47,999 nucleotides of DNA from a virus. Every line of letters begins with the position of its first letter. Within the stretch, counting starts at the first letter, position 1. Made by a program: the position numbers and the translations under genes. The stretch lies in IMG/VR virus record IMGVR_UViG_3300028596_000020, positions 1 to 47,999 of that record. One strand, given 5' to 3'. The notes under the pieces are model-generated. The model saw nothing but the letters and a program-made list of their open reading frames with translations, made no database searches and was not told the DNA's origin. Shown piece by piece: positions 1 to 47,999 of this stretch.

Positions 1-1310
1 AGCCCGAGGAGGGCAGTGAGGAGGAGAAGTCCCTCTCGACCAAGCCCAAGCGCGGCAAGATGCTCTCCGTCCAGGAGGCAGTCGCCCGCCTCGGCCTCAG
101 CGGCGGTTCCGGCATCACGGTCAACGAGCCGGAGCGGGACCTGTCCACCACCGAGACCCGCGTCATCCTCAACGGGGACGTGGTGCAGGACGCCGACATC
201 CGCTCGCTGGCCGAGGCCTTCCGGGACGCCTCGAGCCGCAGCCTGAAGACGGGCAAGGAGCGGGTCGCCCGCATCGAGACCTCGTTCGCCGACGAGCGCA
301 CGCTGACCGGCAAGATCAACGCCGACACCCGGCTGGTCGACTCGTTCGTCAGCCCGGAGGCCGTGGTCGCGGCGGGCGGGTGCTGCTCGCTCCCGCAGCC
401 GATCTACAGCAACCCCGTCCAGGGAAGCACGGACCGCCCCATCAAGAACGCCCTGCCGACGCTGGGCGCGACGCGGGGCAAGTTCACGTTCTTCCCGGCC
501 ATCTGCCTCCCGGTGGACGGCTTCGGGGTGTGGACCTGCGAGGACGACGAACTGGTCGACGAGGCGGACCCTGACACCTGGAAGCAGTGTGCCGAGGTCG
601 ACTGCGACGAGACCGACGAGGTCGGCGTCGACGCGGTCTACTCCTGCGTCACGGTGGGCAACTACACGACCCGGTTCGCGCCGGAGCAGTGGCAGGGCTA
701 CCTCGCGGCGCTGGCGATCCAGAACGCCCGTCGCGGTGAGGTCCTGCTCTTCGAGAAGATGCGGGCGCAGGTCATGTCCACCTACACGGTGGACGCGCTC
801 GGGTCCATCTTCGCCAACGTGGTGAACGGCGTCGGCACCGCCGCCGCCGCGCTCCGCCAGGACCAGCGCCTCGGGGACGTCCAGATGGACTTCTTCGTGA
901 GCGAGTCGCTGGTCACCGCCGTCCGCCTCGACCTGATCAACCGTCGGGTCTTCTCCTCGGCGGTCGACGACCCCAACGTGGCGGTGTCCCTGCTCAACAC
1001 GGCGCTCTCCAACGAGGGCGTCAACGCGATCTACTCGCAGGACCTGGACCCGGTGCAGTTCGGCTCCGGTGGCACGGACCCGCAGTTCCCGCTCACCCTC
1101 GGTTCGGTGCTGGCCCCCAACGGGTTCTTCACCTACCTGGACGGCGGCACGCTGGACCTCGGCACCGAGATCCGGGACCACAACCTCAACCGCCAGAACA
1201 AGGTCGCGGCGTTCGCCGAGTCCTACGAGGGCCTGCTGTCCCGTGGCTGCAACGCCCTCGGCCTGGACATCCCGGTCGAGATCTGCGACAACGTCGCCTG
1301 CCCGTCCTGA
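1..1310 (+). CDS. Major capsid protein, 5' end cut by window edge
   Basis: Likely forms the icosahedral shell. The frame is open from the first bases of the window (read from base 3), and the residues before the first Met at 60 are charged and linker-like. The true start is therefore probably upstream, and the Met at 60 may be internal, downstream of a scaffold-like or delta region. At least 416 residues are visible from that Met, a normal size for an HK97-type capsid. The C-terminal half has the mixed beta-rich, low-charge composition of a capsid and several Cys residues, ending in a Cys-containing tail. It is the first of the head-tail genes, with a strong ribosome site for the next gene about 10 bases after its stop. 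The assignment rests on position, size and general resemblance; no catalytic motif exists to confirm it. Confidence 0.72.
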   Translation, partial: PEEGSEEEKSLSTKPKRGKMLSVQEAVARLGLSGGSGITVNEPERDLSTTETRVILNGDVVQDADIRSLAEAFRDASSRSLKTGKERVARIETSFADERTLTGKINADTRLVDSFVSPEAVVAAGGCCSLPQPIYSNPVQGSTDRPIKNALPTLGATRGKFTFFPAICLPVDGFGVWTCEDDELVDEADPDTWKQCAEVDCDETDEVGVDAVYSCVTVGNYTTRFAPEQWQGYLAALAIQNARRGEVLLFEKMRAQVMSTYTVDALGSIFANVVNGVGTAAAALRQDQRLGDVQMDFFVSESLVTAVRLDLINRRVFSSAVDDPNVAVSLLNTALSNEGVNAIYSQDLDPVQFGSGGTDPQFPLTLGSVLAPNGFFTYLDGGTLDLGTEIRDHNLNRQNKVAAFAESYEGLLSRGCNALGLDIPVEICDNVACPS

Positions 1311-1341
1311 TCGCCGGCTCAACTAGGAAGGAGGGGCTCTG

Positions 1342-2115
1342 ATGTCCAACACTCTCATGGAGGGCGTGGAGGTCGAGGCTCCGGACGTTCGGTCCGGGGG
1401 CATCCTCGACATCTCACTCCCCGCTCCGCAGGGCTGGATGCAGGGCCTCTCCATCCCGTTCTACGGGTGTGGCGAGCCGGAGGTCGTGGATCGGTGCGTC
1501 ACCGCCGAGGACGTCCCTCTCCACAAGACTGCTGTCGCCGAGTTCCACCCGTTCGGCATTCGGCAGAGCGCGACGTGCAGCAGCCTGTCCCGGCTGGACC
1601 AGAAGAAGCACGCGGAGGGTCGCCTTGACTCGACGACGGAGTGGGCGGTGGCGCGTCAACTGGCGACGGACGGTGTTGGCCTCGGCACTCCGTCGTTCGA
1701 CGACGGGGTCAACCTCGGTGTCGTCGCAGACGGGAACTTCGCTCTCGCTGTGGGGACGCTGGAGCAGGCTGCGGCTGACGCTGGGTTCGGTGCTCAGTGG
1801 TGGCTCCACGCTCCGGTCAAGGCAGCGGCGTTCCTCGCGGAAGCCGACCTGCTGAACGGAACGCGGTCGCCGACCGGCGCACCGTGGGTAGTCAGTGTCG
1901 GCTACCCGGTTCAAGGAGCCACCACCATCCGTCTCTGGGCGACCGGCCCGGTGTGGGCGGCGGTGGACGAGGCCTTCGTCCTGAACGACCTGGACCGTCG
2001 GAACAACGCCGACGAGGCTTTCGCTCAGCGCAGCGCCATCGTTGCGTTCGATCCCTGCATCAACCTGCACATCGATGTCACAGTCCCGGCCAGCCCCAAC
2101 ATCGGAAGCGAGTAA
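1342..2115 (+). CDS. Virion-associated protein of unknown role (head or connector region)
   Basis: A 257-residue protein starting at an ATG with a near-perfect ribosome site (AGGAAGGAGG). It lies between the capsid gene and the probable major tail protein, with only 4 bases before the next gene. The middle section carries an AVGTLEQAAADAG stretch followed by a run typical of phage structural proteins that list residues of a capsid-like or hub-like fold. I do not recognise the family. Cys residues at several positions parallel those of the flanking capsid and adaptor proteins. It could be a second capsid-lattice or decoration protein, or a connector. Position is the main evidence for a virion role. 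Confidence 0.6.
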   Translation: MSNTLMEGVEVEAPDVRSGGILDISLPAPQGWMQGLSIPFYGCGEPEVVDRCVTAEDVPLHKTAVAEFHPFGIRQSATCSSLSRLDQKKHAEGRLDSTTEWAVARQLATDGVGLGTPSFDDGVNLGVVADGNFALAVGTLEQAAADAGFGAQWWLHAPVKAAAFLAEADLLNGTRSPTGAPWVVSVGYPVQGATTIRLWATGPVWAAVDEAFVLNDLDRRNNADEAFAQRSAIVAFDPCINLHIDVTVPASPNIGSE

Positions 2116-2119
2116 CACA

Positions 2120-2800
2120 ATGGGAAACTGCATCACGCCCGATCTGGGGCGCATCAAGAAGGTCGGGCTCTTCCTGGCCGACGAGTGCCTCACCCCGCTC
2201 TTCGGGGCTGACATGGGCTACCTCGACGACTGCCCCGCAGCCTTCGAGACCAGCGACAACGTGGACGACGGCGAGGAGTTCACCCGCCGCTGCGCCGACG
2301 GATCGATCAAGCGGTACATCCCCGGCAAGAAGTCGCTCCAGTCGATCGAGGTCAACATGGACCTCCACTGGCTCGACCCCGAGTGGATCGCCAACGCTGG
2401 CGGGGCCACCGCGATCGAGCACGACGGCGAGGTCATCGGCTGGGCCGACGGCGTCAGCGACCGCTTCAACGTGATCGTGGTCGTGTGGCAGGAGATCCTC
2501 GGCGAGTGCGGTGGCGGCGTCACCGGCGACTTCGTCCGGATCTACCCGGTCAAGGGCGCGACGGTCACCGAGGAGGGCACTCCCGGCAGCGAGGACAACT
2601 ACGTCCGCATCACGGGCAACACCTCCGACAGCCACAACCTCGGCCTCGGCCCGGTGCCGCTGGCGCTGGACACCATCACCGGCGACTCCGAGTGGCTGAC
2701 CGACCCGCTGCCCGACGGCACCCACCGTCACCGGTTCGTCGGCGGCGTGGCCCCCGACGGCTGCGGCGCTGTCGCCACGGTCGACTCCGGCTCGGCCTGA
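2120..2800 (+). CDS. Probable major tail (tube) protein
   Basis: 226 residues from the ATG at 2120, four bases after the previous stop, with GGAAGCGAG upstream as ribosome site. The protein is beta-rich and acidic, with a central NVIVVVWQEI segment and a following VRIYPVKGA segment of the kind seen in tail-tube subunits. The slot where a major tail protein usually sits (between the terminator-like gene ending at 4059 and the chaperone at 4147) is empty, which supports assigning the role to this gene. A decoration or neck protein is the alternative. If correct, the tail tube gene precedes the connectors, an unusual order. Confidence 0.48.
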   Translation: MGNCITPDLGRIKKVGLFLADECLTPLFGADMGYLDDCPAAFETSDNVDDGEEFTRRCADGSIKRYIPGKKSLQSIEVNMDLHWLDPEWIANAGGATAIEHDGEVIGWADGVSDRFNVIVVVWQEILGECGGGVTGDFVRIYPVKGATVTEEGTPGSEDNYVRITGNTSDSHNLGLGPVPLALDTITGDSEWLTDPLPDGTHRHRFVGGVAPDGCGAVATVDSGSA

Positions 2801-2813
2801 GCGGTAGGACACG

Positions 2814-3536
2814 ATGACCCTCCTGAGTGAGACCTCGTGTCCGTGGGAGGTAGACGCCGAGAGTTGCGGGCTGGCCGATCTTGACCCCGAGTCCCCGCTC
2901 TTCCTCCAGTCCGTTGAGACCGCCTCGTCCATCATGACGAGGCTGTCGGGGTACACGATCGGGCAGTGTGAGGTCGAGATCCGCCCGCTGAATCTGTGCC
3001 CCGAGTGCCGGACGTGGTGCTGCGGCGGGGGCGACGCGATCCACATCACCAGCCCGTTCAACCTCTCTGTCTGGGACGTCTCCCGTGTCCGGCTGGGCGC
3101 GGACGAGTACCCCACATCCTCGTGGCGGTTCGACCGCAACTCCCGGATGCTGTACCGGGTGCCGCCCGACGTCTGGCCCAAGAGAGACGAGAAGTGGTCC
3201 GACGCCGGCGAGGGCGAGGCGTTCGTCGTGGATGCCACGGTCGGCACCCCGCCTGACTCATGGGGGTTGGACGTGGTCGCTCGGCTGACGAAGGAACTCT
3301 TCCTGTCCTGCACGGGTAAGAAGTGTCGTCTCCCGTCCAACGTGACCAGCGTCACCAGTCAGGGTATCACGGTCCGGCTCCGGGACGACGAGATCAACAC
3401 CTTCATCCCGGAACTCGGTGCGTGGGTCAACGCTGTCAACCCGCACGGCGCTCGGTTGCCCGCCGCCGTGTATTCCCCTGACCTCGCCACGGCTCGCAGG
3501 GGCGGTCTGAGGGCTCTGGGGGGCTGTTGTGCGTGA
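2814..3536 (+). CDS. Head-to-tail adaptor
   Basis: A 240-residue connector protein, expected to dock under the portal. It has the plan common in actinobacteriophage adaptors: an early helix covering the LQSVETASSIMTRLSG stretch, a Cys-rich patch (about residues 57-72), a WDVSRVRLGADEY stretch, then a late GLDVVARLTKELFLSC helix. A KKCRLPSNVTSVTSQGITV motif follows, which closely matches the RLPSxVTSVxRQGVT signature of that family. It overlaps the next gene by 8 bases, which suggests translational coupling. The family recognition is from memory and should be checked by HHpred. Confidence 0.68.
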   Translation: MTLLSETSCPWEVDAESCGLADLDPESPLFLQSVETASSIMTRLSGYTIGQCEVEIRPLNLCPECRTWCCGGGDAIHITSPFNLSVWDVSRVRLGADEYPTSSWRFDRNSRMLYRVPPDVWPKRDEKWSDAGEGEAFVVDATVGTPPDSWGLDVVARLTKELFLSCTGKKCRLPSNVTSVTSQGITVRLRDDEINTFIPELGAWVNAVNPHGARLPAAVYSPDLATARRGGLRALGGCCA

Positions 3537-4059
3537 TGCCCTAGCCGTGGTGGCTGATAGGCTTCTGACGGCAGCCTCAGACGCTCTGAGCGATGACCTG
3601 CGCCCGGTGTGCAAGGTCTACCAGACGCACGGCATCCCGGTGATCTTCATGTGCTGCGAGTGCGAAGATGAAGAGTTGGGTGAGGAGGCCAATGGGGAGA
3701 TCAGCATCCACTTCCGCCGTCTCTTCGACGCGGACGCTTCCACGCTCGACGAGGTGCGGCGTATCCGTCCCTGCAAGGGCGGGGCGACAGCCGCTCAGTT
3801 CCGGCTGGTGCTGGCCCGGTGCCGCCCCATCATCGACGAGAACGGGAACCTCCCGCCGTACGAAACATTGACCGACCACACCGGGGATCAACTCCGTGAT
3901 GTGGAGTTGCTCTGGCAGGGGTTGGCCTGCTCCGGCATGGACCTCCGCATCGACGACATCTCGGCTGATCTCAGCGATCCTGGGACCTGCTCCGTCATCT
4001 TCGTGGACCTCACCGTGCAGGTGCAGGTTCCTCCGTTGCCTGTCGACCAATCGGCGTGA
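3529..4059 (+). CDS. Tail terminator / head-tail completion protein
   Basis: 176 residues beginning at GTG 3529 inside the end of the adaptor gene (GTG reading VRDALAVV). The position directly after the adaptor and the mixed alpha/beta composition suit a stopper or tail-terminator protein. The FRLVLARCRPIIDENG stretch followed by LRDVELLWQGLAC resembles the second connector protein of other actinobacteriophages. A Cys-Cys-Glu-Cys cluster lies near residue 44. No enzymatic motif is seen. The exact connector role (stopper or terminator) cannot be separated from sequence alone. Confidence 0.55.
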   Translation: MRDALAVVADRLLTAASDALSDDLRPVCKVYQTHGIPVIFMCCECEDEELGEEANGEISIHFRRLFDADASTLDEVRRIRPCKGGATAAQFRLVLARCRPIIDENGNLPPYETLTDHTGDQLRDVELLWQGLACSGMDLRIDDISADLSDPGTCSVIFVDLTVQVQVPPLPVDQSA

Positions 4060-4076
4060 TTGCTACGCTGCGGCTA

Positions 4077-4118
4077 CCGTGGGCCGGAGGTTCTCCTCTA
4101 GTTCTCTCCGGCCCACGG
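4077..4118 (+). terminator. 13-bp perfect hairpin before the tail chaperone gene
   Basis: Left arm 4077-4089 and right arm 4106-4118 are perfect reverse complements (CCGTGGGCCGGAG), around a 16-base loop, in an 87-base intergenic gap. No U-tract follows. It could be an actinobacterial-type terminator that lowers readthrough from the abundant capsid transcript. It could equally be an mRNA-stabilising or processing structure set just before the tail genes. Confidence 0.6.
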
Positions 4119-4146
4119 CCAATCGCTAGAACAAAGGAGAACAGCG

Positions 4147-4530
4147 ATGACTGAAGAAGTACGCCGTGACGTAGTCAAGTTGGGCCTCGACTTCCGGGCA
4201 ATCCCGGTTGACCTCGGGGACGGCATCGAGTGGGAGTTCCACCCCGACCCCTCGCCCGAGCAGTGGTCCACCCTCGTGGACTCGCTCAAGAAGTTCACCA
4301 AGTTCGAGGACGACGACTTCGGGGGCTCGGCCTTCAAGGAGGCTCTCGCCGGCTTCACGAAGGCGATGTCCGAGATGCTCGTCAAGCCCGCGCAGCAGGC
4401 CGAGTGGATCGAGAAGGGCTACGGCCTCGGCCCCCAGCAGGCGATCTCTGAGGCACTGATGGGGATCTGGACGGGTTTCCCTACGACGCAGCAATCACCC
4501 TCTGGGAAGGGATCCAGGAAAACTGGATAA
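4147..4530 (+). CDS. Tail assembly chaperone (G product)
   Basis: 127 residues, ATG preceded by AAAGGAGAA. It acts as a chaperone on the tape measure during tail assembly and is not expected in the mature tail. It sits in the canonical place before the tape measure. It ends in a short, low-complexity tail (TTQQSPSGKGSRKTG), as unshifted G proteins do. The frameshift site lies near its end, at codons 109-111. Function is inferred from gene order and the adjacent slippery sequence, which together are characteristic. Confidence 0.85.
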   Translation: MTEEVRRDVVKLGLDFRAIPVDLGDGIEWEFHPDPSPEQWSTLVDSLKKFTKFEDDDFGGSAFKEALAGFTKAMSEMLVKPAQQAEWIEKGYGLGPQQAISEALMGIWTGFPTTQQSPSGKGSRKTG

Positions 4531-4736
4531 GCCTCGTCACGTCCTGGAACCTCAACGGTGTTCGGTGGAAGGAGTTCTCATTCGCAGAAATGCTCTGGAT
4601 GGTTCACCTGACCACGATCGAGCAGATGAAGGAAGACAAGCCGCAGCAGGTTCGTCTGTACCTCAACCAAACCAAGGACTACACTGCTCTTCGTGAGTGG
4701 GACCGGTCCCAGATGAAGGATTCCTCAGACAAGTAG
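4147..4736 (+). CDS. Tail assembly chaperone G-T fusion made by -1 frameshift
   Basis: A GGGTTTC heptamer at 4473-4479 reads G-GGT-TTC in the G frame. This fits the X-XXY-YYZ rule for -1 slippage, giving GGG-TTT. After slippage the reading continues as CCC TAC GAC (starting at 4479) to the TAG at 4734-4736. The fusion is 196 residues: 111 from G and 85 from T. The T part reads DAAITLWEGIQENWISL and continues to a charged C-terminus ending SSDK. The T frame has no start codon of its own with a ribosome site, so it is only made by frameshifting. Confidence 0.85.
4473..4479 (+). promoter_or_regulatory. Programmed -1 ribosomal frameshift slippery site GGGTTTC
   Basis: Heptamer in the phase needed for tandem -1 slippage of the two tRNAs, at the point where the G and T chaperone frames overlap (4473-4530). 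Equivalent sites in this position are general in tailed phages. Confidence 0.85.
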
Positions 4737-4751
4737 GCGGGAGGTGGGTTC

Positions 4752-5186
4752 ATGGCAGGCGCAAGCGGCGTCTACGTCGGCGGCGGAGCGACGGTAGTCA
4801 TGGACCCACCTCCCCTCGTCTACGTGAATGTCTTCCACCCCGCATCCGGCCCTGAGCGCCACCTCCGCAAGAAGGCAGAGGCCGTGGCAAGCATGGCGCG
4901 TAGCCTCGCCCCTGTCAAGACCGGGGCGCTGAAGGCGACAATCCGGGTCGACCAGAACCGCGACGAGAAGGGCCGGTTCTCGTTCGGCTTCGCGGTCTCT
5001 GCTGGAACCGACCACGGGTACTACGTTCACGAGGGAACCGGCCCCTCGCCCCGCTGGCCGTCCAACCGAAAGGTCATGAAGTTCCAGGGGTCAGGTGGCG
5101 ACATCGTCTACCGCGACTTCGTCATGCACCCCGGCACTCCCGCGCAGCCGTTCCTCGCGGACGCGCTCGTAGCGATGGCGCGCTGA
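4752..5186 (+). CDS. HK97 gp10-like tail protein
   Basis: 144 residues with GGGAGGTGGG as ribosome site. It contains the arrangement of HK97-gp10-like proteins: a helix with many Ala/Arg, then SLAPVKTGALKATIR (the usual 'P-x-x-T-G-x-L-x-x-S/T' motif). This is followed by a G-rich YYVHEGTGP strand and a C-terminal HPGTPAQPFLADAL motif. The family is usually a tail-completion or neck component. Here it lies after the chaperones and one base before the tape measure, so it may act at the tail rather than the head junction. Confidence 0.7.
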   Translation: MAGASGVYVGGGATVVMDPPPLVYVNVFHPASGPERHLRKKAEAVASMARSLAPVKTGALKATIRVDQNRDEKGRFSFGFAVSAGTDHGYYVHEGTGPSPRWPSNRKVMKFQGSGGDIVYRDFVMHPGTPAQPFLADALVAMAR

Positions 5187-5187
5187 G

Positions 5188-8100
5188 ATGCCGGGGCTCG
5201 GTCCACGCGTCGGCGGGGCACACGTCGACGTCAATCTCAAGTTCGACGACAAGTCTGTCGGTCAGGTCGGGAAGCAGATTCACCGACAGTTGTCGAGCCT
5301 GAGCAAGAGTCTGGCTGCGGTGGGCGAGCGGAACCGCAAGGTCTACCAGTCGATCGGCAAGGACGCGGTCACCGCGTGGCGCTCCCTCCTCGGCGTGATC
5401 ACGACGGGCGCTCCTCACATGGGTTCCGCGATCAGCGCCGTGTCCGGTGCCGCGACCATGCTGGCCGGGTCGCTCTACTCCACCCTCCAGTCGTCGTACG
5501 CCCTGCTCCCCGTCTTCACCAGCCTCGGTGTCGCCAGTCTCACCCTCAAGGTCGGTATGCGGGGCTTCGCTCAGGCGGTGTCCGAGACCAATCCGAAAGC
5601 ACTCAAAGAGATGCTCGCGGATATGCCGAAGTCGATGCAGAACGCGGTCATGGCGACCCGGAAACTCTCTAACGAGATGCGGGCTGCCATCTGGCCGAAG
5701 TTGTTCGCCGGGCTGAGCGAGGGCATCGAGAAACTCCGCAATACGGGCGTGATCCAGCGCGGTCTCGGCTTGATGGCCGACCAGTTGAACGGTCTGGCGA
5801 AGGGTGTTCTCAACTACGCCAACTCGGGGGCAGGCGTCAAGACCCTCAACAAGTTCTTCGCGAACAACGCGAAGGTGTTCGGGGCGCTGTCCAAGGCCGT
5901 GGTCCCGTTCCTCGACGGGTTCCTGCGGCTCGTCAACGCGCTGACCCCCTCAGCCATTCGGCTCTCTGGCCGCATCACCGATATGGCGAAGTCGTTCCAG
6001 TCCTGGACGAAGGAAGCAGGCTTCGGCAAGCGGATCGACGACATGATGAAGGGGGCCGAGAAGACGGCGGGCCTCCTCTTCAAGACGCTGGGCAATCTCG
6101 GCTCGGCCATTCTCAACGTGTTCAACATCGCGAACCCCTCCACGAACACGTTCCTCCAGATGCTGGTGGATGTCACCCAGCGGTTCGAGGACTGGACGAA
6201 CAGCGTGGGCGGGAAGAACGCCATCGCGAAGTGGGCCGAGCAGTCGGTCGGCGTGATGAAGCAGTTGGGACACACCGTCGAGGCGGTGTTCAAGGTCCTC
6301 GCTGAACTCGCCGACCCCCGCGTCATCACGTCGTTCCTGAAGACGCTGGAGGGGGCGTTCAACCTTCTCGGCAAGTTGCCGCTGGACAAGATCGTGTCGG
6401 CCTTCGTCACTCTTTCCGAGGCGCTTCAGCCGGTGAGCAGCCTCTTCCTCGCCATCACCATCGGCGTCGTGTCTCTCAACATCCTGCTCGGTAGCCTGAT
6501 CGGGCAGGTGGGCGGCGTGTTCTCCGTCCTCTTCAAACTCCTCAAGTTCAAACTTCTCATCAACATCCTCAAGGGGACGGGCGGCGGCGCGAACGCGGCT
6601 GGGAACGCCGCCGCTGGCGCGGCGAAGAAGATGGGCTTCCTGTCTCGAGCATGGGCGTTCCTGCTCAAGATCGTGGGCAAGGTGAAGTCCGTCTTCAGCG
6701 GGGTCACCGGGTTCTTCTCCAAGACCAGCGCGGCCACGGGGCAGACGGCGTCCAAGGTCAGCAGACTTGCCAGCGTGTTCAAGCCCGTGATGGGCATCCT
6801 CGCCCGGTTCGTGAAGTTCGCAGGGCCGGTAGGCATCGCGGTCTGGATCGGCATCATCATCTCCAAGTCCAAGGATCTCCAGGCGAAGTTGGGTGGGGTC
6901 TGGGACGCGATGAAGGGGGTGTGGAAGAACCTCTCCGGTGCGTTCAAGGAGATCGGCACCGCCCTCAAGCCGCTGGCCCCTGTCGCAGATGCGGCTGGCT
7001 CGGCGTTCGGCTTCGTCTTCGACATCCTCGACAAGATCGCCGAACTCGCCATCGGTCTGGTCCTGGACACCATCATCTACGGCTTCAAGTCGCTGGGGAA
7101 CGTGATCAAGGGGCTCGGCTCCATCATCGCCGGCCTCATCAACGTGTTGGTCGGCCTGTTCACCCTGGACTTCGGCAAGGTCTGGGAAGGGCTGAAGCAG
7201 ATGTTCTCCGGCCTCGGCCCGCTGCTGAAGGGCGCGTTCGGGCTGTTCATCACGTTCTTCGCCCCGGCGAAACTGGCGAAGATCGGGATGGGCTTGCTCA
7301 AGGGGCTGGGCAGTGGCATCGCGAAGGCGGTACCGGGACTCCTGGCGGGGATCGGCAAGTTGGTCGTCAGTGTCCTCAAGTTCTTCGTGACGCTGCCGTT
7401 CAAGTTGCTCAGGCTCGGTGGGCAGGCGATCGTGTGGCTGGGGAAGGCCGTGGTCAAGAACGGCCCGAAGGTGCTGATGGCGGTCGGCAAACTCTACCTC
7501 AACATCATCAAGTGGATCCTGAAGTTGCCCGGTCGCCTGCTCGATCTCGGCATGAAGGCAGTCCAGAAGTTGGGGAGCGCCGTCGTCAAGGGCACCCCGA
7601 AGGTTCTTTCAGCGGCTGGCAGAATCGTCGAGGGCGTCCTCAACTGGATCGCGAAACTGCCCGGACGCCTGCTCACTCTGGGCGGTCAGGCCGTCACGAA
7701 GTTGGGCAGCGCCATCCGGTCGGGGATCGGCACCCTGAAGAATATTGCCGGCGACATCGTCGAGTCGGTTGTGAACATCATCCGGGGTCTCCCCGGCAAG
7801 TTGCTCAACCTCGGCTCTAGCCTGCTCAACGCGGGCAAGACGCTGGGTGGCAAGATCCTCGAGGGCATCCGAAGCGGAATCACCGCCATCGGCGATATGG
7901 CCTCCAGTGTCGCCACTAGCCTGAAGAACGGTATCAACAGCGCCATCGGTCTCCCGAAGGACCTGTCGTTCAACGTGCTGGGCAAGAAGATCGGGTTCAC
8001 CATTCCCGGCTTCGAGAAGGGCGGTATCGCTCCGGGTGGTCTGATCGCCGTTGGCGAGGGTGGCCCCGAACTCATGGCTCCTCCCCGTGGGTCGAGGATC

Positions 8101-8253
8101 TACTCGAACAAGGAGAGCAAGAAGATGATGGGCAGCGGACTTCCCAGCACGGTGATTCTCCGCGTGGGTGCCCGCGACTTCCTGGCCTACGTCGAAGAGG
8201 TGGCGGACGGTCGGATCGACGCCTCGGACAACCTCGCATGGCAGGGAGCCTGA
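5188..8253 (+). CDS. Tape measure protein
   Basis: 1021 residues, the longest gene of the window. It sets tail length and forms part of the DNA-ejection channel. The N-terminal third is helical with many charged residues. From about residue 380 there are repeated Gly/Ala/Leu-rich hydrophobic stretches with LGK- and KLP-type repeats, typical of tape measures. The C-terminus (about 930-1021) has a GFEKGGIAPGGLIAVGEGGPEL motif-type region found at the end of many tape measures. At roughly 1.5 angstrom per residue the tail would be about 150 nm, an estimate from the general ruler rule. It starts one base after the preceding stop. Confidence 0.93.
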   Translation: MPGLGPRVGGAHVDVNLKFDDKSVGQVGKQIHRQLSSLSKSLAAVGERNRKVYQSIGKDAVTAWRSLLGVITTGAPHMGSAISAVSGAATMLAGSLYSTLQSSYALLPVFTSLGVASLTLKVGMRGFAQAVSETNPKALKEMLADMPKSMQNAVMATRKLSNEMRAAIWPKLFAGLSEGIEKLRNTGVIQRGLGLMADQLNGLAKGVLNYANSGAGVKTLNKFFANNAKVFGALSKAVVPFLDGFLRLVNALTPSAIRLSGRITDMAKSFQSWTKEAGFGKRIDDMMKGAEKTAGLLFKTLGNLGSAILNVFNIANPSTNTFLQMLVDVTQRFEDWTNSVGGKNAIAKWAEQSVGVMKQLGHTVEAVFKVLAELADPRVITSFLKTLEGAFNLLGKLPLDKIVSAFVTLSEALQPVSSLFLAITIGVVSLNILLGSLIGQVGGVFSVLFKLLKFKLLINILKGTGGGANAAGNAAAGAAKKMGFLSRAWAFLLKIVGKVKSVFSGVTGFFSKTSAATGQTASKVSRLASVFKPVMGILARFVKFAGPVGIAVWIGIIISKSKDLQAKLGGVWDAMKGVWKNLSGAFKEIGTALKPLAPVADAAGSAFGFVFDILDKIAELAIGLVLDTIIYGFKSLGNVIKGLGSIIAGLINVLVGLFTLDFGKVWEGLKQMFSGLGPLLKGAFGLFITFFAPAKLAKIGMGLLKGLGSGIAKAVPGLLAGIGKLVVSVLKFFVTLPFKLLRLGGQAIVWLGKAVVKNGPKVLMAVGKLYLNIIKWILKLPGRLLDLGMKAVQKLGSAVVKGTPKVLSAAGRIVEGVLNWIAKLPGRLLTLGGQAVTKLGSAIRSGIGTLKNIAGDIVESVVNIIRGLPGKLLNLGSSLLNAGKTLGGKILEGIRSGITAIGDMASSVATSLKNGINSAIGLPKDLSFNVLGKKIGFTIPGFEKGGIAPGGLIAVGEGGPELMAPPRGSRIYSNKESKKMMGSGLPSTVILRVGARDFLAYVEEVADGRIDASDNLAWQGA

Positions 8254-8254
8254 G

Positions 8255-10045
8255 ATGCCGCAGATCACCATCCCGCTCACGACGTATCTCATCAAGGAGA
8301 ACCGGCCCGCGTACCCCGTCGGGTCACCCGGTGTCCTGACTCTCCAAGACACTGGTCCGGCCACGCACAAGGTCATGATCCGCGTCCCGGTCGACAAGAT
8401 TCCCGTGGGAGCCGTGGTCACGACGGCGACCGTGAAGTTCTGGACGGCCGAGGCTGAGGCTGGTGCGACGCCCATCCGCATCCTCCCGATCGACGAGTCC
8501 TGGAAGTCTTCGGTCAAGTGGGACGGCCGACCTGCGCTCGGTGCCGTCATCACGACGACCTCGATCACCGACCCGGTCAAGGACGCGCTCTACTCCTTCG
8601 TCGTCACGGCGTGGGTCAACACCAGGAGCCGGAACGGGCTGGCGCTTGACACCACCATCGCCGACACGATCAACCTGCGCGGTTCCTCGGCATCGATCAA
8701 CAAGCCGGTCATGGTGGTGGACTACTACACCCCGAACGACAAGCCGGTCGGTCTGTCTCCGCAGGGCGGGGCGGTCTCGGTGCCCAATCCCATCCTGACA
8801 TACACGGGCGACCAGGACATGGATCACCAGAAGATCCAGTACTCCTCGGACGGCACGGTCGCCGGCATCACGTTCGACACCGGCTCCATCCCGGCCACCA
8901 CGGGTCGCTACGTGCCCGCTGGGGGAGCGCCCGTGGCGGCGGTGGGGCAAACCATCTACTGGCGCGTCCAGACGTCTGGAGGGGGCGGTACGAGCCTGTG
9001 GAGTCCATGGGTGTTCTACTCCTACGAGCCCATCGAGGAGCCGGTCATCGTCACCCCGCTCGACGACACCGATGACGGCAGCCCTACCATGACCTGGACG
9101 GTGAGCGATCAGGTCTCGTGGCAGGCTGAACTCCAGCAGGGTTCCGAGGCGCTCTCGACGTCCACCTGGAACCTGGAATCTGACACCCGTGACTGGACCC
9201 CGTCGAACGGCGTGCCTCTGCCGGACGGCCACGGCCTGATGGTCCTGCGGACAACCGACTCCATTTCCCCGCGTGTGGCGGCTGAGGGGGCACCTGTCTG
9301 GTCGGAGGTGACGAAGGAGTTCAACACCGTCATCGCTGGCCCCGGTCCGGGCATCACGAACCTCGGGGTCTCTTTCGACGAGCCTGTCCCCGTCATCACC
9401 GGCACCCGCGCACTTGGCATCCCCGACGAGATCTCACTCTTGCGTGACGGCAAGGCGGTGTCCATCTGGGACGACGACGGCAACCCCCGCAAGTGGGCTC
9501 CTGCTGCTGACTTCTTCACCGGCACCAACTTCACCATCCGGGACTACACCGCGGAGCCCCGGAAGGAGCACACATGGTCCGTGATCACACGGACGAACGG
9601 GACGGCCTCGGGAGCCGGTCCTGAGGTCACGGATACCTTCGTCACCGGCAGCGTGTGGATGGTGAACCCGCGGACGGGCAAGCAGATCGAGATTCTCGGG
9701 AACAACGGAGTGCCCGTGGTGTCGCAGACCACGGAGGAGGGGTCGGTCCTGCACACCCCGGTCCACGGCAGCCTCGTGGTCGAGACGGTGCGTCGCAGGC
9801 TGATGCGGACCACCCGTTCGGGCGGCATCGAGGGTCTCGTGCTCAACGACGACGAAGACACCCTCGAGAAGTGGGCGCTCGCCGACTCGGGGCTGCGGTA
9901 TCGACTCATCTTCGGCAAGGTCAACTGGCCCATCATCTTCGGCGACTACAGCCCGACCGACGTCTTCTACACCCACCCCGACCCTCAGTGCGAAGACACG
10001 CTGGTCCTCATCCTGCTCAACTGGTGGCAGCGGAAGGACGACTAG
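8255..10045 (+). CDS. Minor tail protein with DNRLRE-like domain
   Basis: 596 residues from ATG 8255, the first ATG after the tape measure stop, reading MPQITIPL. Residues about 1-160 resemble the beta-sandwich DNRLRE domain (alternating strands with the TVKFWTAEAEAG core and SINKPVMVVDYY end), often carbohydrate-binding. Next come fibronectin-III-like repeats with SxWSPW-type edges. The C-terminal 120 residues end in LILLNWWQRKDD and could be a distal-tail domain. The gene lies directly after the tape measure, where distal-tail proteins are encoded. Role as host-contacting baseplate component is inferred. Confidence 0.75.
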   Translation: MPQITIPLTTYLIKENRPAYPVGSPGVLTLQDTGPATHKVMIRVPVDKIPVGAVVTTATVKFWTAEAEAGATPIRILPIDESWKSSVKWDGRPALGAVITTTSITDPVKDALYSFVVTAWVNTRSRNGLALDTTIADTINLRGSSASINKPVMVVDYYTPNDKPVGLSPQGGAVSVPNPILTYTGDQDMDHQKIQYSSDGTVAGITFDTGSIPATTGRYVPAGGAPVAAVGQTIYWRVQTSGGGGTSLWSPWVFYSYEPIEEPVIVTPLDDTDDGSPTMTWTVSDQVSWQAELQQGSEALSTSTWNLESDTRDWTPSNGVPLPDGHGLMVLRTTDSISPRVAAEGAPVWSEVTKEFNTVIAGPGPGITNLGVSFDEPVPVITGTRALGIPDEISLLRDGKAVSIWDDDGNPRKWAPAADFFTGTNFTIRDYTAEPRKEHTWSVITRTNGTASGAGPEVTDTFVTGSVWMVNPRTGKQIEILGNNGVPVVSQTTEEGSVLHTPVHGSLVVETVRRRLMRTTRSGGIEGLVLNDDEDTLEKWALADSGLRYRLIFGKVNWPIIFGDYSPTDVFYTHPDPQCEDTLVLILLNWWQRKDD

Positions 10046-10047
10046 CC

Positions 10048-11298
10048 GTGCAGCACGCCGGTCGCAGCCCTGACGCTCTCGCTGCCTATCACCACTATCT
10101 CCAGCACGACCACGACTATCGAGTCTGGGTCGATGTGCTCACGATCAACCAAGAGTACGTCGATACGTTGGACCTGCTCGACGGGCAGATGAACTACTCG
10201 GACGGAAGAGATGGACCGCACCGGACGGGTTCTGTCATCCTGTCTGACCCGGAGGGTGCGTTGAACTTCGGAACCGACTACCTGCGCGACCCGAGTGGTA
10301 TTCTCTGGATCAACCGGCTGATCCAGGTCTGGCACAAGGTCAGTGTCCCGAGTCACGGCGACTTCCTTACGTCCTGCATCGTAGGGCTGCCCACGTCGGT
10401 CGCCCGCTCTGGTGCGGAGGTCTCCCTCGAGATGGGGGACAAGTCCTTGCTCGCCGACCACGGTGTCCGTCCACGCACCTACAAGAAGGGCCAGCGCGTA
10501 GACCTTGTGCTCAAGTCAATTCTTCAGGATTGCACGGGCGAGAAGTTCATGAAGATCCCCAGGACCCAGAAGACGTTGAGTCGGGTCTACTCAGTCGGCA
10601 TGGGTGAGGACTCGCTGACCCCGTGGCAGGCGTTCAAGCGCATCGCCGCGCAGGAGATGAACTGGCGGGCCTACTATGACGGACTGGGATGGGCCATCGC
10701 CGAGGACAACTCGGGTGCCAAGAACCCGGTCGTGGTCGAGTCTATGCTGGCACTCCCCTCGGCCTCGACGTCCTTCACCGACTTCTCCAACTACGTGCAG
10801 GTCACCAGCCACCGCACTCCCGTCAACAAGAGGGGTACGGAGAGGGACGAATCCCTCGTGACCTACATCTATGACAGCATCGTCGCGTTGCCCAAGGACA
10901 ATGATCTCTCGGAGCAGTCGCTCGCCCGCACCAATGCGGCCAATCCACCCGTCACTGTTCCGCGGACGATGCCCCTCGTGGTCGTCAACGATGACAACAA
11001 GACGCTCAAGGGCACGCTGGATCAGGCGACCACCGAGTTGAAGTCCGACTCAGGTCTGGACGCGACAAAGACTTTCGAGATCATCCCGTTCTTCCACCTG
11101 GAGCCCTTCGAATACCTGAATCTGCCTGAGGGTGTGGGGAACGTCCGGCTCGCCGACGGTGCCTCCGTCCCGTACGGAGCGGGCGGTAACATGACAATCG
11201 GTACTCACAAGTGGGTCAGCAGGCCGTCGAAGGTCAAGCAGATCCGATCGAAGACAACCAAGCATCGTAGGAGAAGAAGGGGTGGGAGGAGGAACTGA
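10048..11298 (+). CDS. Minor tail protein (baseplate hub / tail-associated)
   Basis: 416 residues from GTG 10048, with GGAAGGAC ahead of it and only two bases after the previous stop. An ATG start is not available near the correct edge, and the region upstream belongs to the preceding gene. The protein has the alternating strands of hub-type tail proteins: an early DYRVWVDVLTINQEYVDTLD section and a central DSLTPWQAFKRIAAQEMNWRAY helix of the kind found in Tal/gp27-like hubs. Its very basic Arg-rich C-terminus (residues about 395-416) is unusual. The 3' end overlaps the next start by one base (TGATG). Confidence 0.72.
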   Translation: MQHAGRSPDALAAYHHYLQHDHDYRVWVDVLTINQEYVDTLDLLDGQMNYSDGRDGPHRTGSVILSDPEGALNFGTDYLRDPSGILWINRLIQVWHKVSVPSHGDFLTSCIVGLPTSVARSGAEVSLEMGDKSLLADHGVRPRTYKKGQRVDLVLKSILQDCTGEKFMKIPRTQKTLSRVYSVGMGEDSLTPWQAFKRIAAQEMNWRAYYDGLGWAIAEDNSGAKNPVVVESMLALPSASTSFTDFSNYVQVTSHRTPVNKRGTERDESLVTYIYDSIVALPKDNDLSEQSLARTNAANPPVTVPRTMPLVVVNDDNKTLKGTLDQATTELKSDSGLDATKTFEIIPFFHLEPFEYLNLPEGVGNVRLADGASVPYGAGGNMTIGTHKWVSRPSKVKQIRSKTTKHRRRRRGGRRN

Positions 11299-14234
11299 TG
11301 GGCATCAACGGTCTGCTAACCGACGTTCGCTGGGAGTGGACGGGGACTGAGGTCACCGCGGACTTGCTCACCGGCGAGACCGTCCTTCCCGTCCTCGACC
11401 CCGAGTCCATTACGGTGGGGGAGTTCGTCTGGGTCGCCGGGACCGGCCCCCTCGAGATCACCGAGGTGGATGTGGATGCGGCCACCTTCACCATCGAACC
11501 CGGACTCAGCATCGACGTGGACCGCGGGACCGAGGTGGCTCGTGACATCGGCGGTCAACCGGGTCGAGCGTGGGTGTGTGAGGTCATCCTCGCCGATGCC
11601 GAAAAGCCCGTCGAGGTTCCGCTCACCATCCACGATCTCGCCGTCATGCCCGAGGGCACCTACGACCCGCCCGTTGTCATCATCCTGTCGGACGATCTCG
11701 AGCGTGTTGAGAACCTGCCCGGATCACAGCCGATTATCCCCGGCTCGTACGTCACGGACTTGCCCGACGGTCCTGCCGGCGAGTCGGCCTACGACGTGGC
11801 CGTGGCGAACGGCTTCATCGGCACCGAGGAGGAGTGGCTCGCCTCGTTGGAAGGCGACCCCGGTAGCCCCGGCGATCCGGGAGACCCCGGCGATCCCGGC
11901 CTGTCCGCATACGAGGTTGCGGTGGCGAACGGCTTCGTGGGTACGGAGGCAGAGTGGCTCGCCTCTCTCGAGGGTGAGGAAGGCCCTCCAGGTGAACCCC
12001 CGCCGGACGTGCAGCCTGCCGCGTCGCCGACGCCGACCGTCGAGTCCGGCCCGTCATGCGCCATCATCCGCTTTCCGTACCTGCTCGATGCACAGACTTA
12101 CGACTTGTATCACACGTATGTCAACACTGACGCAAAGGACGCGACCACCCTCCTGATGGAGAACGTGACCTCGCCGGTCTGGATCTACTACGACAAGAAC
12201 CGCGTCCCGCTGTCGCTCGAAGCGGACTCGTACTTCGCCATCGTGGCTCGCAACGGTGTGGAGGACGCTGCGCCCTCACCGTGGGTGGCGGGCCGACCGG
12301 GACAGGTGCAGCCGGATTACCAGACTCAGTTGATGGGCGACGTGATCGCGACCCGCCTGTCCGGTCAGACGGTTGAAGGTGCGACGCTCAAGGGCGGCGT
12401 GCTGGACATCCTCGGTGCGTTGTACGCGACCAACGGGTTCCTCGACATCACGGCGAACCAGATGCAGGCCCTCGCGGCGGTGTTCAAGGACAACGTCTCG
12501 GTTCAGGGTACCAAGAACAAGTTGGCCGGGGACCTGGAGATCGGGACTGGCGTTACCGCCCCGACCTCGAAGGCCAGTGTCTCGGCAGGGCCGTGGACGA
12601 CCAAGACCATGCCCAGCGCGATCAAGCGGTGCTGGCAGATGTGCGACACCCCGGATGGAACGTCGCACCTCGCCGTGACGAACCTCGAACCCGGGTCCAG
12701 CAACTCAACGGTGTACATCATCCGCAAGTCGGACGCTGTGGTGCAGGGCTCATTCCTCCTCGGCAGCACGCCTACCTCAACGAAGACCCCGGTGAGCATG
12801 TGCCGGATCGGGAACACTCTGTACGTCCTCATCACCGACGCGGTCGACGCGACCGACGCCAACTCCTACTGGATCTACTCCTACGACATCTCGGGCTCCT
12901 TGACCGGCACCAAGGCGAGAGCATCCTCTGGTCGGCTGTTCGGGTCACAGGTGAATAGAGTCGCCCTCGGTGTCTACAACGGCGAATTGATCACCGCGTG
13001 GATCAACGCCAGCAAGCAACAGCGCCACAAGACCTGGAACCCCTCGACCTTCGCGCAGACGAGTGACAACACCAGCGCCTTCACTTACGGTGCCCGCGAG
13101 GACGTGCTGGCCGTGTTCCAGCAGGGCACCGGGAACGTCTCGGTTTGGGTGAACGGATACATGCCGGGTGCCTACAACCTCGCGATGTCCACCGCTGCGA
13201 CGGAAGAGACATTCCCTCTTCCCTCCGGCACGTTCTACGGACTCTACTTCGACGGCACGCGGATGCACGCGATCACGACGACCAAGATCTACTCGGGCAG
13301 CAAGCATCCGGGTGGGTCGTACGACTACCAGTGGACGCAGGTAGACAACGACACCACGGCGGGCTCAACAACGGCGGAGTCCACACCCTCGGCAATCCTC
13401 ACGTCGAGCGCGGTGCCGCGCTGGCAGTTCCCGATCATCACGACTCCACCGCCTGACGACGACGGAACGACCAACGGTGCGAACACGGTGGGCGTCTACG
13501 CCGCGCCGACCGGATTCGCTGGTGGGCCTCGCAAGCAAGTGATGTCGCCTGCGCCCGCTGCCCCGGCTTCGTACGCGGAGAACACCCGTGCGTTCTCGTT
13601 CGACGAGATCCTCACGTCCGGCGTAGTGCCGCCGACCATCAACGGATTCCTCGACTCCGCTCACGTCGCGACCAACCAGCCGGGACGTCTGTGGTCCCTG
13701 CCGACCGACGCAGGCGGCAAGCAACTCATCGAGGTCAAGGGTGACGGCCTCGCGCCACGCTTCCGAAACCTCCGCATGATTCGTCCTCAGATCCGTCGGC
13801 GACGCGACGCGACTCAGACCTACGCCGTCACCACGTGGGAGGCGCACTCGTACAACACCGCGATCGAGCGGTCTGAGGGAATCACAGTCACCAGCAGCAA
13901 CACGTACACCATCGTTCGGCCCGGTGAGTACGAGGTCTACGTCCACACCACTTGGGACTGCACCGCTGCTCTCCGCCGTGTCGTGGACGCCATCGTGATC
14001 AACGGAACGAGGGTCGCTCGCGCAGAGGGCAACACTCCGGCCGCAGGCGCACACACAGGCGTCGGGTTCGCCCAGACCATCAAGCGCACCTACTCGCTCG
14101 TTGCGGGTGACACCATCCAAGCGCACGGCTGGCAGTCCGGTGGATCGGGTGCAACCACCGTCAACACTCTCGGCGACACAGGTGGCGAGGCGCAGACCTT
14201 CATCGAGATCACCTACGTAGGCGAAACCACGTGA
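11298..14234 (+). CDS. Large minor tail protein / tail fibre with collagen-like segment
   Basis: 978 residues. Two copies of a SAYxVAVANGFxGTExEWLASLEG unit (about residues 161 and 203) flank a short collagen-like Gly-Asp-Pro/Gly-Ser-Pro run (about 185-203), features of fibres that trimerise. A fibronectin-like stretch and a long repetitive beta-rich body follow. The last 130 residues look like a C1q/TNF-type jelly-roll head. Such tips commonly bind host surface sugars. It is the last of three tail-tip genes and is followed by the lysis cassette. Confidence 0.78.
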   Translation: MGINGLLTDVRWEWTGTEVTADLLTGETVLPVLDPESITVGEFVWVAGTGPLEITEVDVDAATFTIEPGLSIDVDRGTEVARDIGGQPGRAWVCEVILADAEKPVEVPLTIHDLAVMPEGTYDPPVVIILSDDLERVENLPGSQPIIPGSYVTDLPDGPAGESAYDVAVANGFIGTEEEWLASLEGDPGSPGDPGDPGDPGLSAYEVAVANGFVGTEAEWLASLEGEEGPPGEPPPDVQPAASPTPTVESGPSCAIIRFPYLLDAQTYDLYHTYVNTDAKDATTLLMENVTSPVWIYYDKNRVPLSLEADSYFAIVARNGVEDAAPSPWVAGRPGQVQPDYQTQLMGDVIATRLSGQTVEGATLKGGVLDILGALYATNGFLDITANQMQALAAVFKDNVSVQGTKNKLAGDLEIGTGVTAPTSKASVSAGPWTTKTMPSAIKRCWQMCDTPDGTSHLAVTNLEPGSSNSTVYIIRKSDAVVQGSFLLGSTPTSTKTPVSMCRIGNTLYVLITDAVDATDANSYWIYSYDISGSLTGTKARASSGRLFGSQVNRVALGVYNGELITAWINASKQQRHKTWNPSTFAQTSDNTSAFTYGAREDVLAVFQQGTGNVSVWVNGYMPGAYNLAMSTAATEETFPLPSGTFYGLYFDGTRMHAITTTKIYSGSKHPGGSYDYQWTQVDNDTTAGSTTAESTPSAILTSSAVPRWQFPIITTPPPDDDGTTNGANTVGVYAAPTGFAGGPRKQVMSPAPAAPASYAENTRAFSFDEILTSGVVPPTINGFLDSAHVATNQPGRLWSLPTDAGGKQLIEVKGDGLAPRFRNLRMIRPQIRRRRDATQTYAVTTWEAHSYNTAIERSEGITVTSSNTYTIVRPGEYEVYVHTTWDCTAALRRVVDAIVINGTRVARAEGNTPAAGAHTGVGFAQTIKRTYSLVAGDTIQAHGWQSGGSGATTVNTLGDTGGEAQTFIEITYVGETT

Positions 14235-14247
14235 CAAGGAGAACCTG

Positions 14248-14526
14248 ATGTCCGTTGACCCATCGCTCACCAGCCCAACGAGGCCACCGCCGGACGACAC
14301 CCCACCCGACCGTGTCTACTACAGCATGAGGACGGGGCAGCCGATCTCCGTCGAGGAGGCTGACGCTCTCGGTCCGGGTATGTCGTGGAGCGAGCCGGTG
14401 ACCAAGGCCGACAAGGCGAAGGCCGACAAGACGATCGCCGACCGGAAGGCGGCTCAGGCGTCCATCGATGCCCGCATCAAGGCGGACAGAGAGCGGAAGC
14501 CCCCGCCAAACCCCGCCGCGAGGTAG
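14248..14526 (+). CDS. Small hydrophilic protein, unknown
   Basis: 92 residues, ATG with AAGGAGAA upstream. The N-terminus is Pro-rich and contains a YYSMRTGQPISVEEADALGPG motif. The C-terminus is a Lys/Asp/Ala-rich helical or coiled region (ADKAKADKTIADRKAAQ). Placed between the tail fibre and the lysis genes, it could be a fibre chaperone or a small virion component. I do not recognise it. Confidence 0.6.
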   Translation: MSVDPSLTSPTRPPPDDTPPDRVYYSMRTGQPISVEEADALGPGMSWSEPVTKADKAKADKTIADRKAAQASIDARIKADRERKPPPNPAAR

Positions 14527-14551
14527 TATCGTCACAACAAGGAGGAACACC

Positions 14552-14767
14552 ATGAAGAACAGCGCAGCACCGGGAACACCGCAGACACCGACCAAGGCGA
14601 TCTTCACTGCCATCGTCGGCTTCGTGATCGCAGTCGGCGGCTACTACGTGGCCGACGACGACCCGTTCACCCGCAAGGAACTGGTCGAGGCACTCCTGCT
14701 CGGCCTGACTGGCTCGGGCCTGACGGGCGCTGCGGCCTACTTCCCACGCAACAAGCCGACGGGGTAG
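14552..14767 (+). CDS. Small membrane protein, candidate holin
   Basis: 71 residues from ATG 14552, with an ideal AAGGAGGAACACC before it. The hydrophobic segment FTAIVGFVIAVGGYYV (residues about 15-30) is a likely transmembrane helix. A second weakly hydrophobic LLGLTGSGLTGAAAYF segment precedes a short basic tail. Size, charge pattern and position at the head of the lysis cassette suit a holin. An earlier in-frame start would place unusual Arg-rich residues on the end and has no ribosome site. Confidence 0.6.
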   Translation: MKNSAAPGTPQTPTKAIFTAIVGFVIAVGGYYVADDDPFTRKELVEALLLGLTGSGLTGAAAYFPRNKPTG

Positions 14768-14770
14768 TCC

Positions 14771-15229
14771 TTGCTGAACAAGATTCGTAGCGGCCTGCGC
14801 TGGGTCAGGGGGGCGCTGTCCTTCACGACCCGGAGCACGTTGCAGCGGATCGTCAGGGCGGTCGCGTATGGCCTGATCGGGGCGGCAGGGGCGCTGCTCC
14901 TCATCAGCCCGGTGTTCATGGCCGACGCGACCCCCACCGCAGTACTCATGTCGTGGTTCATCCTCGTCGGGGGTACCTCCTCGGCGCTGGGAACTGCGAC
15001 TGACAGGTGGGTCGGCGAGTTCGTCGGCCTGCCACTGCTGGGACCGGCGTTCGCAGTGTTCGGCGCGATCACCTACCGTGAGTCCCACGTGGCCGCGCCG
15101 TACCTCGCCGCCGCGAACCTCACCCTCCTGCTCGGTCTCGCGCTACTGTTCATGGCCCGATGGATCTACGTTCTCGGGGTGTTCCACGCGGCCGACCGGC
15201 TGACGCGCAAGAACCGGAGGAAGACGTGA
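14771..15229 (+). CDS. Multi-pass membrane protein in lysis cassette
   Basis: 152 residues starting at TTG 14771, just 3 bases after the previous stop; an ATG alternative is not present near the start. About four hydrophobic helices are visible (AYGLIGAAGALLLISPVF; LMSWFILVGG; GPAFAVFGAI; LLLGLALLFMARWIYVLG), with a basic N-terminus and C-terminus. It may be a second holin or a regulator of lysis. The TTG start with a weak ribosome site may be translationally coupled to the gene before. The family is not recognised. Confidence 0.55.
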   Translation: MLNKIRSGLRWVRGALSFTTRSTLQRIVRAVAYGLIGAAGALLLISPVFMADATPTAVLMSWFILVGGTSSALGTATDRWVGEFVGLPLLGPAFAVFGAITYRESHVAAPYLAAANLTLLLGLALLFMARWIYVLGVFHAADRLTRKNRRKT

Positions 15230-15528
15230 GCGACGAGACCTTTCGTACCCTCATCATCGCTCTGCTCGGAACGGGCGGTGCCACGTTCCTCTGGACAATC
15301 GTCAAGAGCGTCATCGCGTTCAAGAACAGCGCGGAGGGCCGCGAGGACAAGGCGGTCGGGCGGCTGGAGAAGTTCGAGGAGACCTGCCGCAAGCAACTGA
15401 CCACCTCTCGCAAGTGGAGCGGGTACTGGTCTCGCCGTGCTGCGCGGTTCGAGCGCATTATCCTCGTGAACTGCCCAGACAAGATGCCGGACAATCTCGA
15501 ACCAGAGCCGGAGGAAGTGGAAGAGTGA
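15226..15528 (+). CDS. Small membrane-anchored protein in lysis cassette
   Basis: 100 residues from GTG 15226 (GGAGGAAGAC before it), overlapping the previous gene by four bases. One N-terminal hydrophobic helix (LIIALLGTGGATFLWTIV) is followed by a charged region, a Trp/Arg-rich section and an acidic tail. It could act as a holin partner or spanin-like element. The assignment is by topology and neighbours only. Confidence 0.55.
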   Translation: MSDETFRTLIIALLGTGGATFLWTIVKSVIAFKNSAEGREDKAVGRLEKFEETCRKQLTTSRKWSGYWSRRAARFERIILVNCPDKMPDNLEPEPEEVEE

Positions 15529-16151
15529 CATCGCCAGAGAAATGGCAGACAACAGCCCGACCCGGTCGGGGGTTGATCATCCTCATCGTCATCTCGGGGT
15601 TCTGCCTTGCGTCAGTGATTGGGCTTCTGTTCTGGGACAATCACCAGCAGGACCTGGACATCGACGGCCTCGCCGGTGTCGCGCAGTCCAACGAGAACAC
15701 GGTGGACGCGCTCTGCAAGAAGACACCACGTGACCCCATCTGCAAGGCGGCGAAGGAGATCCCTGACACGTCCGACGTGGTGGACCAGCAGGAGATCCAA
15801 GACGCCGAGGTACAGGACCCCGAGATCCAAGACCCGGAGATCCAGGACCGTGAGAACCAACAGGCAGAGCGGCAGGACGCTGAGGGGCAAGACCCCGAGG
15901 CGCAGGACGGCGAGGTGCAGGACCCGGAGCCGGACGACCCCGAGGCGCAAGACCCTGAGGTGCAGGACCCGGAGATCGACGATCCGGACCCGAACAGCGC
16001 GTTGAACTTTGAGGTCGCTGACAACTGCACTCCACCAGCGGGCGAGGTTGTCACCGACGTGGGGCTCCAGGTCCGGAGGGACCCCGGCGTGGTGACCTAC
16101 ATCATCACGTGCCAGACCGCAGCGACTAACCCACCTGCTACACTGAGGTGA
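15525..16151 (+). CDS. Membrane-anchored QDPE-repeat protein
   Basis: 208 residues from GTG 15525, overlapping the previous stop (GTGA). One transmembrane helix lies at residues 16-37. A short Cys-containing spacer (Cys64, Cys73) follows. Residues about 88-152 hold around thirteen five-residue repeats of the xQDPE type (variants with Ala, Arg or Gly for Pro), strongly acidic. The C-terminal domain carries two more Cys and a GEVVTDVGLQV stretch. Synonymous codons vary between the repeats, so they are maintained at the protein level. It may span the cell wall, bind cations or space a C-terminal domain away from the membrane. Function in lysis is inferred from position. Confidence 0.65.
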   Translation: MTSPEKWQTTARPGRGLIILIVISGFCLASVIGLLFWDNHQQDLDIDGLAGVAQSNENTVDALCKKTPRDPICKAAKEIPDTSDVVDQQEIQDAEVQDPEIQDPEIQDRENQQAERQDAEGQDPEAQDGEVQDPEPDDPEAQDPEVQDPEIDDPDPNSALNFEVADNCTPPAGEVVTDVGLQVRRDPGVVTYIITCQTAATNPPATLR

Positions 16152-16173
16152 CCACCTAGAGGAGAGGGATCCC

Positions 16174-17529
16174 ATGAGCACACTGCCAGCGAATCTGCCC
16201 GAGCGCCTGAGGAAGCGGGGACTGAAGGTCGTCGAGATCGACGGCTGGCGGTTCCGGGGTCGTCCGGCCAGTACCGGGGGCTTCAACCCGGTCGGTGTCC
16301 TCAATCACCACACGGGGGCACGTGACGTCCTCGGCGACTTCGCCGACGACCTGTCCTACGCGAACTGGATGGCGAAGGTCGGCCGGGCCGATCTCCCGGC
16401 ACCACTCGTCCAACTCTCCCTCAGCCTGGAGGGCACCGTCTACGTCCTCGCGGCTGGCCGGTCCAACCATGCGGGCACGGCGAAGTCGTCCGGTTCCGTC
16501 GCGGCCGGCGATGGCAACAGTCTCTACTGCGGCATCGAGTGGATGCTCAGTGGGACGCAGCCCATCCCAGACAAGATGTACCACGCGGGCGTCGTGCTCA
16601 ACGCGACGCTCCTCGACATCTTTGACTCGTCCGTGCAGGCGATCTCCTGTCACTACCAGACCTCGGTCACCGGCAAGTGGGACATCGGCGACCCGAGCGG
16701 CCTGCCGTTCATGGGGCACAAGGTCTTCAACGTGCCGAAGTTCCGTGGTGCTGTCCTCGACTACCGCCGCCCGAAGCCCGAGCCCGACAACTTCGTGGAC
16801 CTGACCCTCGGCCTCGCACCGATGCAGTTCAGTGACACCCCACGGGAGATGACCGCTGACGCCAAGAAGATCTTTGGTCTCGGCAAGCACATCCACTTCG
16901 GCACCGAGGCGGGCCGGGGCAACGACCTGTTCGAAATCCTTCCCACGGTCGCACGGGGTGAGGGCTACCGCTGGTTCAACAGGGTCGGCGACTGGCTCGC
17001 TGTCCACCGCGACATCGTCAAGGGCGGCTGGGACGCCGACTTCATCCCGGTCCTCAAGCACACCGAGGGCGTCGGTCATCACGGCACCCGTGGCGTGACG
17101 TGGGCTTCCTTCGACGCGGGGCTGGGTCTCAACCGGGAGATCCACATCGCGGCGGCGCACTATCTCACGAAGGGCCGCAAGCCGGGAGACCCGAACTTCA
17201 ACCTCAACCGCGAACTCGCCGAAGCGATCGGGGACTGGGCGAGGGCTCACGGTGCCGGGACCAACATCGTTCTCTATGGCGGTGACCAGAACATCGTGGA
17301 CCGCTTCGACGACACGTTCTTCGGACAGCCGCTGACCTCGCTCCAGGACGAACTCAAGAAGTGGGAGGGCACCGGCCACGGCGCGATCGACGTGCTGGCG
17401 ACCTACGACCGGGACGGCGCTGTCTCCGCCAAGTCGGTGAACACCCGCACCGACAAGGAGTTCCACCTGCACACGGACCACTTCTACACCGAGGGTGTGG
17501 TCCGGGTTCGCAAGGCCAAGGCCGCCTGA
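16174..17529 (+). CDS. Endolysin: N-acetylmuramoyl-L-alanine amidase plus EEP-type nuclease-like domain
   Basis: 451 residues, ATG with GAGGAGAGGG ahead. The N-terminal half (about 30-200) matches amidase_2 enzymes, which cut the bond between muramic acid and the stem peptide. It has a VLNHHTGA motif (His45/His46), an NHAG motif (His99) and a later His160 with the KWDIG turn (Lys168, Asp170). The C-terminal half (about 235-445) has a different fold signature: AAHYL (His329), LYGGDQN (Asp371, Asn373), AIDVLAT (Asp406) and LHTDHFY (Asp435, His436). This pattern resembles endonuclease/exonuclease/phosphatase (EEP) enzymes. The fusion may cut host DNA or another phosphoester at lysis. It ends just before the hairpin at 17531. 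Confidence 0.82.
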   Translation: MSTLPANLPERLRKRGLKVVEIDGWRFRGRPASTGGFNPVGVLNHHTGARDVLGDFADDLSYANWMAKVGRADLPAPLVQLSLSLEGTVYVLAAGRSNHAGTAKSSGSVAAGDGNSLYCGIEWMLSGTQPIPDKMYHAGVVLNATLLDIFDSSVQAISCHYQTSVTGKWDIGDPSGLPFMGHKVFNVPKFRGAVLDYRRPKPEPDNFVDLTLGLAPMQFSDTPREMTADAKKIFGLGKHIHFGTEAGRGNDLFEILPTVARGEGYRWFNRVGDWLAVHRDIVKGGWDADFIPVLKHTEGVGHHGTRGVTWASFDAGLGLNREIHIAAAHYLTKGRKPGDPNFNLNRELAEAIGDWARAHGAGTNIVLYGGDQNIVDRFDDTFFGQPLTSLQDELKKWEGTGHGAIDVLATYDRDGAVSAKSVNTRTDKEFHLHTDHFYTEGVVRVRKAKAA

Positions 17530-17530
17530 A

Positions 17531-17620
17531 GCGCTCAGAAGCCCCTCAGACGTCGCTGGGCTGGCGGGCGGGTAGTTGGCCCACCACATACCCCGCGAGC
17601 GTCTGAGGGGCTCTGAGCGC
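17531..17620. terminator. Long bidirectional terminator hairpin between convergent operons
   Basis: Left arm 17531-17552 and right arm 17600-17620 pair over about 21 of 22 positions (one bulged base), starting with GCGCTCAGAAG and its complement. The stem lies between the endolysin stop (17529) and the convergent glycosyltransferase stop (17625), and separates the two transcription directions. The loop is about 47 bases. No U-tract is obvious. Confidence 0.75.
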
Positions 17621-17624
17621 ATCC

Positions 17625-18596
17625 TCAGAGCGGTGTGAGGGCTGCCACACCCGCCGCAAACCGCTCCAACTCCTCCACCTCGCGCTTGGCGAGGCTGCCC
17701 ACACGGTCGAAGGCTCGGTTCGACCAGACGTCGTGCTCGATCTCGACCTCGGTAAGCGCCCGGTCCAGTTCGTCGATTGACATCGACCGGAGGAGCCGCG
17801 CTGCCTCGCCGATTCCCTCGCGCACATGCACGGTGTCCACGTGGACCGAGGGGATGCCGTGCCACGCTGCCTCCAGCGCGGACATCCCGTAGGTCTCGTA
17901 TCGCGACGGAACCAGCAGCACGCGGGTCTCGGCCCAGAGTTTGCCCATCTCGTTGGGATGCAGGCGCGGCCAGACCTCGACATTGTCCAGCCTGTCCACC
18001 TGCTCCCAGAACAGAGGATCGCCGTGGGTTGCGTGCGCGGGCGACTCGACGATGATGAACCGCTGGTCGTGACGCCGTTCCGCGAGTTTGAGCACGCGGC
18101 CCGCTCCCTTGTTCAGGAGGGACGAGGTCAGCGTCAGCGCGTCATGTGGGCCGTTCGGCATCTCGGAGGGGCCGCCGACAGGCGGGTGCAGGAGCCACCC
18201 CTTCGGGTCATGCCAGTTCTTTCGGGCAGCCTTCGTGTTGTAGAGACGCACCGTGGCCGCGTGCCATGCTCGCCGCAGGTCACCGCCGAACTGAGGTGGC
18301 GCGTGGACAGCGAGGATAGACGGAAGGTGCATCTTCCTCGCGGCCCGGATGGTGCTCTGAGACAACGTGGAGTGCCCGAACAGGACGCTGGCACCGCACT
18401 CCTTCGCGTCGTCCATGATGCACTGGAACGACGACCCGGACCCCGGCTGCACCGCGACCCCGTCGAGGTAGTAGGAGTCATGCGTCGTGGTGAACACGAC
18501 AGTACCCGGCACGGCGCTGAGGGTGCGGTGGGTGGAGATCTCCCCGCCCATCGACCAGAGCGGTGGGTAGCCGTGAAGGAACGCGGCGAGACTCAC
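17625..18596 (-). CDS. GT-B (GT4-type) glycosyltransferase
   Basis: 323 residues; transfers a sugar from a nucleotide-sugar donor. The N-terminal HGYPPLWSMGGE motif and the C-terminal LVPSRYETYGMSALEAAWHG motif (E-x7-E type donor site) are those of GT4 enzymes, with the nearby IPSVHVDTVHVREGIGEAARL as a late alpha/beta element. It ends the operon that begins with the TS-like gene and overlaps the GT2-type gene upstream by four bases (ATGA). In this context the acceptor may be a modified DNA base. Capsid or tail glycosylation is an alternative. Confidence 0.8.
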   Translation of the reverse strand: MSLAAFLHGYPPLWSMGGEISTHRTLSAVPGTVVFTTTHDSYYLDGVAVQPGSGSSFQCIMDDAKECGASVLFGHSTLSQSTIRAARKMHLPSILAVHAPPQFGGDLRRAWHAATVRLYNTKAARKNWHDPKGWLLHPPVGGPSEMPNGPHDALTLTSSLLNKGAGRVLKLAERRHDQRFIIVESPAHATHGDPLFWEQVDRLDNVEVWPRLHPNEMGKLWAETRVLLVPSRYETYGMSALEAAWHGIPSVHVDTVHVREGIGEAARLLRSMSIDELDRALTEVEIEHDVWSNRAFDRVGSLAKREVEELERFAAGVAALTPL

Positions 18597-19279
18597 CGAA
18601 GACGGTTCTTCCAGTCGCGGTCCTGCGTCCAGCGGATGTATGCCATCCGGTCGGCCTTGCGGATGTTGGGATTCCGCCCACCCTCCTGGTAGGTGCGGTC
18701 GTCGATCTGCTCACCCTCGATCCATGGGTGGCGGTGCTGGATCTCGACCGGCACGAACACGAAGTTCTTCAGGTACCGACCGATGTCCCTCGCCACGTTG
18801 TCCAGGAACAGGTGGCGGATGGTGGGCGGCGCGAGGTACCCGAGGCGGCGGTAGACCTCCGTCTGGGTGACGTAGTGCGTCGGCAGGTCCGGCTCGTGCT
18901 TCTTCCGCAGGCCGTCGTCACCGTAGGCCACGCCGAGGTTGTCCCCGAGTGCCTCTACGAGCGCCGCGTCCCAGCCGTGGTCCACGGGCACCACGTCGTC
19001 ACCGAACATCCCGATGTGGGACACGCCGTCCTTCTCGGCGCGTGCGGCCACTTCGTTCAGGGACGCCCCGAAGCCGATGCGCTCGCCAGAGATAACCGTG
19101 ATCTGCTTCTCGTAGTAAGACCACTTGTCTAGGAGGTCGTCGTAGCCCAGCAGGGCCGGGTCGTCGTAGTCGATGCGGAGGTACAGGTGCCAGTCCACAG
19201 CGGTCATCGTGGTCGCCTCAAGGAAGCGGTGCAGATTGCCGGGTCGGCCCCGCGTGGGGAGCAGGATGCCGAGAGTCAC
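18593..19279 (-). CDS. GT-A (GT2-type) glycosyltransferase
   Basis: 228 residues. It starts with LGILLPTRGRPGNLHRFLEA, the standard nucleotide-binding start of GT2 enzymes, and has a GMFGDDVVPVDHGWD acidic motif (Asp-Asp) expected to bind the metal and donor. A later NVARDIGRYL-to-HPWI segment looks like the acceptor region. The stop and start overlap the neighbouring genes by four bases on both sides. The likely role is a sugar addition step in the same pathway as the neighbouring glycosyltransferases. Donor and acceptor are not predictable from sequence. Confidence 0.78.
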   Translation of the reverse strand: MTLGILLPTRGRPGNLHRFLEATTMTAVDWHLYLRIDYDDPALLGYDDLLDKWSYYEKQITVISGERIGFGASLNEVAARAEKDGVSHIGMFGDDVVPVDHGWDAALVEALGDNLGVAYGDDGLRKKHEPDLPTHYVTQTEVYRRLGYLAPPTIRHLFLDNVARDIGRYLKNFVFVPVEIQHRHPWIEGEQIDDRTYQEGGRNPNIRKADRMAYIRWTQDRDWKNRLR

Positions 19280-19542
19280 CGGACCTCGACCTCGACGTTC
19301 TCCACCTTGACGTAGGTGTCGAGGAAGGCGACCTTCCGCTCCTTGTGGTACGTCACCTCGTAGTACCGACCGTCCGGCAGGTCCGTGGAGCAGAGGGCCT
19401 TCCAGTAGCCCAGCACGTAGGCGAACCAGACGACGTAGACCGTTCCGTCGGTGACGCCGCGGACGATGTCCTTGGCCATCTCGGGGAATGACTGCCCCTC
19501 GTCATCTGCTGAAAACGGGATGCCCTTCAGGTTGTCAGCCAT
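19276..19542 (-). CDS. Small protein, unknown
   Basis: 88 residues; ATG 19542, with an AAGGAG site about nine bases before it. Contains a GTVYVVWFAYVLGYWKAL hydrophobic segment, then a YYEVTYHKERKVAFLDTY strand-rich end. It overlaps the GT2-type gene by four bases. It lies between the Stealth-like gene and the glycosyltransferases and may be a partner of either. Not recognised. Confidence 0.65.
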   Translation of the reverse strand: MADNLKGIPFSADDEGQSFPEMAKDIVRGVTDGTVYVVWFAYVLGYWKALCSTDLPDGRYYEVTYHKERKVAFLDTYVKVENVEVEVR

Positions 19543-19547
19543 GCTGC

Positions 19548-20234
19548 CTACTCCTTCTCATAGGGTGACTTACCAGGAAAAAGGTACCTCAACACCGGCT
19601 CTACGGCTGAGCGGAACGTGTCGTTCCCGGAAGAGAGCCATGCGCCCTGCGGGAACGGGTGGTGCTTCCGCAGCATCTTGGGGTCGGGGTGCTCGACTCC
19701 GCCAATGTCGGCGATGGCCCCGTACAGCGTTCTCAGGTGGACGGCGTCAACGTGGACACTCTTCGCCCAGCGCAGCGCCTCCCGCATCTCCGTCTTGTGG
19801 ATGACCAGCGGCAGGTGAACGTCGTACGACATCGCGTCCATCAGCCCGCGCTTCTCCATCAGCGCGGCGGTCGCCCGCAGCCCCTTCGCCCACGGCGTCT
19901 TCGAGGCAGCGTTCTCCTTGAGCAGGATGTCCAGCGGGCCACGGTGGTAGATCGGTACGCGGCCGACGGGGTGCATCGCGTAGAAGTCGTCGTTCCAGAG
20001 CAGGAAGGGGTCGCTCACCTCGGCGACGTTGCAGGCTGCCGCGATGTGGCCTCGCGTCGAGGAGTACGGCGACCCGCCCTGCATCCGGTGCCGGTACTCC
20101 ACGGTGTCGCGGTTGAGCCATGAGGGGGCACCGCCGAAGACCCAGACGCGGTCGTACTCGATGTTCTCCAGCGTGCGGAGGGAGTACCGGAGTTCCGGGT
20201 TGTCTCCATCTCGGTTCGCGTAGACAATGTCCAT
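19548..20234 (-). CDS. Stealth-type sugar-phosphate transferase homologue
   Basis: 228 residues. It starts MDIVYANRDGDNPELRYSLR, closely matching the first conserved region (CR1/CR2) of Stealth proteins. A VWVFGGAPSWLNR stretch and a DPFLLWNDDFYAMHPVGRVP segment follow, with the NDD acidic motif characteristic of CR2. A STRGHIAAACN stretch sits between them. Stealth enzymes move a sugar-1-phosphate from a nucleotide-sugar onto a sugar hydroxyl. Here the only nearby potential substrates are the products of the glycosyltransferases, so a phosphodiester-linked decoration is possible. This is an inference; no phosphotransferase activity is shown by the sequence alone. Confidence 0.72.
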   Translation of the reverse strand: MDIVYANRDGDNPELRYSLRTLENIEYDRVWVFGGAPSWLNRDTVEYRHRMQGGSPYSSTRGHIAAACNVAEVSDPFLLWNDDFYAMHPVGRVPIYHRGPLDILLKENAASKTPWAKGLRATAALMEKRGLMDAMSYDVHLPLVIHKTEMREALRWAKSVHVDAVHLRTLYGAIADIGGVEHPDPKMLRKHHPFPQGAWLSSGNDTFRSAVEPVLRYLFPGKSPYEKE

Positions 20235-20431
20235 CAGAGAAGGTCTCCGCCGTCAGCGTAGTGGGTTGTGTCGGTGTCGATCTCGACGACCCGTGCGATG
20301 GTCTCCCTCTCCGCCAACTTCCGGACGTACTTCCCCGGGTCCATGAGGTTGATGCCCGCGTGGCCCACCCGCCATTCCGCAGCACCAGCGTTCCAGTACT
20401 CGACTCGACAGAACGTGGGCACCGGGATCAC
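20234..20431 (-). CDS. Small protein, unknown
   Basis: 65 residues from GTG 20431 (GTGA overlap with the gene upstream), ending in a four-base overlap with the Stealth-like gene. The sequence starts IPVPTFCRVEYWNAGAAEWRV and ends HYADGGDLL. The start choice follows the translational-coupling pattern; an earlier in-frame region is not protein-like. No family known. Confidence 0.6.
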   Translation of the reverse strand: MIPVPTFCRVEYWNAGAAEWRVGHAGINLMDPGKYVRKLAERETIARVVEIDTDTTHYADGGDLL

Positions 20432-20676
20432 AGAACGCTCTCGAGTTCGTCGGCGGTGAACTGCTCCACGAGGCGCTCGTACTCGGGACGGTGGGCATCC
20501 CGCAGCGCGGCCAGCGCCCGCCGTCGAATCTTCTCGCGTTCGCGGTTGCGGGCCATGCCGTTCTTCGCCCGGTACTCCCGCACGTACTCGTTGATCGCCG
20601 CACGACATTCATCGCACGGCGGCTCACTGATGCGACGATGGGCGTAGTATCCGCCCCTCGTCCCGTGGTTGATCAT
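20428..20676 (-). CDS. Small Cys-pair protein, unknown
   Basis: 82 residues from ATG 20676 (GAGGGAG ribosome site, one base after the previous stop). The HGTRGGYYAHRRISEPPCDEC motif with Cys-x2-Cys is seen in many small actinobacteriophage proteins of unknown role, followed by a long basic helix. It could bind zinc or nucleic acid. No function assigned. Confidence 0.65.
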   Translation of the reverse strand: MINHGTRGGYYAHRRISEPPCDECRAAINEYVREYRAKNGMARNREREKIRRRALAALRDAHRPEYERLVEQFTADELESVL

Positions 20677-20677
20677 G

Positions 20678-20992
20678 TCAGACTCCCTCGCTATGGACCA
20701 CGACGCGCCCCTGCGTGACAATCATAGGGGCACTCTCGAACGACTTGAGGCTGTCCACCTCATACCCGAGCGGCACGGTCACCTCCTGGGGTCGACTGGC
20801 GTGGTACCTGATGGACGACGCCACCATGGACGCCGCGTCGTCACTGTCCGCGTGGAACCCGTAGGACAGCCACGTCCCGTTCCCGCTTCTCAGCGTCGCA
20901 CAGGACACTGCCTCGTGGCCGAGCACGACGTCGTGCAGTACCGCCCCGATCGCAGCGTCCGGTACCTGGACGTGCGCGGTGTACTCGTTCAT
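20678..20992 (-). CDS. Small protein, unknown
   Basis: 104 residues, ATG 20992, overlapping the glycosyltransferase stop by four bases. Mixed alpha/beta composition with SYGFHADSDDAASMVASSIRYHA in the middle, no metal or enzymatic motif. It probably belongs to the modification operon but its role is unknown. Confidence 0.62.
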   Translation of the reverse strand: MNEYTAHVQVPDAAIGAVLHDVVLGHEAVSCATLRSGNGTWLSYGFHADSDDAASMVASSIRYHASRPQEVTVPLGYEVDSLKSFESAPMIVTQGRVVVHSEGV

Positions 20993-21990
20993 ACCAGTTC
21001 CTCCATCTCATTGACGCGGTCCTGGTCTGAGTCCCAGAACACACGCTTCATCTTGGTGCCTCGGTGCTTGTTCAGGCCGCGCCAGTCGACCTCTCCCCAC
21101 TCGTACTCATCGCCGCCCCTCGGGCAGACGCGCAGGTAGTGGTTCCCCATCTCGTACTGCTGGAGCATCGTGTACTCGTGCTCCGACAGGATGGCCCGGT
21201 TGTCCGCGGTACGGATGAGCGACTTGGTCTCGTTGACCGACTCGACCCAATGCTCGTACGCGAACGACGGCATCGTGAACGCGTCCTTGCCCGCCTGGAA
21301 CAGCGTGGCGAGAAAGCCGACGTCTTCACCCACGACGCCGAACTGCTCGAGGTTGAGCCGGATGTCGTCTTGCTCCAGCCGCTCCAGGTCCCACGCGGTC
21401 CACTGGCGCGGCGTGCTGCCGCCGTTCAGCAGGTATCGCGTCTGCTGGTTCCGGTTGTCGAACGACCGCAGCCGCTTGATCGCGGTGCCGATCACCGCGT
21501 TGGGCTCCTCGTCGAACACCATGTTCGCGACCAGCCCCATCATCGTGACGGTGGCCTCTTCCAGCGCAGCCACCCCGCCGAACTCGGCGATGTCCTCCTT
21601 GTCGAAGACCCGGCTGCACGGCATCCCCGCGTTCGGCCCGCGCACGAAGTGATGCTGATACAGGGGGCGGAACTGGAGCAGGTCGTCGTCGAGCATGACG
21701 GCCCGCTGGTGCCCGTACTCCCTCGCAAGGTCGTACGCGCCCCAGCGGGCCGCTCCACAGGAGTTGATCTGCCCGTCGGGCAGCGCCTCGAACCGCATGG
21801 CAGGGAAGTTCCTGCGGTACTCGGCTGCCTGTGACTCCCGGACGACCACGTGAACGTCGTCCAGTCGCCCCCACTCTGCCATACGGGTCAGGGTGGGCGC
21901 GTCGTATCGGTTGTAGGAGATCACCCACACCGGGAGGCGGTCCTCCTTCTCCGCCCGGTACAGGTGGTGGAACATCTCATCTCTGAGCAT
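20989..21990 (-). CDS. TET/JBP-associated-type (TAGT) glycosyltransferase, copy 1
   Basis: 333 residues from ATG 21990 (ATGA overlap with the TS-like gene stop). The VWVISYNRYDAPTL start, HVVVRESQAAEY second strand, SCGAARWGAYDLAREYGH helix and VMLDDDLLQF acidic motif (residues 101-103) match the TAGT family. These GT-A-fold enzymes are known from phages, where they glycosylate hydroxymethylated bases. A paralogue is found at 29817-30818. The first 110 residues of the two align without gaps with 63 identical positions (my count). The same operon starts with the TS-like enzyme, which suggests the sugar is placed on a modified pyrimidine. Confidence 0.8.
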   Translation of the reverse strand: MLRDEMFHHLYRAEKEDRLPVWVISYNRYDAPTLTRMAEWGRLDDVHVVVRESQAAEYRRNFPAMRFEALPDGQINSCGAARWGAYDLAREYGHQRAVMLDDDLLQFRPLYQHHFVRGPNAGMPCSRVFDKEDIAEFGGVAALEEATVTMMGLVANMVFDEEPNAVIGTAIKRLRSFDNRNQQTRYLLNGGSTPRQWTAWDLERLEQDDIRLNLEQFGVVGEDVGFLATLFQAGKDAFTMPSFAYEHWVESVNETKSLIRTADNRAILSEHEYTMLQQYEMGNHYLRVCPRGGDEYEWGEVDWRGLNKHRGTKMKRVFWDSDQDRVNEMEELV

Positions 21991-23645
21991 CAGTCGGCGT
22001 CCGCCCCTCGGTACTTGTCGGTCATGAGGGCACCGCAGTCGAGACACTTCTCGTGTTCACCGGGTCGCCCCTCGAGAAAGATGCGGGTTGAACCGTGGTT
22101 GCATTCGTCGCCGAACAACGCCGCCTTGAGGTTGTCGGCAGCCTCGGTCAGCCACACATCGCGGGCGATGGGTGCCACCCGCAGGCACAACTCCGTGACG
22201 TACTCCCGCTTCTGCTCGTCGGGGAGGTTGTCCACGTTGTCGCAGTAGGCGTTGAAGTCGTCGACGATATCCTTGATCGCGATGTCCGCCGCCTGCCCCG
22301 TGGTCTCCTCAGTTTCCGCCAGGAACCACGACAGCATGAGGTTGACCTCGTCTGGTCCGTCCATCTTGCCGGCGAGCCAGCATCCGTACTTGATCCCGTA
22401 GACCAGCAGGTCGATCAAGGTGTCCGCCGAACTGTCGTACTCGTCGCCAACTCCCAGCCGGTCCACCTTGCGGGCCATGTTCGCCAGGATCGACATCTTC
22501 TCGCCGCGCTTCTTCCACGAGTCGCCGTACGACGCGTGCTTCTTCGCGTGCAGGTCTTTGACGAAGTCGTAGAACGCCCGTACAGCCTCGCTGGTGGGTG
22601 CGCCGGTACCCGCGCCCGCCGCACCGCTGCGCGACGTCTGAGGGGCCTCTGAGAGCACGCTGGCGGGCACGCGACCTATTGCCACGGCCAGCGCCGTGCC
22701 GTGGAGCATCTCGAGCCAGCGGGGCTCGCGCTGCCAGTACCACGCGATGGCGATGGCCCACGATCGGAACAGCGGCTCATCGAAGTCCTCGAGAAGTTCC
22801 GGCGTGGCCTGCCCCGCACGACACATCCCCTCCCACGAGAACCAGCGGTCGATCATGATGTCCACCCACTCCAGGGTCCGGTCCATGTGGTCCGGCATCT
22901 GGAACGGGGTGATCGCGTGGGGGAACGGGTCGTTCTCGAGACGACTGGCCTTGTCCCAGTGTGGTGCGTAGAGATGCAGGTTGCCGATGTTGAACGTGAG
23001 GGTGCCCACGGTGTTCCCGATCAGGTGAGCCACGATCTCCTGGAGGGTGCTCCATTCGAAGGCGTTGATGCCCGACCAGCCCCACATCACGTCGTTGGAC
23101 CGCACGGTCACTGTCAGGTGCAGGGCACCGAGGCGGCTCTGGAACTGCAAGAAGTCGTTGCAGGGGATGTCCTTGCCCGGATTCGTGTCCATCTTCGGGT
23201 CGTAGATCGAGATCACCGCACGCCGGGACAGCGGGTCTTCCCTGAGCACATCCACGACGTGGGCGAGTTGGTCTCCCCCGATCAAGCCCTCGTCGTTCTG
23301 ATGCGGCCAGCCGCCCCACATCCTGATCCGCGGACCATAGCCCCCGCGCCACGTCTTCCCGTCGTCGGAGTAGTCCTTGGCTCGCGGCAGGTACGCGCTC
23401 AGCCACTCGATGTCGTTGCGCCCCGCCAGCACCCACATCGTCTCAGCGATCTGCGCGAAGACGTTGGCCTTGCGGTTGAGGCTGAGAACCTCACGGTGCT
23501 GCGGGTCGGTCAGGACGATCTGGGTGTTCAGCAGTTCCTTCACCCGCCCGTTCCTGCTGCCGACCTCGTCACCGATGTCCAGCAGCCGTGAGCAGATAAA
23601 CGGCAGCGCCTCGGTCACCGTTGGAAACGTGTACTTCTGGTTCAT
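21990..23645 (-). CDS. Thymidylate-synthase-like protein fused to Nmad1-like domain and zinc ribbon
   Basis: 551 residues. Residues about 5-300 are a ThyA-type enzyme: RNGRVKELL, IAETMWVLAGR, KDIPCNDFLQFQ with catalytic Cys162, VRSNDVMWGWSGIN (Asn194 at the position of the dUMP-binding Asn) and NLHLYAPH. The Asn suggests dUMP rather than dCMP as substrate. It could make dTMP or 5-hydroxymethyl-dUMP. A Gly/Ala/Thr linker (about 333-352) leads to a helical domain (about 352-430) with KKHASYGDSWKKRG, resembling Nmad1 (DUF1599). The C-terminal 50 residues hold a Cys/His pair and a CLDC pair, a likely zinc ribbon. It is the first gene after promoter element A. Confidence 0.85.
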   Translation of the reverse strand: MNQKYTFPTVTEALPFICSRLLDIGDEVGSRNGRVKELLNTQIVLTDPQHREVLSLNRKANVFAQIAETMWVLAGRNDIEWLSAYLPRAKDYSDDGKTWRGGYGPRIRMWGGWPHQNDEGLIGGDQLAHVVDVLREDPLSRRAVISIYDPKMDTNPGKDIPCNDFLQFQSRLGALHLTVTVRSNDVMWGWSGINAFEWSTLQEIVAHLIGNTVGTLTFNIGNLHLYAPHWDKASRLENDPFPHAITPFQMPDHMDRTLEWVDIMIDRWFSWEGMCRAGQATPELLEDFDEPLFRSWAIAIAWYWQREPRWLEMLHGTALAVAIGRVPASVLSEAPQTSRSGAAGAGTGAPTSEAVRAFYDFVKDLHAKKHASYGDSWKKRGEKMSILANMARKVDRLGVGDEYDSSADTLIDLLVYGIKYGCWLAGKMDGPDEVNLMLSWFLAETEETTGQAADIAIKDIVDDFNAYCDNVDNLPDEQKREYVTELCLRVAPIARDVWLTEAADNLKAALFGDECNHGSTRIFLEGRPGEHEKCLDCGALMTDKYRGADAD

Positions 23646-23690
23646 GTGTCGCCTTTCTCGATGTGTTGCCTACACCTAAGCCTAGCAGGT
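23646..23690 (-). promoter_or_regulatory. Operon promoter-leader element, copy A
   Basis: Reading down the minus strand: GCTAGGCTTAGG then TGTAGGCAAC (core 23686-23665), AGAAAGG (23658-23652) and ATG 23645. The core is one base longer than in the other copies, and this copy lacks the GC-rich hairpin between core and ribosome site. TAGGCT fits the TAnnnT form of a sigma-A -10 hexamer. It heads the modification operon. Confidence 0.7.
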
Positions 23691-23719
23691 GGGGCTAGGC
23701 GATGAACAGTGGGGAGTTT

Positions 23720-24598
23720 CTACCACCACTGCGGAAGGACCGGAGCGGGCTGAGCGCCGGGGTGTGCCGGTCGGTACGGAGTCTTCTTGCGCGGGTTGAC
23801 TGTCTCACGGACGTACTTGCCGAACTCGCAGAGGGTGTTCTGCACGTCCATCGGTGTGAGGGGGCGCTTGTTCAGCCTGACAAGCGGGTCGTCCCTCCAG
23901 TCGACGGTGAGGTCGTGGATCACGTTCTCCGGCTTCTTCGAGGAGTTGATCAGCGCGGCACCGCGGATGGCACCGGGGCCAGCCACGACGAACGACAGGT
24001 CCGGCTCTTCGTCCTCGGGGTGGAGGTAGAGCCAGTCGGTGAGGATCTGCATCGACAGGAACTTCCCGAGGCCGGGGGTAGACCGCAGGATGGAGAACCG
24101 CTCTTCCTGGGTGGTGGCCGCTAGGAACGCCCTCCCATTGTTCACGAGGAACGAGCCTGTGACGCGCAGCGCCCCACCCACCTTGTCGTTCGGGGTTCCC
24201 GGCTCCGGGACGATGATGTACGCACCGCTGAAGACCCGGTTCCCGCTCTTCCGGTAGGCATCCAGAGCCTGGAACAGAATAGCCTGCTGGTGGACAAACT
24301 CTGTCGCAAGAGGGAAGTGCCCCAGCGCGGCTCGCATCGCGTACCACGTCGACGGCTTGTTCGTCAGCCGGTAGAAGACCAGCCGGGCGATCACGTTCGC
24401 CGGGTCCTCGTCCTGCAACTCGAACACGAACTGCGAGCCGGGGTCCAGCACGCGGAACATATTCGTGAACTTGCGGTTCGCCAGCACCGGGTCGTTGGTC
24501 CACGGCTGAGGCACGTCGTACTGGCGGGCGAGCCAGATCTTGTGCCTCTCCCACACCATCCCCCGGTAGAGGTCCAGCATCTTCTCGTCTTCGGTCAT
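23720..24598 (-). CDS. Alpha-glutamyl/putrescinyl thymidine pyrophosphorylase-like protein (aGPT-PPlase)
   Basis: 292 residues from ATG 24598 (ATGA overlap with the DNA polymerase stop). Matches the aGPT-PPlase family of HhH-glycosylase-like proteins. Signatures are an early VWERHKIWLARQ with PWTNDPVLANRKFTNMFRVLD (about 33-52), a central VFSGAYIIVPEPG, an HhH-like TPGLGKFLSMQILTDWL (about 174-190) and FVVAGPGAIRGAAL (about 203-216). In known phages these enzymes replace the pyrophosphate of a hydroxymethyl-dU pyrophosphate in DNA with an amine such as putrescine or an alpha-glutamyl group. No matching kinase is visible in the window. It lies at the end of the replication operon rather than with the TS-like gene. 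Confidence 0.78.
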   Translation of the reverse strand: MTEDEKMLDLYRGMVWERHKIWLARQYDVPQPWTNDPVLANRKFTNMFRVLDPGSQFVFELQDEDPANVIARLVFYRLTNKPSTWYAMRAALGHFPLATEFVHQQAILFQALDAYRKSGNRVFSGAYIIVPEPGTPNDKVGGALRVTGSFLVNNGRAFLAATTQEERFSILRSTPGLGKFLSMQILTDWLYLHPEDEEPDLSFVVAGPGAIRGAALINSSKKPENVIHDLTVDWRDDPLVRLNKRPLTPMDVQNTLCEFGKYVRETVNPRKKTPYRPAHPGAQPAPVLPQWW

Positions 24599-26631
24599 CA
24601 GTGTCCTGCCTTGTACCAGTCGTGGGCGGGCTTCCCGCTTGTCAGGGGGAAGGGAACTTCTCGGAACTTCGTGGTGAAGCACGCTTCGGCTTCAGCCTTC
24701 ATGGCCTCGTGGTTGTCCTTGGGGAACGAGAAGACCACGGCGTCGTGGACCGTGATCTTGAGGTAGTGCAGCAGGCCCGCGTCTCGGCACCGGATCAACC
24801 CGTCCACGAGTAGTTCGCGGGTGCCGTTCTGGCCGTACAGAGCAGGAGACTGGGTGTACTCACGTCCCGGCTCGAGGTAGAGCACCCCACCCCACGCATT
24901 CCGCAGGGTGCCGCTCTCCCCTTCTTCACGTGCCTTCTTCATCCACTTGGCGACCGACGGGTAGGCCTCGCCGAACTTCTTGATCACGTCGTGGCCCTTG
25001 GACAGCGGGATGCCCACCGTCTCGCTCACCCGCTTGCCCCCAGCGCCGTACGGAATGGCGTGGGTGGCGTCCTTCGCCCGCTGACGAAGCCCCTTCGGGT
25101 CCGTCTCGAACTTGTCGCCGAAGCACCATCGCGCCGTCTGGATGTGCGCGTCGAAGTTCGGGTTGGTCATGTCTCTCAGGTAGCGCCGGTCTCCACTGTA
25201 CGCCGCGACGACACGGGCGTCAGCCGCGGAGAAGTCCATCTCGTACAGGACGTGGTCCTCAGCGTCGGCCACGAAGTACGACTTCTCCACGGCACCCGGC
25301 CCCCGCGCTGTCCAGACAGACAGGCCGGGGCTGGACACCGAGAAGCGCCGTGACCGCTGGAGCGACGTGATCTCCGGGTGGACAAACCCGTCGTCCTGCA
25401 CGTTGTCGAGCGCGAGCCGCGCCAGCGACCGCTGTCCCAGCAATTCGCCGAGCGCCTCGCCGAGCGCCTCGTTCTTCGTGCCCTCGGTCACACCCTTGAT
25501 CGCGTCACCGGACAGGGACGGTGCGCCCTTCTTCGTCTTGGGCAGCCGCTTCGCATCCGGCCCCAGGATGTCTAGGATCGCCTGCTTCCCCGCGTTGCTC
25601 CTCCACGGCTGCTTCCCCTTCGTGGGGAACCCGTAGTCCATCACCAGATCAACGAGCAGGGCGTCCTTCCGGCGCTGAAGTTCCAGCACCCGTGCCTCGG
25701 CCACTGGCCGGTCCACGCGGAATCCGTTACGGCTGATCTGGGCGTTGATCGCCGCCACCTCTTGCTCTCGCCACTCGTAGTCCGTCGGGTGGGCGACGCT
25801 GAACATGGCCCGCGCCAACTCCCGGTCCGCCACCACGTCCTGTCGCGCATAGGCGCGGTACTCGTCGTTGATGGGGATCTCGCCGATGTCGCAGCCGTAC
25901 CGTTTCGCCATCTCCTTCAGGTCACCGTGCTTGCCGGGGATGCCGAAGGTGAAGCATGTGTTCTCGAGCGAGTGGAACGCCATCGCGGACCCCGGCGAGT
26001 TCGAGAGTTGGACCACACCCCTCGCGTTGAGGAAGCGGTCAGGTGCGGGGGTGACGCAGGTTGCGTGGATGAAGGTGTCGAACACCGGGAGGTTGAGCGC
26101 TTCGTCGCCGAGCAGGTAGGACAGGTCGTAAGAGTGGATCTGGTGGCCGATGATCAACCGGGCCGACCGCAGCGCGTCGACCACCTCGTCGAAGTCTTCG
26201 GTGACCACCACGTCACCCTCGCCCCATGCGTACTGACCCAGCCGGAAGAAGTCACGGGGGTCGGTGTTCCAGCGGTGGTCCGACGAAAGGGTCTCCGTGT
26301 CGAAGGTGAGCACGTCGTCGTCGAACATGTGGAGGTCCAGCCCGTGCGCCTGCTTCAGCGCGAACTGGACATAGTACTGAGCGTTCGGGTAGCCGACCTC
26401 CTTGCGGAAGCCGCCCCCGTTCTGGTCGGGGATCCACACCGTGTCGTGGAACTGCTTCGGCCCAAGAGTGCGGACGGCGGCGTTCTGGTCGAGCAGGTCG
26501 AACGCGAGGTCGGCGTCGCCGTCGGTGTACCGAACCTTGAGGGGCCTGCCGAGGGCGGCTAGGGCTGCCTCTCGGATGATGGACTTGGCCGCGTCCGGGA
26601 ACTTCACCCGGTTCATCGCGATGGTGTCCAC
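24598..26631 (-). CDS. DNA polymerase I (family A) with 3'-5' exonuclease domain
   Basis: 677 residues from GTG 26631, chosen because GGAGGG sits just before it; an upstream TTG would run into a hairpin. The exonuclease is marked by LTFDTET (Asp111, Glu113). Polymerase motifs are A (MDFSAADAR, Asp466, with Asp rather than Glu at the steric-gate position), B (KDATHAIPYG, Lys520, His524, Tyr528) and C (TVHDAVVF, Asp630, with Ala in place of the usual Glu). There is no 5' nuclease domain. It replicates the phage DNA, possibly accepting a modified dTTP analogue. Confidence 0.92.
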   Translation of the reverse strand: MDTIAMNRVKFPDAAKSIIREAALAALGRPLKVRYTDGDADLAFDLLDQNAAVRTLGPKQFHDTVWIPDQNGGGFRKEVGYPNAQYYVQFALKQAHGLDLHMFDDDVLTFDTETLSSDHRWNTDPRDFFRLGQYAWGEGDVVVTEDFDEVVDALRSARLIIGHQIHSYDLSYLLGDEALNLPVFDTFIHATCVTPAPDRFLNARGVVQLSNSPGSAMAFHSLENTCFTFGIPGKHGDLKEMAKRYGCDIGEIPINDEYRAYARQDVVADRELARAMFSVAHPTDYEWREQEVAAINAQISRNGFRVDRPVAEARVLELQRRKDALLVDLVMDYGFPTKGKQPWRSNAGKQAILDILGPDAKRLPKTKKGAPSLSGDAIKGVTEGTKNEALGEALGELLGQRSLARLALDNVQDDGFVHPEITSLQRSRRFSVSSPGLSVWTARGPGAVEKSYFVADAEDHVLYEMDFSAADARVVAAYSGDRRYLRDMTNPNFDAHIQTARWCFGDKFETDPKGLRQRAKDATHAIPYGAGGKRVSETVGIPLSKGHDVIKKFGEAYPSVAKWMKKAREEGESGTLRNAWGGVLYLEPGREYTQSPALYGQNGTRELLVDGLIRCRDAGLLHYLKITVHDAVVFSFPKDNHEAMKAEAEACFTTKFREVPFPLTSGKPAHDWYKAGH

Positions 26632-26658
26632 GGCCCTCCTGTCTAAAAGGAAAGGCAA

Positions 26659-26727
26659 CCGGGGCGGGGGAGAAAGGCTACGTCGGTAAGAGTGGCAACT
26701 ACTCCCGACGGAACGACCCCGCCCCGG
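26659..26727 (-). terminator. Nested hairpin between ssDNA-binding and polymerase genes
   Basis: Arms 26659-26669 and 26717-26727 pair perfectly (CCGGGGCGGGG). Inside, CGTCGG pairs with CCGACG and GAGT with ACTC. The structure fills a 112-base gap between the ssDNA-binding gene stop and the polymerase start. It could attenuate polymerase expression relative to the very abundant ssDNA-binding protein, or process the transcript. Confidence 0.6.
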
Positions 26728-26743
26728 CTGCGATCAGGGTACC

Positions 26744-27265
26744 TCAGATGAGGTCGTCGTCGTCGACTTCGATCTCGGCGAAGTCCTCGTCGGGGCTGGA
26801 TGCACCGCCGCCGAAAGACTCGTCGTCACGGGCCTTCATGATGTTGTTCAGGAAGAACGAAACACCCTTCGACTCGTTGTTGTAGGCGAACGACGTGACG
26901 CTGAGGTAGGCCCAGCATCCCGAGTAGATCTCGGTCGCGTCGAGGATGGGCTGGCGGTCGGTGTCGACCAGACCCACCTTCTTCTTGGACCGGGCGTTGA
27001 GGAGGAAGTGCCCCTCGTTCTCGGGGTACTTCTCCAGGTCGGTGTCGTCGCCGTCCTGGAACGCGATCTTGAGGTTGCGCGGGATCTTGCCGTTCCACTT
27101 CGCGCCCTTGCCGTAGTCCTTGGCCTCCTCGATCGCTTCCTCGATCTGCTTGATGAGGGCCTTGTCCTTCTTGGGGATCAGGGCGCTGGTGCGGAACACA
27201 CCGTCGTCATCGGGCAGGAAGGTGAACGTCAGTCGCACCGGCTTCTTCGTAACCACTTTCGCCAT
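26744..27265 (-). CDS. ssDNA-binding protein, Enc34/DUF2815 type
   Basis: 173 residues. The order of the sections (VRLTFTFLP start, KWNGKIPRNLKIAFQDGDD, NARSKKKVGLVDTDRQPI, EIYSGCWAYLSVTSFAY, KGVSFFLNNI) and the acidic tail (about 155-173) are those of the Enc34 ssDNA-binding family. It coats replication intermediates; the acidic C-terminus normally binds partner proteins. It lies between the RecB-like nuclease and the polymerase and overlaps the former by one base. Confidence 0.86.
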   Translation of the reverse strand: MAKVVTKKPVRLTFTFLPDDDGVFRTSALIPKKDKALIKQIEEAIEEAKDYGKGAKWNGKIPRNLKIAFQDGDDTDLEKYPENEGHFLLNARSKKKVGLVDTDRQPILDATEIYSGCWAYLSVTSFAYNNESKGVSFFLNNIMKARDDESFGGGASSPDEDFAEIEVDDDDLI

Positions 27266-28449
27266 CAGGCTTCTCCATTCTCGATCCCTGCGAAGTCCGT
27301 CTCCGCAGAGTGGAGAGCGTCGGCCGGTGGCCGGGGGTCGCTCTCCTTGGCGAGAGACAGGCGTCCCTCGCTCATCCCGAGGTACTCGCCAAGGAGTTCC
27401 TCGAGCCTTTCACCGCCCCCGACCAGTTTGTCCAACTGGCCGAAGGTGGAAATCTTGCGCTTGGACACGTCGTCCCAACCGTATCCCGCTTCGAGGAGGC
27501 GCTTGATCGCCTTCTCCTCGTCGGTGATCTTGCGCCGCCCGCCGCTCTGCACGACCTTGAAACCCGGGACCGACCCGGCCTCCTCGTAGGCTTGCTTCAG
27601 TGCAGCGTCTTCGATGTCAGTGATCCACCGCTTCAGTTCGCTGGTGCGGCTGTACGCCTCTGCCATCTCATCGCCGGTGAGGACATCGGGGTCACCGAAG
27701 TCGATGGCAAGCATCCGCTTCATGCGGGGCTTGCAGATACCGGCCACCGGGCACCATCGGCAGACCTCTTCGCTGGGTCCGAAGGGCGCGTCGTCGCTCA
27801 GCGCCAACTTCGCAGCGGGAATGACGTCGTCCCGCCAGTTGAGGAGTTCGTGACGGGTGAGCGTCTCCTCGCTGATGTTGTTCATTCGGGGCTGCCAGAC
27901 CGTGGTCGTGATCTCGTGAATCGTGAGCGGGTCCTCGATCAAGGTCTCGAGCGCGCCCACCCCGTAGAACCTGAGTTGCGGGTTCCCCACACACTGGACC
28001 TTGACACCCGCGCCGTACTTGATGTCGATGACACGGATGCGCCCACTCGGGTACACGATGACCGCGTCGGCGGTGCCCCACACGCCCGGGACGCCGGTGT
28101 CCACCACGACCTCGAGGTAGAGCACCGCCCCCTCCTCTTCGGCGAGACACTCCTGGAGGAACTCGATCCACTCCTCGACGTACCGGAGTTGGTCGTCGTG
28201 CCAGTCTTCGAGAGCGTTGAGCGCCCAGTCCAGCATCCCGAGATCGTAGTGGCCGACCTCACCGTCCAGAAGCCGGTAGGACGCGACCACTTCGCAGAGC
28301 GTGTGGAACATCGTGCCCTCTTCGGCGTAGATGCTGTCTTCCTGCTCCGGCGCGTGGTCCCTGATCATGCGAACCGACGCGGGGCACGCGGTCCAGCGAT
28401 GCGAGGCACTCGGCCCCAAGATCGCGTGCCCTGTACGTCCTTCACCCAT
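27265..28449 (-). CDS. RecB/Cas4-like nuclease, DUF2800 family
   Basis: 394 residues from ATG 28449. Has the motifs of DUF2800: SASHRWTACPAS, a conserved His region (EEGTMFHTLCE, His49), GTADAV (Asp128), VIDIKYGAG (Asp142, Lys144) and later Gln158. Cys22 and a C-terminal Cys cluster (Cys230, Cys233, Cys239) may hold an iron-sulfur cluster, as in Cas4. A long helical extension ends the protein. It is probably an exonuclease used in DNA replication or recombination beside the ssDNA-binding protein and polymerase. Confidence 0.85.
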   Translation of the reverse strand: MGEGRTGHAILGPSASHRWTACPASVRMIRDHAPEQEDSIYAEEGTMFHTLCEVVASYRLLDGEVGHYDLGMLDWALNALEDWHDDQLRYVEEWIEFLQECLAEEEGAVLYLEVVVDTGVPGVWGTADAVIVYPSGRIRVIDIKYGAGVKVQCVGNPQLRFYGVGALETLIEDPLTIHEITTTVWQPRMNNISEETLTRHELLNWRDDVIPAAKLALSDDAPFGPSEEVCRWCPVAGICKPRMKRMLAIDFGDPDVLTGDEMAEAYSRTSELKRWITDIEDAALKQAYEEAGSVPGFKVVQSGGRRKITDEEKAIKRLLEAGYGWDDVSKRKISTFGQLDKLVGGGERLEELLGEYLGMSEGRLSLAKESDPRPPADALHSAETDFAGIENGEA

Positions 28450-28613
28450 CAGACTGGCCTCATCCACGTCACGGTGACTTCGCCCGGCACGGACCAGTCC
28501 ACATCCACGATGTGAGCCCCTCGGTTCACACCGTCGTCAGGCTTCGGGATGGGTACGGAGAACCCGTCCTCGTTGACGTCGTAGACGACACGGTGAAGTT
28601 GCACGGTGTTCAT
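28449..28613 (-). CDS. Small protein, unknown
   Basis: 54 residues from ATG 28613 (ATGA overlap on both sides). Reads MNTVQLHRVVYDVNEDGFSV, a strand-rich protein. It may be a small accessory of replication. No family. Confidence 0.6.
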   Translation of the reverse strand: MNTVQLHRVVYDVNEDGFSVPIPKPDDGVNRGAHIVDVDWSVPGEVTVTWMRPV

Positions 28614-28819
28614 CAGATGAGGTCCTCCAGGTCGGCCTGGACGTACTTGGCGAACTCCATCTCGAGGACGGCCCGCCACTGGTTCCCGTGCGTCTCGAAG
28701 AACTCCTTGATCTCGTCACGGGACGCCAGCCGGTCGAGCCGAGCGCCGTCGTTGATGACGGCGATCTGCTCGCGGTGGGCGTCCGTGAACTCGTCGCGGA
28801 GGTAGACGGCTACCTTCAT
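28613..28819 (-). CDS. Small protein, unknown
   Basis: 68 residues, reading MKVAVYLRDEFTDAHREQ. Mixed helix and strand with charged residues, no motif. Start and stop overlap the neighbours by four bases, supporting its reality. Confidence 0.6.
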   Translation of the reverse strand: MKVAVYLRDEFTDAHREQIAVINDGARLDRLASRDEIKEFFETHGNQWRAVLEMEFAKYVQADLEDLI

Positions 28820-29229
28820 CCGAGCGCCTTGAAGAAGTCGCGGACGTTGTCGGCGTTGAGCTCCCGCACCCGGCTCGCTCCGGCGGCGTCGAGCGCCTCG
28901 CGGACCTGCGCGGCCTCACCACCGGCCACCATCTCGGTCGCCTTCTTGACGGCCAGCGCCAGCAGTTCCTCGTCGGACTGCTCGTCGTCGATGTCCTCGT
29001 CCTCGTCCTCATCTTCCTCGACGGGCTCCTCGGCCATCGGCTCCGGCTCCGGCTCCGGCTCGGGCTTCGCCTTCTTCTTCGCCGGCGTGCTCTTCTTGGC
29101 GGGCTTCGCCTCCGGCTCCGGCTCCTCCAGGTCCTCCGGCTCCGGGAGACCTGCGGTGCCCACCAGCATCGCGAGGATGCGGACGTCGAGGGGCGACAGT
29201 TCTTCGGTGGTGTCGATCGAGATTTGCAT
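28816..29229 (-). CDS. Acidic low-complexity protein, unknown
   Basis: 137 residues. A short ordered start (MQISIDTTEELSPLD) leads to a Glu/Pro/Lys low-complexity run (about 30-75), a Glu/Asp cluster, and a small helical C-terminal domain (ADNVRDFF). The helical end may bind a partner while the acidic run acts as a spacer. The codon pattern is repetitive. No function assigned. Confidence 0.6.
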   Translation of the reverse strand: MQISIDTTEELSPLDVRILAMLVGTAGLPEPEDLEEPEPEAKPAKKSTPAKKKAKPEPEPEPEPMAEEPVEEDEDEDEDIDDEQSDEELLALAVKKATEMVAGGEAAQVREALDAAGASRVRELNADNVRDFFKALG

Positions 29230-29556
29230 TCACGCCTCCATGGTGAAGTAGTCGACCACTGTCGGTCGAACAGGGGTGTCGTTGCCCTCGCCATCGCCCG
29301 GCCCCACGATCAAGGCCGTGCCGTGCAGGACGACGCCCACACCGAGGATTCGTTGCGCGAACAGGGTCGCGAACGGGTTGGGGGGAAGGCTGCGGAGCAG
29401 GCCCTCCTCGTTGACGTAGATCGTTGCCACCTTGCCGAAGACGCCCTCGATGTAGCCGTCAACGACGGCCTGGAACGAACCGAGGCTACTCTCGATCTCG
29501 GTGTCTTGGACGGTGCCGTCGGGATCTACGATCACGGCTCTCAATGTTTCTGCCAT
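29230..29556 (-). CDS. DUF3846-like protein
   Basis: 108 residues from ATG 29556, first gene after promoter element B, with an AGAAAGG ribosome site. Matches the DUF3846 layout: VDGYIEGVFGKVATIYVNEEGLL, then PPNPFATLFA and VVLHGTALIVGPGDGEG. Seen often in phages and actinobacteria; function unknown, apart from being near replication genes. Confidence 0.68.
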   Translation of the reverse strand: MAETLRAVIVDPDGTVQDTEIESSLGSFQAVVDGYIEGVFGKVATIYVNEEGLLRSLPPNPFATLFAQRILGVGVVLHGTALIVGPGDGEGNDTPVRPTVVDYFTMEA

Positions 29557-29643
29557 CTGGCTTCGCCTTTCTCTGGTCCGCCGGGGATGCCCTCCGGCGC
29601 GTTGCCTACGCATAGCCTAGCGCGTGGGTTATCTATTGGACAA
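29557..29643 (-). promoter_or_regulatory. Operon promoter-leader element, copy B
   Basis: Core GCTAGGCTATGC then GTAGGCAAC (29621-29601), hairpin CGCCGG/CCGGCG (29579-29599), AGAAAGG (29572-29566), ATG 29556. TTGTCC (29643-29638) lies 18 bases before TAGGCT and would serve as a -35 element. It overlaps the end of the zinc-ribbon gene at 29629. Confidence 0.7.
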
Positions 29644-29817
29644 GGGGGTGCTTCGGTCAGTTGCATCAACCTGAACCATGCTGGTGATCGTGATGACCCC
29701 ACAGGTGTTGCACTTCCACATCTCGATCATCGTGCTGCTACCGCTCTTCGCTGGGTCAACACCGTAGAACAGGTCTCCGTCCTCGCTGCCACAACACTTC
29801 GGGAGACAACGGTCCAT
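29629..29817 (-). CDS. Zinc-ribbon miniprotein
   Basis: 62 residues. CxxxCC (residues 4-9) and CNTC (36-39) are likely metal ligands. It is the last gene of operon C, coupled to the TAGT gene by ATGA, and ends inside promoter element B. It may be a partner of the glycosyltransferase or a transcription factor. Confidence 0.6.
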   Translation of the reverse strand: MDRCLPKCCGSEDGDLFYGVDPAKSGSSTMIEMWKCNTCGVITITSMVQVDATDRSTPLSNR

Positions 29818-30818
29818 CAGATGAGATCCTCCATCTCTCGTCTCTCCACGTCCGCAGGCCAGTGGAACCGCTCCGTCGGCTGGCCGCGGAACTTCGCCAA
29901 CTTCTGCCAGGAGACGTCCTTCCACCCGTGCTCGCTGCCGGGGATGCGCTTCTCCTTGAGGTAGTTCGGCCCGATCTCGTAGTTCTGGAGGATGTCGTAC
30001 TCGTACTCCATGAAGAGCGGAAGAGTACGCTCGTCGCGGATCACCGACTTCTCGAGGTTGACGTCCTCGGGCCAGTGGTCGAACGCGAACGACGGTGTGC
30101 AGAACACGTCCAACCCGTTCTCCAGCACCGTCGCCATGAGGCCGATGTCCTCGCCGGTCACACCGAAGTGCTCGATGTTCAGCCGGATGTCGTGCTCCTT
30201 CATGCGGGCGGTGTTCCAGATCATGGCCTGCCGGGGCGTCGCCCCGCCGTTGAGGATGTAGCGAGTGCGGTGGTTCTCGATGGAGAAGGACATATGGCGC
30301 TTGATCATGCCGCCGACCACGGCCTTCGGCTGCTCGGCGAAGACCTCCAGCCCCAGCCGCCCGAACGCCGTGATGGAGGACTCTTCCATGGCCACCAGTG
30401 TCCCGAAGTACTCCTCGGCATCCGTCGCCGATGCGACCCCGCTGCACAACTCCCCGATGTTCTTGCCCTGCACCTTCGCCCGCTGGTACATGAAGCGGAA
30501 CTGGAGTACGTCATCGTCGAGCATGATCACCTCGTCGTGCCCGTACTCGCGAGCGATGTCGAACGCACCCCACCGGGCCGCTCCGCACGAGCCGATCTGG
30601 TCATCGGGCAGGCTGACGACCTGGAGCATGGGGAACGCCTCGGCGTACATCTCGGCCTGCGAATCACGGACCACGACGTAGATGTCGTCCGTGCGCTCGT
30701 AGTGCTGCATCTTCAGCAGGGTGGGCGCGTCGAGCCGGTTGTACGAAATCACGTACATCGGCACCCGGTCGTTCTTGTCGTGGGACTTGACCCACTCGAC
30801 CATCTCGTGTAGCAGCAT
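29817..30818 (-). CDS. TET/JBP-associated-type (TAGT) glycosyltransferase, copy 2
   Basis: 333 residues, paralogue of 20989-21990. Motifs: MYVISYNRLDAPTL, IYVVVRDSQAEMY, SCGAARWGAFDIAREYGH and IMLDDDVLQF (Asp101-103). A shared later region includes RYILNGGATPRQ, HDIRLNIEHFGVTGEDIG and PSFAFDHW. Of the first 110 residues, 63 match copy 1 without gaps. It lies in the replication-type operon C rather than with the modification genes, so the two copies may act in sequence or on different targets. Confidence 0.78.
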   Translation of the reverse strand: MLLHEMVEWVKSHDKNDRVPMYVISYNRLDAPTLLKMQHYERTDDIYVVVRDSQAEMYAEAFPMLQVVSLPDDQIGSCGAARWGAFDIAREYGHDEVIMLDDDVLQFRFMYQRAKVQGKNIGELCSGVASATDAEEYFGTLVAMEESSITAFGRLGLEVFAEQPKAVVGGMIKRHMSFSIENHRTRYILNGGATPRQAMIWNTARMKEHDIRLNIEHFGVTGEDIGLMATVLENGLDVFCTPSFAFDHWPEDVNLEKSVIRDERTLPLFMEYEYDILQNYEIGPNYLKEKRIPGSEHGWKDVSWQKLAKFRGQPTERFHWPADVERREMEDLI

Positions 30819-31310
30819 CTATCCGGTTCCCTCTTCTTCCTCTTGCCAGTCGTAGTCCTTCTCTTCCAACTCCAAGATCAGCGTGTTCGTGGCGAGTTCG
30901 CGCTGGTCGTCGTTCAACCCCAGCACGTCCATCACACGCTCCAGCGCGTGGCTGATCATGTCGAGTTGCTTCGCCTCGATCTCGACCCGCGCCTGCTCCA
31001 TGCGGTCAGCGTGGTCCAGGCCCACCACGCGAGAGCGGCGCTCGGTGATCTTGAGGGCCGTCTCGATGTGCTTCCACGACCCCTCCCTGATGCCGTCTTC
31101 CAACGACTGCATCAGCATCTTCTGGGTCGCCAACTCTTCCTCGATGAACTGCGAGTAGGACTTCTGCCGGTTCTCCTGCCACCGCATACGGACTTGCTCG
31201 AGGTCGCTCTTGATGACCCGCTCGGTGACCCCCAGCCGCTCTGCGATCTTGGCGGGGCTGAACCCCATCAGGGTCAACTCCGCTACGAATTCCAGCCTGT
31301 CGTTACTCAT
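30819..31310 (-). CDS. HTH protein, terminase small-subunit-like or regulator
   Basis: 163 residues. A clear helix-turn-helix lies near the start (FSPAKIAERLGVTERVIKSDLEQ), followed by a long helix rich in Glu/Gln/Arg and an acidic C-terminus (EEEEGTG). The layout resembles a terminase small subunit or another DNA-binding regulator. The real terminase region is not in the window, so a regulator is the more likely reading. Abuts the TAGT gene without overlap. Confidence 0.6.
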   Translation of the reverse strand: MSNDRLEFVAELTLMGFSPAKIAERLGVTERVIKSDLEQVRMRWQENRQKSYSQFIEEELATQKMLMQSLEDGIREGSWKHIETALKITERRSRVVGLDHADRMEQARVEIEAKQLDMISHALERVMDVLGLNDDQRELATNTLILELEEKDYDWQEEEEGTG

Positions 31311-31804
31311 GGGGTGTACCTCACCTGTCGTTGTCCATCATGCTCACGCACCTCCATCCACGGGTGGTGTCCGTACATCAGCGACGACCACGCAAGGTCG
31401 CCCCCCTCTGGCCAGTGATAGACATCATCCCACGGATTCCACTGCCCACGACGATCGCCCCGTAGGTACTTACTCATGGCTGCGAAACGTAGTACGAAAC
31501 TCTGACGCGAGATGCCCATCTCCGCCGCGTAGAGGTCAGCGAGGTACCTCCACTGCCGAAGGTTGATCGAGTCTGCCCGCTTCTGCACCACGGGGGACAG
31601 GTGGTCTAACTCCTGACCGGCCCACACGTCCTCATCAGTAACGACGCACAGGAACGGCCCATCTGCGAGGATGTCCGGGAAGTCGAGTTCTTGCCCCCTC
31701 TGGAACGCGACTGGATCGTTCGGGTCCCAATGGACGAAGAAACAGGTGTAACTCCACCGGGCCATGTTGAGGTGTATCACGTCCTCTCGATCAATCAGTA
31801 TCAT
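31307..31804 (-). CDS. Protein of unknown function after the primase-helicase
   Basis: 165 residues from ATG 31804, with GGCGAGGG ahead. It overlaps the primase-helicase by 14 bases. Reads MILIDREDVIHLNMARWSY, then a SINLRQWRYLADLYAAEMG helix-rich middle. No known motif. Its placement suggests a replication accessory. An earlier in-frame start has no good ribosome site and lies within the overlapping gene. Confidence 0.55.
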   Translation of the reverse strand: MILIDREDVIHLNMARWSYTCFFVHWDPNDPVAFQRGQELDFPDILADGPFLCVVTDEDVWAGQELDHLSPVVQKRADSINLRQWRYLADLYAAEMGISRQSFVLRFAAMSKYLRGDRRGQWNPWDDVYHWPEGGDLAWSSLMYGHHPWMEVREHDGQRQVRYTP

Positions 31805-34058
31805 GCACAACCCTCGCCTTTCGTCGCATCTGCGCCCCGCGCTTCTCCTCTTCGTATTCCACGTCTTCCATCTCGACGACGGCTTCCCACACAGATTCCC
31901 CGTACTCTGCACGGTCTCGCAGATGAGGCCTCAGCCTCTGCCACGTCACCCACTCACCGTCCGCCTGAAGCAAGATGCCACGGGCGCTCTTCACCAGCCG
32001 CGCCAACTTCTCCTTGCCGACTTCCTCGTTCACCCGCTCGTCGCTGCGCCGTGCCGCCTTCTTCCTGTCGAATGCGGTCCTAGCCACAATCTTCTCACAC
32101 TCCAACTGTGTGCGCTTGGACGCGGCCAGGATCGTGTCCGCAATCTCGATGTGCAGGTCCTCGATAACAATCGACTCGTGAAGGAAGGCGATGCCCGCTG
32201 CCACCTTGAGGCGAAGCAGATTGTGGTGACCGAACTTACTCAACTCCCCACCCTCGGACGATTCCTGGCTGACCTTGTAGTCGTGTTCCTCCAACTCCTC
32301 CAAGATCCAATCCGGGTATCGCACGACCGGATCGAAGATCGAGAGCGGCATCAGGAACGCGTCGTCCCACCCGAGAGGTCCCGGCCACGCCGGACGATCG
32401 CGAGGGTGTGTGGGGTTCTTCGGGTCAGTGACCTGCGCCCAGATGAACCGCTGCGGGGTACCCACATCACGTCCGTCGAGCAGGACACCGGCCTTTGAGG
32501 GCTGCACTCCAATCACGAACTGGAAGTTGTATGTCCCTGCTCGCAAGGTCCGTTGCCGCTCTTTGGTCGCGTTGCTGCTTCCCGTCGAACCACCCGTCAG
32601 CATGGTCCTGATCTCGCCGAGCAGGGTGCTTCCGGTGTCGGTCGCGAGTGCGCCGAGTGTCTCGACCTCATCTGTGACGAAGATTGCCCGTGGGTCGTTG
32701 ACCAACACGTTCTTCTTCTCTTCTTCGTTCCACGTCATGTAGTGCTGGATCAACCCCTGCCCGGTGGACGGACTGTGGTCAATCTGGTCACGGGCCAGGA
32801 GCGCCATGCTCATCTCGACAATCGAGGTCTTCCCTTGTCCACTCGACCCGACCAGCGCCACCCCGAGATTGAGGGCTGCTCGTTTGCCGATACCCCCATC
32901 CTCAGCACCGGGGAGGTAGATCCCAGCAGGTGCTTCCGCGAGAACACGCGCCAGAACGGTTGCCAACATCGCATATGGATTTCGGCCCAACTTGTCCGCG
33001 GCTTGCTTGACGTGCGCGAGACGTGGGGTCTTGTCCCAGAGGTGGACCTCCAGGTCTACGTCCTCGAAGTCCGCCTGCGCCATCTTCGTGGGCGTCGTCT
33101 CGGGCAGGGTGGGGCCAGTCTCTTCGGCGTACTGCCGGGCCGACCTCACGCTGGCGTTGAACTCGGTACGAAGGTACGGCTCTTCGGCGGGCACTCTCTG
33201 GGCCGCAGCCCACAACGCATCCAGCACGGTTTCCTCGTCCAACGCTCCCGCAGCACAGAAGCGGAGGAGCAGGGGCATCCAGTGGAAGACCGCCTCGTTC
33301 CTACCGGCGAACTCATCTCGCTCGAGGACGTGCTCCACCTGATCACAGGCTTGAAACAGGATCTCGAGTGCCCGCTCGATGTCCTCGCCAGTGGGGTCCG
33401 GAACCGTATGCGCCCCGCTGCGGCTCGCGGGAGTGGCCGGGGTACCCGTACCCCGCCCGCCCGCTGCGGGAGCGTCAGAAGGGCCGTGGTGCCCGTCCAG
33501 CCACTCATCTACCGGCAGGTACGGCGCGTGCCCGTTGGGAGCCTCCCAGAAGTACGTCGCCTCGTCCTGGGTGGACGGACTCCACATGAATCGCTCGGCC
33601 TGCGCGGTGGTCACGTCGAACCGCGACCCGTCCAGCCGGTTCATCACCGTCCAGGCGAGTTCCTTGTACTCGTTGGGTCCGACTCCCCGGGACAGGGGGA
33701 TGATCAGCCGGTAGCGGTGAGCCTCAACCGTGTGCCTCCACGTCGTGTGGATCAGGTACGGTGTGTCGGGCAGGACGCTCGCCACGTCGAAGGGGAAGTC
33801 CACGTCGGCGTAGTCCGCGTCCAGCGTGAGGAAGAACCGCTGCTCCACGGTGCGACTGGTGCGTCGCCCGTGCTGGAGGGTGCCGCCCACGTAGGGGCGG
33901 ACCTCCTTGCTCGCTGCGGGCTGGTCCGGCTTCAGCCAGCGAACGAAGGTTGACCATGACCGGTCGTGAATCGGCGACCAACTCGCGGTCGTCCTGTTGC
34001 GCCCCGTCGACCAGCAGAGGGTCGGGGCGTCAGGCGCTGGCTCGGGCATCGATGTCAC
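31791..34058 (-). CDS. Primase-helicase
   Basis: 755 residues from GTG 34058. Residues about 60-180 look like a PrimPol-type primase: FFLTLDADYAD (Asp80, Asp82) and HRYRLIIPLSR. A linker rich in Gly/Thr/Pro (about 193-215) is followed by a helical region and a P-loop ATPase: GSSGQGKTS (Walker A, 404-412) and AIFVTDEVETL (Walker B, about 458-468). A DNA-binding-like C-terminus ends the protein. This arrangement makes primers and unwinds DNA. A similar Gly/Thr/Pro linker is present in the TS-like protein. Confidence 0.85.
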   Translation of the reverse strand: MTSMPEPAPDAPTLCWSTGRNRTTASWSPIHDRSWSTFVRWLKPDQPAASKEVRPYVGGTLQHGRRTSRTVEQRFFLTLDADYADVDFPFDVASVLPDTPYLIHTTWRHTVEAHRYRLIIPLSRGVGPNEYKELAWTVMNRLDGSRFDVTTAQAERFMWSPSTQDEATYFWEAPNGHAPYLPVDEWLDGHHGPSDAPAAGGRGTGTPATPASRSGAHTVPDPTGEDIERALEILFQACDQVEHVLERDEFAGRNEAVFHWMPLLLRFCAAGALDEETVLDALWAAAQRVPAEEPYLRTEFNASVRSARQYAEETGPTLPETTPTKMAQADFEDVDLEVHLWDKTPRLAHVKQAADKLGRNPYAMLATVLARVLAEAPAGIYLPGAEDGGIGKRAALNLGVALVGSSGQGKTSIVEMSMALLARDQIDHSPSTGQGLIQHYMTWNEEEKKNVLVNDPRAIFVTDEVETLGALATDTGSTLLGEIRTMLTGGSTGSSNATKERQRTLRAGTYNFQFVIGVQPSKAGVLLDGRDVGTPQRFIWAQVTDPKNPTHPRDRPAWPGPLGWDDAFLMPLSIFDPVVRYPDWILEELEEHDYKVSQESSEGGELSKFGHHNLLRLKVAAGIAFLHESIVIEDLHIEIADTILAASKRTQLECEKIVARTAFDRKKAARRSDERVNEEVGKEKLARLVKSARGILLQADGEWVTWQRLRPHLRDRAEYGESVWEAVVEMEDVEYEEEKRGAQMRRKARVVHDTD

Positions 34059-34468
34059 TTCGCCGTGAGACCCTTGACGTATGCCTTCGCCTCACCGATG
34101 CTGCGGAACGCAGCACCCACCTCGTTGTCGAGGAGACCGCGCCCCACGACCACCGAGACCAGACCGCCGCCGCTGGCGTGGACAATGGAGTAGAGCGTGC
34201 CGTCGTGCTCCATACCGAGCATCAGTTCCTGGCCCTCGTACACCCCCGCGAACCACGGAGGGTCGTCTGTCGGCACGAAGGTGAGGGTGTTGCCATCCCC
34301 GTCGTCGTACGCCTCCTCGATGATCTTGCGGTTGTCGTCGTACAGGATCAAGGTGCCCCGGTTCTGCTGGAAGCGGCGGGCGAAGATGCTGTTGAGACAC
34401 TCCCGAAGCCCCCCGGCGACTAGTGCTTCCTGCACGTCTTTCCATTCTTCGTCAGTCATCGACGTCAC
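34055..34468 (-). CDS. Protein of unknown function
   Basis: 137 residues from GTG 34468 (GTGA overlap). Has a helix rich start, then strands (LILYDDNRKIIEEAYDDGD, SVVVGRGLLDNEVG). It is coupled to the primase-helicase, which suggests a replication role. Not recognised. Confidence 0.6.
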   Translation of the reverse strand: MTSMTDEEWKDVQEALVAGGLRECLNSIFARRFQQNRGTLILYDDNRKIIEEAYDDGDGNTLTFVPTDDPPWFAGVYEGQELMLGMEHDGTLYSIVHASGGGLVSVVVGRGLLDNEVGAAFRSIGEAKAYVKGLTAK

Positions 34469-34836
34469 TGCACATCTCCTTGACTCTCTAGCAGGTGCTC
34501 TACGAGGGAGACGCAGAGCGCTGCGACCTGGAGTGCTTCCGTCATCGCGTGGTGGGAATCCTGAGCATCGAATAACTCAGCCACCTCCTCGCGGATCAGG
34601 TGCATCCAGGTCGGCTTGCCGTGGGTGTTCACGTACTGCTCGTAGTCGGCGCGGAACGCAGCCTCGACGCTGCCGCTGTCGGCGTCGCTGTACGGGGACA
34701 GCCACGGGTAACGCGACACGCTACTCCCGATGCCTAGCAGCAGGTCGTCGTTGCTTCCGTACGTCTGAAGTTGCCGAGTCCGCTCCTCGCGGATCAGGTG
34801 CAGCGCGAACTCACGGCGCTGAGTGGTGCCGCTCAT
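34465..34836 (-). CDS. MazG-like nucleotide pyrophosphohydrolase-type protein
   Basis: 123 residues from ATG 34836. IREEVAELFDAQ with the EExxE pattern and a later EALQVAALCVSLVEH helix resemble the MazG-like fold, which hydrolyses dNTPs to dNMP and PPi. It could remove unmodified dNTPs. The family is common in phages, and in some it helps a modified-base pathway. The motif is incomplete, so the function is tentative. Confidence 0.6.
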   Translation of the reverse strand: MSGTTQRREFALHLIREERTRQLQTYGSNDDLLLGIGSSVSRYPWLSPYSDADSGSVEAAFRADYEQYVNTHGKPTWMHLIREEVAELFDAQDSHHAMTEALQVAALCVSLVEHLLESQGDVQ

Positions 34837-35081
34837 CGGCGGGGCCGATTCAATGGAAGGTAGCCACCCCGAAACCCGGTCTGCGCGGCCTGCGCCGAGC
34901 GTCGGGTGTTGGAGATCATAGTGGACATCCGGTCGATTCGTTCCAGTGACCGGGGCTTGCGGTACACCTCCCACGGGTCGACCCCGATGCGGATGCAGAG
35001 GTCGTCGAGCAGCACGTCGAGTTGCATTTGAGCCTCTCGCCGAGCCACGGCTGCCACGCGGGCAATCACCGGGTCAACCAT
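34833..35081 (-). CDS. Small protein, unknown
   Basis: 82 residues from ATG 35081, one base after the previous stop. A helix-rich start (VIARVAAVARREAQMQLDVLLDDL) and a basic end (GFRGGYLPLNRPRR). No function assigned. Confidence 0.6.
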   Translation of the reverse strand: MVDPVIARVAAVARREAQMQLDVLLDDLCIRIGVDPWEVYRKPRSLERIDRMSTMISNTRRSAQAAQTGFRGGYLPLNRPRR

Positions 35082-35082
35082 C

Positions 35083-35601
35083 TCAGGCCTCGCAGGCTTC
35101 GTACTCGGGGGCACGGGACACTTCCTCCTGGAACGACTCAAGGCCGACCTCGCCCTTCACGAAGTCGATTGCGCCCTCCTCGTCGCGGGCCTTGACCGTC
35201 ACCGTCATGGTGACCTCGAAGTCCTTCTCGAGTGTGATCAGCCCCCACTCTCGGGCGAACTCGTCGTACTCCCCGCACCACTTCTTCGACACGGCCATAT
35301 CGTAGATGGCCTGCCTCAGCCCCTCGAAGTGGTCCCGGTGTTCGCGGAGGTCGCGGTCCGCCTTGTCCGCACGACGGACCAGTGTGCTGCGGACGCGGGT
35401 CATGCGGTCCACCCACGCGGGGCTCCCCGGCTCCTCAAGGAGAGCGGCATCCACCGGATTGACGGACAGGGTGCCCGTACCCGTGAGGTCTTGGAGGGTG
35501 GTGCCGTCGATCGCCATGCGGATGATGCCCGCGTACTGGTAGAACGCGCCAGTCTTCAATGGCTCGCTCAAGATGCGTGTTTCTGGGGATGACTCCGTCA
35601 T
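35083..35601 (-). CDS. First gene of operon C, unknown
   Basis: 172 residues, ATG 35601, after promoter element C with AGAAAGG. N-terminal half has GAFYQYAGIIRMAIDGTTL, then a long charged helix (RRADKADRDLREHRD), then a strand-rich C-terminus (FEVTMTVTVKARDEEGA). The helix suggests oligomer or DNA contacts. No family. Confidence 0.62.
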   Translation of the reverse strand: MTESSPETRILSEPLKTGAFYQYAGIIRMAIDGTTLQDLTGTGTLSVNPVDAALLEEPGSPAWVDRMTRVRSTLVRRADKADRDLREHRDHFEGLRQAIYDMAVSKKWCGEYDEFAREWGLITLEKDFEVTMTVTVKARDEEGAIDFVKGEVGLESFQEEVSRAPEYEACEA

Positions 35602-35670
35602 GATCTTGCCTTTCTCTAATCCGCCGGGGACCTCCCCCGGCGCGTTGCCTATGGCTAGCCTAGCAGTGGG
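35602..35670 (-). promoter_or_regulatory. Operon promoter-leader element, copy C
   Basis: Core GCTAGGCTAGCC then ATAGGCAAC (35664-35644), eight-base perfect hairpin CGCCGGGG/CCCCGGCG (35622-35642), AGAAAGG (35615-35609), ATG 35601. It lies directly downstream of operon D's last stop. Confidence 0.72.
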
Positions 35671-35967
35671 CTAGTCCATCTTGGTACCCGTGCCGTCCAT
35701 CAATTGCTCGGGCGGATACACTTGAACGAGCGTCTCCGCGTCCACGATTGCACCGACCGCCCGGTCCAGGCCGAAGCCTGCGAAGCCCGCCATCACATCC
35801 GCGACACATCGCCACCCTGAGTCGCGGACGATGGTGCCGTCGCTCAACTTGAGCGCGAGTTCTCGACCAGGATGCCTCCACCAGTAATCGCAGGGATGCC
35901 CGACCACACACGGTCCCGCGTCAGCGTCCGCGCAGGTCCCGGAACCCTCTGGGCAGTAGCCGCTCAC
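35671..35967 (-). CDS. Cys-rich small protein
   Basis: 98 residues, starting MSGYCPEGSGTCADADAGPC, with six Cys (Cys5, 12, 20, 26 and others), then DYWWRHPG. Likely binds metal. It ends operon D; ATGA overlap with the helicase. Confidence 0.65.
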   Translation of the reverse strand: MSGYCPEGSGTCADADAGPCVVGHPCDYWWRHPGRELALKLSDGTIVRDSGWRCVADVMAGFAGFGLDRAVGAIVDAETLVQVYPPEQLMDGTGTKMD

Positions 35968-37403
35968 CGCTTCCCTCTCTTCAGCACTTCCATCAGCGCG
36001 TCCTGTCGACTGATCCGGCCCTGGACCACGTCCAGCACCTGCTCGTCTACTGTATCCCGTGCGATGATGTGGTGAACAGCGACTGCCGGCGACGGCTGAC
36101 CCTGCCGCACCAGACGACCGATCCCCTGCGTGTAGTACTCGCTCGACCAGTCCATCGAGTACCAGATCATGAGGCTGCCGCCGCGTTGAAGGTTGAGGCC
36201 ATGACCCGCGGACGCGGGGTGCGCGAGGAGGATGGGGATGTTGCCCCGGTTCCAGCGGTCGATGGCGTGCGGGGACTTCACGTCCACCGCGCCGTCCAGA
36301 TGGAGCAGCCTGCGCCGGTCCTCCTGGAAGCGGTAGAAGATCAGGGCAGGCGCACCCTGCGCGTCGTCGAGGATCTCGTGGACCGCCTCCATGCGGAGCA
36401 TGTGGTGGTGCGTGATGTCGGCCTCGTCCGACTCCTCCGCGCCCACCAGTCCGCTGTGATACATGAATCCCGCAGCGATCTGGCTCAACTTGTTCGACTT
36501 CGCGGCGGCGTGCTCCACGCTGGCAAGGGTCTCGCCCACCTCCGCAACGAAGTGAACGTTCATCTCGTCGTACGCCTTGCGTACTTTCTTCGGCAGGTCG
36601 AAGCGGTGGTAGACCTCGTTCTTCACGGGGTACTGGACGTGGCTCTGGTCGATGGAGATGCAGAGGTCCTTGATCGCGTTGTGGATCACTTGCTCAGCGT
36701 GCGGCCGGAGCGTCCAGTTGGTGATGATGCCGTTCGGCAGCCGCCCACCCGGAGCGAAGTACTTCGTTCGGTACGCGGTGAGGGTGCGCTCCAGCCGTGC
36801 GCCCCTGTCCAGGAGGAACACCTGCGGCCAGAGGTCGAGCAGGCTGTTCGGCGTGGGCGTGCCGGTCAACCCCCAGACGTAGGGCATGTTCTTCACCAGC
36901 CGGTTCGCGTGCCTCCACCGCTGCGACCCACGGTTCTTGAAGCCGGACAACTCGTCGATGATGACGGTGCGGTACTTCGGCTTCTTCCTGCTGACGAGAT
37001 CACCGCCGAAGGTGTCCCGTGTGATGAGGTGCAGGTCGGTGTCATCCTGGAGCCGTTCCTTCCGGTGCTCGGCGCTGCCGCGCACCAGCGAGTAGGACAG
37101 GTCGGGCCTCCACTTGGCGATCTCCTCAGGCCACGTCTCCTCGGTCACCCGCTTCGGCGCAATGACCAGCGCGGGCAGATGGACCTCGGTCAGCGCGGAC
37201 AACGTGATCGCCGTCTTGCCCAGACCGGGCACCAGGAACAACCCCGCCCGCGGATGCGCGTGAAGGTGGGCCACGGCGTCCTTCTGGTAGTCGTGCAGCC
37301 GCGGATCCAGTGGGTGGTGGGGCACGGCGGCGACATCCAGTGCGAGTTGCAGCGCGTCCAGCGGGTCGATCAGGGGTTCTTTCACGGCGCTCGTGTACTC
37401 CAT
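35964..37403 (-). CDS. SNF2-like DEAD/DEAH-type helicase
   Basis: 479 residues. Motif I VPGLGKTAIT (about 58-67), motif II IIDELSGF (150-153 DELS), motif III GLTGTPTPN (178-186), and C-terminal motif VI GIGRLVRQGQ. The set fits an SF2 Snf2-like DNA translocase. It probably remodels or repairs replicating DNA; substrate unknown. Confidence 0.9.
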   Translation of the reverse strand: MEYTSAVKEPLIDPLDALQLALDVAAVPHHPLDPRLHDYQKDAVAHLHAHPRAGLFLVPGLGKTAITLSALTEVHLPALVIAPKRVTEETWPEEIAKWRPDLSYSLVRGSAEHRKERLQDDTDLHLITRDTFGGDLVSRKKPKYRTVIIDELSGFKNRGSQRWRHANRLVKNMPYVWGLTGTPTPNSLLDLWPQVFLLDRGARLERTLTAYRTKYFAPGGRLPNGIITNWTLRPHAEQVIHNAIKDLCISIDQSHVQYPVKNEVYHRFDLPKKVRKAYDEMNVHFVAEVGETLASVEHAAAKSNKLSQIAAGFMYHSGLVGAEESDEADITHHHMLRMEAVHEILDDAQGAPALIFYRFQEDRRRLLHLDGAVDVKSPHAIDRWNRGNIPILLAHPASAGHGLNLQRGGSLMIWYSMDWSSEYYTQGIGRLVRQGQPSPAVAVHHIIARDTVDEQVLDVVQGRISRQDALMEVLKRGKR

Positions 37404-37684
37404 CAGTCGTGTGCTTGCCGAGTCTGGTGGGCGGTCAGTCCTCGCTGCGTGCCGAACGACTTCCCACAGTGGCAGGTGAACTCGCCCGTGGGCTTCTTCC
37501 GCTTCTTGCGGTTGGACACGGGGCGGGCCTCCTGCAAGAACGTGCCGTAGAGGCAGTCGTCGCAGAGGTCCATCTCCTTCTCTACCGTGCGCGCTGTGAA
37601 CCGAACGGCGCTGTCCCCCTCGACCTCCTCCTCGATCTCCTCGTCGCAGGCGTCGCAGGTGACCACGATGCTTACCCTACGCAT
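37403..37684 (-). CDS. Multi-zinc-finger protein
   Basis: 93 residues from ATG 37684. Three metal-binding pairs: CDAC near residue 10, CDDC mid, and a C-terminal CHCGKSFGTQRGLTAHQTRQAH that is a C2H2-type zinc finger. It may bind DNA or RNA. ATGA overlap with the helicase. Confidence 0.7.
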   Translation of the reverse strand: MRRVSIVVTCDACDEEIEEEVEGDSAVRFTARTVEKEMDLCDDCLYGTFLQEARPVSNRKKRKKPTGEFTCHCGKSFGTQRGLTAHQTRQAHD

Positions 37685-37835
37685 GGCAATCACACTCCAT
37701 CTCCGTGTGCTCGTTGATTCCGTAGTCGCAGTTCTTGCAGACCCGGAAGCACAACACCTCACCCGGCTCGTCCGGGTCGGGACAGGTGGTCTCGATGAGT
37801 ACGCTGTCGTCCTCGCCACATGATGGACACCTCAT
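37677..37835 (-). CDS. Zinc-ribbon miniprotein
   Basis: 52 residues from ATG 37835 (RCPSCGEDDSV start). CPSC near the start and CKNC, then CDC near the end are zinc-ribbon pairs. Overlaps the next gene by eight bases. A short zinc protein common in actinobacteriophages. Confidence 0.65.
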   Translation of the reverse strand: MRCPSCGEDDSVLIETTCPDPDEPGEVLCFRVCKNCDYGINEHTEMECDCHA

Positions 37836-38134
37836 GCCATGTTCCTCACTCTCAGTTCGGCCCGCTCGTCGCGGGTCAGCCTTCCCTCGCCCGGTCTCAG
37901 GTATCCCAGCGGGTAGGACATCCGGGTCGACATGATGAAACCGCTCTCGTCCAGGTGCTGGTACTTCTCGGCCTTGCACCGAGTGCAGATGAGGGTGCGG
38001 ACGAAACCACCCTCTTCCTTGTGCGCGGTGTACGGCGACCACGAGTGCTGAAGATCCCGGCACCAGAGTTGGTCGTCGGTCGGTTGCCACGGGTGGCCCT
38101 TCTGCGTGAAGCGCGGCTTTCTCGTCCGGCTCAT
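37832..38134 (-). CDS. Zinc-ribbon protein, unknown
   Basis: 100 residues. CRDLQHSW and CTRC pairs lie in a middle region rich in aromatic residues, with a basic start. ATGA overlap with both neighbours. Not recognised. Confidence 0.62.
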   Translation of the reverse strand: MSRTRKPRFTQKGHPWQPTDDQLWCRDLQHSWSPYTAHKEEGGFVRTLICTRCKAEKYQHLDESGFIMSTRMSYPLGYLRPGEGRLTRDERAELRVRNMA

Positions 38135-38301
38135 TCGCTGATCCTGTCTGCGTAGTAGATGACTTGGTCCTTCTCCTCGTGCCCGTCAACGCCGCTCCAC
38201 TCGGCCTCCCCCTTCTCGATCAGGGCGTTGATCTTTTCGCGGGTGGTGCGGGAGTACGCCTTGCCGCTCCGGGACTGGAGGTAGTAGAGGTGCTCGGTCA
38301 T
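38131..38301 (-). CDS. Small protein, unknown
   Basis: 56 residues from ATG 38301. Reads MTEHLYYLQSRSGKAYSRTT; a helix then strands. ATGA overlaps. Not recognised. Confidence 0.6.
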   Translation of the reverse strand: MTEHLYYLQSRSGKAYSRTTREKINALIEKGEAEWSGVDGHEEKDQVIYYADRISE

Positions 38302-38564
38302 GGCCGGTGCCACCTCCCCCACTTCGCCTCCTGCACGAAGCCTGCCTCCATGAGGAGCCGGCGACGCAGCACGGACTTTCGTCCCGTGAGCATGTTCAGC
38401 GGCGGCGGCTTGCCGAGCAGGAGGTTGAGGTCCGTTGGGCTGGGGGCCTTGTTCGGGTTCCGCCGGAGGCACTCGTTGAACGCCCACGTGAACCGGGCTT
38501 CCTCACCCCCGGTCTGTCGCTTCCGCAGGTGCTCAGGCATCTCCCGAGGCGTCACTGTCTTCAT
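38298..38564 (-). CDS. Small basic protein, unknown
   Basis: 88 residues, ATG 38564. Starts MKTVTPREMPEHLRKRQTGG; basic, with RKSVLRRRLLMEAGFVQ near the end. Could bind nucleic acid. It is overlapped over 32 bases by the next gene, which starts inside the same operon. Confidence 0.6.
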   Translation of the reverse strand: MKTVTPREMPEHLRKRQTGGEEARFTWAFNECLRRNPNKAPSPTDLNLLLGKPPPLNMLTGRKSVLRRRLLMEAGFVQEAKWGRWHRP

Positions 38565-38757
38565 CGCTCACCTCCTCGTATCGGTCGAACGGGTGGGTAC
38601 CGTGGATGATGTACTCCGCGAGGCTCACCAGATCGTAGATGTCGGGCGGGGACGTCGTCCCGAGTGGCCCCGTGGTCTTGCTGCCGACAGACCGTGCCGC
38701 CTGAAGCGCCTCCAGTCGTGCGACCTGCTGCTCGCTCAGGTGTTCAGTGCTGCTCAT
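38533..38757 (-). CDS. Small acidic-tailed protein, unknown
   Basis: 74 residues, ATG 38757, overlapping the metallopeptidase stop by four bases. Helical start (EHLSEQQVARLEALQAAR) then an IYDLVSLAEYIIHGTHPFDRY segment and an acidic end. The 32-base overlap with 38298-38564 is unusual. Confidence 0.58.
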   Translation of the reverse strand: MSSTEHLSEQQVARLEALQAARSVGSKTTGPLGTTSPPDIYDLVSLAEYIIHGTHPFDRYEEVSDEDSDASGDA

Positions 38758-39935
38758 CCCAGTTCCTTTCGTCCGTAGAGGTTGGCCTTCTGTGCTGCGT
38801 CCTGTCCGGCGACGGCTGCCCCGGCGCTCCAGTTGGACGTGTTGCTCCCCTTCCAGGAGCCCCTCACACCCAGACGCTTGAACTCGTGGGCCACGTAGTC
38901 CGAGACCTCGACAGCCTTCTCCCGCAGCGCGAGTTCCGTGCTGGTGCTGTCGTTGCCGTCGGTCAGGGCCAGCACCTCACGCTCGGTCTGCTTCACCGCC
39001 TCCCGGAGTCGACGGCCCACCTCCCACGCGAAGTTCTGGCAGAAGGTGATCCGTGCGCTGATGGTTGCCACGCCTGAGAGCAGGTGCTCCCGTGACTGAA
39101 GGTAGCGGTCGCTCTCATCGAACATCATGGGTGTGATGCGCTTGATCATGAGTTCCGTGAGGTGGACGTCCTCGCTGAAGCCAAGGAACGTCATCCACTG
39201 CGACTTCCCGCGGATCGTACACTGCGCCCCGTGTGCCCGAGCGATGGCGCTGCCCAACTCCACCGCGAGATTGCGGTACGTCACGTTCGGCAGCGCGGTC
39301 AGCGCGAACATGCCCCCGGTGATGGGACGATCTCGGTTGTCGCCGTTCTCGCCGTCGGCCTGCTTCTTGCGGATGAGTGCGAGATTGATGGAGTGCTCGG
39401 CGGCCAGCCCCTCGGCTTTCTCCAGGTAGGTCCGGCGCTCTTCGTCGGTGCCTGCCTTGTCCGCGTGAGTGAGCAACTTGCCCACCTTGTCGGTGATCCC
39501 GTCGCCCTTGTCGCTGGTCGTCAGCCCGATCTCCGCGTAGCAGTCTTCCAGCAGGGCGGCGTCCCAGCCGAGGGCATTCACGATGTCCACCATCGCCTGC
39601 CGGAACGCGGGTCCATGGCCCGCGCCCGGTGTGAGGTGGTGTGCGAACTCGTGGATCGCCGTGCCCGTGGTCAGCGCCCAGACCCCGCCCTTCGCGTAGG
39701 GCGGGATGAAGACCGTGGCGGTGCCCGCGTCGTAGTGAGCGTGGAGCGCGCCCCGCCGTGGCTTCACGGTCGGCGGCTTCACGTCGGCCACGTCGTGCTC
39801 ACGGCACCGCTCGGTCAGGGTGTAGTAGAACGGCCAGACCTCGTTCCAGTCGCCGAAGCGAATGCGGGCCTGCTCCTCCTTGGCCTTCCAGATGTCCTCG
39901 GCCGCATACACGGCCTGCGCCTGATCGGTGGTCAT
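38754..39935 (-). CDS. SprT-like metallopeptidase fused to DUF2786-like domain
   Basis: 393 residues from ATG 39935. N-terminal zinc-peptidase motif AIHEFAHHLTPGAGHGPAF (His95, Glu96, His99; later His107), of the SprT-like type. Around residues 130-200 comes the KVGKLLTHADKAGTDEERRTYL section of a DUF2786-like domain, followed by a long helical tail. It may cut a host protein or process a DNA-protein crosslink. Not seen before by me in this exact fusion. Confidence 0.72.
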   Translation of the reverse strand: MTTDQAQAVYAAEDIWKAKEEQARIRFGDWNEVWPFYYTLTERCREHDVADVKPPTVKPRRGALHAHYDAGTATVFIPPYAKGGVWALTTGTAIHEFAHHLTPGAGHGPAFRQAMVDIVNALGWDAALLEDCYAEIGLTTSDKGDGITDKVGKLLTHADKAGTDEERRTYLEKAEGLAAEHSINLALIRKKQADGENGDNRDRPITGGMFALTALPNVTYRNLAVELGSAIARAHGAQCTIRGKSQWMTFLGFSEDVHLTELMIKRITPMMFDESDRYLQSREHLLSGVATISARITFCQNFAWEVGRRLREAVKQTEREVLALTDGNDSTSTELALREKAVEVSDYVAHEFKRLGVRGSWKGSNTSNWSAGAAVAGQDAAQKANLYGRKELG

Positions 39936-40141
39936 GACACGCTCACCCACCGCATCGCCGTCTGGAGGAGGTTGTCGTAGTCGCCGGACATCGACTCCTG
40001 GTGGTACTGGTCGATCTCCTCCTTGCTGACGCCGTGGCGCTTCAGCGCCTTGGCGACGGCACCCATGATCGCGTAGGCGTTGCCGTCCTCGCCGGAGAGT
40101 TGGACCTCGACCTCGGGGTACTTGGTGTCGCTGCTGCTCAT
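39932..40141 (-). CDS. Small phage protein, unknown
   Basis: 69 residues. VQLSGEDGNAYAIMGAVAKAL and GDYDNLLQTAMRWV are the pattern of a small protein often found in actinobacteriophages. ATGA overlap both sides. Function unknown. Confidence 0.68.
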   Translation of the reverse strand: MSSSDTKYPEVEVQLSGEDGNAYAIMGAVAKALKRHGVSKEEIDQYHQESMSGDYDNLLQTAMRWVSVS

Positions 40142-40449
40142 GTCAGTTCTTCCTCTTCTTCAGGCTCCGCCGTCACTAGGTCGAAGCAGTACTCGCAGTA
40201 TCCGGTGATCCGGACCTCACGTGCGCCGTCGTGGCTGTAGACGTGGCCCTCAATGAGCGCCTCGTCATGTGGTGCGAAGAACGGGTAGTGCCTGCATCTC
40301 GGGCAAGGACGACCCATCTGGGCTTCGTCGGCTCCCTCTTGAAGATACGTGAGGAGTTCGATCCGCCGCTCCCTCGAGGTCTCGAGGGTCTCGAACTCCC
40401 GCTGGAGGGCTGCCTTGCCCTCGGCGCTCAGTTCCTCGAAGCGCGACAT
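40138..40449 (-). CDS. Zinc-ribbon protein, unknown
   Basis: 103 residues from ATG 40449. Helical start (LSAEGKAALQREFETLETSR), then CPRC and CEYC pairs with an acidic C-terminus. It likely binds zinc. Overlaps the 48-residue gene by one base. Confidence 0.65.
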   Translation of the reverse strand: MSRFEELSAEGKAALQREFETLETSRERRIELLTYLQEGADEAQMGRPCPRCRHYPFFAPHDEALIEGHVYSHDGAREVRITGYCEYCFDLVTAEPEEEEELT

Positions 40450-40595
40450 CACAGCGCCCCGATCTCGATCATGGCGCTGACCCACTCATCCAGGTTGACG
40501 CCGGGGTTCTCGAGCATCCAGTCGTCCGCCTCCTGGATCTCGTCGCTGGTGGGCTCGCGGTCCAGGTAGTACCGAAGTGCCTCTCTCGTGTTCAT
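40449..40595 (-). CDS. Very small protein, unknown (48 residues)
   Basis: 48 residues from ATG 40595 to the TGA at 40451-40449. Reads MNTREALRYYLDREPTSDEI and ends WVSAMIEIGAL. ATGA-type overlap at both ends, filling what would otherwise be a gap. Helical; probably a small regulator. Confidence 0.7.
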   Translation of the reverse strand: MNTREALRYYLDREPTSDEIQEADDWMLENPGVNLDEWVSAMIEIGAL

Positions 40596-40756
40596 CAGAA
40601 CGCCTCGCTTTCAGGAACGATGTCGAACCCGGCCTCGCCGCACCACTGCGGGTCTGGGCCGGCGATGAAGACCCCGTGCTCGTGCGCGGGGGTAATGCTG
40701 TCAAAGGCCTCGCCGCAGCCCCGGCAGACCAGGAACTGCGTCTCCTGCTCAGTCAT
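40595..40756 (-). CDS. Zinc-ribbon miniprotein
   Basis: 53 residues from ATG 40756. CRGC near residue 11 and a later Cys39. Overlaps the neighbours by one and four bases. Unknown function. Confidence 0.62.
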   Translation of the reverse strand: MTEQETQFLVCRGCGEAFDSITPAHEHGVFIAGPDPQWCGEAGFDIVPESEAF

Positions 40757-41052
40757 GACAGGGCCTCCTCGTCGTATCCGCCGTCCCAGCCGTTGTCCTG
40801 GAGCATCTCGATCGCCGCGTCCTTGGGGTGCATCCCCGCGTCGTACGCCGACCAGTAGTCCCAGTCCTCCAGGTCGTCGTAGGACATCACGATGCGACGC
40901 TGGACTGCGCGGTTCACGGCGTGCAGCCACACCGCGAAGTAGACGTCGTCAGTGTGGTGCCGCTCCTTCAGCCGGTCACCGTCCTTCTCGACGACCGCCG
41001 CCAGCCGTGGGCCGGGGAGGTTGTTGATCCAGTCGTTCGGGCTGGTGGTCAT
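40753..41052 (-). CDS. Protein of unknown function
   Basis: 99 residues from ATG 41052. Reads MTTSPNDWINNLPGPRLAAV, then VYFAVWLHAVNRAVQRRI and AAIEMLQDNGWDGGYDE. It is helical with one Trp-rich end. Not recognised. Confidence 0.6.
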   Translation of the reverse strand: MTTSPNDWINNLPGPRLAAVVEKDGDRLKERHHTDDVYFAVWLHAVNRAVQRRIVMSYDDLEDWDYWSAYDAGMHPKDAAIEMLQDNGWDGGYDEEALS

Positions 41053-41261
41053 CACTTGCCCACCATCCTGGCCCACCCGGCGAGACGGATGTAGTGGCGG
41101 ACGAGCGCGTCGTCAGTGCCGAACCGGGATGCCTCGCGCTGGGCGATGAACTCGATGTACGACGACTGTGACTCGCCTTCTCCCTGGTCCCGGAAGAAGT
41201 TGGTGGACTCCAGGCGGCGGAGCTCCGCTGCCGGGTCGTCCTTGATCACGACATCATGCAT
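41052..41261 (-). CDS. First gene of operon D, unknown
   Basis: 69 residues, ATG 41261, after promoter element D. Reads MHDVVIKDDPAAELRRLEST; a helical, charged protein. AGAAAGG upstream supports the start. Not recognised. Confidence 0.62.
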   Translation of the reverse strand: MHDVVIKDDPAAELRRLESTNFFRDQGEGESQSSYIEFIAQREASRFGTDDALVRHYIRLAGWARMVGK

Positions 41262-41326
41262 GACTAGCCTTTCTCTCAGCGGGGAGCCGATCCCCCCGCG
41301 TTGCCTACGGCTAGCCTAGCAGGCGG
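41262..41326 (-). promoter_or_regulatory. Operon promoter-leader element, copy D
   Basis: Core GCTAGGCTAGCC then GTAGGCAAC (41320-41300), hairpin GCGGGG/CCCCGC (41279-41299), AGAAAGG (41274-41268), ATG 41261. Immediately follows operon E's last stop (41327). Confidence 0.72.
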
Positions 41327-41620
41327 CTAGTCTTTCATGCTAGCCGTAGCGTCAAGTCCTTTTGCCCACTCCCGGACGGCATCGGTTGACGAGAGAACGA
41401 TGACCTCGAAGCCGAGGCGACGAAGACGATTGTGGACGACGGTCTGGTGAGGCTTGACGGTTCCCGTCGGCGACTTGGTCTCGACGAACATGATCCTCCC
41501 ACCGGGGAGGAGGATGATCCGGTCCGGCAGGCCAGAGACCGACGGGAGGAACTTGATCGCCCAGCCTCCGCGGTCCTTGACCTCCCAGCCGAGCACCTTC
41601 TCGACGCGGCTCTCCTTCAC
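41327..41620 (-). CDS. VRR-NUC-type nuclease
   Basis: 97 residues from GTG 41620 (GTGA overlap). SGLPDRIILLPGGRIMFVETKSPTG is the VRR-NUC core (Asp near 31, Glu and Lys of ETK), a restriction-like fold. The family often cuts branched DNA. Phage copies may resolve recombination junctions. Confidence 0.85.
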   Translation of the reverse strand: MKESRVEKVLGWEVKDRGGWAIKFLPSVSGLPDRIILLPGGRIMFVETKSPTGTVKPHQTVVHNRLRRLGFEVIVLSSTDAVREWAKGLDATASMKD

Positions 41621-41943
41621 GCCGTCAGCCCCAGCCTCTCTTGCTCGGAGCGGAACCACTGGTAGGTTCGCTCGGCCTCAGCCTTCGCAGCCCGCCCGAT
41701 GTGGAGCGGTTGCCGCCACTCACCGAGGAGCCAGTAGAGCCACGAGTGGATGGCGTCGTGGCAGTTCGAGCAGACCCAGAGGTCCGCCGGGTACACGATC
41801 TTCCCGTACAGCCGGTTCTGGAGGAAGACCGGCTTCGTGTGGTGGTACTCGGTCATCACAGGCGTCGGCGCGTGGTACGACACGAGTTGGCACGGGCGCT
41901 CCGCGTACTGAGCGGTGCGCTGGTCCGGCGCGTGGATTCTCAC
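41617..41943 (-). CDS. HNH-type endonuclease
   Basis: 108 residues from GTG 41943. TEYHHTKPVFLQN with a later CSNCHDAIHSWLYW section resembles an HNH nuclease (zinc pair and catalytic His). It sits next to the VRR-NUC gene. Possibly a homing or DNA-packaging nuclease; an accessory to terminase cannot be excluded. Confidence 0.7.
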   Translation of the reverse strand: MRIHAPDQRTAQYAERPCQLVSYHAPTPVMTEYHHTKPVFLQNRLYGKIVYPADLWVCSNCHDAIHSWLYWLLGEWRQPLHIGRAAKAEAERTYQWFRSEQERLGLTA

Positions 41944-42602
41944 AGGCGCACCTTCTGCGGGAAGGCCATCTCCCCGAAGTCATCGATCAGCGGGAGGAGG
42001 TCGTACTCCCAGATCCATGCGCCGCCGTTGTCACCCCAGTCCGCACCCCACGAGTTCTCGATCCGGTAGCGGAGGAACCCGTTGAGCCAGTTGAAGCCGG
42101 CGATCGCGTAGGCGTGGCCGCCGACCTTCTTCCCCGTGGGGTGGACGAAGCCGTCGACGTCGGTCTCGTACATTCCTTCGTACCACCACGTCCCAGCCTC
42201 GCCGGCTCCGTGGTACGACAGGCCGTGCCTGATCTCCGGCCCGGTCTTGGCCCAGCGCCAGCCCTTGACGAACCCGGCCTCGCGGGCAGCCTTCATCGCG
42301 CCGTTGACCGAGGATCCCTCGTAGTCCTCGCCGGGGTACTCGTCCAGGAAGCGGGCGCGCTCGTAGATCTTGAACGCCTGTCGGTTGCTGGTGGTCTGCG
42401 GGTACGGGGTCAGGGCGCGGACGTTCTCCTCACCGAAGCCGGTGCAGGCTCCCTCCTGTCCTTGATCCAGGAAGATGGTCTTCTTCCGGATGATGGAGTT
42501 GCGCTCCGTGAGGTTGGCGCACATGCGGATGGCGCTGAACCGGAACGGCTCAGAGCGAGGGTCGGGGTTGGGTCGCCAGTCGAGGACGGGTGTGGTAGTC
42601 AT
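41940..42602 (-). CDS. Papain-like (C1) cysteine peptidase
   Basis: 220 residues. FLDQGQEGACTGFG holds the Gln (47) and catalytic Cys (53), GGHAYAIAGFNW holds the His (163), and YRIENSWGADWGDNGGAW holds the Asn (183). All the residues of a papain-type active site are present and in order. No signal peptide is visible, so it probably acts inside the host. It is in an early-type operon and may cut a host or phage protein, a possible anti-defence or takeover factor. Confidence 0.85.
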   Translation of the reverse strand: MTTTPVLDWRPNPDPRSEPFRFSAIRMCANLTERNSIIRKKTIFLDQGQEGACTGFGEENVRALTPYPQTTSNRQAFKIYERARFLDEYPGEDYEGSSVNGAMKAAREAGFVKGWRWAKTGPEIRHGLSYHGAGEAGTWWYEGMYETDVDGFVHPTGKKVGGHAYAIAGFNWLNGFLRYRIENSWGADWGDNGGAWIWEYDLLPLIDDFGEMAFPQKVRL

Positions 42603-42606
42603 GGCC

Positions 42607-42882
42607 CTACGATACCCCGAACCACTCTAGACACTCCTCGCAGAAGTGCATCCCGTTCGGATGGATGCCGCCGAGACAGCGATGGGTGTGGCCGGGGTTG
42701 TCCCAGGAGTCCTTCGTCACGGGGCACGGGGTTCGCTTCTCTTTCTCGGGCTTACCCGGACACTCCTCGAACGCGGCAGGCTCGTCCTCGAACCCGTCCG
42801 TCCGGCAGTCCAGGCAGAACGGGATCCGGCTCCCTTGGAAAGCCCGCTCACCCCAGCGATGGGTCTCGTGCAGGTCAGGCAC
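42607..42882 (-). CDS. Zinc-finger protein, unknown
   Basis: 91 residues from GTG 42882. CLDC near residue 23, and later HRC, HFCEEC, plus other Cys/His. Overlaps the 59-residue gene by eight bases. Likely binds zinc. Confidence 0.62.
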   Translation of the reverse strand: MPDLHETHRWGERAFQGSRIPFCLDCRTDGFEDEPAAFEECPGKPEKEKRTPCPVTKDSWDNPGHTHRCLGGIHPNGMHFCEECLEWFGVS

Positions 42883-43054
42883 GGCTCACCGCTTTACGAA
42901 TGCACTTATCGCAGAGATGCTTGAACTCCTGCACGGCCCGCCACCCAGAATCGTCAGCGGCTTGCTTGATGGTCTGACGACCGCCGTGGTAGCCGACATT
43001 GAGTTCGCGTGTCTCGCCGCAGCCGTCGCAGGTCTGGATGATTCTAATGGTCAT
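42875..43054 (-). CDS. Zinc-ribbon miniprotein (59 residues)
   Basis: 59 residues from ATG 43054 to the TGA at 42877-42875, reading MTIRIIQTCDGCGETREL. CDGC (9-12) and CDKC (48-51) pairs. Overlaps both neighbours. Unknown function. Confidence 0.7.
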   Translation of the reverse strand: MTIRIIQTCDGCGETRELNVGYHGGRQTIKQAADDSGWRAVQEFKHLCDKCIRKAVSRA

Positions 43055-43280
43055 GGCGCATCCTCCGCAGGATCTCGGTCTCCACGTGACCCCGCTGTAC
43101 CCGGAGGTCTGCGGCGTGAAGTACCTTCCCCCGGTCAGCGACGTGCAGCCGGTGGGTCAGCGCGGCGAAGGTTCTCAGCAGGCCCTCGTCGGAGGTGCGA
43201 CGCAGGACATCGTCCAGCGCCTTTTCCTGCGCGGCGGTCTTCCCGGCACGCCGGGGGTGACTGATGATCTCGCCGGTCAT
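43044..43280 (-). CDS. Small helical protein, unknown
   Basis: 78 residues from ATG 43280. Reads MTGEIISHPRRAGKTAAQEK and a helical body ending EILRRMRHDH. Overlaps neighbours by 11 and four bases. Not recognised. Confidence 0.6.
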   Translation of the reverse strand: MTGEIISHPRRAGKTAAQEKALDDVLRRTSDEGLLRTFAALTHRLHVADRGKVLHAADLRVQRGHVETEILRRMRHDH

Positions 43281-43441
43281 CGTGCGTTGTTCTCGTTGTA
43301 GCCCGGGATGTCGAAGACCTCGACGGGACGGATGTAGGCGTAGCCGTTGTCGTGGATCTCGACGATCACCGGCTGGTACGCCCCCACCCCCTCGGTCGTG
43401 GTGGCGGGGAACGTCTTCACGGGCTTGCTCTGTGCCGTCAC
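43277..43441 (-). CDS. Small protein, unknown (54 residues)
   Basis: 54 residues from GTG 43441, GTGA overlap. Reads VTAQSKPVKTFPATTTEGVG and ends with YAYIRPVEVFDIPGYNEN. A strand-rich protein. Not recognised. Confidence 0.6.
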   Translation of the reverse strand: MTAQSKPVKTFPATTTEGVGAYQPVIVEIHDNGYAYIRPVEVFDIPGYNENNAR

Positions 43442-43677
43442 TGGACCCAGTCCTTCCTGCCGAGATACGGCTCCAGATCTCCCGGGATGCTGCCGATCTG
43501 TGTGCGGCAGAACTCACGGGCCAGCACCTCGTTCCCCTCCTCGATGATCAGGTGCGCGGTCGCGACCACGAAGTCGAACCAGACCTCGTCGCCGGCCTGC
43601 CCGGTATCTGCCTCATAGTCGGCCAGTCCCTCGGCCAGCATCTCCTCGGCCTGTTTCAGCGTGCTGATCGTGCTCAT
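43438..43677 (-). CDS. Small helical protein, unknown
   Basis: 79 residues, ATG 43677. Reads MSTISTLKQAEEMLAEGLAD, then VWFDFVVATAHLIIEEGNE. Helical. No family. Confidence 0.6.
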   Translation of the reverse strand: MSTISTLKQAEEMLAEGLADYEADTGQAGDEVWFDFVVATAHLIIEEGNEVLAREFCRTQIGSIPGDLEPYLGRKDWVQ

Positions 43678-44013
43678 TCAGTACCACACCACTTTCATGT
43701 CGTGCGCGAGCGCGTGGTCCGCGATCGCGTCGAGAGCGCCCAGCCGGTCGGCGAAGTAGCCGGGAGGGAGGCCGCACCAGACCATCGTCGCGCCGGGGCC
43801 ACGGTTCTCCACGGCGTTCGGCTCCCCGTCGTCATCGGCCAGCCGTGCGACGAGGATGCGGGCCTTGAGGTCGGCCGGGGCGATCTCGCCCTCGCTCTCG
43901 ACGGGCAGCCCCAGCACCGTGAGGATCTTGGCGGCGTTCCCGTTCGCCACGTTCAGGTTCAGCGGATCGTCCCACCCCACGCGGGGGTCGTCGGGCCGGA
44001 AGTCGATGCTCAC
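43678..44013 (-). CDS. Protein of unknown function
   Basis: 111 residues from GTG 44013 (GTGA overlap). Has AAKILTVLGLPVESEGEIAP then LKARILVARLADDDGEP and a C-terminus DMKVVWY. The layout resembles a small alpha/beta protein. Not recognised; stop and next start are directly adjacent. Confidence 0.6.
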   Translation of the reverse strand: MSIDFRPDDPRVGWDDPLNLNVANGNAAKILTVLGLPVESEGEIAPADLKARILVARLADDDGEPNAVENRGPGATMVWCGLPPGYFADRLGALDAIADHALAHDMKVVWY

Positions 44014-44291
44014 ACCGATACCTCCTCGTGTGCGCCCTCGGGGCACGGACGCCTGCACCACGAGCACTCCCAGTCGCCGCTCTGCTGGTCGCAGTCGTTG
44101 CACTCGTGCTCCTCGTCGTCGCACGGGTCCTCGTCGTAGCCCACGTCGCAGATCCCGAACTCGTGCTCGCAGAGCGCGTGTTCGTTGCCCGGGATCGACG
44201 TGTCGTAGTACCCCGGCTCGTCGTACGGCTGACGCTCGCACGGGTCCTGCGGGGTGTGTCCGCAGCACGGGTAGTCTTCGCAGTACGACAT
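44010..44291 (-). CDS. Cys-rich acidic protein
   Basis: 93 residues from ATG 44291. Ten or more Cys in pairs (CEDYPCC, CERQ, CEHEFGIC, CNDC, CSWC), acidic between. Probably a multi-zinc or disulfide protein. Function unknown. Confidence 0.65.
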   Translation of the reverse strand: MSYCEDYPCCGHTPQDPCERQPYDEPGYYDTSIPGNEHALCEHEFGICDVGYDEDPCDDEEHECNDCDQQSGDWECSWCRRPCPEGAHEEVSV

Positions 44292-44491
44292 CACACACGC
44301 TCCTCGATCACGAAGGACTTGCCGACCTCAGGGGCCAGGACGTCCAGCAGGGCGCAGGAGACTGCCATCCCCGGTGTGAGGTCCATGTCCCATGCCTCCA
44401 CCCACGACCACTCGTTCTCGATGATCGCCCACACCTGCGGGTGCCGGACGAGGGCCTTGCACTGACCCAGCCATTCTTGGAAGAGTTCCAT
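44291..44491 (-). CDS. First gene of operon E, unknown
   Basis: 66 residues, ATG 44491, with AGAAAGG seven bases ahead. Reads MELFQEWLGQCKALVRHPQV; Trp-rich, helical. Not recognised. Confidence 0.62.
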   Translation of the reverse strand: MELFQEWLGQCKALVRHPQVWAIIENEWSWVEAWDMDLTPGMAVSCALLDVLAPEVGKSFVIEERV

Positions 44492-44582
44492 CTCATTGCC
44501 TTTCTCTCGTCGCCGGAGCCGATCCCCGGCGCGTTGCCTACGGCTAGCCTAGCAGGCGGTTACTCGGTGGAACAGGGGTTGC
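44492..44582 (-). promoter_or_regulatory. Operon promoter-leader element, copy E
   Basis: Core GCTAGGCTAGCC then GTAGGCAAC (44553-44533), hairpin CGCCGG/CCGGCG (44511-44531), AGAAAGG (44505-44499), ATG 44491. TGTTCC lies 17 bases before TAGGCT and is a possible -35 element. Confidence 0.72.
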
Positions 44583-44597
44583 GTACAATCCCTTGAG

Positions 44598-44678
44598 TCA
44601 CTTGGACTTTCGTCCGTCGCACCACTGGCTCCCGTGCCAGTGAGGCTTCTCTCGCTTCTCGTGCTGGCCGCAGTTCAT
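44598..44678 (-). CDS. Candidate 26-residue Cys/His peptide
   Basis: ATG 44678 overlaps the stop of the transmembrane gene upstream (ATGA), ending TGA at 44600-44598. Reads MNCGQHEKREKPHWHGSQWC, then a basic end. Cys3, His6, His13, His15 and Cys20 could bind one metal. A 7-bp hairpin (CACTGGC/GCCAGTG, 44623-44642) overlaps its coding region and may be the operon F terminator. Real coding status is uncertain because of its size. Confidence 0.45.
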   Translation of the reverse strand: MNCGQHEKREKPHWHGSQWCDGRKSK

Positions 44679-44809
44679 CGCGTCCACCACGCGAGCGTGA
44701 GCGCGATGCCGAAGATGACCAGGATGAGCAGGGACAAGCCCCCGGCCCAGACGTCGGTGTTCTTCCACCAGCCGTAGGGCAATCCTCGGCGAAGGCTGGG
44801 CCTGCCCAT
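44675..44809 (-). CDS. Single-pass membrane peptide (44 residues)
   Basis: ATG 44809 to TGA 44677-44675. A basic start (MGRPSLRRGLPYGWWKN), then a hydrophobic helix LSLLILVIFGIALTLAWW. ATGA overlap with the gene upstream. Perhaps a small host-membrane effector. Confidence 0.65.
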   Translation of the reverse strand: MGRPSLRRGLPYGWWKNTDVWAGGLSLLILVIFGIALTLAWWTR

Positions 44810-45063
44810 CAGTCTTCCTCCTCGTTCACGTACACCCAGTCCCCGGGAATCCACACCCGGACGAGGGCCTTGCCCCGGCCCTGACGCTCGTTCCGGAGCG
44901 CCGTGCTCCTGTCCCGGACGATCCAGGGGCGGGCGTCGGGGTCGGACAGTTCATCCGCCCGCTCCGTCGCGTACTGGACCATCTCGTCCATGTACGGGTA
45001 GATCCGGTGGTGGAGCGAGCGCGGGGGCTGCTCCCCCTTCGGCTCCTCCTTGGTCTCAGCCAT
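44809..45063 (-). CDS. Protein of unknown function
   Basis: 84 residues, ATG 45063. Reads MAETKEEPKGEQPPRSLHHR then a YPYMDEMVQYATERADELS helix, then strands (ALVRVWIPGDWVYV). Overlaps the gene upstream by eight bases. Not recognised. Confidence 0.6.
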   Translation of the reverse strand: MAETKEEPKGEQPPRSLHHRIYPYMDEMVQYATERADELSDPDARPWIVRDRSTALRNERQGRGKALVRVWIPGDWVYVNEEED

Positions 45064-45205
45064 CGGTGCTCACCCTCTCCGGGAGATCCTTGCTCGCGGT
45101 CTCGTAGCAGTCGGCGGTCTTGCCGCACTCCTCACACGGACCACGGCTGATCGGGATGATCCCGGGCCACCCATTCCTGGCCCGACACCCTTCGCAGTAG
45201 AACAT
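45056..45205 (-). CDS. Zinc-ribbon miniprotein (49 residues)
   Basis: 49 residues from ATG 45205 with an ideal AGGAGG site. CEGC (4-7) and CEEC (24-27), plus Cys33. The start is set by the ribosome site after the RNA hairpin module at 45224-45288. Probably binds zinc. Confidence 0.68.
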   Translation of the reverse strand: MFYCEGCRARNGWPGIIPISRGPCEECGKTADCYETASKDLPERVSTDG

Positions 45206-45223
45206 CAATTCCTCCTCTTGCGT

Positions 45224-45288
45224 GGCCCCGGCTGGTCCGGAGCCTCGTGCCCGCCCCGGACTCGAACCGGGGAGTGTGCCGCTCGGGC
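45224..45288 (-). ncRNA. tRNA-acceptor/T-arm-like minihelix plus hairpin, copy 1
   Basis: In the transcript: outer stem GCCCG/CGGGC (45288-45284 with 45253-45249), an 11-base spacer, and inner stem CCCCGG/CCGGGG around the seven-base loop TTCGAGT, which fits the tRNA T-loop consensus TTCRANY. ACGA follows, then a second hairpin GGCTCCGG/CCGGGGCC (45244-45224), ribosome site and ATG 45205. It begins eight bases after the stop of the gene upstream. There is no D-arm or anticodon arm. Confidence 0.7.
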
Positions 45289-45296
45289 TTCCCATG

Positions 45297-45596
45297 TCAG
45301 TCGTCATAGCCCTCGCAGGTCACGTTCGGTCGGGCGCAGTACGCGGCCTGGAGCCGGTGAGCGCGGCGATGAGTGATCGGCCGGGCGAGGTATCCGCCCT
45401 GCCACGCGGTGAGGATCATGGACTGCCCGTCTCCGTTCCCTTGGTGCCGTGCGTCCCAGACGCATCGGTAGACGTAGCACTCGCCCTCGCTGGGAGCGGC
45501 TGGCAGCCCTCGGGGGAACACGGCGTCAGCGGGGGCCGTGGTCGCGGCGGCAGGACCGGACAGGACGAGTGCCGCGACGGTGATGGCGATACGCAT
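45297..45596 (-). CDS. Small secreted protein, unknown
   Basis: 99 residues from ATG 45596. The start (MRIAITVAALVLSGPAAATT) is a likely Sec signal peptide, with cleavage near residue 18-25. The mature part is small, with four Cys (40, 45, 87, 94) that could form disulfides. It is in an operon of otherwise cytoplasmic small proteins. It may act at the cell surface, such as in superinfection exclusion or wall contact. Not recognised. Confidence 0.65.
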   Translation of the reverse strand: MRIAITVAALVLSGPAAATTAPADAVFPRGLPAAPSEGECYVYRCVWDARHQGNGDGQSMILTAWQGGYLARPITHRRAHRLQAAYCARPNVTCEGYDD

Positions 45597-45598
45597 GA

Positions 45599-46090
45599 TC
45601 AGTACCCCATGCTCTCTGCGCGGTGGTCGCGCTGCCAGGACCGCTCTTCGGGGCACTCGTCTTCGCACCAGCGGACACCGGCTGCGCGGTATCCCTCTTC
45701 GGTCTGCTCGGACCAGTAGAGGCCCTCGGGCCGGACCTCGAGCGTGCCCTGCCCGTGGAGGCTGACGATGCTTCCCATCACCCGCTCCTTGAAGTGGAGG
45801 TCCCCGAACTGGTCGCACCGCTCCTGGAGGGTCATCTCCACGACGTGCCCGCCGCTGTAGTCCCCGTCGCAGTCGCGTGCGCTCGTGGCGACGTGCGCGT
45901 GAACCTTGAAGCGGTGGTCCCACGCGTCCTCAGTGCCCGACCAGATGGTCTCGCCGTCCCCGGTCCGCGGGGCGTGCGGCAGATCGACGACGTAGGCGAA
46001 GCCCCCGCCGAACGGCTGGATGCTCTTCACCACGCCGATCTCTCCGTCCATGCGGCGAACGACCTGCTCGCCGATGCTGAACCTGCTCAT
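45599..46090 (-). CDS. Protein of unknown function
   Basis: 163 residues, ATG 46090, with GAAGGAGG upstream. N-terminal SH3-like strands (SIGEQVVRRMDGEIGVVKSI) and a YVVDLPHAPRTGDGETIWSG turn resemble small beta-barrel proteins. A second half has MTLQERCDQFGDLHFKERV and a C-terminal CEDEC pair. The start follows the RNA module copy 2. Function unknown. Confidence 0.6.
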   Translation of the reverse strand: MSRFSIGEQVVRRMDGEIGVVKSIQPFGGGFAYVVDLPHAPRTGDGETIWSGTEDAWDHRFKVHAHVATSARDCDGDYSGGHVVEMTLQERCDQFGDLHFKERVMGSIVSLHGQGTLEVRPEGLYWSEQTEEGYRAAGVRWCEDECPEERSWQRDHRAESMGY

Positions 46091-46106
46091 CTCGTTCCTC
46101 CTTCGT

Positions 46107-46173
46107 GGCCCCGGCCTGTCCGGAGCCTCGTGCCCTGCGCGGGACTCGCACCCGCGTGTCGGCTGGTCAGGGC
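46107..46173 (-). ncRNA. tRNA-acceptor/T-arm-like minihelix plus hairpin, copy 2
   Basis: Outer stem GCCCTG/CAGGGC, inner stem CGCGGG/CCCGCG, loop TGCGAGT (46132-46173), then ACGA and second hairpin GGCTCCGG/CCGGGGCC (46107-46127). Compared with copies 1 and 3, the outer and inner stem bases change on both sides, keeping the pairing. It starts eight bases after the upstream stop and ends before the ribosome site of 45599-46090. Confidence 0.72.
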
Positions 46174-46181
46174 TGCCATGC

Positions 46182-46460
46182 TCAGTCGAACCTGGACAGC
46201 GACGCCTCCATCGGCGTCAGCGGGCGCGGCGGCGGCGTGGGCGCGTGGACGGACACCCCGCAGTCAATGCACCCGAGCAGGTCTCCGTTGCGGGACAGGG
46301 TGTGCGGCACCGGATTGGGGATGGTCCACAGCGCCCCTCCCTCGCGCTGCGGGCGGGCCGGGTCAGGAATCCACGGCGAGTGCTGCTCGCTGAACTCCTG
46401 GATGATCGCCTTGGCTGCTGCGTGCGCCGCGAGCGCGGCGGCGTAGGTGGATCCTGACAT
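46182..46460 (-). CDS. Protein of unknown function
   Basis: 92 residues, ATG 46460. An Ala-rich helix start (YAAALAAHAAAKAIIQEFSE) then a middle DPARPQREGG and a CIDC pair near residue 64. The start follows the RNA module copy 3. Not recognised. Confidence 0.58.
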   Translation of the reverse strand: MSGSTYAAALAAHAAAKAIIQEFSEQHSPWIPDPARPQREGGALWTIPNPVPHTLSRNGDLLGCIDCGVSVHAPTPPPRPLTPMEASLSRFD

Positions 46461-46479
46461 CTGCTCTTCCTTCCAACGT

Positions 46480-46544
46480 GGCGGGGGCTGATCCCTCGCC
46501 TAGTGCCCGCCCCGGACTCGCACCGGGGTGTCTGCTGGTCGGGC
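46480..46544 (-). ncRNA. tRNA-acceptor/T-arm-like minihelix plus hairpin, copy 3
   Basis: Outer stem GCCCG/CGGGC, inner stem CCCCGG/CCGGGG, loop TGCGAGT (46505-46544), spacer ACCAGCAGACA. ACTA follows, then a second hairpin of seven pairs and one mismatch (46480-46500). It begins ten bases after the upstream stop (46555). Confidence 0.7.
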
Positions 46545-46554
46545 TGCCCTGCGA

Positions 46555-47001
46555 TCAGGCGGTGTGGCCGGCGATCACCTTGCGGAGGACGGCAAGCGCG
46601 TCCTTCTGGGGCTTCTCGGTGGCGGCCTTGTCGGCCGCCGACAGGGCCGCGGACATCGCGTCCGGGATGGGGGTACCGGCCGGGACGGCGATGTCGTCGG
46701 CGTAGGCCACGACCGTCGCGGTGGTGCCCTTGGCCCAGCCGACCGACCCACCGGGGGTCTTCCACGCGAGGTGGGTGATCAACTGGAGCGGCTGGGTCAG
46801 GTCCACGTTGCCCTTGGCCGCGGACTTCGCCGCCTTGAGCGCGGGAGTGAAGTTCTCGACCTCCCGGTAGGTGGGCTTGGCCGGAGCGGAGGACTTGGCC
46901 TCCTCCTTCGCCGGCGTCGCCGCCTTGCCCTTGGCGGGCGCGGGGCGCTTCGCCGGGGCCGGAGTGGACTTGCTGCTGCGGGACTTCTGCTGGGTGGTCA
47001 T
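46555..47001 (-). CDS. First gene of operon F, Lys/Ala-rich protein
   Basis: 148 residues, ATG 47001, after promoter element F. The first 45 residues are Lys/Ala/Pro/Ser-rich (STPAPAKRPAPAKGKAATP), resembling histone-H1-like tails. A more folded middle (LQLITHLAWKTPGGSVGWAK) and a helical end (SAALSAADKAATEK) follow. The Lys-rich tail could bind DNA. As first gene of the rightmost operon it may be among the earliest expressed. Not recognised. Confidence 0.62.
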   Translation of the reverse strand: MTTQQKSRSSKSTPAPAKRPAPAKGKAATPAKEEAKSSAPAKPTYREVENFTPALKAAKSAAKGNVDLTQPLQLITHLAWKTPGGSVGWAKGTTATVVAYADDIAVPAGTPIPDAMSAALSAADKAATEKPQKDALAVLRKVIAGHTA

Positions 47002-47070
47002 TGGACCAACCTTTCTGTAGTGATTCTGGCCTCCCCCGTTGGGCTGCCTACGGCTAGCCTAGCAGGCCGG
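47002..47070 (-). promoter_or_regulatory. Operon promoter-leader element, copy F
   Basis: Core GCTAGGCTAGCC then GTAGGCAGC (47063-47043), AGAAAGG (47016-47010), ATG 47001. The hairpin between is weak in this copy. This is the first promoter of the minus-strand block. Confidence 0.7.
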
Positions 47071-47216
47071 ATAGGCGGACGAAAGGGGTTTGGCTCAACT
47101 GATTACAAGATGTGGAGCGTACCTCATTCGGGGGAGAAATGCAAGGGGCGAGCCTAACATTCTGAGGACATGGGATGAGGGTCGTTTGTGCAGGTACACG
47201 GCGATCGTCTGACGGT

Positions 47217-47434
47217 GTGCAGGTACAGGTACGCAGGTACGATCGTCCGGTTGGGTTATGGGTGGGTGAAGAGGCCTAGCGGGCTGTTAGTGGATCTAAT
47301 GCTAGCCGGAGAACTCACTTTTACGTGAAGGCTGATCGAGCGGGAGGAAGTGCGAGACCGATCCGTCGTTTCTCTCATGCGGACGACCCCCATAACCCAA
47401 CCGGACGATCGTACCTGCGTACCTGTACCTGCAC
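47217..47434. repeat. 46-bp perfect inverted repeat with GCAGGTAC iterons
   Basis: Left arm 47217-47262 and right arm 47389-47434 are perfect reverse complements, with a 126-base spacer. Each arm has two full GCAGGTAC (or complement) units and one partial unit (AGGTAC). Single extra copies lie outside at 47190-47197 and 47447-47454. Such arrays are typical of initiator or repressor binding sites. Confidence 0.85.
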
Positions 47435-47459
47435 GATCTCCAATGCGTACCTGCACGAC

Positions 47460-47500
47460 TGCCGCGTGCTAGGCGAGGAATCACCGCCTAGCACGCGGCA
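47460..47500. repeat. 16-bp perfect hairpin
   Basis: Arms 47460-47475 and 47485-47500 (TGCCGCGTGCTAGGCG and complement) around a nine-base loop. GCTAGG and CCTAGC appear in it, as in the core of the six operon elements. It could be a terminator or a protein-binding site. Confidence 0.75.
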
Positions 47501-47501
47501 C

Positions 47502-47564
47502 TCGCGTACGACGTCGGGTACGAGGCCGCGTACGAGGACGGTCGCGTACGACGTCGGGTACGAG
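47502..47564. repeat. 23-base direct repeats, 40-base period
   Basis: Two identical copies (47502-47524 and 47542-47564) starting TCGCGTACGACG, separated by 17 bases that also contain GCGTACGAG. The GTACG content links them to the iterons to the left. Confidence 0.8.
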
Positions 47565-47683
47565 CCTGCTCGGCAGCGTCGTCGGCGGAGCGCCGCGACG
47601 AGGATCGGTCTCGCACGTAGACGGCTGCGCCGTCACGCCGAGAACGATCCTCGCCGCCCACGGCGGAGCCGCCGTCCGGCGAC

Positions 47684-47774
47684 GAGGATCTGTCTCGCGC
47701 CACCGGACGCCGCCCCGTCGCCGCGGAGAATCCGCTGCGGCGAGGCCGCGTCCGGTGGCGCGAGACAGATCCTC
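47684..47774. repeat. 27-bp perfect inverted repeat
   Basis: Left arm 47684-47710 and right arm 47748-47774 are perfect complements (starting GAGGATCTGTCTCGCG), separated by 37 bases. Part of a wider set of GATCCTC/GAGGATC motifs. Confidence 0.82.
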
Positions 47775-47796
47775 CTTGTCCTGGACAAGCGGACGC

Positions 47797-47941
47797 GAGA
47801 GGGATCATCCGCGGCTCTGCCGCGAGAGAGACCGCCGCGTACCGGCTCCGCCGGAGACGGATCCTCCGCGGCCTCGCCGCGAGAGCGATCCTCGGCCGAG
47901 ACGGATCGTCCGCGGCTCCGCCGCGAGAGCGATCCTCGCCG
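47797..47941. repeat. Array of three GATC-centred palindromic units
   Basis: Units at 47797, 47854 and 47898 share GAGAxGGATCxTCC, a short GCGGC-NNN-GCCGC hairpin (loops TCT, CTC or TCC) and GAGAG; the last two end CGATCCTCG and have a 44-base period. The array faces the window end. Confidence 0.75.
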
Positions 47942-47999
47942 CTCCGGCGTGCGAAAGAGCCCCGCCCCCCGAGGGGGACGAGGCCCTGTCGCTCCTGCC

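Follow-up and report, generated by a model that had tools for sequence, protein, structure and literature searches.

Gene organization of the locus

The window, that is, the whole stretch of 47,999 nt that was analysed, carries a run of minus-strand genes for DNA polymerase I, a protein of the HMUDK_hel family, a TS-like enzyme, the glycosyltransferase TAGT-B, a Stealth-like protein, DUF6275, GT2 and GT4, with a paralogue of TAGT-B, here named TAGT-A, upstream of the run (Table 1). Junction sequences showed that stop and start codons overlap at part of the gene junctions: both DNA polymerase I/HMUDK_hel and TS/TAGT-B are joined by a TGATG, further overlaps lie at TAGT-B/g24, small ORF/Stealth, DUF6275/GT2 and GT2/GT4, and the remaining intergenic gaps in the operon are of a few bases only. 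The likely start of HMUDK_hel is the ATG at 24598, within an open frame extending to 24682, and that of TAGT-B is the ATG at 21990, which overlaps the TS stop (open frame from 22047). An initial annotation of this DNA had placed a TS-like enzyme, a TAGT-type enzyme, a Stealth-like protein and two other glycosyltransferases in one operon, and the junctions bear this out; the second TAGT-type enzyme that it listed is TAGT-A, 50% identical to TAGT-B.

Table 1. Features of the modification locus, with window coordinates and supporting matches.
Feature	Coordinates	Strand	Evidence
TAGT-A, GT-A type glycosyltransferase, 333 aa, LDDD motif, TAGT-B paralogue	29817..30818	-	PF20691 4e-12, phrog_842 1e-16
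DNA polymerase I (context gene)	24598..26658	-	phrog_17 2e-68
HMUDK_hel protein, 5-hmdU DNA kinase helical subunit family	23720..24598	-	PF18723 7e-46
TS-family pyrimidine hydroxymethylase (predicted), Asn (dUMP) type motif RSNDVMWGWSGINAFE	21990..23645	-	PF00303 7e-24
TS C-terminal extension, KHASYGDSWKKRGE...ARKVDRLG, family not confirmed	22000..22590	-	Nmad1-like in the initial annotation
TAGT-B, GT-A type glycosyltransferase, DDD motif	20989..21990	-	PF20691 1.5e-10
g24, small conserved protein	20678..20992	-	linked to TAGT-B in relatives
g23, small conserved protein	20428..20721	-	conservation in relatives
Compact Stealth-type protein, predicted sugar-1-phosphate transferase	19548..20234	-	fold, alignment, family context
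DUF6275 protein, 88 aa	19276..19542	-	PF19791 1.6e-19
GT2-type glycosyltransferase, 228 aa, Stealth cassette	18593..19279	-	phrog_14945 3e-34
GT4-type glycosyltransferase, 323 aa, Stealth cassette	17625..18596	-	PF13692 3e-8

The TS-like enzyme and the predicted base

The TS fold was confirmed by the match to PF00303 and by alignments of the window enzyme with those of M6, CRW-SP2, T4 and CF-SP2, in which the catalytic Cys and the RS-x-D motif, represented by C162, R182, S183 and D185, are invariant (E. coli ThyA formed the outgroup row of one alignment, and no conclusion depends on it). At the base-recognition position the window enzyme has Asn (GWSGINAF), as have the enzymes of M6 (GAYGANAV), CRW-SP2 (MSSINFI) and Brevibacterium phage LuckyBarnes, whereas T4 and CF-SP2 are of the Asp type (FRNDYAW). 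An Asn-type enzyme of the Ackermannviridae bears the annotation deoxyuridylate hydroxymethyltransferase. Because this motif agrees with the Asn type of dUMP hydroxymethylases and departs from the Asp type seen in T4 gp42, we infer that the enzyme is of the dUMP hydroxymethylase type, with 5-hmdU as the predicted base.

We also considered 5-hydroxymethylcytosine as the base, bearing sugar as it does in T-even phages, with TS acting as a dCMP hydroxymethylase. The best PDB sequence match of the window TS is indeed the CMP hydroxymethylase MilA, 5-hmC is the best-known TAGT substrate, and LuckyBarnes has been published as a possible system of this kind, in which a dCMP-hydroxymethylase was predicted by the authors along with a pair of DNA glycosyltransferases (PMC6588365). 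However, MilA shares with T4 gp42 the Asp that is replaced by Asn in the window, LuckyBarnes and M6, and a motif table places the WGWSGINAFE subfamily also in phages with an amino-acid thymidine outfit, making this alternative unlikely.

The C-terminal domain of the TS-like enzyme is conserved (KHxxYGxSWxxRGE...ARKxDRLG). Its earlier description as Nmad1-like was dropped as unproven, since DUF1599/Nmad1 (PF07659) gave no Pfam match in this domain and an hhalign probability of 9%; the TS assignment made in the same claim stands.

HMUDK_hel occurs without a detected kinase

The open reading frame 24682-23720 had been labelled an aGPT-PPlase homologue in an adjacent operon. It matches PF18723, HMUDK_hel, and belongs to the same run as TS; the older label aGPT-PPlase has been superseded and would imply amino-acid chemistry, but no further gene for such chemistry was found. 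PF18723 makes up the helical portion of 5-hmdU DNA kinase, and in M6 it is gp55, adjoining the P-loop subunit gp54 (for the M6 pathway we draw on Pfam names, on PMC11946847 and PMC11955845, and on general background). Alignment positions that show no variation as far as M6 gp55 are kept in the window protein. Fold comparison with the PDB gave weak matches (E 0.2-0.4), the best being 5-PmdU glycinyltransferase and the next AlkA, and a sequence search against the PDB with HMUDK_hel and TAGT-B returned nothing useful.

No profile match to the P-loop kinase (PF18748/PF18751) or to the amino-acid:DNA transferase (ADDT, PF18724) was found in the window, in the complete LuckyBarnes genome or in the group members G001-G004, G009 and G011. 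Small Walker-A frames were likewise absent from the window and from the surroundings of HMUDK_hel in those of these genomes that were tested. The record is truncated on the left and lacks terminase and portal, so the absence of the kinase from the window alone is a weak observation.

TAGTs or an amino-acid outfit on a shared core

TAGTs are a family of DNA-sugar transferases in T-even phages (PMC13216743; PMC13390438). Both window TAGTs match PF20691 above the cut-off and carry the DDD motif, and family and gene context suggest that they transfer sugar onto a DNA base. The TGATG overlap, which couples TS and TAGT translationally, is conserved in the group members L009, L012 and L022 and in LuckyBarnes, and the combination of TAGT, TS and HMUDK_hel recurs in many phages. 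Among 59 HMUDK_hel clusters, a profile-detected kinase or ADDT occurred in 0/14 of those with TAGT versus 23/45 of the others (P=3.5e-4), and on the HMUDK_hel tree the sugar outfit and the amino-acid outfit change places at least 8 times. The core of TS and HMUDK_hel is accompanied either by TAGTs or by the amino-acid outfit, an exclusivity that is clean only for U-type phages, because L084, a C-type TAGT phage, has by motif a 132-aa P-loop kinase frame overlapping the HMUDK_hel start, and a P-loop protein also occurs in TAGT phages of Microbacterium.

The L084 frame would also fit the possibility that HMUDK_hel has a kinase partner, of the phage or of the host, that escaped detection. The base would then be phosphorylated 5-hmdU, and the TAGTs would act on something else or only once the phosphate is in place. 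Such a partnership would agree with the role of HMUDK_hel as kinase partner in M6 and with its strict conservation here, but searches by profile and by motif revealed no kinase, either in the window group or in LuckyBarnes, whose genome is complete, and no amino-acid:DNA transferase was found; we regard it as improbable.

The TAGT tree proved uninformative about the acceptor base and was set aside, because the window TAGTs cluster with those of predicted 5-hmdC phages (SH-aLRT 82). A glycosyltransferase in the TAGT-A slot of L010 and L011 was not called a TAGT, as its profile alignment with TAGT covered no more than a short DDD stretch (hhalign probability 35%).

The Stealth-GT2-GT4 cassette

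The Stealth-like transferase of the initial annotation falls below threshold by Pfam (PF11380, CR2, 3e-4, 21.2 bits against a cut-off of 39.4) and is firm by fold: the AlphaFold model has a pLDDT of 96, and its best PDB matches by Foldseek are CpsY (8j2n, E 2.7e-9) and the GlcNAc-1-phosphotransferase GNPTAB. With NDD 81-83, H140 and R168 conserved in an alignment of 33 sequences, the protein is predicted from its GT-A-like fold to be a Stealth sugar-1-phosphate transferase.

Outside the phage group, DNA-modification genes lay near Stealth relatives in 0/75 loci and virion genes in at least 36/75, in 22 of them within 1 kb. GT4 adjoins the major tail protein (MTP) and Stealth in other phages, several of whose Stealth loci have the order GT4-MTP-Stealth-adaptor. 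Because no relative lies near DNA-modification genes and at least 36 lie near virion genes, Stealth, GT2 and GT4 probably serve virion glycosylation, as a cassette separate from the DNA module. Counting against this, the window Stealth genes sit in an early operon and not among virion genes.

Gene loss speaks to the same point. Two relatives short of TAGTs retain the cassette, L010 having neither TAGT and L021 having no TAGT-B, and GT2/GT4 were not found in L022 despite its TAGT-B. Were all glycosyl-type genes including Stealth to act serially on one thymidine base, the result would be a phosphosugar-bearing oligosaccharide on 5-hmdU. A single coupled operon and a Stealth fold with its catalytic residues in place are compatible with such a series, and SP-15 DNA, which has a phosphodiester-linked sugar, offers a precedent (PMC5977210). 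Family context and independent gene loss nevertheless led us to down-weight a phosphosugar base made via Stealth, and we give the serial scheme a small probability. The earlier proposal that Stealth, GT2 and GT4 modify the same base as the TAGTs is therefore not supported.

Two proposed modules in one transcription unit

In summary, the explanation that we favour, with some reserve, is that one transcription unit holds two modules, one making glycosyl-5-hmdU by means of TS, HMUDK_hel and the TAGTs, and the other, Stealth-GT2-GT4, probably directed at the virion. The TS-like enzyme would form 5-hydroxymethyl-dUMP, which host or other kinases would phosphorylate for use by the polymerase. HMUDK_hel, a DNA-glycosylase-like helical protein, may then bind or flip 5-hmdU in finished DNA, and TAGT-B and TAGT-A would draw on a host nucleotide sugar to attach a first sugar and, probably, a further one after it. 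The predicted product, glycosyl- or diglycosyl-5-hmdU, would shield the DNA from host nucleases. In the second module the Stealth-type sugar-1-phosphate transferase, GT2 and GT4 would probably decorate a virion or tail protein. Thymidine hypermodification with glycosylation, as first proposed, is thereby retained for the TS hydroxymethylase and the TAGTs, on the strength of the dUMP-type motif, the TS-TAGT coupling and the recurring trio.

More tentatively, and with the balance of probability against it, HMUDK_hel may be a general DNA-side adaptor presenting 5-hydroxymethylpyrimidines to interchangeable partners, either a P-loop kinase and an amino-acid transferase (M6-like) or TAGTs (this group, LuckyBarnes and phiRSL1-like phages), the latter making glycosyl-5-hmdU, a counterpart of base J in bacterial viruses.

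The two-module reading bears on what 'solitary' TAGTs do, as one study counted 288 of 753 phage genomes with TAGT homologues yet lacking both an alpha- or beta-GT and a known product (PMC13216743); the adaptor role, if true, would account for part of the TAGTs without an alpha- or beta-glucosyltransferase. If our reading is true, 5-hydroxymethyluracil in phages receives sugars directly, which makes a mark like base J outside eukaryotes, by means of a core that other phages employ for amino-acid modification, and a domain named 'kinase' in Pfam works without its kinase. The locus also cautions that glycosyltransferases sharing an operon need not share a substrate.

Comparison with known systems

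The window Stealth protein shares fold, NDD motif and the conserved His and Arg with CpsY and GNPTAB (PMC11418123, PMC10668966), but has only 228 aa, lacks their long spacers and scores below the Pfam CR2 cut-off. A close arrangement is that of the LuckyBarnes cluster, with TS, two TAGTs, HMUDK_hel, TGATG coupling and a complete genome without a kinase; unlike the window, it showed no Stealth-GT2-GT4 cassette in the stretch read.

With thymidine hypermodification of the M6/ViI type the locus has in common the core of an Asn-motif TS-family dUMP hydroxymethylase and HMUDK_hel (PF18723), but TAGTs stand where a P-loop kinase subunit, ADDT, and PLP or radical-SAM enzymes would be, none of which was found in the window. 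The pairing of a TS-superfamily hydroxymethylase with TAGT recalls glycosylation of 5-hmC (or 5-hydroxycytosine) in T2/T6 and Mosigvirus, and by this analogy the two transferases suggest two successive sugars; here, in contrast, the predicted base is uracil/thymine, HMUDK_hel is present and no alpha-GT or beta-GT was noted. The predicted product, a sugar on the 5-hmU hydroxyl, resembles kinetoplastid base J (glucosyl-5-hmU). Base J is made by a dioxygenase and a non-TAGT glucosyltransferase, whereas in the window system the nucleotide itself would be hydroxymethylated.

Gene layout

Every gene named in the initial annotation, which had proposed a hypermodified thymidine, was found on the minus strand of the window (see the table), where the replication genes also lie; head, tail and lysis genes are on the plus strand. 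The window is an entire IMG/VR virus record, whose 47,999 bases contain no tRNA genes; its left end truncates the major capsid gene, and terminase and portal genes were not found among the annotated frames of this cut record. TGATG is present at three junctions (polymerase/HMUDK_hel, TS/TAGT-B, small frame/Stealth), the remaining junctions through GT4 show comparable overlaps or few-base gaps, and the sole exception to this tight run is the 75 bases separating HMUDK_hel and TS. An endolysin-type gene (phrog_880; 16174-17529) has a C-terminal half that by eye resembles a nuclease/phosphatase-type domain and lacks a Pfam match; immediately upstream (15414-16151), a protein rich in DPEIQDPEVQ-type repeats is encoded.

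Positions of the genes discussed, in window coordinates
Gene	Position	Strand
TAGT-A	30818-29817	minus
HMUDK_hel	24598-23720	minus
TS	23645-21990	minus
TAGT-B	21990-20989	minus
Stealth	20234-19548	minus
DUF6275	19542-19276	minus
GT2	19279-18593	minus
GT4	18596-17625	minus

Predicted base and its proposed glycosylation

The best reading of these genes, and one that we consider fairly probable, is a thymidine-glycosylation pathway. The motif of the TS, a thymidylate-synthase-like protein and predicted pyrimidine hydroxymethylase, is RSNDVMWGWSGINAFE, and the corresponding motif of phage M6, whose relatives produce 5-NedU derived from 5-hmdU (PMC11946847), is RSNDLIWGAYGANAVH. Alignment places Asn in the same column of an Ackermannviridae enzyme that carries the annotation deoxyuridylate hydroxymethyltransferase, and the FRNDYAW form in the dCMP hydroxymethylases T4 gp42 and CF-SP2; the CMP hydroxymethylase MilA, best PDB match of the window TS, has Asp in that column. 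Because the motif is of the Asn (dUMP-like) type and the TS subfamily is also found in phages that carry the amino-acid outfit for thymidine (P-loop kinase plus the amino-acid:DNA transferase ADDT), 5-hmdU is the better prediction, at odds with the published description of Brevibacterium phage LuckyBarnes as a probable dCMP-hydroxymethylase phage (PMC6588365). A conserved domain fused to the TS (22000-22590; KHxxYGxSWxxRGE...ARKxDRLG) is common to sugar-type and amino-acid-type phages and matches no known family.

Microbacterium phages carry a YRADYS TS motif together with HMUDK_hel and are predicted 5-hmdC makers. In their loci L003, L026-L028, L060, L066 and L073, an Asp-type (dCMP-like) TS is accompanied by a P-loop protein whose annotation is thymidylate kinase or AAA-ATPase, in most cases by HMUDK_hel and in most by TAGT, so that HMUDK_hel may not be uracil-specific.

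The two TAGT glycosyltransferases (PF20691) are 50% identical. The TGATG overlap of TS and TAGT is retained in related loci L009, L012 and L022 and in LuckyBarnes, a conservation that points to a direct functional link. TAGT was not found in L010 and L011, where an unrelated protein of 310 residues occupies the TAGT-A slot (3949-4878 and 4043-4969, respectively). It carries an LDDD motif, matches no Pfam family and could represent a new GT-A family that acts on DNA.

A kinase helical domain and the two outfits

The gene previously called an aGPT-PPlase is present, but the label is outdated: the current Pfam family is HMUDK_hel (PF18723), which stands for the helical domain of the 5-hmdU DNA kinase. 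In M6 the family is represented by gp55, and the P-loop subunit is a protein of its own, the adjoining gp54 (PF18748); ADDT gp51 (PF18724) is encoded in the neighbourhood, as are a PLP enzyme and a radical-SAM-like protein. Every alignment column that is invariant between M6 and the soil phages is also conserved in the window protein, which has a fold match in a 637-residue SP10 protein named 5-hmdU DNA kinase; its model (pLDDT 89) shows weak resemblance to a 5-phosphomethyl-dU glycinyltransferase and to AlkA, a DNA glycosylase. Neither a P-loop partner nor an amino-acid transferase was found in the window, its phage group or the complete LuckyBarnes genome. HMUDK_hel also occurs in phiRSL1 and in bacterial genome records (L108-L187); of the bacterial genes, many are accompanied by a TS-like gene, TAGT or ADDT was detected near none, and some may be prophage or defence genes.

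The HMUDK_hel alignment, used as a scan query, picked up 80 viral loci, and clustering, with phage-collection loci included, gave 59 groups. Within about 9 kb of the match, TAGT occurred in 14 groups and a kinase or ADDT detectable by profile in 23, while no group had both (P=3.5e-4) and 22 had neither outfit; kinase and ADDT co-occurred (P=9e-6), as did ADDT and PLP enzyme (P=5e-11), related groups being only partly independent in the Fisher test. Two exceptions to this exclusivity were seen: the C-type TAGT phage L084, with a 132-residue P-loop frame overlapping HMUDK_hel, and the Microbacterium TAGT phages, whose P-loop protein has no Pfam family. The HMUDK_hel tree requires at least 8 changes between sugar and amino-acid states, and therefore repeated exchange of outfits. 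In a large phage group (L013-L016, L034-L050; for example L014:5630-11253), a TS of the same subfamily as that of the window accompanies HMUDK_hel, an ADDT-like gene, a PLP enzyme and a P-loop kinase of family PF18751. This combination suggests a kinase-subunit role for PF18751 proteins in such amino-acid-type pathways. In the 231,255-base record L080, HMUDK_hel and an Asn-type TS are flanked by three TAGT genes.

The Stealth-GT2-GT4 cassette

The initial annotation had drawn all five transferases into one multi-step pathway to a sugar- or phosphosugar-bearing base. The Stealth model (pLDDT 96) does match Mycobacterium CpsY and GlcNAc-1-phosphotransferase, and its NDD motif, His and Arg are conserved (PMC11418123, PMC10668966). 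Among 80 loci from a Stealth family scan, TS, HMUDK_hel or TAGT lay nearby only in the five of the window phage group and in 0/75 outside it. Virion genes were found in at least 36 of these 75, within 1 kb in 22 of those, both counts being lower bounds because few queries were used. Near virion genes the recurrent order is MTP-Stealth-adaptor, five loci also having GT4; in TurkishDelight it is GT4, major tail protein, Stealth, head-tail adaptor. Within the window group, cassette and TAGTs are gained and lost separately: L010 keeps Stealth-GT2-GT4 and misses both TAGTs, and L022 keeps TAGT-B and Stealth with GT2 and GT4 undetectable. Because of this separate presence and the virion-gene context of Stealth relatives, we assign the cassette to probable virion or tail decoration, and a multi-step phosphosugar pathway through all five transferases is unlikely.

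Comparison with known systems

The T-even TAGT adds a second glucose onto glucosylated 5-hmC (PMC13216743; PMC13390438). What would be new here is a form of phage base hypermodification by a predicted dUMP-type hydroxymethylase, TAGTs and the helical half of a DNA kinase without the kinase.

Follow-up and report, generated by a model that had tools for sequence, protein, structure and literature searches.

What does a phage operon gain from pieces of tRNA architecture set between its genes? The question arises in the window, a stretch of 47,999 nt of viral DNA (positions 1 to 47,999 of IMG/VR record IMGVR_UViG_3300028596_000020) from a phage only distantly related to known ones, whose capsid protein is ~30% identical to those of Gordonia, Arthrobacter, and other actinobacterial phages. 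A sequence-only reading of this DNA had described three intercistronic modules with a shared outer stem, an 11-base spacer, an inner stem and a T-loop, each a few bases past a stop codon and followed by a second hairpin and a ribosome site. All three modules were confirmed as described, on the minus strand, in the same direction as the genes and between stop and start codons: copies 1, 2, and 3 begin 8, 8, and 10 nt past the stop codon, and past each come, in order, ACG or ACT, a hairpin of 21 nt, a purine-rich Shine-Dalgarno sequence and ATG. The features are as follows, with each element read as RNA in the order stem, linker, stem, loop, stem, stem, 3' end.

45056..45205, minus strand: gene behind copy 1, 49 aa, with CxxC pairs, ATG at 45205
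45224..45244, minus strand: second hairpin 3' of copy 1, GGCTCCGGACCAGCCGGGGCC, from sequence and folding
45246-45289, minus strand: full extent of copy 1; a blastn match to Streptomyces phages spans this region
45249..45288, minus strand: copy 1 minihelix, R1 65.6 bits, A(-1) at 45289, ACG at 45248-45246; GCCCG, AGCGGCACACT, CCCCGG, TTCGAGT, CCGGGG, CGGGC, ACGA
45599..46090, minus strand: gene behind copy 2, 163 aa
46107..46127, minus strand: second hairpin 3' of copy 2, GGCTCCGGACAGGCCGGGGCC, from sequence and folding
46131-46174, minus strand: full extent of copy 2
46132..46173, minus strand: copy 2 minihelix, R1 48.3 bits, 12 bp in total (6+6), then ACG; GCCCTG, ACCAGCCGACA, CGCGGG, TGCGAGT, CCCGCG, CAGGGC, ACGA
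46182..46460, minus strand: gene behind copy 3, 92 aa, weak match to phrog_25035 (function unknown)
46480..46500, minus strand: second hairpin 3' of copy 3, GGCGAGGGATCAGCCCCCGCC, from sequence, folding and the enrichment of such hairpins family-wide
46502-46545, minus strand: full extent of copy 3
46505..46544, minus strand: copy 3 minihelix, R1 64.9 bits, A(-1) at 46545, R-C-N = ACT at 46504-46502; GCCCG, ACCAGCAGACA, CCCCGG, TGCGAGT, CCGGGG, CGGGC, ACTA
47030..47065, no strand assigned: putative promoter- or operator-like repeat, core CTACGGCTAGCCTAGCAG, 5' of the block's first gene

The scores come from R1, a covariance model built from 40 copies and run on the window without filters; the next best place in the 48 kb after the three copies reached 12.5 bits (E = 0.33). 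Because the window's own copies are among those 40, independent evidence was taken from other phages. In energy folding, the isolated window elements fold as drawn at -20 to -21 kcal/mol; when the whole intergenic RNA is folded, the minihelix of copy 2 is the minimum-energy structure, and those of copies 1 and 3 lie 1.1–1.3 kcal/mol above an alternative fold. A terminator reading of the stems was ruled out, as no U-run lies 3' of them in the window.

A family search with the 163-aa gene found no family, and the 92-aa gene starts ~44 nt past the stem of the copy 3 minihelix. The next copy of the motif at 47030 lies at 44520-44555, and the three elements sit only at inner gaps between the two, leaving the block's first gene with no element in front. 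This 36-nt motif occurs five times in the window (29588, 35631, 41287, 44520, and 47030; core GGCTAGCCTAG or near), precedes gene blocks and may be a promoter or operator; its core GGCTAGCC(T)A is also present in mycobacteriophages Predator, Damien, and Phreeze. Elsewhere in the window, a TET-associated glycosyltransferase adjoins thymidylate synthase (20992-23645), neighbors from which hypermodified phage DNA is possible; a 15-nt tandem repeat at 15768-16004 is probably coding (QDPEI-type repeats); and the right end of the contig (47500-47940) carries GC-rich repeats of a 44-nt family.

Does the fold hold beyond this phage? Several hundred copies of the ~40-nt element were found overall, and two sets carry the analysis: 284 distinct copies with 5+6 pairs, found by requiring the stems, and 223 copies selected by linker and loop sequence alone, with no outer stem required. 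The outer stem is fully paired (5/5) in 207 of these 223, and in at most 6 when the partners are shifted by one base, so the pairing is not chance. The sequence-only reading had pointed to compensatory stem changes between the window copies, and both stems indeed covary across the family: over 40 diverse copies, the covariation score is 0.908, against 0.187 for shuffled alignments and at most 0.211 for slid partners, and standard pairs fill 97.3% of pair cells (60.4% when shuffled). Outer pairs 2–4 vary freely among the 284 copies. In the loci fetched for such elements, T-loop hairpins of exactly 6 bp number 544, vs. 6 with control loops. In most copies, the stack from G1 up to the T-loop counts 11 pairs; it reaches 12 in window copy 2 and in others with a 6-bp outer stem. 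A linkerless T-loop hairpin of 12 positions occupies one shared gap in three mycobacteriophages, with different stem letters in each and GCG always next; it is perfect in Predator and has one mismatch each in Damien and Phreeze, both mismatch-bearing relatives having been read by eye rather than by automatic scan. No spike of linkerless hairpins at 12 bp appeared over all loci, where the automatic scan returned one sequence. We regard the structure as very likely real.

The consensus of the spacer is A-[C/G/A]-Y-G-G-C-A-[G/C/T]-A-C-A, and its positions 2 and 8 covary with each other (C-G 157, G-C 83, A-T 35, T-A 4 in the 284-copy set), being Watson-Crick in 216 of the 223 sequence-selected copies, vs. 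a shuffled mean of 90 and maximum of 110. In tRNA, the elbow consists of the contacts G18-U55 and G19-C56. Linker position 4 pairs with T-loop position 55 as G-T in 242, A-G in 40, and G-C in 2 of the 284 copies, with no A-T or G-G among them; in the 223-copy set, G-T or A-G occurs in 221 and G-C in the other two (shuffled mean 164, maximum 176). The structural scan imposed neither the 2/8 nor the 18/55 covariation; some loci had been fetched with patterns fixing one 18/55 combination, and a third scan left both positions open. Linker position 5 with T-loop 56 is G-C in 284/284, as is pair 53-61; the scan required C56, but neither G19 nor that pair 53-61 be of the G-C type. The A-G switch at 18/55 is seen in window copies 2 and 3, in Actinomyces phage xhp1, in Predator, and in many IMG/VR contigs, and the variant linkers AACGGTTTTCG and GATGGTCGAAA retain G-G. 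The element thus combines a TNCRA T-loop closed by G53-C61 with a D-loop-like G18/G19 matching 55/56. Judged from these sequence patterns, the 11-base spacer is a miniature D-loop, and because its G-G covaries with or matches T-loop 55/56, the elbow can form without anticodon or D-stem. The original acceptor/T-arm reading is thereby strongly supported and also extended, to a D-loop mimic that covaries both with itself and with the T-loop.

The ends of the element are likewise tRNA-like. Outer pair 1 (G1-C72) is G-C in 264 of the 284 copies, R73 is A or G in 273 (~96%), and C74 is present in 277 (97.5%), while position 75 is free (T, G, C, or A; ACC plus GCC together 12/284) and the C75 and A76 of an RCCA contact are usually absent. 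Host tRNA genes that lack an encoded CCA show the same pattern, with C74 in 57/57 and a variable position 75 in three actinobacterial genomes and C74 in 23/24 in a Bacteroidota genome; among host tRNAs of all kinds (ARAGORN-based), C74 is found in 107/107, and most of the host tRNA genes examined are likewise without C75 and A76. It is from this shared C74 with a free N75 that we read the 3' end as resembling that of a host tRNA gene. At position -1, A occurs in 200/284 elements, and host tRNA genes favor C (46/107).

In Danzina (8/8 matches) and phiHau3 (7/7), the elements lie in annotated gaps in sense orientation, and in one Danzina block (L198, 4.4 to 11.6 kb), 8 of the 9 gaps longer than 70 nt hold one; in Predator and Send513, the few matches outside gaps overlap annotated genes, whose annotated starts may be wrong. 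In 164 non-redundant copies, the nearest stop triplet ends 0–9 nt 5' of the stem, vs. 53 at a control position, and start codons mostly lie 30–54 nt 3' of the stem. Most copies have a small downstream hairpin that begins 1–5 nt past R73 (mean z -2.07, 56% below -2; control stretches -0.1 to -0.3); copies in Mu-like Bacteroidota phages have none, and the genes behind them are without an obvious ribosome site. A hairpin upstream of the element, enclosing the stop codon, had been noticed by eye in Camvirus but was dropped since it was not enriched (mean z -0.62 vs. -0.49 in neighboring DNA).

Who carries the element? A blastn search with the last 6 kb of the window against 50,697 phage records hit these modules and, besides them, only a cysteine protease gene; the relatives of the modules were found in Streptomyces phages (including genus Camvirus) and in xhp1. 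Pattern scans of IMG/VR added at least 120 stretches in one scan and 34 in another; a 5-nt gap between linker and T-stem, where 2–8 were allowed, dominates in these matches (183/216 among the matches listed and 31/38), so most are not chance. Joe, phiScoe54, Danzina, phiHau3, Predator, Send513, and Damien have ~5–15 copies each in the stretches read, blast places reach 9 per phage genome, and xhp1 shows one copy. Overall, carriers comprise phages of Streptomyces, Mycobacterium, and Actinomyces, mobilizable Corynebacterium plasmids (a single copy, upstream of repA in one annotated plasmid) and Mu-like Bacteroidota phages, where copies precede a transposase gene (L017) and the MuA-like gene of Elizabethkingia phage TCUEAP3. 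Rather than being absent from related phages, the structure is conserved in many unrelated ones. Among 84,980 species genomes, a tight pattern gave 10 loci, every one confirmed by R1; among 395 other Actinomycetota genomes, R1 gave 2 further, weak matches, and 295 additional Bacteroidota genomes gave none. The element belongs to mobile elements, not hosts.

Several loci stand apart in form or annotation. In Corynebacterium plasmids L335 (3002-3046, the repA leader) and L334, a hairpin and an inverted repeat resembling a terminator lie 3' of the element. Head-to-tail arrays of elements, spaced ~100–260 nt and gene-free, occur at L122:1850-5150 and L051:9850-11500 and also in L124 and L010; all four lie in GC-rich DNA with a pentamer period, (GGCNN)n, and many copies have a leader resembling GGGATTTAC in front; the tRNA-Ile gene beside the L122 array is similar to the elements in its 3' flank (ACG followed by a hairpin). 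Copies in Streptomyces phages Endor2 (44377-44424) and Sitrop (41492-41539) are deposited as tRNA-Arg, an annotation that is very likely mistaken; one tRNA is the count given in the Sitrop announcement (PMC8407746). A paper on Camvirus phages Vanseggelen and Verabelle makes no mention of tRNA or RNA-seq, and an infection transcriptome of Rhodococcus phage WC1 was uninformative on the element.

The best explanation, to which we assign a probability of about 0.5 as the main function, is that each module acts in cis as a precursor-tRNA mimic inside the polycistronic phage mRNA, cut by host RNase P. The mimic would retain only the parts that this enzyme reads (an acceptor stem on a T-arm of 11–12 bp, the elbow, G1-C72, and R73-C74), and RNase P would bind the elbow and cut just 5' of G1, separating the message between genes. 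The mRNA of the downstream gene would then begin with a tRNA-like fold that is closed, and in most actinophage copies the hairpin and ribosome site come next; such a structured start should resist 5' decay, so that each cistron may acquire its own half-life. Cutting before G1 was judged likeliest because the fold, while dispensing with the anticodon, preserves elbow, acceptor stack, G1-C72, and R73-C74; it also counts in favor that the elements are phage-borne while RNase P is universal. The enzyme gauges distance along the T-arm/acceptor stack, starting at the elbow (PMC4919913); it forms pairs with the 3' RCC (PMC12710915), and phage RNAs and some mRNAs are among its known substrates (PMC11143913). 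Three RNase P-style features lend this reading partial support, namely G1-C72, R73-C74 with a free N75, and the 12-position linkerless variant. Against it, most copies have 11 rather than 12 pairs from G1 to the T-loop, A predominates at -1 where host tRNA genes mostly have C, and the RCCA contact usually lacks its C75 and A76, a lack shared by most host tRNA genes examined. The Mu-like Bacteroidota copies lack the downstream hairpin, xhp1 and the Corynebacterium plasmids have a single copy, and the gene-free arrays of L122 and L051 fit poorly with simple mRNA segmentation. Moreover, other proteins, among them RNase Z and the CCA-adding enzyme, share the recognition of elbow plus acceptor.

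Several of the features listed for RNase P would also be explained by RNase Z or by a tRNA-handling protein bound to the element. RNase Z could cut after R73, on its own or together with RNase P, so that the mRNA would begin at C74, just 5' of the second hairpin, and the minihelix might be freed as a small RNA; this enzyme too measures along the acceptor stem and has 3' CCA as an antideterminant (PMC4919913). The rarity of C at 75 would suit it, and the new 5' end would be shielded by a hairpin that begins so soon after R73. Yet RNase Z is not known to need C74, which 97.5% of copies retain, and the hairpin is absent from the Mu-like Bacteroidota copies, so that we hold cleavage by RNase Z to be quite unlikely. 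Rather unlikely, in our estimation, is an uncut docking site for a tRNA-handling protein (a modification enzyme, the CCA-adding enzyme, EF-Tu, or a phage protein) that would control translation or stability of the next gene: many tRNA proteins recognize the elbow, and the element mostly stands 30–54 nt ahead of the start codon, but conservation of G1-C72 and R-C-N points to end processing, and the Bacteroidota copies precede genes without an obvious ribosome site.

Action in trans, with excised mini-tRNAs serving as decoys for host tRNA-directed nucleases or occupying RNase P, has its best hint in the gene-free arrays of L122 and L051, the former beside a tRNA gene, and would draw on the multiplicity of copies (up to 9 blast places per phage genome). 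We consider it improbable, as nearly all copies in annotated phages lie within operons directly before genes and hold no anticodon for anticodon nucleases to cut. T-arm and acceptor halves also occur at tRNA-type attachment sites, and the copies of two phages were deposited as tRNA-Arg; however, stem covariation and the many copies per genome refute pseudogenes or tRNA-derived attachment sites, and with the 5' acceptor strand and D-loop intact and almost no match in host genomes, we give this origin virtually no chance. Returning to RNase P, we put forward only tentatively, at rather less than even odds, the wider proposal that unrelated DNA phages of Actinomycetota and Bacteroidota use intergenic, anticodon-less pre-tRNA mimics, with host RNase P as a general mRNA-segmenting enzyme through which every cistron would obtain a capped 5' end and a half-life of its own, and with gene-free arrays that may also release mini-tRNAs.

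How does the element compare with known systems? Like tRNA (RF00005) and the tRNA-like domain of tmRNA, it has a TTCRA T-loop closed by G53-C61, G18G19, G1-C72, a discriminator and C74, and like the tmRNA domain it has almost no D-stem; unlike both, it has no anticodon arm or tag frame, and a 10–12 nt linker replaces the D, anticodon, and variable arms. With no anticodon, D-stem, or cloverleaf, it gave no Rfam tRNA match even at E 5, and ARAGORN called no tRNA in the window, element copies included. A tmRNA was set aside, with none called in the window and the element only ~40 nt long and without a tag reading frame. In Rfam 15, no family reached the gathering threshold for the element, the only hit being the unrelated GOLLD RNA; Send513 carries a GOLLD RNA (L200:19206-19666, 180 bits). 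Start-associated sequences of mycobacteriophages are repeated, intergenic, sequence-conserved DNA sites in one orientation. Mycobacteriophage stoperators share these properties (PMC3029335). A sequence-specific DNA repeat of either kind was ruled out, as the stems of the element vary with compensation and keep their pairing.

The T7 early mRNA is split at structured intercistronic RNase III sites cut by the host endonuclease. Common to both systems would be structured intercistronic sites for a host RNA-processing endonuclease, duplexes for RNase III in T7 and a tRNA elbow with acceptor stem here, where cutting is what we infer. Plant RNA viruses carry a tRNA mimic at the 3' end of the genome, and mascRNA precursors (MALAT1) are cut by RNase P and RNase Z at a structure at the 3' end of a long RNA; in contrast to these 3'-terminal mimics, the phage elements are internal and repeated in DNA-phage operons. 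M3 RNA, the C4 antisense RNA of P1/P7, and T4 gene 32 mRNA are RNase P substrates (PMC11143913). These are tRNA-like to the host enzyme but single RNAs, unlike the elements, which are multi-copy per genome, lie between protein genes and occur in unrelated phages. We know of none among them—M3 being an RNA of phage phi80—that has the fold of the element. Viral RNAs that mimic tRNA and phage RNAs that RNase P cuts are both known kinds, and the literature searched, with subscription journals mostly outside its coverage, did not describe the element. As far as could be found, what is new is an intercistronic tRNA mimic that is multi-copy and shared by phages of two phyla.

The element is a widespread, covariation-supported RNA family, some copies of which are deposited as tRNA-Arg, and it isolates what a tRNA-processing enzyme may need: elbow, 11–12 bp, G1-C72, RC, and nothing else. 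If RNase P cuts it, polycistronic constructs for Streptomyces and mycobacteria could use the elements as small cassettes for cleavage. Phage operon mRNA would then also have a general processor in a host ribozyme that is essential and conserved, a role so far best known for RNase III in T7-like phages.
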